In this document: one piece after another, positions 1 to 26,397 of the stretch
How positions within the stretch are numbered: the first letter of the stretch is position 1
How the letters are laid out: each line of letters begins with the position of its first letter
Source: a virus
Direction: 5' to 3' (one strand)
Virus record (IMG/VR): IMGVR_UViG_3300030060_007040
Span: 10,940 to 37,336 of that record
Length of the DNA stretch: 26,397 nt
Notes under the pieces: model-generated
What the model was told of the DNA's origin: nothing
The model's database searches: none
The model's input: the letters and a program-made list of their open reading frames with translations, nothing else
Program-made: the position numbers and the translations under genes

Positions 1-1
1 T

Positions 2-292
2 TTATCAACCAGTCTTTTTAAATCAATAAAAGAAACTTACCCAGATCACAACTTATACGTTGCTACTGAACCTCAGTTTGCAGAGCTACTGAAAGGCAAC
101 GAACACGTTCACAGGGTTATACCGTTTAACGAGCAATTTGAAAGTCATTACTTTACAGAAGGCGCTGGAGAAAATGAGGGTTTTTTTGAGATTTCCTTTA
201 TCCCGCATATAACCACGCAGAAGTTTCAATCTTACCAACATAACGGCAAAGACATTATCAATTACAAGGATTTAAGATATGCACATAATTGA
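2..292 (+). CDS. GT-B glycosyltransferase (family 9-like), N-terminal half, truncated by window edge
   Basis: The frame starting at base 2 is open from the window edge to the TGA at 290-292, about 96 codons, so the true start lies outside. The peptide opens with a TSLFKSIKETYPDHNLYVAT segment, then an F-AELLKGNEHVHRVIPF stretch. That is the pattern of the first Rossmann-like domain of heptosyltransferase-type (GT9) enzymes: a helix ending in YP, a beta strand, then a second helix and 'V-P-F'. The C-terminal domain of the same kind of enzyme follows immediately in another frame from 279, overlapping by 14 bases. I infer that the two pieces are halves of one ancestral enzyme that would transfer a sugar from a nucleotide donor. 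The family call for the fragment is fairly good; its substrate cannot be told. Confidence 0.7.
   Translation, partial: LSTSLFKSIKETYPDHNLYVATEPQFAELLKGNEHVHRVIPFNEQFESHYFTEGAGENEGFFEISFIPHITTQKFQSYQHNGKDIINYKDLRYAHN
266..270 (+). promoter_or_regulatory. Ribosome binding site AAGGA for the 279 start
   Basis: AAGGA lies 8 bases upstream of the ATG at 279, inside the coding sequence of the preceding fragment. This good spacing supports ATG 279 as a genuine translation start, so the second half of the split glycosyltransferase could be made independently. Confidence 0.55.
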
Positions 293-1466
293 GTCATACG
301 CAACGCATTGTGGCTTAAGGATTGACAAGCCTTGGATTTACCAAAGCTATTATCCAATGAGCCACAAACATTATATTACCCTACAACCTGCTGGTGGAGC
401 AGATGTGCGTGATTACGCTTATTGGGATGAAGTTATTCAATACATTCAGCCTGAATTAGAAAAGCGTGATATTAAAATCTTGCAGCTTGGCGTAGAAAAA
501 GACCGAGCCTTACCAAACTGTATTCACACACAGGGCTCAACAGACTTATCTCAAGTAGCCTACTTAATCAACGGTTCAATGCTTCACGTTGGCGTAGATA
601 GCGTAGGGGTTCACATGGCTTCTGCTTATAACAAAAAAATCGTAGGCTTATACTGCAACCAGTGGACTAGATCAAGTGGGCCTTATTGGACTAAACCTGA
701 AGACATGAGGCTACTTGAGCCAAGCAGAGACGGTAGAAAGCCCAGTTTCTCGTTGAATGAAGAACCTAAAACAATTAATGAAATTTCTGCCGAAGAAATC
801 GCACAATCCATTTTTGACTTGCTTGGAATTGAAGAAAAAATTCCATACGAAAGAGTTCATATAGGTAAAAACTATAATGATATTAACATTCAAAACACCC
901 CCACTTCGGTAGCCAGAATAAATCAGGAGCAGTTCTCAGGACACCCTTTGATCGTTAGGATGGATGTAGAACACAATGAAAAAATTTTAGCAGAACAATT
1001 AAAACACACTACTTGTGTTATTTGCTCCACTAAAACTATCGATAGAAGCATAATCACTAATTTTAAGCCCAGAATTCAAAATTTTGTTTATTATCTAGAT
1101 GACGATCATGATAAAGATTTCGTTGAGTTTTTACGAAGTAACGCCGTTCCTCATAGCCTATTGACTAGGCAAGATGGCAGAAAGCTTGAAAAGTTAAAAC
1201 TAGAATATTTAGACTACGGTTATATCTTCCGAAAATACATTGACGAGGAAGGTATCAAAAAGCTTAAAAACGAAGACTTATCAAAATACATGTTTAAAAC
1301 AAGAAAGAAAATCCTAAAAGACGGTAAATGCTACAATAGCATTTCCAACCTAAAGGCCGAAGTACCTATGGAGTCTATCAATGATTTTTCTTTTACTTCT
1401 ATAACAGATAACCCAGAATTTTGGGACTTTTTAGACGAAACTTACATAGTCAAAAAGCTTGACTAA
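279..1466 (+). CDS. GT-B glycosyltransferase (family 9-like), C-terminal half with an extra unknown domain
   Basis: 395 aa. Residues 31-185 look like the nucleotide-sugar-binding domain of GT9/heptosyltransferase enzymes: a YITLQPAGG strand-loop, an ILQLG strand, and the hallmark VGVDSVGVHMASAYNKKIVG (104-123), which matches the family's 'DS-hHhA-a---hvgL' signature. Residues 1-25 read as the continuation of the fragment that ends at 292. From about residue 190 to 395 there is an additional domain I do not recognise; it has a hydrophobic TTCVICSTKT strand and a basic KYMFKTRKKILKDGKCYNS patch. Start ATG 279 has an AAGGA at good spacing. The end overlaps the next open frame's TTG by 8 bases. 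Phage glycosyltransferases commonly modify host surface glycans or virion proteins; which applies here is unknown. An enzyme with its two GT-B domains in separate chains may be inactive unless they reassociate. Confidence 0.7.
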   Translation: MHIIESYATHCGLRIDKPWIYQSYYPMSHKHYITLQPAGGADVRDYAYWDEVIQYIQPELEKRDIKILQLGVEKDRALPNCIHTQGSTDLSQVAYLINGSMLHVGVDSVGVHMASAYNKKIVGLYCNQWTRSSGPYWTKPEDMRLLEPSRDGRKPSFSLNEEPKTINEISAEEIAQSIFDLLGIEEKIPYERVHIGKNYNDINIQNTPTSVARINQEQFSGHPLIVRMDVEHNEKILAEQLKHTTCVICSTKTIDRSIITNFKPRIQNFVYYLDDDHDKDFVEFLRSNAVPHSLLTRQDGRKLEKLKLEYLDYGYIFRKYIDEEGIKKLKNEDLSKYMFKTRKKILKDGKCYNSISNLKAEVPMESINDFSFTSITDNPEFWDFLDETYIVKKLD

Positions 1467-1494
1467 CACTCAAGGTTCATCTAAACTTGTATTT

Positions 1495-2244
1495 ATGACT
1501 AAGAAAGCTAAAGCCGAAGGTTTAGTACGCATCAAAAGAGATGAAGACGGTCTTATCTCAGATTCTAGCGTAAGCTACGTTTTTGATGACAACGGATTTA
1601 TTGATTGGCGTAAAATGCTAGACGATAAATGGCTCTATCCTAACCCAACCAAAAACCTAAAAGTCACCGATGTTTCTAAATTAGACGACAACGACCTTTG
1701 TGTTCTTTTGCAGGGCTACAAAGAAATTGCCCAAGTCAGGGGCTTTACGAATGTTAAGTATCAAATTTCAGCACCAGCCTCAGATTATGTAGTTGCTAAT
1801 TGCTCTATTGATTGGATTCCAAATTACGAAACAGAAGGCAACCCTGTTACTTTTTCAGCTATAGGTGACGCATCTCCAGCTAACACTAACGGCTTTGGGG
1901 CTCTCTATCTTGGCCCTATGGCTGAGAACAGGGCGTTTGTACGGTGTGTAAGAAGCTTTCTAAAAATAGGTATTGTTGGTCGTGACGAGCTTGCCGCAAA
2001 CGCTGCTGCTTCCAGACCTGTTACTAATCAAATTCCCACAAGTGGAGAAGACAAAGGCGCTAGCGCTGATCCAATTGCGATGCTTTCGTCTTTGATGTCA
2101 GACAAAGGGGTTACATTTACTTCTGTAAAGAAAAAGTTAGTAGAAGAAAATTACGAAGGCGTTGAAAAAATGCAGTCCATAAATCAAATCCCAAAGATTA
2201 AAGCTTTCGAGCTTATAGAAAGACTTAAAAAAGTTAAGTCTTAG
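1495..2244 (+). CDS. Conserved phage protein, possible single-strand annealing (Rad52/ERF-like) protein
   Basis: 249 aa from ATG 1495; an in-frame TTG at 1459 would add 12 residues, but neither start has a convincing ribosome site, so ATG is preferred. The middle has a beta-rich segment ending in VTFSAIGDASPANTNG, followed by the helix MAENRAFVRCVRSFLKIGIV (about 142-161). That layout (strand, 'A-GDA---N', then 'AE-RA--RA-R--L') resembles the core of phage single-strand annealing proteins of the Rad52/ERF type, where such a helix follows the sheet. A Pro/Ser/Gly linker (about 170-192) leads to a small helical C-terminal domain ending in KIKAFELIERLKKVKS, which also fits that architecture. I could not match a diagnostic catalytic or binding residue set, so function stays a hypothesis. 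It overlaps the convergent downstream gene by 11 bases. Confidence 0.75.
   Translation: MTKKAKAEGLVRIKRDEDGLISDSSVSYVFDDNGFIDWRKMLDDKWLYPNPTKNLKVTDVSKLDDNDLCVLLQGYKEIAQVRGFTNVKYQISAPASDYVVANCSIDWIPNYETEGNPVTFSAIGDASPANTNGFGALYLGPMAENRAFVRCVRSFLKIGIVGRDELAANAAASRPVTNQIPTSGEDKGASADPIAMLSSLMSDKGVTFTSVKKKLVEENYEGVEKMQSINQIPKIKAFELIERLKKVKS
2220..2242. terminator. Hairpin in the convergent gene overlap, possible bidirectional terminator
   Basis: AAGACTTAA, a 5-base loop AAAAG, then TTAAGTCTT: a perfect 9-bp inverted repeat. It sits exactly where two convergent genes overlap (stops at 2242-2244 plus and 2234-2236 minus). The stem is AT-rich and neither side is followed by a clean T-run (minus strand continues TCTTTCTATAAG), so intrinsic termination would be weak. 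Position is the main argument. Confidence 0.4.
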
Positions 2245-2557
2245 GGTAATCAGATTTAACTTGCTCTATAAATGCAGTAAGACTATCTAACTTATCTGAC
2301 CTGCCCATGTGATGCTCTGTAATAGCTTCAAACTGCTTCTCCATTGGCCACTCAGACAGTATAGCTTTTTGGCGTTGTACCTGAATATCTCTGTTACTAA
2401 TTTCGGAGCTTTGATTGTCCCACTTATCTTGCAATTCCTCAAGAGTGGGTTTAGCAATTGAATTGTTTTCACCCCAGAAAAGGTCATCATAACTATTGTT
2501 TTTTACGACCCATTCATGTTGTGAGTAAAACGTAGATAATGTTTTTAGTATGTCCAT
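2234..2557 (-). CDS. Putative tail fibre assembly chaperone-like small protein
   Basis: 107 aa, last gene of the leftward adhesin operon. It shows the plan of small proteins encoded just after phage fibres: an N-terminal 'EWVVKNNSYDDLFWGE' segment (about 15-30), a PTLEELQDKWDNQ helix, a conserved-looking RQKAILSEWPMEKQFEAITE segment (about 62-81), and a C-terminal helix ending in IEQVKSDYPK. The pattern 'R---L--WP--EQ--A-----G---L--l---I--VK--YPK' matches the style of XkdW/DUF4376-type and marine-phage fibre-chaperone candidates. Its ATG shares one base with the TAA of the 258-aa gene (TAATG), suggesting coupled translation with its likely client. No cleavage or membrane signals. Function is inferred from position and sequence style. 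Confidence 0.55.
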   Translation of the reverse strand: MDILKTLSTFYSQHEWVVKNNSYDDLFWGENNSIAKPTLEELQDKWDNQSSEISNRDIQVQRQKAILSEWPMEKQFEAITEHHMGRSDKLDSLTAFIEQVKSDYPKT

Positions 2558-3333
2558 TAGTAACTTATTCCTTGAGCTTCTATCTCTGTTACAGTCATAT
2601 ATGATCGGGCTACATCTAATCCGTATGGATTAGTTTGAGTTGAGTTTCTATTTAGATAGACCGTAGAAAGAGAACTGTCTGACCTACCGAGGCGCACACG
2701 CCACGTTTGAGAGTTTGTAGTGCCAGCGGTAGCTACGAAACTTAAAACGGCCATATGACCCATTTGTGGGCCAATAAGGCTATAATTCCAGACTCTTCTC
2801 GGTGATGTTTCATTGTCTTTAAATAATGCGACCACAGCGGCCCCCCAAAAGTCGTTTTCTAAAGATAACTCACAAGAAATTATAAATGTACTGGAAGGAT
2901 GAATAGCTGAAACTGAAGTCGTAGCTATTTCGTAGCCATGCGTATTGTTAGGTGAAATCGTAGGGATAGCTGAGTTAATACCTAAATGATCAGTTATGTC
3001 TGTGACCGTATGACCAATTAGCCTTCTTGGTTCTGCTGTTTGCGCTGGTACTAACGGGTCAAAGTAAAGCTTTGTATAACCCAACTCATTTTGAACTCTA
3101 ACTTCATGCTTGCCAAGAGAAGCGTCCAAAAGCGGCACATTACCATTTATTGTCGTGTCACTTGCCGCAGAAAAAGTAGAAGCAATTTCGTTTTGAAATT
3201 TATCAACAAACAGAACCCCAGTAGCTTGAGTCAAATTTTGACCGCTTACCACAAAAGAATCATTTAAAAGACCATACGAAGGGTTTATAGAGCCTCCAGA
3301 CGGCAGAGAGATAAATTGTATATTAGATGACAT
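2557..3333 (-). CDS. Tail adhesin: N-terminal IPT/TIG-like domain plus C-terminal jelly-roll-like domain
   Basis: 258 aa. Residues about 20-95 read as an IPT/TIG (Ig-like) domain: a SFVVSGQNLTQATGVLFVDK core, a variable loop, then a 'GKHEVRVQNELGYTKL' terminal strand pair. Residues about 105-258 form a beta-rich domain of a type I associate with marine phage fibre tips: 'GYEIATTSVSAIHPSSTFII', then alternating strands with VVALFKDNE, a SFVATAGT turn and WRVRLGRSDS. The layout suggests a jelly-roll, lectin-like receptor-binding module. Start ATG 3333 is one base from the upstream TAA; no Shine-Dalgarno is visible, so it is probably translated by coupling. It is followed by a chaperone-like gene, which supports a fibre-tip role. 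The receptor is unknown. Confidence 0.6.
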   Translation of the reverse strand: MSSNIQFISLPSGGSINPSYGLLNDSFVVSGQNLTQATGVLFVDKFQNEIASTFSAASDTTINGNVPLLDASLGKHEVRVQNELGYTKLYFDPLVPAQTAEPRRLIGHTVTDITDHLGINSAIPTISPNNTHGYEIATTSVSAIHPSSTFIISCELSLENDFWGAAVVALFKDNETSPRRVWNYSLIGPQMGHMAVLSFVATAGTTNSQTWRVRLGRSDSSLSTVYLNRNSTQTNPYGLDVARSYMTVTEIEAQGISY

Positions 3334-3334
3334 A

Positions 3335-5101
3335 TTATGGAGAAGGAGTTAAAAATGTAAACGAACCACTTGAGCCAACAAAAGAAAAGTCGCTCAAATT
3401 CACGTTTATTGAATGAGTTTGATAGTTATAGTTGTCATTTCCAGAATTAGTAAAACTAACAAAAGGATGCAATGCCCCACTTGGATTTACAAAGCTCCCG
3501 CTGGTTATCGCTTTGGTTTCTGAACCATCTGATAAGCTCAAACGGTAAGCGTTCATTAAGTTATTTCCGCTTATTGTTATCTGATCTGTTTTTGTTGCCC
3601 TAGCGCTGCTTATCCCTAAAATAGACGCAGGCTTACCAGAAACGCTAACAGAATTATAATTAGGTATATTTATAACTTTAGAGCCAAAATTTTGTATACT
3701 ATTTAAAGTTCCACCTTCGTAAATTGAAACTAAAAATGGAACGCCAACACCAATCATATTAGCGTTAATTGTGGCTGTAATTTTTGTAACCCCAGTAGTC
3801 AAACTGTCAGATAAAGATAAATTGTTCAAAGACGCCGAACCGTCTTCTCTAGCGCTTTTTATATCATATGCTGTTGGAGAACTCACAAAATATCTACCTG
3901 CAACATTAGAAATTCCCGCGCCTCTGACTTTATCGTTACCATTGATACCAACTAAAGCTCTAGCTTCAGCAGCGTTAACCGCGTCTATAGTAACTTGCTC
4001 TCCAATTACAAAATTTGTAGTAGATAAACCAGTTATGGTTGGTATAGGATAGAAAAATTCAGTTGAAGTATAAGTTCCGTCTGTATCTCCAGTATATCCA
4101 CTGGCAACTAACTGTGATCTCATTATACCTCTCGGAACGCTTACAGTATTACTGTTTAAACCAGTGGCTGTAGAGGTCGCTTCTACATAAGTTTGATTGT
4201 ATCCAGAAAATAGAATTTTCGAAGTTTCTACTTGACTACCATTTATAGTTAAAGAGTCTTCAAATTTACCAGCGCCTGAAGATAAATTCGAAATGTAAGG
4301 CGAAATTACTTTAAGATTAGAAGCAGTGATTATTTCCTCGTCTATTTTTTGAACATAGTTACCATTTGCATAAGAACCGCTTTGATTTTGCAACTTAACT
4401 GGATAGCCGTTTAAAGCTGCCGTAGGGACATTAAAAGATAAACCCGAACTACCACTGTAAATTAAATCCGCGCCTTCTAATACTAACTCTTGTGAAAAAC
4501 CAGTAACAACAACTCTGTTAACTTTATGAAGTGACTTTCCTTGTATAAACCCAGACTCTCCAAACTTTAACCCAGAGGTGGTACTTATATTATTTAAATC
4601 ACCCTCTATAGGTGGAGCTTCTACAGATACTTGAGTTGTAAATTCGCCTCCTTTTGTTTTTACTGTAACATCTCGGCCAGAACCAACAGATATGTCCGAT
4701 GGCATTGTAAACACAACGCTGTTTTCAGACTCTTTGTAATATACAGCTTTCACGCCTTCAACAAAAACGCCCGTAGTTTGATGCAGGTAAGCACCACTAA
4801 TTAAAGCGCTTTCCTCCCATCTTAGAGAGTCGTCTGAAATACCCGAAAAACTAGGTTTTCCAAAAAATCTATACTTACTATCTCCAGTGGCGTAATTAAT
4901 TCCATTGTATACAATAACGTCGTTCAACTCAGGGAGACAACACGGCACAACAACAGATACTTGGGTAAAAGAAGAGTTAAAAGACGAGCTAAGAGTGCCG
5001 ACTTCATTACCTGTTGTGTTAAAAAATACCTGTGTGCTATCTGGATATAAATTTAATCCAGTAATAGTTAAAGTATCTCCTTCTGTAATTTTTTTATACA
5101 T
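3335..5101 (-). CDS. Large adhesin-like tail protein with serial IPT/TIG-like Ig domains
   Basis: 588 aa, almost wholly beta-rich (Ser/Thr/Gly/Val/Asn). Several segments follow the TIG rhythm of 'G--h-I-G--L-----V-h-' then 'h-hPp' then 'V---G': residues about 6-70 (GDTLTITGLNLYPDSTQVFF), 90-155 (ESALISGAYLHQTTGVFVEG), 175-240 (GESGFIQGKSLHKVNRVVVT), 265-320 and about 480-560 (TDQITISGNNLMNAYRLSLS). A CC pair at 54-55 is unusual for a cytoplasm-assembled virion protein. No signal peptide is visible, as expected for a virion component. It overlaps the upstream gene by 8 bases. I infer an elongated stalk or side fibre that displays tips or binds glycans. Repeat borders are estimates. Confidence 0.6.
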   Translation of the reverse strand: MYKKITEGDTLTITGLNLYPDSTQVFFNTTGNEVGTLSSSFNSSFTQVSVVVPCCLPELNDVIVYNGINYATGDSKYRFFGKPSFSGISDDSLRWEESALISGAYLHQTTGVFVEGVKAVYYKESENSVVFTMPSDISVGSGRDVTVKTKGGEFTTQVSVEAPPIEGDLNNISTTSGLKFGESGFIQGKSLHKVNRVVVTGFSQELVLEGADLIYSGSSGLSFNVPTAALNGYPVKLQNQSGSYANGNYVQKIDEEIITASNLKVISPYISNLSSGAGKFEDSLTINGSQVETSKILFSGYNQTYVEATSTATGLNSNTVSVPRGIMRSQLVASGYTGDTDGTYTSTEFFYPIPTITGLSTTNFVIGEQVTIDAVNAAEARALVGINGNDKVRGAGISNVAGRYFVSSPTAYDIKSAREDGSASLNNLSLSDSLTTGVTKITATINANMIGVGVPFLVSIYEGGTLNSIQNFGSKVINIPNYNSVSVSGKPASILGISSARATKTDQITISGNNLMNAYRLSLSDGSETKAITSGSFVNPSGALHPFVSFTNSGNDNYNYQTHSINVNLSDFSFVGSSGSFTFLTPSP

Positions 5102-6524
5102 ATCTGTCTACATTTACAGTCCCACTTCCTAAAGTGTGTTTACCTAGTGCTGTCGTAAACGACCCGCTTTCATGCCTAAGAATATAAGAGCCTTCTTCTA
5201 AAGAGCCGCTCCAAGCATCAAGAATGTTTTCTGAAAAAGTTATATTACCGTATTTTCTTTCTCCATTTGCAAACTTAGAGCAAGCTGCATTTAGGGTGGT
5301 CTCAAAGCCAGTGCATCTAGAGTCTAAAGATGCTACGAATTGTGTGATTGTATGTTCAGGTTGAGCCAACGTACCTGTTGTGTCGTAAATCAATCTGTTT
5401 CTGTTGAAATTAATTTGTATTGAAGCGTCTGGGCAAGTCGAAACAACATTTGCTCCAGAGTAATTTCCACTGATCTGAGGGTTATAGCCTACGTAATAAC
5501 GTTTGTTTACATGCCCTGTAACACCTTGGTAATATGTAGAATCACTTTGCCCACTAAATACGCTTGAGTAACTTGTTGAATTATTGTTAATATTGAATGT
5601 GCTCGTATCGTTAGCTAACTCGTCAATTAATACGCCACTTGCGTTAAAATGACTTATCAAAGGTGTTAGATCAGTCAAAGCGTCTGACAAGGTAGCGCCA
5701 GTTGCGACAATAATACCCAATACAAATTGTCCAGTTTCTACACCAGTAGTGATAGAGTAAGATTGAGTTGTGAAATTTCCATATATACCCGATTGAGTCG
5801 CGTTTGTGGCTGCGATTAAAGTGTTTAATTGGCCTGTAAACTCAACGTATTGATTGCATGGCGAACTGCTGCTACTTGTAGCACTGCTTGAAGTTGGGCC
5901 AGTCGAACTGCTGGTTGCGCTGCTTGTTGCGCTACTTGTTGCGCTACTACTGGTCGCACTACTGCTCGTTGCGCTATCATCAGTAGGCAAACTGCTTGAA
6001 CTACTTGTTGCGCTACTACTCGTCGTGCTGCTACTTGTTGCTGACCCATCATAATTACCAGAAACACATTCTTCCCCACTTATTTCATTGATTGTAAAGA
6101 CACTAGTGCCACCCATGTTTGAATGACTTGCGCAATAAGGGAAAATAGTTGTATTTGAGCCTTCGTGAGCGCGATATTCTGGTACATGAAATTTTACTGA
6201 AGCGCCAGCTTGGCCTCGCACGCCATAATGATATACACCCTCACCAGTTCCTAATGCATGGGCAGAGCCCCCAGCGTGCGTGCCGTCTTGAGTTTCAGAA
6301 AAATTAAACGGATGAGTAGAATTTGTTGAGTCTGATAAATCAAACTTATAGATTTTCATTCCTGTGGGATTCACCCCACAGTCATTGTGGTAATCAAAGC
6401 TTATAGAAACATCTTGCTCCCAACCAGCTAAACCAGAACCACTAAAAAAGAATTCATTTTGGCCACCATAACTACCACCGTTATTGGCTACTTTTACATA
6501 ATATGTTATATGTGGGTCAGGCAT
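5094..6524 (-). CDS. Tail adhesin with cupredoxin-like N-terminal module and Ser/Ala/Thr linker
   Basis: 476 aa in three parts. Residues 1-150 look like a cupredoxin-type beta sandwich: a His-Pro-Phe at 71-73, then 'VYHYGVRGQAGASVKFHVPE', and a FPYCASHSNMGGTSVF loop with Cys131, His134 and Met137. His71 plus that Cys/His/Met loop is the classical ligand order of type 1 copper sites. Similar 'YYC--H--MGG' segments occur in marine phage structural proteins, from memory. Residues 161-221 are almost only Ser, Ala and Thr, a flexible linker encoded by a short-period DNA repeat. Residues about 222-476 form a beta-rich domain with scattered Cys that I do not recognise; it contains a YYVGYNPQISGNYSG stretch. 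Start is one base after the upstream TAA. Likely an accessory adhesin; copper binding is unproven. Confidence 0.6.
   Translation of the reverse strand: MPDPHITYYVKVANNGGSYGGQNEFFFSGSGLAGWEQDVSISFDYHNDCGVNPTGMKIYKFDLSDSTNSTHPFNFSETQDGTHAGGSAHALGTGEGVYHYGVRGQAGASVKFHVPEYRAHEGSNTTIFPYCASHSNMGGTSVFTINEISGEECVSGNYDGSATSSSTTSSSATSSSSSLPTDDSATSSSATSSSATSSATSSATSSSTGPTSSSATSSSSSPCNQYVEFTGQLNTLIAATNATQSGIYGNFTTQSYSITTGVETGQFVLGIIVATGATLSDALTDLTPLISHFNASGVLIDELANDTSTFNINNNSTSYSSVFSGQSDSTYYQGVTGHVNKRYYVGYNPQISGNYSGANVVSTCPDASIQINFNRNRLIYDTTGTLAQPEHTITQFVASLDSRCTGFETTLNAACSKFANGERKYGNITFSENILDAWSGSLEEGSYILRHESGSFTTALGKHTLGSGTVNVDRYV
5862..6044 (-). repeat. Short-period repeat encoding a Ser/Ala/Thr linker
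   Basis: This stretch encodes residues 161-221 of the 476-aa adhesin, built from near-copies of a 12-bp unit. Read on the plus strand, three consecutive units are gttgcgctgctt, gttgcgctactt and gttgcgctacta (5914-5949), each encoding Ser-Ala-Thr-Ser-like tetrapeptides. The rest is more degenerate and is interrupted by LPTDD and TGPT spacers. The 12-bp period keeps the reading frame, so unit gain or loss would change linker length without breaking the protein. Confidence 0.75.
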
Positions 6525-6525
6525 T

Positions 6526-8781
6526 TTAGCAGTATCCGTAGAAATATCCAGTTTCGGTTAAGTTCACGATCTCTCCTGTAGTAAAGTACGAGGGATCACC
6601 AGTGGTGCAGTATTTTCTATTGTTTTGTATTTCTTGAGTAATCAAAGTATTTACCGTACTAATGCTTTGGCCTGAGAAAGTTAAAGTAGTTGAGCCCGTG
6701 GCGCTTCCTGTGATTACAGCAAAACCGCTTGACAGTGAATGCTCTCCTCCCCATCCTGCGGGGTAAAGAATACTCATTCCAGAACTATGAACGTTATGCC
6801 AAATTTGATCGTTAGTGTTTTCTAGCTGTACGGTGCTAAAAGGAAAAGAAATCCCACTTGAATAACTATAACTTTCAAAATTATCTGATATACCAGTTGA
6901 GGTTGAAATTAAATTGTAACCAGAGTAAGCGCCAGTGCCATCCATCATGGCGTTAATTGATGCTAAATTGTCAGAAGCATTATACCCGCTAGCAGAAACA
7001 GTCACTGCTACACCCGTGTCTGTAACGCCTATAACACCAGAAGTAACACCTGTCTCTGAAATGATAGTGCAGAAAAGATTTTGACTACTATTGTAACTGT
7101 TGTACTTGCCTACATTATCGTTTCTTAATTGAGTTATTAATGGTAAAGCCAACGGGCTTCCGCTTATTGTTCCAGTATAAGTTCCAGTTGAAGTAAAAGT
7201 AGAATCAACAGTAGTTTCAGAAGTGGTTTCGCTTGTAACAGAGCAAATCCTTGGGTCTAAATTGTAAGAAACATTTGGGTCGTATGCTCCATATAAGCCT
7301 TGCGTATAAGTACCGCTGTTAAATTTGTTGTAAGCTTCTGTGTCAGCTAGGCTTTCGCTCTGGCCAAGACCTTTAATCGTGTACTCAGTCGTTACTGTTT
7401 GAGTAACGTCTGATTTTTTGCTCAAACTAAAAGTTACGTTTCCAGCGTTGATTGCTCCACCTGAAAAAGCTAAAGAAATTCTATCTGCTTCTCCAGTATT
7501 TAAAAATTCATAAGTTTCAGCGCCAAGAGCGGCGGTCAAATCTGATCCAGAAGTTAATTCTTGTAAATATCTAAAACCGCTTGAAATATAAGTTTCGTAA
7601 CCGTAAGAGTGGCTAACATTATCTAAAATCTGAACAAAGTCTACACCAGTAACAGACGCTCCGCTTTTAGTTATAATTATGTCGTGAAACCCAGTTTCTA
7701 ACCCACTAATAGAAACAGTTAGCTGGCCGCTTGTACTACTAAATCCTGTTGGTATTACTTGAATAGAGTCTTTAGATTTATAAACCACAGAAGTTAGATC
7801 ACTTAACCCAGAACCATTTACAATAGCATTACTAGTAGAACCTTTAGTGTCGGTAATTCTTTGGTTAGGGAATATAAACAGTTGCTGAGATTTATCTGAC
7901 CCGCTAACTTCGCCAGAGGTTATATACTTAGTATCGCTTACTACAGACAAACCAGAATAAAGGTCAAAATATAAAAAGTCATTATACTCACCAGTAGGAA
8001 CAACAGCATTTAAGGTTGTGTTGTTACCGCTGAAATTTAAACCTAAACCAGTACCTAAATTAACACCCGTTATAGAGGATAAAGCGTTACCAAAAATATC
8101 TATAGTTCCACCGCCACTTGCAACTATACTGAAACTGTTTATTCTTGAAAGTGTTACAAAATTGTCTGTGGTCTCAGTTTGTATTCCTGACTCGTTACAA
8201 GTAACAGTGACAGTGGCTTGCTTTACGTTTAAATTGCCAGTATGCTCTACGGTTGCAAACGCAACAAAATTATCCGAAGCGCCCAAAGCTGAAGCAGTCA
8301 CATCACCTAGTCTAGTTTCAGAGATTGTGTAATCACCAGTAGTAAAGCCTGTCGGACCCCCACAGTAACCGCTTTCATGCCCGCTAACAACAAGCCCAGA
8401 AGCTTGAGCTAAAGAGCTACCTGTTGCAGTTATAATGCAAACACCAGAAGCAGTATTATGATCTGTGAATGTTACTTCGCCTGTGGTACAACCAGAAAGA
8501 GCAGTGTTAAAAAACCCTGAAGTATTTATAACACCACTAAGAGCGCTGTAAGCTCCATCGTTACCATCTCCTGTGGCTGTTATGTCAAAAGTCTCTACTG
8601 AATTATTTTTCTCAAAAACAACTTTTCCATAAGTAGCTGTTTGAGGAACAATTGTGTCTAGTACGGTTTCAGAAATTTTATTAAAATTTGCTTGGCCACT
8701 GCCAAACTTAACTCCAGTCACAGAAGTAGCATCAGTTACTTGGAACTGTATCGTGTCTCCTATGTTTCCGCTTACTGGCAT
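6526..8781 (-). CDS. Large adhesin-like tail protein with IPT/TIG-like N-terminal half
   Basis: 751 aa, beta-rich. TIG-like segments are visible at about 4-68 (GDTIQFQVTDATSVTGVKFG then LDTIVPQTATYGKVVFE), 213-285 (GTIDIFGNALSSITGVNLG then LNAVVPTG) and 308-385 (SNAIVNGSGLSDLTSVVYK then GFHDIIITKSGA). The C-terminal half (about 390-751) is a different, unrecognised region with Thr/Ser-rich strands, a TSETTSETTVDSTFTSTGTY low-complexity run near 515-535, and a segment GISFPFSTVQLENTNDQIWH (644-663) that looks globular. Cys are sparse but partly paired (98 and 115; 513 and 571). ATG 8781 shares its A with the upstream TAA (TAATG), so translation is probably coupled. No known family is assigned beyond the TIG-like parts. 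A host-attachment role is inferred from the repeats and the operon. Confidence 0.6.
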   Translation of the reverse strand: MPVSGNIGDTIQFQVTDATSVTGVKFGSGQANFNKISETVLDTIVPQTATYGKVVFEKNNSVETFDITATGDGNDGAYSALSGVINTSGFFNTALSGCTTGEVTFTDHNTASGVCIITATGSSLAQASGLVVSGHESGYCGGPTGFTTGDYTISETRLGDVTASALGASDNFVAFATVEHTGNLNVKQATVTVTCNESGIQTETTDNFVTLSRINSFSIVASGGGTIDIFGNALSSITGVNLGTGLGLNFSGNNTTLNAVVPTGEYNDFLYFDLYSGLSVVSDTKYITSGEVSGSDKSQQLFIFPNQRITDTKGSTSNAIVNGSGLSDLTSVVYKSKDSIQVIPTGFSSTSGQLTVSISGLETGFHDIIITKSGASVTGVDFVQILDNVSHSYGYETYISSGFRYLQELTSGSDLTAALGAETYEFLNTGEADRISLAFSGGAINAGNVTFSLSKKSDVTQTVTTEYTIKGLGQSESLADTEAYNKFNSGTYTQGLYGAYDPNVSYNLDPRICSVTSETTSETTVDSTFTSTGTYTGTISGSPLALPLITQLRNDNVGKYNSYNSSQNLFCTIISETGVTSGVIGVTDTGVAVTVSASGYNASDNLASINAMMDGTGAYSGYNLISTSTGISDNFESYSYSSGISFPFSTVQLENTNDQIWHNVHSSGMSILYPAGWGGEHSLSSGFAVITGSATGSTTLTFSGQSISTVNTLITQEIQNNRKYCTTGDPSYFTTGEIVNLTETGYFYGYC

Positions 8782-9800
8782 TAAGGTATGTCGATTTGGT
8801 TAACTACTGTTACGTTAGATGAAGATACTTCACCGTAAGGCGTAACAACTTTTACTGGACCGCTTTTTGCAAATCTTGGCACTTTTACTTTTATTTGCGT
8901 TGAGCTTCTTTCTCTAAAATCGTTAGTTCTAATTGTATTGTTGAAATATACTGCGGTTGCTTGATCTAAGTTAGTGCCTTGTATCGTTAAAATCTGAAGA
9001 GTGTTTACAGGACCTGGCGCTGTGTTGGTAATTGTCGGAGCAGAGCCGTATCCATTTTCTTCAATGTTTAAAGTAGAAACAACCTTCTCTCCGAAGTTTA
9101 TTGATATATCTTTACTTTGAAGTACGCCTTTGACGCTCCAAAGTGTTGACTGCCCTCTTATGCCTATATCAACACTTATCTCTTTGCCCGTGTGAGGTAT
9201 CGCCTCAAGTATGTTGTAAGTATCCAAAGACAAGCTTTTTATCTTTTCCCCATATCTATGCTCAACGGGAGCGATTCCGCTTATATTATATAGTGGCGTA
9301 AAATTATGAGCTTCGTCATACGATATGGAAGCAATCCTGCTTGTGACATCCATACCCGCCAAACTAACCGTCAAATCTGACATCTTGTACCAATCCCAGT
9401 TTTGATCAGGTAGTATAGTCGGTGAAAACGTACCAGCAAGGTCTTCGTAAAAATTAAAATTAGCGCTAACTTGTAAAACTCCGTGAGGATTTGCGCTCCA
9501 GCTATACGAATTAAGAAATCCAGACTGAATAGTAGTTCCACCCATGTCTATGCTAAATACATTTTGGCCTGGCTTGGCGTCAGCCACGTAAAAAGGGTCG
9601 CCACTATTAGCGTCCACATAGTAATTGAGGCTAAGAGAGCCGTTTATACCGTTTGAAGCTATGTAATTATCACCACCTATACGATTAATACGGGTAGATT
9701 TAGTGAGTTCGTTAGAAAACGACAAAGAAGCAGAATTAGCCAAAATTCCGCTACCATTCACCTTTAGGCTGATATTATTATAATTATAGTAATCTGCCAT
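8781..9800 (-). CDS. Tail structural protein (tube-like, internally duplicated) with C-terminal IPT/TIG domain
   Basis: 339 aa, first gene of the leftward operon. Residues 256-339 are a clear IPT/TIG domain: LQILTIQGTNLDQATAVYFN, then 'STQIKVKVPRFAKSGPVKVV' and TPYGEVSSS. The N-terminal 250 residues look like two copies of one beta fold. Both begin with 'hSL-V-G' followed by 'I-S-S-SF/Y' (residues 9-30 and 143-162), both have a GSLSLNYY/KSLSLDTY strand (54-61 and 188-195), and both end in a strand-rich block ending FNFYED or STLNIEE. That suits a tail-tube or tube-like adaptor protein, comparable to lambda gpV with its C-terminal Ig-like domain. It heads the adhesin operon and lies far from the tape measure, so it might instead be an adaptor that anchors the adhesins. 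A purine-rich AAAGG and AAGGG lie just upstream of ATG 9800. Confidence 0.6.
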   Translation of the reverse strand: MADYYNYNNISLKVNGSGILANSASLSFSNELTKSTRINRIGGDNYIASNGINGSLSLNYYVDANSGDPFYVADAKPGQNVFSIDMGGTTIQSGFLNSYSWSANPHGVLQVSANFNFYEDLAGTFSPTILPDQNWDWYKMSDLTVSLAGMDVTSRIASISYDEAHNFTPLYNISGIAPVEHRYGEKIKSLSLDTYNILEAIPHTGKEISVDIGIRGQSTLWSVKGVLQSKDISINFGEKVVSTLNIEENGYGSAPTITNTAPGPVNTLQILTIQGTNLDQATAVYFNNTIRTNDFRERSSTQIKVKVPRFAKSGPVKVVTPYGEVSSSNVTVVNQIDIP

Positions 9801-9888
9801 TACCCTTGTACCTTTATCCTATACTTTTACACTAAGATTTTTTATTTTTTATCGCTAAAACGTGTAAAATAAAGTAAGGAAAAAGGAT
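9801..9888. promoter_or_regulatory. Divergent control region between adhesin and tail-tip operons, with inverted 8-bp boxes
   Basis: This is the only real intergenic region in the window, and both flanking operons start from it. It is very AT-rich in the middle. It contains TTTTACAC at 9825-9832 and its reverse complement GTGTAAAA at 9862-9869, 29 bases apart. Each copy points at its own gene: 24 bases separate the left box from ATG 9800 on the minus strand, and 19 bases separate the right box from ATG 9889. TAAAAT at 9865-9870 is close to a -10 hexamer, but no good -35 sits 16-18 bases upstream. I infer a phage-type promoter pair or an operator; neither is proven. Confidence 0.5.
9876..9880 (+). 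promoter_or_regulatory. Ribosome binding site AAGGA for the gpM-like gene
   Basis: AAGGA ends 8 bases before ATG 9889. It supports this start and therefore the N-terminal extension of the gpM-like protein. Confidence 0.65.
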
Positions 9889-10395
9889 ATGGGTTCTATA
9901 TATGAAATACCAAGCTGGTCTGCGGGTACGGCTTCGAAAAATGAAGTTTATCTTCATAATAGCAATCACTTCTATAGTTTAGAGGACTCAAACACTCAAA
10001 CACCAGCCGTGGGCGCATCAAAATGGGGCGGTATGACTACTTTTGACAATAAAGAAATACCTCATTTCTTTTGGATTCCCAGTTACTCACCAGTGATCTC
10101 CACGGAGCCATCAGTTAGAACTCTCAAGTTTGGCGATGGGTACGAACAAAGAAGCCCAGATGGTATCAACACTAACCTTCTTAAAATCTCTTTGAACTAT
10201 GATAATAGAGATGAAGCAGAAATTACGGCAATCTCTCACTTCTTACACGAAAGAGGTGGCTCAGAGGCGTTCGCATATTTGCCGCCTTCTCCTTATTCCT
10301 CAATGAAAAAGTTTGTTTGCAGAAAATGGGATGTTACGATGAACTTCGATAACAACTACTCAGTTAAGGTAGACCTAGAAGAAGTAGTGGAATAA
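9889..10395 (+). CDS. M: Minor tail protein, lambda gpM-like, with N-terminal carbohydrate-binding-like module
   Basis: 168 aa, against about 109 for lambda gpM. Residues about 58-168 match the gpM family: VRTLKFGDGYEQRSPDGINT (76-95), a 'DEAEITAISHFLHERGGSEAF' helix, YLPPSPYSSMKKFVCRKWDV, and a closing strand that ends in EEVVE. The extra N-terminus (1-48) reads like a small CBM5/12-type domain: Trp10 in IPSWSAGTASKNEVYLHNSN, then an aromatic strand HFYSLEDSNTQTP, then a terminal WGG. gpM acts at the junction of the tail tip and the tape measure during tail assembly. First gene of the rightward tip operon, with a good AAGGA. The stop is one base from the gpL-like start. The symbol is by homology to lambda. 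Confidence 0.85.
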   Translation: MGSIYEIPSWSAGTASKNEVYLHNSNHFYSLEDSNTQTPAVGASKWGGMTTFDNKEIPHFFWIPSYSPVISTEPSVRTLKFGDGYEQRSPDGINTNLLKISLNYDNRDEAEITAISHFLHERGGSEAFAYLPPSPYSSMKKFVCRKWDVTMNFDNNYSVKVDLEEVVE

Positions 10396-10396
10396 A

Positions 10397-11587
10397 ATGG
10401 ACACCTCAGACGCTCAAAAGTCATTAAAAAAGGTAACAAGGGATGCATCTTCGCTGAACCCTACGGCAATATTGTCTTTATTTGAAATTGATATCACTGA
10501 CCTTTTAAAGAACAATGAAAGAAGCTTACTTATTGAAGGCAGTGGTGGTAGCGCGTATACGACAAACGGTAAAACAATATTAAGGTTTCATAATAACATT
10601 AAACTTTTCAGAAGCTCTATATTCTTTAACTCTCAGGAATATTTTGCAGCGCCTATAGAAATAACAGGATACGAAATTAGCGCTAAAGGTTCACCTCCTA
10701 GACCAAAAATGTCAATTTCTATTGACCCAGAAGGATTGCGCCAAGAATTAAAAGATAGAATTATTTTCATTAAAACAGCAATTAGAGATTTAGATGACCT
10801 TGTAGGCTCTAAAGTAACAAGGCTTAGAACTTTCACTAAGTATATAGATAACTCTAATTTTTATGATGCTAATGGCGATTTACTAACCAACATTGTTAAT
10901 CCACCGCAAGGTTTTGACCCAGACCCAAACGCCCAATTCCCTCCTGACGTTTATTTTGTTGATAGAAAGTCTGCTGAAACCGTAAACGTAATGGAGCTAG
11001 AATTAGCTTCACCATTTGACACTCAAGATTTAAAACTACCTGCTCGCGTTGTAAATGACTTTAACTGCCCTTGGACTTACAGAGGCGAAGGCTGTTGTTA
11101 TGAATGGAACCAGCAAAAAAATTCTGCTGACTCTATTTATGGTAAGTCTGACGACACAAACAACACCCATGAAAACTCTAACTCAGACTGCCTAACAACA
11201 CCAAATCCCGCGCCAAACATTGGAGCAAACCCAAACGGCGCTGCGCCAGCAGTAGCTACCTATAACAACGAATTAATTTCAACTATTATAGGTCAAAGCC
11301 CCCTGTTTAATTCAAACGATGGACAAGACGAATGGAATTCTAACACTAGTTACGGAAAAGGACAAACAATAAGAGTTAAAATAAAAGGTATTAATTATTA
11401 TTTTGTTTCTAAAACAAATAATAACAGAGGTAATGTACCGCCAAATGACACATACTGGGTTGCAGATCAGTGCTCGAAAACAATTGATGGTTGTAGATTA
11501 CGCTGGAAAAACAATCCAGAGCTAGGAACTATTTCTGGCCCTTTGCCTTTTGGTGGGTTTCCAACTTCTAGGAGGGCAGTAGATTGA
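10397..11587 (+). CDS. L: Minor tail protein, lambda gpL-like (Cys-rich, Fe-S type) with an insertion
   Basis: 396 aa, much longer than lambda gpL (about 232). Residues 24-215 are the beta-rich gpL N-terminal domain, including 'IEITGYEISAKGSPPRPKMS' and VNVMELELASPFD. The diagnostic Cys motif follows: DFNCPWTYRGEGCCY (Cys224, 233, 234), with the second pair in DQCSKTIDGCRLRW (Cys359, 366). In lambda gpL the corresponding cysteines are reported to hold an iron-sulfur cluster. Here about 125 residues separate the pairs, including a CBM5/12-like module (about 311-357: EWNSNTSYGKGQTIRVKIKG, then YYFVSKTNNNRGNVPP and YWVADQC). An extra Cys265 also lies in the insert. The C-terminus FGGFPTSRR matches the family's 'FGGF'. 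The TGA overlaps the next TTG start. Role: tail-tip hub assembly. Confidence 0.87.
   Translation: MDTSDAQKSLKKVTRDASSLNPTAILSLFEIDITDLLKNNERSLLIEGSGGSAYTTNGKTILRFHNNIKLFRSSIFFNSQEYFAAPIEITGYEISAKGSPPRPKMSISIDPEGLRQELKDRIIFIKTAIRDLDDLVGSKVTRLRTFTKYIDNSNFYDANGDLLTNIVNPPQGFDPDPNAQFPPDVYFVDRKSAETVNVMELELASPFDTQDLKLPARVVNDFNCPWTYRGEGCCYEWNQQKNSADSIYGKSDDTNNTHENSNSDCLTTPNPAPNIGANPNGAAPAVATYNNELISTIIGQSPLFNSNDGQDEWNSNTSYGKGQTIRVKIKGINYYFVSKTNNNRGNVPPNDTYWVADQCSKTIDGCRLRWKNNPELGTISGPLPFGGFPTSRRAVD
11570..11575 (+). promoter_or_regulatory. Consensus ribosome binding site AGGAGG that decides a TTG start
   Basis: AGGAGG lies 8 bases upstream of TTG 11584. No other start codon is at that distance, so the gpK-like gene almost certainly begins at this TTG. 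This is the strongest Shine-Dalgarno I found in the window. Confidence 0.75.
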
Positions 11588-12303
11588 TTTTAGATAACGA
11601 CATAAAAAAACAGATCAAAGCTGAACACCTAAAAGAGTTCCCTAAAGAGTGCTGTGGGTTAATTGTGTCCAACAAAGGCGTTTTAAGTTGCGTGCCCACT
11701 AAAAATGATTCCTTAGAAAAAGACTTCTTCAGGGTTAACCCAAGGGATTATTTAAAAGCTTCAAACCTTGGTGAAATAGTAGCTGTTTATCATTCTCACA
11801 CGAATGGTAATCAAAACTTTTCTGAATTTGACAAGTTCAACAGCATAAATCACAACATTACTTATGTTATGTATTGCCCCGAAAACAATACTTTGCTGCA
11901 ATTTTCACCTTCTTACAGCGAGTTTAATACCTACGTAGGAAGAAAGTTTGAAATAGGAGAATCGGATTGCTATTCCTTAGTAAGATCATTCTACGAAGCC
12001 GAACTAAAAATAAGTTTGGGTCATTATTACAGAGATCAAAACTGGAGAAGTTATTTGAGTGATCTTTTTGAAAAACATTTTGAAGACGAAGGTTTTTATG
12101 AAGTTAGTAGTTTAAATAAATATGATTGTGTATTATTTAGCAATGGTAAAAATAAACCCTGCTCTCATATATCTTTGTATTTGGGGAATGGTATGATATT
12201 ACATCAGCCTGAAAAAAGCTACTCTAGAATAGAATCACTAACAGGCAGACACTTACAATTAATCAAAAAAGTCATTAGGCACAAAAATGTCACAGCTAAC
12301 TAA
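11584..12303 (+). CDS. K: Tail assembly protein, lambda gpK-like: JAMM peptidase plus NlpC/P60 hydrolase
   Basis: 239 aa, two domains as in lambda gpK. Residues 1-110 are a JAB1/MPN (JAMM) metallopeptidase domain with an intact zinc motif: Glu22 (KECCGLIV) and His70-x-His72-x7-Ser80-x2-Asp83 (YHSHTNGNQNFSEFDKF). Residues 118-235 are NlpC/P60: Cys129 in GESDCYSLVRSFY, and His195 in CSHISLYLGNGMILHQ with His207 following. The family cleaves peptidoglycan peptide bonds, and in phages sits at the tail tip to open the cell wall during DNA entry. The JAMM half may process a tail protein or link to the ubiquitin-like domain of gpI; that is inference. TTG start fixed by AGGAGG; overlaps gpL by 4 bases and gpI by 17. 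Confidence 0.9.
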   Translation: MILDNDIKKQIKAEHLKEFPKECCGLIVSNKGVLSCVPTKNDSLEKDFFRVNPRDYLKASNLGEIVAVYHSHTNGNQNFSEFDKFNSINHNITYVMYCPENNTLLQFSPSYSEFNTYVGRKFEIGESDCYSLVRSFYEAELKISLGHYYRDQNWRSYLSDLFEKHFEDEGFYEVSSLNKYDCVLFSNGKNKPCSHISLYLGNGMILHQPEKSYSRIESLTGRHLQLIKKVIRHKNVTAN

Positions 12304-12931
12304 AATTACTTTTCATGGCAATCTAGCAGAAGCTTTAGGTCAAAAAGACTTCGAGCTTAAGGTAGATAATGTCGCTGAAGGCTTGCGAGCGGTTGACATT
12401 ATTTCTAAACGAAAGCTCTCTAAGGCTATTATTGAAAACGAAAAACAAAACATCAAGTACAAAATCTTAACGGATGAAAAACCGCTTTTTAGCGAGGATA
12501 TAAATGAAATAGAAAAAATAGCTGACTCTGAATTGTTTATAAACAAAAACCATAAAACAATCGATATTGTTCCTGTGCTAGAAGGAGCAGGTGATGACGC
12601 AAAAGATATTGGGTTAGTCTTAGGCGGGGGCCTTTTATTTGGTATTGGCTACGCCATGCAAAGCTCAACAATGATGATGATTGGCGCTTACGCATTTTTA
12701 ACAGGAATGAGTAACCTGCTTGCTGAACCACCAGAGTTTGAAGATTTTAGGGAAATACAGCAGACCAATAAAAGAGAATCGTATCTTTTTAATGGCCCAG
12801 TAAATACCTTTAACCCAGGCGGGCCTGTACCTATAGGCTATGGCCGTGTAATGGTGGGGTCACTTACTATCGCTTATTCTCACGAACACGGAGATAGACT
12901 GATTTTCAACAACGGAACTTATTATAACTAA
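12287..12931 (+). CDS. I: Tail assembly protein, lambda gpI-like
   Basis: 214 aa. Residues 1-95 suit the beta-grasp (ubiquitin-like) N-terminal domain of gpI: 'LTKITFHGNLAEALGQKDFE' then an AEGLRAVDII helix and an 'LFINKNHKTIDIVPVLEGAG' strand end. Residues 108-145 are glycine-rich and hydrophobic (DIGLVLGGGLLFGIGYAMQS then MMIGAYAFLTG), the membrane-like segment typical of gpI. The C-terminal motif ESYLFNGPVNTF...GGPVPIGYGRVMVGS (164-192) is diagnostic of the family. gpI is needed for tail-tip initiation, and the segment may help membrane penetration. Its start lies within the end of the gpK-like gene (17-base overlap), and its TAA shares a base with the gpJ ATG. A JAMM peptidase next to a ubiquitin-like protein is a recurrent phage pairing. 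Confidence 0.88.
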   Translation: MSQLTKITFHGNLAEALGQKDFELKVDNVAEGLRAVDIISKRKLSKAIIENEKQNIKYKILTDEKPLFSEDINEIEKIADSELFINKNHKTIDIVPVLEGAGDDAKDIGLVLGGGLLFGIGYAMQSSTMMMIGAYAFLTGMSNLLAEPPEFEDFREIQQTNKRESYLFNGPVNTFNPGGPVPIGYGRVMVGSLTIAYSHEHGDRLIFNNGTYYN

Positions 12932-15900
12932 TGGCAACCGATAAAGTACAAGGAATTTATTTCGAGGATTCAGGTATTAGATACATGTCTAATACTACAG
13001 GGTATGTCGTTGACTTGCTTTGTGAGGGTGAAATTTCTGGCTTAGTACACCAAGATTACAAAGACAATGGCTCAAATTCCATAGGAACTATAGGTTATAC
13101 CGCTGGTGTTACTACTGTTAATTATTCTTCAAACCCAGATAATGGAGAATTAGCTTCTATATATTGGAATAAAACACCCATATTTGATAAAGACTCTCAA
13201 AAATTTAACTACTCAAACATAGATTTAGTAACTAGTCAAAAAACCGTAGCTGAACAAGGCTTGTCTTCCCGAAGGCTTGTGCAGGTAAATGAAAAGCTCA
13301 GAGGTTTAGAAAGAAAAACTGGAGACACAATCGAGTTTGTTAAATACCATCGCTATTATACAATCAGAAACAAATACTGTAATAAAGCAATTATTAATTT
13401 AAGAGTCAATTCTCTTGGTACGTTAGATAAAAATCCAGGCACTACCAATCAACCAAATGAAACCTACGGGCAACTGCTGGATTCTGATGTTACGGTAAAT
13501 ATTGATTATAGAGCAAAATACGCTTTAGGCGCAGACATACAATACTCTCATGGAGGCAAAGTTGAGATAGAAGGCTCTTTAACTTCGCCTTACGCTAAAA
13601 GCTTTGAGTTAGACCTACCTTTAAATACTGCAAAAGACTCTCAAGGTAGAGGAGACTTTATTGGTTGGGAGATAAGAATTTACAAAAACAAAGAAGAGCC
13701 TACCACCCCAGACGTTAGAAACGAAGTTGTTGTAGACAATATCGTAGAAGAGATAGAAGACACTTTCGTTTACCCTAAAAGTCACGTCATAAAGAACACT
13801 TTCGATGCTGAGAATTTTTCTCAGATACCAGAAAGAGCTTACGACATGAGGCTTTTGAAAGTTAAGATTCCAAGTAATTATGACCCCATCACAAGAACTT
13901 ACGCTGGTAATTGGGACGGGCAATTCTCTACGGAATCACACGCTAACGGAAAAGGAAAATATTGGACCGACAACCCAGCTTGGTGTTTTTATGATTTAAT
14001 TACAAATAAAAGATACGGTCTTGGTAGATATGTAGACACTTCAACGCTTGACAAGTGGACGCTGTATGAAATCGCTAGATACTGTGACGAACTGGTTGAA
14101 GATTACGACAACGGCTTGGAGCCAAGATTTAGCTGCAATATCCTTATACAGTCTCGCTCAGACGCCTACCAAGTCCTTAACGACATGGCAAGTATCTTTA
14201 GGGGCATTGTTTATTACAACGGTGGAAGTTTATTCGCTGTTCAGGACTCATTAAAAGAGCCAGTATTTCAATTTAATAACACGAGTGTTGAAAATGGAGA
14301 ATTTAAATATTCAAGCACTAGCGCTAAAGTACGGCACACGGTAGCCATTGTAAGATACAATGACAGAAATAACAAGTTTGAACCAGCAGTTGAATACGTG
14401 GAGGACATAGATGCTATTAGAAAATACGGCATCAAGGAAAAAGAAATCTCAGCGTTTGGCTGCACAAGTAAATCTCAAGCTCAAAGGCTTGGCCGTTGGA
14501 TTCTTTCTACGGAGGCAAATGAGACCGAAACAGTTTCGTTTACATGCGGTCAGGAAGGGGCCATACTGCGCCCAGGAGACGTTTTCAGCGTCTCTGACTC
14601 TAATAGGAGTATGACTCGGCGTGGCGGCAGAATCAGAGCCTTAGAACGAACCAGTGACTCTAGTTTTAAGATCGCTATTGACTCTCAATTGAAAGGCGGC
14701 AAAAGCTGGGATGGTAATAAATTTGTTACAAATGAGAATTTAGACTCAAAAATTGAATACCAATTAACTGTTTCTACCCCCTCTTTTTATTACGACACTT
14801 CTCAGGTTAATCTTAATAACTCTTCGGAAATAGATTTAATTAGAAACAAGCAAGTACAAACATTTGATATTAGCCCGAACACAGTTGCGTATCATTCAGA
14901 CAGCGGCGTAAGTGTTATAACAGTTAGCGGCAACCTTAATGAAACAGCTTATACAACCAGTGGGTTTAGCGGCGAAGCGTTATGGAGTATAGCCACAACA
15001 GGCGTAAACAATGACGCTGATACTTTTTTTGAAAAGCTGGCTCAAGAGCAAGAGTACAGAGTAATTAATTTAAGCGAAAGAGATAAGGGTAAATACGAAG
15101 TTTCTGCTGCTGAGTATGCTAGAGCTAAGTACGCTGAAATTGATCAAGCAACTAAGCCTGTAAACAGCGTAAATTTTCAAGTCCCAAGTTCTCCGACAAG
15201 CGTAGGCCCAACTACTATTGTGCCAACGAAAATTGATGGAGCACCAAACACAAAACTAGTTACGTTTACGATAGGCCAAAGCGCAGATCACGACACGTCT
15301 GTTTCTTACTATCAAGCTTATATTAAAAAAGGAAGCTATCCAACTGAATCTGATTATGATTCAACAGTTAAAGTTTACTCTTTAAATAATTTAACAGCCA
15401 ACTTTATTCCAGCTTCTAATGGAACTTACTATATAAGGGCTTACGCTTATAATAGTCTTGGCGAATCTAATGGCTCACATGGTTCCGCGCAAAACACAAC
15501 TACAGTTGGAGGCGTTACTCCCGTAAGAGATGTTAGGATAACTCATCTTTCACTTTTTGATGACCTCTTGGGTGGGGCACAAGGCGACACAAGCGACCCA
15601 ACAACACCAGGCTCTATCGATCAGTTCGATGATTCAACAGCGCAGTTTAAATGGCAGACTTCTGTGCCGCAATTTCAAGGAGCTAACATAGCTGTAGACT
15701 TTCAATACAAAGTCGAAGTTTATGACGACACAAGCCTAAGCAACAACGTAAGAACGGTAAATAATTACAAGCCAGATGACGCTGAGTTCTCTAGGACGAC
15801 TTTTGATTATACTTTAGCTAACAACTACGAAGATCATGGAAATAATTACGACAATATTTCTAGACTTATAAGTTTACAAGTCTTTCCTGTGGATGCTGCT

Positions 15901-17175
15901 GGAACAGTCGCAGGAAACGACGGTCAAGGCGATAAATTAATAGTAGAAAATCCAATACCAGCCATTCCAACTGATTTAGAAGGGTTTATTGATTTAGATA
16001 ATCATATTAAAGTGTTTAACTTAAACAGAGCGGTAGACGTAAAGGAGATTGTGGTTCTCTCTGCCCCAGACGATTTTACGTATGAACAATACAGAAATGG
16101 CACAAGAGGCGATATAGATGTTAAAAGGATAAGCGCCGATGTTGATGTTATAGAAATCAACCCAAGCTGGACCACCCAAACTGCTGGCGGTGAAACTGTA
16201 GACGCTTTTTTCATGGTGGCGTATGTTGACCAGTTTGACTTAGACGTTGAAGCTTTGGCTATAGCAAATGGTGATACATTTGATTTAACTAAAAAACTTA
16301 ACGGTAGGTTTTCTGCTCCTTCGGATGGATTTAACTCTCAAAAGATTGAGAAAGTAACTCAAGACACAATAGACCTTCTCGGTGAAGGTTGGAAAGCTTG
16401 GATTCAAATAGACGTTGATGGTAAGTGGTATGGCAGAAATATTAAATGTGTTGAAGATGTAACAGATCAATACTCTGATTACGCTGGTTATATACCATTT
16501 TACTGTACATTTAAAGCTCCTGTTTTTAAATTTGAAAACGTAGCTGGTTTTACATTTGACAGGCTACGATTTACTGCTGGATGTGGTTATTTCTGGGATG
16601 AAGATTTACCCACTTACCCATCAAACATTGCAACTAAAGATATATCTCCCGTGGGAGGGCATACCAATAATAATCAAAGCTTTACAACCACAAATGACAC
16701 TGTAGAGCCGAATAGGACAATTACCGCCACCAAAGGCTTTAAACGTTATAGGGTTCACTTTGAAAAACCAAAAGGAAATCCATACTGGGTTGTTGGTCAA
16801 AATGTCAACAACGAGCCATATTATAGCGACGATTTCTTAACGAACATTAATGCGTTCTTTACGCCAGAAAGCACGGTATCACCAGCTTACGCTCAAGATT
16901 TTAAAGCTGGAGCAATTAAAGCTAAAACTAAAGCCACCACAATGAACGAGTTTAATAACAAAACTTTGCAAATTGGCTCAAGTGACGCTTACTTTAATTT
17001 CCATCCTGCGGGCTTTGTCCAAGGCTTTGGCGGGCTACCTAAAACTTCTCAGTATTTTGATATTCACATGGGCCACCTAGCAGATAAGAGCTATTTATCT
17101 AGAGCTATGTTCTTTGTGATGTCAACCACGGAAGAGACCAAAGGCCAAAAGAGCGCGGGCGATCCACAATGCTAA
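12931..17175 (+). CDS. J: Tail tip host-specificity protein, lambda gpJ-like
   Basis: 1414 aa, somewhat longer than lambda gpJ (1132). Residues about 22-80 hold the gpJ opening (TGYVVDLLCEGEISGLVHQD then an 'IYWNKTPIFD' turn). The central hub region has SKSQAQRLGRWILSTEANET and TCGQEGAILRPGDVFSVSDS (about 515-560), the conserved phage-tail hub core. Residues about 751-858 look like a fibronectin type III domain (VPSSPTSVGP start, NGTYYIRAYAYNSLGES end), followed by a GGVTPVRDVRI linker and a second Ig-like region. The C-terminal third (about 960-1414) has no recognisable family; it includes aromatic-rich stretches (RLRFTAGCGYFWDEDLPTYP) and presumably carries receptor contacts. gpJ forms the trimeric tip that binds the host receptor. 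ATG 12931 is coupled to the gpI stop (TAATG). Confidence 0.88.
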   Translation: MATDKVQGIYFEDSGIRYMSNTTGYVVDLLCEGEISGLVHQDYKDNGSNSIGTIGYTAGVTTVNYSSNPDNGELASIYWNKTPIFDKDSQKFNYSNIDLVTSQKTVAEQGLSSRRLVQVNEKLRGLERKTGDTIEFVKYHRYYTIRNKYCNKAIINLRVNSLGTLDKNPGTTNQPNETYGQLLDSDVTVNIDYRAKYALGADIQYSHGGKVEIEGSLTSPYAKSFELDLPLNTAKDSQGRGDFIGWEIRIYKNKEEPTTPDVRNEVVVDNIVEEIEDTFVYPKSHVIKNTFDAENFSQIPERAYDMRLLKVKIPSNYDPITRTYAGNWDGQFSTESHANGKGKYWTDNPAWCFYDLITNKRYGLGRYVDTSTLDKWTLYEIARYCDELVEDYDNGLEPRFSCNILIQSRSDAYQVLNDMASIFRGIVYYNGGSLFAVQDSLKEPVFQFNNTSVENGEFKYSSTSAKVRHTVAIVRYNDRNNKFEPAVEYVEDIDAIRKYGIKEKEISAFGCTSKSQAQRLGRWILSTEANETETVSFTCGQEGAILRPGDVFSVSDSNRSMTRRGGRIRALERTSDSSFKIAIDSQLKGGKSWDGNKFVTNENLDSKIEYQLTVSTPSFYYDTSQVNLNNSSEIDLIRNKQVQTFDISPNTVAYHSDSGVSVITVSGNLNETAYTTSGFSGEALWSIATTGVNNDADTFFEKLAQEQEYRVINLSERDKGKYEVSAAEYARAKYAEIDQATKPVNSVNFQVPSSPTSVGPTTIVPTKIDGAPNTKLVTFTIGQSADHDTSVSYYQAYIKKGSYPTESDYDSTVKVYSLNNLTANFIPASNGTYYIRAYAYNSLGESNGSHGSAQNTTTVGGVTPVRDVRITHLSLFDDLLGGAQGDTSDPTTPGSIDQFDDSTAQFKWQTSVPQFQGANIAVDFQYKVEVYDDTSLSNNVRTVNNYKPDDAEFSRTTFDYTLANNYEDHGNNYDNISRLISLQVFPVDAAGTVAGNDGQGDKLIVENPIPAIPTDLEGFIDLDNHIKVFNLNRAVDVKEIVVLSAPDDFTYEQYRNGTRGDIDVKRISADVDVIEINPSWTTQTAGGETVDAFFMVAYVDQFDLDVEALAIANGDTFDLTKKLNGRFSAPSDGFNSQKIEKVTQDTIDLLGEGWKAWIQIDVDGKWYGRNIKCVEDVTDQYSDYAGYIPFYCTFKAPVFKFENVAGFTFDRLRFTAGCGYFWDEDLPTYPSNIATKDISPVGGHTNNNQSFTTTNDTVEPNRTITATKGFKRYRVHFEKPKGNPYWVVGQNVNNEPYYSDDFLTNINAFFTPESTVSPAYAQDFKAGAIKAKTKATTMNEFNNKTLQIGSSDAYFNFHPAGFVQGFGGLPKTSQYFDIHMGHLADKSYLSRAMFFVMSTTEETKGQKSAGDPQC

Positions 17176-17176
17176 A

Positions 17177-17929
17177 ATGAACAATAATAATCTCATAGTT
17201 TTTTTAAATGATGGCACAAAGATTGTGTTAACTTTTCCTATTGAAACTTCCGAGCAAAAAGCTTTAAAAGATTTTGAGGCTATGCGACCAGAGGCCAAGG
17301 GGCAAGTTAAAAAATATTTCTTTATTGAAGATGACAGCGTTTCTCCTGAAGTTTACAAAAATCATTACAAATTAGACTCAGAAAACAAGCTTACAATGAA
17401 CATGAGGAACGCTTTCGCAGAGAAAGCTGTAGAAGAAATAAGAAAACGCCGCGACTTTTTTATTTCTAATCTAGACGTACCGTTTTTCAGGGCTCTAGAA
17501 GAAGATGATGGTCTATTAAAACAGCACATAACAAAACTAAAAAACTTTTTACGAGACTTACCCAATAATTTAAGGCTTGACGAAATTGAGGAAGATGAAG
17601 ACGTGTTATTGTATAATCCATTTGGTAACATTTTTAATCTTGATATCGTAGAACAAGGAGAAGGGTATACCACCCCTCCAAAAGTAATTATTGACGAACC
17701 TAAAGGGTCGTATTACGGCTTTCAAGCTAAAGCTGTTGCCTTTATTGAGGACGGTAAAGTTGTTAGGGTTGAAATGACCGACTTCGGCTGTGGCTACGAT
17801 TTTGCCCCAAACGTTAGTATCGAAGCTCCTGAAAATGGAAAACCAGCCGTGATTGCTAATGGCTGGCCTCAAAACGTAGTTTTATCTGATAAAGATATTT
17901 TATCTAATACTGAGTCTATTTATTCTTAA
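17177..17929 (+). CDS. Tail accessory protein: chaperone-like N-terminus plus GxGYxxxP repeat domain
   Basis: 250 aa, last gene of the tip operon, one base after the gpJ stop. Residues about 78-135 are a charged helical region, 'FAEKAVEEIRKRRDFFISNL' then DVPFFRALEEDD and 'ITKLKNFLRDLPNNL'. Its rhythm (R--RD--L--lDvpf--A, then K--LRD-P-N) resembles phage tail assembly chaperone segments (PF16778-like). An acidic linker DEIEEDEDV follows. Residues 158-218 carry two related units, GEGYTTPPKVIIDEP (161-175) and GCGYDFAPNVSIEAP (204-218), flanking an AKAVAFIEDGKVVRVEMTDF strand pair. 'G-GY--aP-V-i' repeats are common in phage fibres and form beta structure. It may help assemble or cap the gpJ fibre. 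The stop overlaps the convergent tape-measure stop within the same four bases TTAA. Confidence 0.6.
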   Translation: MNNNNLIVFLNDGTKIVLTFPIETSEQKALKDFEAMRPEAKGQVKKYFFIEDDSVSPEVYKNHYKLDSENKLTMNMRNAFAEKAVEEIRKRRDFFISNLDVPFFRALEEDDGLLKQHITKLKNFLRDLPNNLRLDEIEEDEDVLLYNPFGNIFNLDIVEQGEGYTTPPKVIIDEPKGSYYGFQAKAVAFIEDGKVVRVEMTDFGCGYDFAPNVSIEAPENGKPAVIANGWPQNVVLSDKDILSNTESIYS

Positions 17930-20900
17930 ACACTACCTGGTGTTCCATAAAGCATTCCGCCTGGCCTCTTTTGTTCCGCGAGAACTCCGATAACCGCGCC
18001 TCTGACTCTTTCTGCTAGCTGCTTGGTTTCTTCTTGTGAGGCGGCATTGGTGTTTCTTGAACCGTCTTGATTGGTTTGGGTTGTTACAGCGCCATTATTT
18101 TCAACATTCACAGAGATGCTGATGTTGTTTGTGGTGCTCCCTAACTCAACGCCTCCTGCGTTAGATTTATTACCTTGGAATTCAGTGGTGGGTCTTGCGC
18201 CAGTCACAGGCGCTACATATCCACCCTTGTTGAACGCTGAGATTCTACCTCTGTTTAAGTTCTCAAAGAAGTTGAGTCCGTATTTATCTACGATACCCTT
18301 TCTGACCACGTACTCACCACCAGTGAGCAACGCTGGGATATCATCTTCTTTATTCTGACCGCCCTTGGCAAAGCCTTTAAGCCCGCCAGCAAACAATAGT
18401 GCTCCAGCGCCGAACAAGAAACTTCTTCTTCTGTTGGATTTTTGGTCTTGAAATTCTTGTAGCTCTTTTTGTTTTTCGGCGTAGTAATCTAAGCGATCTT
18501 TTTGGTAGTCAAAGAATTGGTCTGCTTTTTCAAATTTGTATTTGTTTTGTGGGTTGTTTTCGTCGTTCAAAGCTAACGTGCTGAGTCTTGGGTCTGCGAC
18601 AAACCTACCTTGATCTGGGCGCTTGGTTTCGTTGTAGATAAAGCTATTTTTTAGTTTGAGCTTTGATGATCCGCCGCCGATTTCTACAGTTGAACGCTTG
18701 AAAATGTCTGGGTCAATAAAAGGACCAACCTCTGGGTAAGCGTTTACAGCGTTTTGAATATTCTTGATTCTTTGCTCGTTGAGAGGCTTGCCAAAGTCTA
18801 GCCTGAATCCTACTCTGTTTGCTAAAACTTGTTGCCCAGTGTCTCTACCGAGCCAGTCTTTTTTGGTGTCTCCAGTTGATTCTTTGTAGCCAAACGCTTC
18901 AATACCCGCTCTTTGCAGGGCTGACTGACGCTTTTGTCTTTCAGCTTGAATCGCGGCCATGTTTCTTGCTTTGCCGCTAAATATTCTGTCTGCGCTTTCT
19001 TTGGTAAGCTTAGTGTTATCAATCATTCCTCCCTTGTTAGCTGCTACAACCTTAGCAGAGTTTAAAGAGTCGAAAAAGTCTTTGCCGTATTCGTTTACAG
19101 TTTTCCTGCGAATCACGTATTCGCCGCGACTCAGGTAAGCTGGCACGTCGTCTTTTACGCCAGAACCACCTTTTACAATACCACCGCTGTTATAACCCTT
19201 AACGAGACCACCTTTGTTGAATCCCAAGAAACTAAAGGCTGTGTTGGTGGCCATGTCCAAAGACTTATCAAGCATTTTGTCAGCCATGTTTGCCATCATA
19301 TCGCTAAAGGCGTCTTTGAGCTTTTTAGTTCCTCTGATAGCTTCACCAAAAGCGTCTGCGGCCCCACTCTTGAAATCTCTACCAAAATCACGACCCATTT
19401 GGTCCATGTCTTTTGCGAAGTCTTGCTGGGTAAAGGTAAACTCAGAACGGATAGAGTCTATAAAGTTTGTGAAACCATAAGCGCCCGTTTCAAGCATTTC
19501 TTGATTGAGTTGGTTTACTTTTTCTCTGAGTTGATCTGTGGTGATTAAGCCTTTTTCTTCGGCTTCGATAAGAGCTTCTCTTTTATTTTTTTGCTCTTTG
19601 ATAAGTGCGTTTCTAGCGTCATTTACATCAGCAGCTATAGTTTCATCTGTTCCAGTTAAATCAAGCGTGCCATCTCCTTGAGCGGCTCTTTGTATTATAC
19701 TATCAACACGCCTTCTGTTGTCGTCTACTGCCATAGTAGCGCTAACCATACCGTTTTTTACCATCTCCAAAGTACGTGCGAATTGCTCTGCCTCTTCTGC
19801 TCTCTTTTCAAGTTCTAATTTTTCAAAAGTTTCTGAGGTTAAACCCGTAGTACCTTCTCTAGCTTCTTTTATTCTTTTATCTAACTCTGTGGTAACATCG
19901 CTTAATGTTCTAAGACCATCAGCGTTCTTTAAAACAACGTTTGTTGTTTCGTCTGAAATTTCTTGTAAAACGTCTTTTAATTTAGGGCTTACTTCTGTAG
20001 CAGCATCTAATACTTCTTTGAGGCTTAAACCTGGGCTAGCTGCTTTAAGTTGTCGGGCTACCGCTATGGCGTCTCCACCCGCTTCGTCTATCATTTCTTC
20101 TAAGGATTTTCCAAATTCGGAAAAAGAAACTTGCTCAAATCCCGCGTTTTGCATAGCCGCAGTTGCCGCTGTGTTTTGCGCTGCTCTAATTCCTTGTAAT
20201 CTAGCTCCTAATCTTGCGCCTCTGTCAGCGTTTGCTTGTGTTGGCGCAATCAAGCCAGTTAAAGCTGTTCCGAAGGATGAAACCTGATTCTTAGCAATTT
20301 CTCTTGGGTCGCCAAAAGTAGTTGTCCCACCCACAGCCAAATCTCTACTAGCCAAAGTGGCGGCTCTTCTTGCTGCGTTTAAGTTTTCAGTTTTTTGAAA
20401 TTCAATCAATTGGGTAAGTTTTTCGCTACTTAATATATTGCCTTTCATGGCTTCCATTTGTAGCTCAGTTTCTAACTTTAACTGACGAATTAATTCAGCA
20501 CGATTTTCTTCTAGCTGTCTGTATTCAATAGTTGAGTCTATACCTCTTTTTAGATTTTCATTAGCTTCTACTTGAGCTTGAGCTTCTACTGCTTTTAGCA
20601 TAACCATTTGAAGCTCTGGAGAATCACTTGGCATACTTTCTAAAGCATCAATAATTTCTTGCTGTTTTAGGTTGTCTGAGTCTAAAAGTTCTTTTTGTTC
20701 AAGTAATTGTTTAACGCTTTTATTTCTCAACTCAAACAACTGCTTAGACACTTGATCAGGCTTGGTAGCTACTTCTTGAAATCTGCTTTTTCTAGTTGTG
20801 GGTGCAATTCCTGCTGTAGAATCGAAGGATATACTACTTATTGTTCCTTTAACAGCTTCCGCTCTGGGGTCTGGATCAACTGTTGTACGATTTTGATTTT

Positions 20901-23900
20901 GTTGGAATTTTTTAGCTGCTTGTTTTTCTTTTTGTGAAAAATCTTGTATGATATTACCCTTACTGTCTCTGGGTGCTTGTTCGCCCAAGCTTTCCACGTA
21001 AGCTCTTCTGCTGGCAAGACTTTCTCCAGTTACTGACTCTACATTAGAAGCCGCCTCCCTAAAAGAATTGGTGGTTCTGTCAAAGACCATATTTAGTTGT
21101 TTTGCTAAAGCTATGTTGTTTTGGACTATTTTATTATAATTATTTTTTGCTAAATCGTCTTGTCGTAATTGTCTGCTAGCGTTTTCAGAGTCTGTAGTAG
21201 CCGCAAGAAGGCGATCACCTCTTGGTAGAACGCCAACGCCGTGTTGAGCAGCAGCGAAACCTTCTTTGGTCATCATTCTTTGTATGTTTTGTTGAATGAC
21301 GTTTGCAGATAAACCAGTTACTCTCATCAAAGAGTTAAAATTTTCTTTCTCCACTTGACGAAAGCTTTTTCCGCCGTCCTGACCAAATCGGCGGTCTTGC
21401 TCTTGAGTTCTTGGTCTTCCTTTTTCCACCGCATTCAGAAATTTATTAAAGTCAATTCTTTCACTGGCCATAGTCCTCATCATCTCAAAAACAGTGTCTC
21501 TGTCTGGGCCGTATTCATTAAAAGCTCCTCCACCAAAATGATCCATTGACATCTTGCCCGCCTTTTGTGTGATAATGCTGCCACCACCCGCTCTTTTTTC
21601 TAACTCTTGTCTTTGTTGTTCTAGCAATATTCTGCTTTGAGCGTCTGCGGCTTTTCTTCCTGCTTCTCTGCCCGCCGTTCTGTCTTCCATCTTTCCGATG
21701 ATTTCTTGAATTTCTCCGAATCTACTCTTAAAAGCGTCAAAACTAACAGTTAAAGACCTATCTAATTGTCTAAATCCTGACGCGTTTGTTTGACCTATTG
21801 CTTTTCCTACTTCTACGGTATTTTGACCAGCTATTACCGCGTTTTGCGTGTTAGCATCAAGATGATGAAGCCCATTCATTCTTAGGGCATCGCTAAATGA
21901 GTCTCTATTTTTATTCGCAATATCACTTGCTTGACTTATTATTAAATTATTTAATATAGCGCTATTCTTTCTGATAGCATTTACGGAATCTGGTAGCTCA
22001 GACAATTTTAGTTGGCTTGCGAGTTGTTCAACTGCTATTTGATCTGTATCAAAAGAACTTGGGTCAACTTGCACCCTTCCTCCGCTCATAATATTTGTTA
22101 GTATTGCAGATCGATCAAATTGCCTTGATAAATCTTGAGACCTACCTGTAATAGCTGGACCCAATAGCGGAGCTAAACCTTGGGCTCCCAAATTTCTGAC
22201 TGAATCTAAATTTAAATTGTTTAGCAGATTGTCTAGTAGGCTTGCGTTTGCTCTTCCTAAGTCTACTACGCTTTTTGAAAAAGAAGCAGTAATCGCCAAC
22301 TCCAAAGTATCGCCAAGTTTATCAATATTACTTGATAAATCAGAATTTTTAGAGCTACGAAGGAAATCACCAGCGCCTCCTGCCGTGGCGATTCTGTTTT
22401 GTAGTTTAGCAGACTCTTGAGCCCAATAAGCTTGCTGTTCTTCGATTTTTAATTGATGCTGTTGTTGTTGGATTATTTGTCCTAATTTGTTTGTTGTAGC
22501 TTCTTTGTTTGCTAAAATACTTTCATTTAAAACAGCAGTTAAGGCGCTCGCCTGCTCTCTTGTGTATTGAGCACTTATTAATGCGGCTTTAATATCTTGG
22601 CTAACTGTATTGAGTGCGTCAAGTTTTTTGGGGTTGTTAGCAAAAGCTGCAAAAGCTTTCTCCATTACGGGAGTCAAAGCATTTAACGCTCTACTATCTC
22701 TTTGTAATTGGGATAGTAATTCCCTGCTTTGCCCTTGCCCTAAATTAGTTGAAGCTTGTTCAATTTTTCTAGCAGAATCTTGGAACTGCTGGCTTGTTAT
22801 ATTTAACGCATTTGCAGCCCCTTCGGAGATAGCTCTACGTAATTCTTTAATTGAATTCGCTCTAATTTCAAATTGTCTTTCGCTAGCGTCACTTCTAGCT
22901 TGCTCAACATTAGTCAAGAAAGGTTGGTTTAATTTTCTAGCCCCCTGAAAAGCTCCTGTTGCTAAGTCAAGCTGAAAGTCTTTTATATTGTCATTAAAAC
23001 TGCTGATACTTTTTACATTTTCAAGAACTCTTTGCGCTGTTTTGGCTAAAGATGCTTGCAAGGATTGTAATTGATTATTTAAATCTTTGGCTGTTTTTTG
23101 ATAAGCTTTTTCTACTTTTTGTCTTTTTTCTAAATCGGCTGTAACTTGCGCAGCGTCTTTTGCTGATGATTTAATATCAACAAATAATTCATCTATGATT
23201 TTAAAAATTTCTTCTTGATCATCCAAGCTTTGGCTTAACACGGATTGTGCGAAATCGTCTCCAAAAAACTCTCGAAAGTCTCTACCTGAAAGGTCAATAT
23301 TTCTTCCTTGTTCTAAAGCTTCAGCTAAACCGCCTCGATCTAAAGTTGAACCTACAATACCTCTCGCTGCTGTGAGTGCTTTTTCTCCTTCGGCGTTATC
23401 TTCAAAAATTGTAGTATCTTCAAACCCAAGCAGCTTAGTAAATAAACCTCCTCCAGCACCCAAATCCGCTTGCAAGTTAAGTATGTCTTGCGCCCCTTTA
23501 AGAGCAGCTTGCTGTCTTTGTAGGTCTAAGCTTATCTCACCAAAGGCTTCTCTTATTTTGTCTGCGTCACCAGCGGCAGCTTTTATCTTATTTCTAAATT
23601 CAGCAGGCGCGTCACTAAGAGCTTTTGTTAGATTGGTTTGAATTTTTTGTATGTCACCTGCGTTAGTGTTTAATGGGTCATCAAAAGCGGCTTTGAGCTT
23701 GTCAAAGCTTTCCATAAACTGCTGACCGCTTTGCTGTAGTCTATTAAATTGTTGCCCCACGTTTTCTAATTCTTTGCCAATTTTATCGGCTTCTTTTTTG
23801 ATGTCTGCTTTGGCCATCGCTTTGCCCATGCTATCGACGGCAAATGCAACTGCGCCAACTGCCGCGATTGGGCCTGCAAATGCTGCTGCTCCTTGCACTG

Positions 23901-26397
23901 TTTTGCCAAGCCCAGTTCCTTTAAGTCTACTACCTAAAACGCCTTCACCTGCGTCTATATCTTTTATAAGATTGCTTCCAGCGCCAGCTACACCTGCGGC
24001 TGCTATTGCTCCAGTGCCGAGGCTAGTACCAAAAGCATTGATACCTGCTCGGTTCGTAGCGTCACCGCTAAATTGAGCAATTTGGCCAGCAAGCATTGGA
24101 GCGGCAAAAGCTATGCCTTGCCCCAACGAAGAAACCCTTGAGTTCATACCGAATCTTGCTTGTTCTCTTTGACTTCTTTCTTGTTTTCTTTGTTCTTTTA
24201 TAGCCTTGGCTTTAGCGTCTCTTGCTTTCTGTCTGGCTTTTTTATCTTCTTCGGAAAATTCAGCGGAGCTTTTAGAGTTTTCTCTTATTTGCTTGATTTC
24301 TTCATGGATAGCTGTTACTCTCTCTTCTCTAGCGTCATATTCGGCTTGCATAGCCTCTTCAATTTCTTGCGCGTCTTTAGCTTCCAGTCGCCCCATAACC
24401 GTATCGAAGCTAACTTTCTTGCCCTCTGCGTCTTTAAACATAACGTCCTTGCTGCCAGACCGCACTTCCATACCTTGGGTTGCTGCAAAGTCTTGGACTT
24501 GACGCTTACTAAATTTATCACCACCAGCAGCATCACGTTTTCTGCCAAAATCATCAATTCTTACTGGTTCTCTTAGCTTTTCTCTTTCTTCGCGCAGTAT
24601 CCCAATGTCAAGGGCGGCTTTTCCTCTTGCTTCCGTGTTTCTTAGCCCACGTTGATTTTTAACAAGCGTTTCATAGTCTTGGTCTGCTTTTTGTCTGGCT
24701 GTTATAGAATCTTGAATAGCCTTAGATTCTTTTGCTCTTTCTTCCCTAAACTCTCTACTAGACTGAACTATGCTTTGGATCGCGGGAGCAATTAAGGCTA
24801 TACTGATGCCACCGCCAACAAAGTCTCCAAAGTCTGCTGCGTAGTTAGGTACGTACCCGTGACTTGCTCCTTGAGTCTGCAAGTCTTTCATGCTCTTGCC
24901 AGAAGCTCTGTGCATGTTGATTGCGCGGCCAAGCGAGCCTTCAGCAGCGTTGTATACTCCGATGCCACCGCTTGCAGCCAACCTAGAGTCGTAACCAACT
25001 TTGACTTGACTTCGGGAATAACCAGCCGCCATCTCACGGCCAATAGCGGCCTTCAGAGCGTCTTGCGCAAAGTTCGGAACAAACCCACCAGCCATTACGC
25101 CCTTCTGGCCAAAGTAGCCTTTCCACTGAGTTTTAAGCGCGGGGTTTTTGTTTAAAACACCCATAGCCTGCCTGAATCTTTCTGGGCCAACTATCTTAGA
25201 AAGTCCTTGCGTCTTGATGTTGTTGGTGAGCATATCAACCAAGTATTTACTGAACGAGCTTGCAACATCTACAACCTTTTTAACATCGCGCTTGCTTCTT
25301 TCGAACATAGAAAGTTTTAGCTGCAAATGTTTTTGTGTGCCGAGCTTTTGCGCCATTTCTTCAGCAATAACAAAGTCACTGCCTTTTTTGGCTCCAGCGG
25401 CTGGTAGCCCGTATTCTTGAGCGAACTCTTCTTCAAACTTAACGCCAGCTACAGCACCACTTGCGCTTCCTTTGTTAAACTTAGCACCTACAGCACCTAA
25501 AACTTGATAAGCCAAGCCGTCGAATAAGCCTGGCACCTGATCAAGTAGCATTGTGTATTTTGGGTTAGCTTTCTTGATCTTTCTGGAGCTCAAACCACCA
25601 ACGGTGATGCTGCCTGCTCTACCTTCTAAGTCTCCGCCAACAACAAGCGTTTCTCCTTCTGGGCCTCTGATAAGAGTTTTGCCGCCGACACGTTTGGTGA
25701 TTTCTTTTTGGCTTAAATTGGTGTCAATTGATTTTGCTTTATTGGCTGGGTTTACATTGATAAATGCGTCACCTAAGTCTTCGTCACGTAAACCGCCAAA
25801 TTCAAAATTAGGAATTTCAACATTAGGGATAAAACCACCGCTAGCTAGTTTTGTGTTTTTAGTAACTACCAAGCCTATTTTACCTATTCTGTTTCCTAAA
25901 GAAATGTCGTCAATTTTACCATCTTTTATGCTTTTTTTCGGGGGTCCAGCTAAAAAACTATTAGCACCTTTCTTTAAGACTTGCGACAATTGAGCAGTTT
26001 GCCTTGTTCTCACTTCAGTGGGTTGCCCTCCACTAGACATTATGTCAAAAAATGCATTTCCTTGTTGCAAGCTGCCTCCCACTTTGTTTCTAGCAGAAAC
26101 TTCACCAAGTATGCCTTGAATTTGATTGTTTAAATATTTGAAGTTAACCTTTGGTTTTTTTAAGTGAGTCTTTATACCTTCTAAAGAAGACTCATCTACA
26201 CGCCCCAAGCTGTCGCTCCAAATTTCAAAATTTTTCATTCTTTCGCTAACAGGCGTGTTTGTTCTAGGCATTATTTCCCTAACAACAGTGTTAGCTTCTT
26301 GAGCGTATTGCTCTACTGTTTTACCTAAACGGGTTACATTTATAATCGCTGAGAATCTATCTTTTTTGTCAGCATTAGTGCTAATTAATCCCGTTCT
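17926..26397 (-). CDS. Tail tape measure protein, N-terminus beyond the window edge
   Basis: At least 2823 codons. The frame stays open from the right edge to the TAA at 17926-17928; ATG 26271 is internal, with 42 more open codons upstream. Numbering from that ATG: residues 1-480 are an unusual modular region with two nuclease-like segments and GG[F/Y][I/V]PN motifs; about 484-503 and 740-835 are hydrophobic stretches (IALIAPAIQSIVQ; GPIAAVGAVAFAVDSMGKAM); about 505-730 and most of 840-2330 are charged, Gln-rich coiled coil. The C-terminal region carries FNKGGLVKGYNSGGIV and two copies of the GEYV[I/V]R...YG..FF..LN motif (about 2380-2405 and 2646-2672), typical of tape-measure C-termini. It sets tail length, fills the tail tube and is ejected with DNA. 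It is on the strand opposite the tip genes, unlike lambda, and converges on the 250-aa gene with a 4-base overlap. Confidence 0.9.
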   Translation of the reverse strand, partial: RTGLISTNADKKDRFSAIINVTRLGKTVEQYAQEANTVVREIMPRTNTPVSERMKNFEIWSDSLGRVDESSLEGIKTHLKKPKVNFKYLNNQIQGILGEVSARNKVGGSLQQGNAFFDIMSSGGQPTEVRTRQTAQLSQVLKKGANSFLAGPPKKSIKDGKIDDISLGNRIGKIGLVVTKNTKLASGGFIPNVEIPNFEFGGLRDEDLGDAFINVNPANKAKSIDTNLSQKEITKRVGGKTLIRGPEGETLVVGGDLEGRAGSITVGGLSSRKIKKANPKYTMLLDQVPGLFDGLAYQVLGAVGAKFNKGSASGAVAGVKFEEEFAQEYGLPAAGAKKGSDFVIAEEMAQKLGTQKHLQLKLSMFERSKRDVKKVVDVASSFSKYLVDMLTNNIKTQGLSKIVGPERFRQAMGVLNKNPALKTQWKGYFGQKGVMAGGFVPNFAQDALKAAIGREMAAGYSRSQVKVGYDSRLAASGGIGVYNAAEGSLGRAINMHRASGKSMKDLQTQGASHGYVPNYAADFGDFVGGGISIALIAPAIQSIVQSSREFREERAKESKAIQDSITARQKADQDYETLVKNQRGLRNTEARGKAALDIGILREEREKLREPVRIDDFGRKRDAAGGDKFSKRQVQDFAATQGMEVRSGSKDVMFKDAEGKKVSFDTVMGRLEAKDAQEIEEAMQAEYDAREERVTAIHEEIKQIRENSKSSAEFSEEDKKARQKARDAKAKAIKEQRKQERSQREQARFGMNSRVSSLGQGIAFAAPMLAGQIAQFSGDATNRAGINAFGTSLGTGAIAAAGVAGAGSNLIKDIDAGEGVLGSRLKGTGLGKTVQGAAAFAGPIAAVGAVAFAVDSMGKAMAKADIKKEADKIGKELENVGQQFNRLQQSGQQFMESFDKLKAAFDDPLNTNAGDIQKIQTNLTKALSDAPAEFRNKIKAAAGDADKIREAFGEISLDLQRQQAALKGAQDILNLQADLGAGGGLFTKLLGFEDTTIFEDNAEGEKALTAARGIVGSTLDRGGLAEALEQGRNIDLSGRDFREFFGDDFAQSVLSQSLDDQEEIFKIIDELFVDIKSSAKDAAQVTADLEKRQKVEKAYQKTAKDLNNQLQSLQASLAKTAQRVLENVKSISSFNDNIKDFQLDLATGAFQGARKLNQPFLTNVEQARSDASERQFEIRANSIKELRRAISEGAANALNITSQQFQDSARKIEQASTNLGQGQSRELLSQLQRDSRALNALTPVMEKAFAAFANNPKKLDALNTVSQDIKAALISAQYTREQASALTAVLNESILANKEATTNKLGQIIQQQQHQLKIEEQQAYWAQESAKLQNRIATAGGAGDFLRSSKNSDLSSNIDKLGDTLELAITASFSKSVVDLGRANASLLDNLLNNLNLDSVRNLGAQGLAPLLGPAITGRSQDLSRQFDRSAILTNIMSGGRVQVDPSSFDTDQIAVEQLASQLKLSELPDSVNAIRKNSAILNNLIISQASDIANKNRDSFSDALRMNGLHHLDANTQNAVIAGQNTVEVGKAIGQTNASGFRQLDRSLTVSFDAFKSRFGEIQEIIGKMEDRTAGREAGRKAADAQSRILLEQQRQELEKRAGGGSIITQKAGKMSMDHFGGGAFNEYGPDRDTVFEMMRTMASERIDFNKFLNAVEKGRPRTQEQDRRFGQDGGKSFRQVEKENFNSLMRVTGLSANVIQQNIQRMMTKEGFAAAQHGVGVLPRGDRLLAATTDSENASRQLRQDDLAKNNYNKIVQNNIALAKQLNMVFDRTTNSFREAASNVESVTGESLASRRAYVESLGEQAPRDSKGNIIQDFSQKEKQAAKKFQQNQNRTTVDPDPRAEAVKGTISSISFDSTAGIAPTTRKSRFQEVATKPDQVSKQLFELRNKSVKQLLEQKELLDSDNLKQQEIIDALESMPSDSPELQMVMLKAVEAQAQVEANENLKRGIDSTIEYRQLEENRAELIRQLKLETELQMEAMKGNILSSEKLTQLIEFQKTENLNAARRAATLASRDLAVGGTTTFGDPREIAKNQVSSFGTALTGLIAPTQANADRGARLGARLQGIRAAQNTAATAAMQNAGFEQVSFSEFGKSLEEMIDEAGGDAIAVARQLKAASPGLSLKEVLDAATEVSPKLKDVLQEISDETTNVVLKNADGLRTLSDVTTELDKRIKEAREGTTGLTSETFEKLELEKRAEEAEQFARTLEMVKNGMVSATMAVDDNRRRVDSIIQRAAQGDGTLDLTGTDETIAADVNDARNALIKEQKNKREALIEAEEKGLITTDQLREKVNQLNQEMLETGAYGFTNFIDSIRSEFTFTQQDFAKDMDQMGRDFGRDFKSGAADAFGEAIRGTKKLKDAFSDMMANMADKMLDKSLDMATNTAFSFLGFNKGGLVKGYNSGGIVKGGSGVKDDVPAYLSRGEYVIRRKTVNEYGKDFFDSLNSAKVVAANKGGMIDNTKLTKESADRIFSGKARNMAAIQAERQKRQSALQRAGIEAFGYKESTGDTKKDWLGRDTGQQVLANRVGFRLDFGKPLNEQRIKNIQNAVNAYPEVGPFIDPDIFKRSTVEIGGGSSKLKLKNSFIYNETKRPDQGRFVADPRLSTLALNDENNPQNKYKFEKADQFFDYQKDRLDYYAEKQKELQEFQDQKSNRRRSFLFGAGALLFAGGLKGFAKGGQNKEDDIPALLTGGEYVVRKGIVDKYGLNFFENLNRGRISAFNKGGYVAPVTGARPTTEFQGNKSNAGGVELGSTTNNISISVNVENNGAVTTQTNQDGSRNTNAASQEETKQLAERVRGAVIGVLAEQKRPGGMLYGTPGSV
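24838..25839 (-). repeat. Three spaced GG[F/Y][I/V]PN motifs in the tape-measure N-terminal region
   Basis: SGGFIPNV at 25819-25839, GGFVPNFA at 25066-25089 and HGYVPNYA at 24838-24861. Between the second and third lies ALKAAIGREMAAGYSRSQVK and a GIGVYNAAEGSLGRAI segment. From memory, similar 'GF[IV]PNFA' punctuated stretches occur in large marine phage proteins. They seem to mark borders between modules; their role (hinge, cleavage site or packing motif) is unknown. Confidence 0.6.
25237..25554 (-). other. Segment of the tape measure resembling a PD-(D/E)XK nuclease fold (second)
   Basis: Residues about 240-345 counted from ATG 26271. A Gly-rich approach leads to FEEEFAQEYGLP (Glu280-282), then GSDFVIAEE with Asp299, then HLQLKLSMF with Gln317-Leu-Lys319. 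This again gives the E, D, (E/Q)xK order of PD-(D/E)XK enzymes, the QxK form being known in some subfamilies. It is followed by a helix-rich block (KRDVKKVVDVASSFSKYLVD). Weaker than a family match and needs a profile search. Confidence 0.3.
25942..26124 (-). other. Segment of the tape measure resembling a PD-(D/E)XK nuclease fold (first)
   Basis: Residues about 50-110 counted from ATG 26271. An acidic residue sits in a helix start (GILGEVSARNK, Glu57), followed by a strand with Asp76 (GNAFFDI) and, ten residues on, Glu86-Val-Arg88 in TEVRTRQ. The order E, then D, then ExK/ExR in successive strands is the PD-(D/E)XK core, close to 'G-LGE...FDI...EVKTR' of endonuclease-like proteins. Arg replaces the usual Lys, so catalysis is uncertain. 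This is a pattern match only. Confidence 0.35.

What the first reader, a model, noticed from the sequence alone, without database searches (positions are those of the whole stretch)
6075..6524. Cupredoxin-like module in a phage tail adhesin
His71-Pro-Phe and the Cys131-x2-His134-x2-Met137 loop have the order and spacing feel of a type 1 copper site, in a beta-rich domain about 150 residues long. Why a virion surface protein would hold copper or keep the fold is open: stability, receptor binding, or redox.
Basis: partly seen in the sequence, partly recalled or inferred. Interest (0 to 1): 0.6.

Follow-up and report, generated by a model that had tools for sequence, protein, structure and literature searches.

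The report
Copper-protein domain on phage tail protein
The front part of this marine phage tail protein is built like the small blue copper proteins of bacteria, with all four copper-holding residues in place, and related phages exchange it for a version from which all four are gone, so many ocean viruses may carry copper on their tails, which I did not find described.

Summary
Residues 1-150 of the 476-aa minus-strand ORF 5094-6524 carry His71, Cys131, His134 and Met137, invariant in aligned relatives down to 28-40% identity. A compact homologue folds at pLDDT 96 and its best solved-structure matches are cupredoxins (three-domain nitrite reductase, rusticyanin, laccases). The His sits just before a strand, the Cys at a strand end, the second His and the Met in the next loop, as in type 1 copper proteins; C-x2-H-x2-M is amicyanin spacing. 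No Pfam or NCBIfam model hits it. At least 592 viral stretches encode relatives; it occurs in cyanophage and pelagiphage tail and baseplate proteins and in marine bacterial and archaeal lipoproteins. Ligands are kept or lost as a set: 140 non-redundant domains have four, 5 have at most one. Close relatives of the window phage carry either a ligand-bearing or a ligand-less form of this domain; the swap is confined to about 470 nt inside colinear DNA, and both forms are under purifying selection. Best reading: an exchangeable tail-surface recognition module of cupredoxin fold with a probable copper site. Metal occupancy, 3D ligand distances and function are not shown.

The parts
5094..6524 (-). 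476-aa tail-region protein: N-terminal cupredoxin-like domain, Ser/Ala/Thr linker, C-terminal domain
   Evidence: ORF list and translation; same architecture in L002/L099, L097, L098, L100; L004-L007 lack the linker
6075..6524 (-). N-terminal cupredoxin-like domain, residues 1-150
   Evidence: homology to a family whose compact member folds at pLDDT 96 with cupredoxin matches
6312..6314 (-). His71, predicted first ligand (THPF), directly before a strand
   Evidence: invariant; strand 73-76 in the model
6132..6134 (-). Cys131, predicted thiolate ligand at the end of a strand
   Evidence: invariant; strand 126-131 in the model
6123..6125 (-). His134, predicted ligand in the loop after Cys131
   Evidence: invariant
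6114..6116 (-). Met137, predicted axial ligand; loop C-x2-H-x2-M
   Evidence: invariant in 38/38; one relative group has C-x2-H-x3-M
5859..6047 (-). Ser/Ala/Thr-rich low-complexity linker, 3' border of the exchanged segment
   Evidence: translation; tandem repeats 5908-6041; quartet sites switch history here
5097..5858 (-). C-terminal domain; 88% identical between L002 and L097 although their N-domains are 42% identical
2234..9800 (-). six-gene minus-strand cluster (339 aa with IPT/TIG, 751, 476, 588, 258, 107 aa) that holds the gene
   Evidence: ORFs; PF01833 in the 339-aa protein; weak tail-fibre PHROG match of the 258-aa protein
9889..17175 (+). adjacent lambda-like tail-tip genes (minor tail proteins, tail assembly protein, central fibre J)
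   Evidence: PHROG and Pfam matches

Best explanation
The domain is a cupredoxin-fold beta-sandwich displayed on the phage tail, with an intact His-Cys-His-Met set that probably binds a single metal ion, most likely copper. It works as an exchangeable surface-recognition module of a tail adhesin. The protein folds without copper in the host cytoplasm, picks the metal up after lysis or in the periplasm, and the metal clamps the Cys-His-Met loop and so shapes or stabilises the host-facing loops. Redox chemistry is not required. Shown: sequence, family, fold of a homologue, all-or-none ligand conservation, local allele exchange, purifying selection on both alleles, tail gene context. Inferred: metal occupancy, identity of the metal, display at the host-facing surface, and the recognition role.
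For: Fold: compact homologue L008:1648-1986 modelled at pLDDT 96.1, pTM 0.88; the first 14 PDB Foldseek matches are all cupredoxin-domain proteins (2dv6, rusticyanins, laccases; probability 0.99-1.00, E about 1e-3); VIA Z 8.3 to 2dv6 (rmsd 2.7, 97 residues) and 8.2 to rusticyanin 2cal (rmsd 3.0, 103 residues), nearly all 50 rows cupredoxins. Ligands: H before strand 47-50, C at the end of strand 91-96, H and M before strand 108-111. Profile alignment to PF00127-type proteins scores 25.8 against a best of 19.5 in 200 column shuffles and pairs H-H, C-C, H-H. All or none: 140 domains with four ligands and 5 with at most one, none with two or three after correcting two register shifts; L097/L098/L100 have Y, A/T, gap, D at the four positions. 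Exchange: in the N-domain 116 of 119 informative quartet sites group alleles by ligand state, elsewhere 100 of 922; L099 and L097 are mostly 80-98% identical outside but 52-65% inside the first 450 nt. Both alleles constrained, dN/dS 0.20 and 0.21. Tail context. In a T7-like pelagiphage-type fibre (L189) the domain is near the C-terminus, away from the N-terminal tail-anchoring PF03906 domain.
Against: No metal has been measured and no ligand distances could be computed. The window domain's own model has pLDDT 61 with weak matches. No Foldseek PDB match reaches E 0.001 and Z values are only near 8. No Pfam copper family matches by sequence. The ligand-less allele shows that the virion does not need a metal in this position. 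Which end of the protein faces outward is not known. Most four-ligand domains were collected by searches whose seeds contained the motif.
Confidence: 0.6

Rival explanations
1. The fold is that of a cupredoxin but the site is empty in the virion: the four residues are kept for packing or hydrogen bonding of the loop, and the module is only a stable beta-sandwich decoration, like the Ig-like domains of other tail proteins.
For: Ligand-less homologues exist and are under purifying selection; the protein is made in the reducing, copper-poor cytoplasm (general knowledge).
Against: Losses are all-or-none, at least three of four residues together in each ligand-less domain, which is expected for a metal site and not for four independent packing residues; Cys and Met are unusual residues to keep invariant on a virion surface (inference).
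Confidence: 0.22
2. Metal-guided docking: copper (or another metal) on the tail is recognised by an outer-membrane metal-uptake receptor or a surface metalloprotein, a copper counterpart of the iron Trojan/Ferrojan Horse hypothesis for tail fibres.
For: The hypothesis exists for iron with HxH motifs in tail fibres (PMC11705849); the module is exchanged between metal-site and site-less forms, as a receptor switch would be.
Against: No receptor is known; type 1 sites are usually buried and hold copper tightly (general knowledge); no linked host data.
Confidence: 0.12
3. Redox or oxidant-defence role: the copper centre exchanges electrons with host surface proteins or scavenges oxidants at the virion surface.
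For: Type 1 sites with H-C-H-M ligands are electron-transfer sites in known cupredoxins (general knowledge).
Against: No second metal centre or redox partner is evident among the window's tail proteins; ligand-less alleles replace it freely.
Confidence: 0.06

Closest known systems
Rusticyanin and the N-terminal cupredoxin domain of three-domain nitrite reductase (PDB 1rcy/2cal, 2dv6)
   Same: Fold and topological position of the His and of the Cys-His-Met loop
   Different: About 10-15% identity; electron-transfer or enzyme domains, not virion proteins; ligand loop spacing differs in rusticyanin (general knowledge)
Amicyanin (small blue copper protein)
   Same: Ligand loop spacing C-x2-H-x2-M (general knowledge)
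   Different: HPF instead of the usual His-Asn at the first ligand; no sequence match found here
Pfam PF00127 Copper-bind (plastocyanin/azurin family)
   Same: Profile alignment with family proteins pairs the ligands
   Different: No hit to the Pfam model itself at E up to 10
PHROG families 27200, 693, 708, 30742, 677 (tail fibre and baseplate wedge proteins)
   Same: Contain homologous domains; isolates S-TIM5, P-HM1, P-SSM7 and S-CAM22 carry the four ligands
   Different: Named by position in the virion or not at all; no copper domain is described
Iron-binding HxH motifs of phage tail fibres (T4 gp37, Alteromonas phage R22Y; PMC11705849)
   Same: Metal held by a phage tail protein, with a proposed docking role
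   Different: Trimeric fibre with HxH motifs and iron; the window domain has no HxH and a different fold

Membership tests
cupredoxin fold superfamily | Greek-key-type beta-sandwich of about 7-8 strands matching solved cupredoxins | tested here: met
   Compact homologue: 9 strands, pLDDT 96, best PDB matches cupredoxins; the window domain by 43-47% identity to it, its own model being weak
cupredoxin fold superfamily | type 1 ligand set His ... Cys-x(n)-His-x(n)-Met in order, His before one strand and the rest around the last loop | tested here: met
   Sequence, invariance and DSSP positions
cupredoxin fold superfamily | the four ligands lie within bonding distance of one metal | not testable with these tools
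   Model coordinates are not released; only topology is known
blue (type 1) copper proteins | copper bound, absorbance near 600 nm, type 1 EPR | not testable with these tools
   needs purified protein
Pfam PF00127 Copper-bind | match to the family model above its cut-off | tested here: not met
   no hit for the domain or its relatives
phage tail protein | gene inside a tail module | tested here: met
   lambda-like tail genes next door, TIG-domain and tail-fibre-like neighbours
phage receptor-binding protein | binds the host surface | not testable with these tools
   only the allele exchange is consistent with it
HxH iron-binding tail fibre | HxH motifs | tested here: not met
   no H-x-H in residues 1-150 of the translation

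The most novel reading that the evidence does not exclude
A very common, undescribed class of marine phage tail modules carries a real type 1 copper site, and phages switch between copper-bearing and copper-free alleles of the same domain by recombination to change host recognition, so that copper is a determinant of phage-host specificity in the ocean.
Probability: 0.2. Interest if true: 0.88.

Novelty: new variant of a known kind. Interest (0 to 1): 0.64.

Why it matters
If copper is bound, many ocean phages would carry single copper atoms on their tails, which bears on how they attach and on marine trace-metal budgets; the iron Trojan Horse idea would have a testable copper counterpart. The paired natural alleles with and without the ligand set, in otherwise closely related genomes, give a ready-made control for what the metal does.

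Tried and rejected
Pfam, NCBIfam and PDB sequence searches gave no relative. The direct model of the window domain was weak (pLDDT 61) and its best VIA rows were SO1698, described as an aspartic peptidase, Z 7.2, with cupredoxins just below; the confident homologue model ranks cupredoxins first, so SO1698 was set aside. Chance origin of the motif was rejected. Decay of the ligand-less allele was rejected: dN/dS 0.21. Whole-gene replacement was rejected: the exchange is confined to about the first 470 nt. A search with the degenerate 7-sequence alignment and a DNA motif scan could not be run as posed. Ten literature searches found no paper on cupredoxin domains in phage tails; zero papers hold both 'cupredoxin' and 'tail fiber', but the library is open-access only.

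Full report
What is there. The stretch 6075-6524 is the 5' third of a 476-aa minus-strand ORF, 5094-6524. The protein has an N-terminal domain of about 150 residues, a Ser/Ala/Thr-rich linker and a C-terminal domain. His71, Cys131, His134 and Met137 are at the stated places. The window is part of a 37,336-base IMG/VR virus record. The gene lies in a six-gene minus-strand cluster that includes a TIG-domain protein, next to plus-strand lambda-like tail genes: minor tail proteins, a tail assembly protein and a central fibre J.

Family. No Pfam, NCBIfam or PDB sequence matches the domain. It matches PHROG families of tail fibre and baseplate proteins. In annotated phages 54 records match, nearly all cyanophages and pelagiphages, many in tail fibre, baseplate and virion structural proteins. 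In bacterial and archaeal genomes the same domain occurs in SAR86, SAR92, OM182, K189A and marine group II archaeal proteins, several with lipoprotein-like N-termini, and in apparent phage or prophage genes. His71, Cys131, His134 and Met137 are invariant in a 38-sequence alignment with 28-82% identity to the window.

Fold. The window domain itself models poorly (mean pLDDT 61; blocks around the site 72-83), with cupredoxins and SO1698 as weak matches. A compact homologue (L008:1648-1986), 43% identical to the window domain in the alignment, models at pLDDT 96.1. Its first 14 PDB matches are cupredoxin-domain proteins with probability 0.99-1.00, though E stays near 1e-3, and VIA gives Z 8.3 to the N-terminal cupredoxin domain of nitrite reductase 2dv6 and 8.2 to rusticyanin. 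In both models the first His sits just before a strand, the Cys ends a strand and the second His and the Met lie in the following loop, the cupredoxin arrangement. The spacing C-x2-H-x2-M is that of amicyanin (general knowledge). A profile comparison with PF00127-type proteins fetched from marine genomes aligns His, Cys and His with their counterparts and scores above all 200 column-permuted controls; its HHalign probability is only 22%, so it supports rather than proves the relationship.

All or none. With a profile whose four ligand columns were masked, 145 non-redundant domains were recovered from all fetched loci: 138 score H-C-H-M directly, two more have all four after a one-residue register shift (L148 with C-x2-H-x3-M, and L254), and five have at most one (L230, PSS2, S-IOM18, second copies in S-CAM22 and P-SSM7). 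Some cyanophage proteins carry two or more such domains, one with and one without the set. Joint loss of the residues is what a metal site predicts. Many of the four-ligand domains were collected with motif-bearing seeds, so their share is inflated; the absence of intermediates is the informative part.

Two alleles. A search with the C-terminal domain found L097, L098 and L100, whose N-domain is homologous (42-44% identity) but has Tyr, Ala/Thr, a gap and Asp at the four ligand positions. L002 (same contig as L099) and L097 are 88% identical in the C-domain and 42% in the N-domain; the window and L002 are 68% and 82%; L097 and L100 are 69% and 87%. Along the DNA, L099 and L097 are mostly 80-98% identical over 4 kb on both sides, with a second dip about 600 nt upstream, and fall to 52-65% in the first 450 nt of this gene. 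In the quartet window, L099, L097, L100, 116 of 119 informative sites in the N-domain group sequences by ligand state, against 100 of 922 elsewhere (Fisher p about 1e-88, sites treated as independent). Within each allele dN/dS is about 0.2, so the ligand-less form is a maintained alternative and not a decaying copy. Since the wider family has the ligands, loss on the L097/L100 branch is the simpler history (inference).

How it probably works. Localised exchange of a maintained pair of alleles at one domain of a tail protein is a usual mark of a surface-recognition module (inference). In a T7-like pelagiphage-type fibre the domain lies near the C-terminus, far from the tail-anchoring PF03906 domain, which also points to an outward position. 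The best-supported mechanism is a cupredoxin-fold recognition module whose metal, probably copper taken up after lysis, clamps the Cys-His-Met loop. My estimates: cupredoxin fold 0.93, metal occupancy about 0.7, copper as the metal about 0.65, recognition role about 0.55.

Known or new. Cupredoxin domains are well known; their presence in phage tail proteins was not found in the open literature searched. The nearest idea is iron held by HxH motifs in tail fibres and the Trojan Horse hypothesis (PMC11705849). This is a new variant of a known kind.

Noticed in passing
window 17926-26271 (-): 2781-aa ORF whose C-terminus (VLAEQKRPGGMLYG) resembles a tape measure protein but lies on the strand opposite to the J tail module; no Pfam or PHROG match of note.
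   Followed up: partly
window 279-1466 (+): Protein with a glycosyltransferase family 9 (heptosyltransferase) match, PF01075, near the tail genes.
   Followed up: no
window 2557-3333 (-): 258-aa protein with a weak match to the Pgp3 C-terminal domain (PF05475, below cut-off) and to a tail fibre PHROG.
   Followed up: no
L264 and L265 (P-SSM7, S-CAM22 baseplate wedge proteins): Two homologous domains in one protein, the first with all four ligands and the second with none.
   Followed up: partly
L207, L215, L216, L225, L227 (MGII archaea, K189A, SAR86): Apparent lipoproteins of abundant marine microbes carry the same ligand-bearing domain, some beside cadherin or collagen-like repeats; possible cellular relatives or source of the phage module.
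   Followed up: no

Follow-up and report, generated by a model that had tools for sequence, protein, structure and literature searches.

The long open reading frame (ORF) on the minus strand of the window, the 26,397-nucleotide stretch of viral DNA analysed here, is by its sequence relationships a siphovirus tape measure protein (TMP) without its N-terminal ~650 residues. We lean toward a model in which this giant TMP holds linker-bounded, interchangeable enzyme-like cassettes between its N-terminal core and the tape, and in which these cassettes are injected as nuclease cargo. The preliminary description of the window had noted two segments with the E...D...(E/Q)xK/R order of the PD-(D/E)XK fold, separated by GG[F/Y][I/V]PN motifs. 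Both observations are borne out: the residues concerned are E99/D118/E128-V-R130 in the first segment and E322/D341/Q359-L-K361 in the second, the separators read GGFIPN and GGFVPNFA, and there is a third linker, GYVPNYA, besides. The features of the region are as follows, in window coordinates.

17926..26397, minus strand: TMP, 5'-truncated by the contig end (open frame; homology to TMPs of 3594 and 3717 aa)
25837..26397, minus strand: module 1, PD-(D/E)XK-like, P0001 residues 1–187 with a catalytic-type core at 86–178 (12-member family; AlphaFold2)
26008..26103, minus strand: module 1 motif residues E99, D118 and E128-V-R130 (E, D and E invariant)
25822..25836, minus strand: linker 1, GFIPN, or GGFIPN with the preceding G (regular expression; family scan)
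25087..25818, minus strand: module 2, candidate PD-(D/E)XK-like, P0001 residues 194–437 (conserved in relatives; profile link)
25066..25086, minus strand: linker 2, GFVPNFA, or GGFVPNFA with the preceding G (regular expression; family scan)
24859..25065, minus strand: short conserved module of the A-I-x-R-E...N-x-x-G-x-x-V-x-N type (consensus of 47 arrays; 46-member cluster)
24838..24858, minus strand: linker 3, GYVPNYA (regular expression)
17926..24837, minus strand: tape region after the module array, free of linkers (homologous counterpart in L003 and L004)

The minus-strand frame at 17926–26397 has no stop before the end of the contig, leaving 2823 aa visible, and the module region lies at the extreme end of the 37.3-kb virus record. 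Two relatives found via the linker region, L003 and L004, each have a complete giant ORF (3594 and 3717 residues, respectively), and from residue 195 onward the window protein aligns with both to its end. Upstream of the equivalent region, relatives carry about 640–870 more residues and, judging from such full-length proteins, about 650 N-terminal aa of the window TMP are missing. The N-terminal 320 residues of the L003 and L004 ORFs match PhageMin_Tail in Pfam (E 1e-24 to 1e-25) as well as several tape measure PHROGs. The tape-measure core itself falls off the window contig and is seen in these close relatives. Their giant ORF sits in a tail gene block with the synteny expected for a TMP: a likely major tail protein, two ORFs at the tail assembly chaperone position, the giant ORF and then a convergent ORF related to window positions 17177–17929, with the block of L004 additionally including the end of a J-like gene. 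A C-terminal piece of the window protein also matches annotated TMPs, such as that of Nitrincola phage 1M3-16.

The segments had been described as the N-terminal part of the TMP, with ATG 26271 as its start. This placement is wrong. The two segments are internal modules, because the relatives show ~650 further residues with the PhageMin_Tail core, and ATG 26271 is merely the first ATG visible, because the frame stays open to the contig end. The conserved module 1 columns D10, D13, F15, I19 and Y31 precede this ATG, so module 1 starts upstream of it; together with the open frame they rule it out as the gene start.

The linkers mark a large family that is, so far, apparently undescribed. Its loci come from IMG/VR scans for GFVPNFA and GFIPNFA, and all family counts are among the matches listed. 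At least 721 linker motifs occur in at least 204 ORFs, versus 3.4 motifs expected from residue shuffles, a count that partly reflects selection since the loci were chosen by one linker motif. Additional linkers within the same ORF are unaffected by that choice, and at least 172 of the ORFs carry two or more linkers. Of the listed ORFs whose first linker is preceded by 450 or more residues, 87 of 87 match the tape-measure core profile. A common architecture is evident: (i) the core, extending to about residue 540–650; (ii) in many members, a short conserved module; (iii) variable modules; (iv) a conserved closing module and (v) a linker-free tape. The short A-I-x-R-E... module ends the array in most family members. 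The span from first to last linker is 240–1000 residues in most complete ORFs, and the content of the array also varies widely. A scan of genome contigs with the linker motif gave only three loci in which a single ORF has two or more linkers; of these three, at least two are on short MAG contigs and may be viral, and the scan led to no host assignment. Among the matches listed for named phages, the TMPs of the relatives are matched through the tape-measure core only, over 13–26% of the query.

The modules between the linkers appear, from their sequences, to be interchangeable and enzyme-like, and to include nuclease-like ones. Across the relatives there are SNase, GNAT, HExxH, HAD-like and PD-(D/E)XK-like modules, and the window itself has just two nuclease-like modules. 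Curated-library support exists for the SNase and GNAT assignments alone, with an SNase module in L004 above the Pfam cut-off and a GNAT module in L037 above cut-off; the other module relationships rest on profiles. The catalytic-type D, R, D, E and R positions of SNase are retained in three modules, and the relatives include four HExxH and two HAD-like modules. A GxxFE...D...[DEQ]xK pattern is present in 108 of 326 listed inter-linker modules of 80–450 residues, compared with 10.2 ± 2.8 in shuffled modules and 13 of 614 pieces taken from the C-terminal tape, a contrast that is descriptive since the expression was composed after seeing examples. An iterative profile unites 105 of 292 inter-linker modules in one homologous group, the main module family, in whose alignment (75 sequences) G, D and K are invariant and F and E are present in at least 90%.

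For the first segment of the window, a PD-(D/E)XK-like assignment is well supported by sequence comparison, and the predicted structure is compatible with it. Its 12 homologues are divergent (15–33% identical to the window copy), and the invariant columns are G95, E99, D118, E128 and K143, with no others; the acidic residues originally picked out by eye are thus conserved throughout. Arg130, which had been a misgiving about the match, is no longer one because ten homologues have Lys at this position, Arg being found in the window copy and L020 only. AlphaFold2 predicts a confident mixed alpha/beta structure (pLDDT 86.9, pTM 0.81) rather than an all-helical one. The model has a helix at 86–106 (E99), short strands near 109 and 119 (beside D118), a strand at 126–130 (E128 and R130), a helix at 137–150 (K143) and a strand at 174–178. 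This order is compatible with an alpha-beta-beta-beta-alpha-beta core in which two of the core strands are very short. In a Foldseek search of BFVD, restriction endonucleases of phages take the first two places (E 0.038 and 0.61), and these matches are weak, spanning only 68–73 columns with a TM of about 0.25 and E above 0.03. Profile comparison of module 1 with the main module family scores 30.6, whereas the highest of 60 column shuffles reaches 10.2, and the alignment places E, D and ExK in register.

The second segment is a probable divergent relative of the PD-(D/E)XK-like modules, and for it the original fold assignment stands on weaker ground. Its motif E322...D341...Q359-L-K361 spans window positions 25434 to 25315 on the minus strand, and the module is conserved in L003, L004, L027, L035 and L129 at 52–81% identity. 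E322, D341, Q359 and K361 are invariant in five sequences, as are about 100 other columns, such that most of the domain is conserved. Module 2 is 74–81% identical among the window, L003 and L004, whereas the stretch after it, from the end of the array into the early tape, is 38–40% identical to L004, and its dN/dS is 0.05–0.22 where estimable, with dS often near saturation. The higher identity than in the following region and the low dN/dS point to a functional cassette under purifying selection. Alignment with the main module family by hhalign gives a weak match that beats 60 of 60 column shuffles and keeps E and D aligned; comparing the profiles of modules 1 and 2 directly revealed no link. 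Structure prediction turned out poorly for this segment: the AlphaFold2 model, based on five homologues, has a pLDDT of 55.8 with the core below 50, and a PD-(D/E)XK core is absent from this low-confidence model.

The ExR that replaces ExK in the window copy of module 1 and the QxK of module 2 would also be in keeping with PD-(D/E)XK-like domains that have lost catalysis or been put to a new use, and that bind to the end of the genome or to membrane factors of the host at DNA ejection rather than act as effectors. The lambda TMP associates with inner-membrane proteins during DNA injection (PMC13190303), which fits such a role. We nevertheless consider this explanation unlikely. A complete E-D-ExK set is found in 10 of the 12 module 1 members, E, D and K are nearly always retained in the main module family, and the SNase catalytic-type residues are kept as well, which would be unexpected for mere binding. 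The variety of enzyme types is also ill-suited to one structural role.

It could further be argued that the motif match is coincidental, and that mosaic insertions of another fold keep GxxFE-D-xK for other reasons. Library searches gave the nuclease assignment no support: direct searches with the window segment found no match in IMG/VR, named phages, PDB or Pfam; PDB profile searches with both module families gave chance matches only; comparison of module 1 with Pfam and PDB profiles gave nothing significant; Foldseek of module 1 against PDB returned no significant match, none being below E 0.18; and catalogued polyvalent-protein domains yielded a single chance-level match, LPD39 (E 0.11). Coincidence is nevertheless a rather improbable account of the strong enrichment of the pattern over two controls (shuffles and tape region), of a module 1 family in which nothing but G, E, D, E and K is invariant, of a confident model ordered as helix, short strands, E-x-R strand, helix and strand, and of restriction endonucleases as both of the best viral structural matches. 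To a third explanation, that the modules work inside the producing cell in tail assembly or length control with the region taken off ahead of or in the course of assembly, as in the processed lambda TMP gpH, we give little credence: TMPs of some phages do undergo processing, and the HExxH modules of some relatives could be processing proteases, but the widely varying array length (240–1000 residues) and content fit swappable cargo better, and nuclease modules would be an odd assembly part.

In the model that we prefer, of injected nuclease cargo, the region between the TMP core and the long tape is a cassette region in which G[FY][IV]PN(F)A linkers would separate independently folding modules, the window array comprising one PD-(D/E)XK-like nuclease module, one probable divergent relative and one conserved closing module. 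The analysis itself shows the architecture, the linker family, a motif kept among homologues, the fold predicted for module 1 and the motif-complete SNase in relatives; that the modules are ejected, refold and act as enzymes, what they act on and whether proteolysis releases them is what we infer. As part of the TMP, the modules would travel through the tail lumen in extended form, leave with the TMP before the genome does, and fold again within the inner membrane or beyond it. There they may cut nucleic acid, be it the DNA or RNA of the host, competing elements or nucleic acid tied to defence, and so help to establish infection. Metallopeptidase-type modules of some relatives could release cargo, in the way put forward for polyvalent proteins (PMC5512222). 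The suggestion in the preliminary description that the TMP doubles as an effector carrier is strengthened by a family of enzyme-like modules that includes SNase, while delivery of the modules into the host with the DNA would follow by analogy with general TMP behavior (PMC13190303), and their nuclease activity is a prediction. Points against this model are the Arg in place of Lys at the catalytic-type position of window module 1, the weak or missing structure and profile matches of module 1, the poor model of module 2, and the need for a folded nuclease to fit the tail lumen and spare phage DNA.

We see an even chance that the model extends further, with the TMPs of a large uncultivated siphovirus group serving as a general chassis for injected effectors, whose cassettes are swapped like polymorphic toxin tips and whose nucleases and other enzymes arrive before the genome. 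If so, the longest protein of these phage tails would be a cargo carrier besides a ruler and DNA conduit, and the phages would gain a pre-genome strike on host DNA or defences. TMPs would be linked to injection-system effectors such as Tme, and the linkers would provide a handle for finding new effector domains in metagenomes.

Enzyme domains within genuine phage TMPs have precedent in mycobacteriophage TM4 and SPbeta YomI, whose TMPs have peptidoglycan hydrolase motifs and attack the cell wall as the phage enters; for the modules of the window family, in contrast, the predicted targets are nucleic acid and others within the cell. Arrays of nuclease modules in true phage TMPs look new, no report of them having been found in a search that was blind to most subscription papers and all preprints, and a TMP-related nuclease effector is already known. 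This is Tme of the Streptomyces davawensis contractile injection system, which has proven endonuclease activity (PMC11126660). As in the reading proposed for the window protein, Tme combines a TMP-related protein with a nuclease domain and is loaded in a tail-like particle, but its domain is EndA-like, C-terminal and experimentally active, and the system is a bacterial one (PMC11126660). The window family, known from sequence, has internal PD-(D/E)XK-like and SNase modules arrayed between linkers in a phage with a tail operon. Sle1 and similar effectors of actinobacterial injection systems also place exchangeable functional domains on a TMP-like scaffold, the differences being that the functional domain is C-terminal, that linker-bounded arrays are absent and that the systems are bacterial, not viral (PMC13277306). 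Finally, the polyvalent proteins of Iyer et al. (2017) join several distinct enzyme domains in one polypeptide, among them nuclease, acetyltransferase and metallopeptidase types, and are presumed to enter together with the DNA of phages or plasmids (PMC5512222); the window family resembles them in the range of enzyme types seen across relatives. The words 'tape' and 'SNase' have no occurrences in the main text of that study (PMC5512222), whereas in the window family the carrier is a TMP and the modules are set apart by a short conserved linker.

In relatives of this tape measure, the enzyme-like modules that the short linkers enclose include the following two kinds. The HExxH metallopeptidase-like modules are possible self-processing enzymes, and the HAD-phosphatase-like modules carry 'YDFDETL':

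L004:7029-7691 (+), HExxH metallopeptidase-like
L092:2335-3222 (+), HExxH metallopeptidase-like
L133:3242-3832 (-), HExxH metallopeptidase-like
L181:428-1393 (-), HExxH metallopeptidase-like
L072:6342-6776 (-), HAD-phosphatase-like
L110:4150-4671 (+), HAD-phosphatase-like

Upstream of the window on its contig (L002), in the region 3888-8737, a DnaE-type polymerase appears by eye to lie in two pieces, separated by one glycosyltransferase-like ORF and one DnaQ-like exonuclease ORF, also identified by eye:

L002:3888-4637, PHP-like piece
L002:6215-8737, polymerase body

Within the window, the fibre-like gene block includes an ORF (5094-6524, (-)) in which an apparently cupredoxin-like stretch, FPYCASHSNMGG, with a Cys-His-Met pattern of copper-ligand type discerned by eye, precedes a long Ser/Thr/Ala repeat.

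The J-like and tape measure genes (window 12931-26397) are convergent, as is conserved in two relatives with complete tape measure ORFs (L003 and L004), unlike the usual lambda order, in which the two are co-directional.
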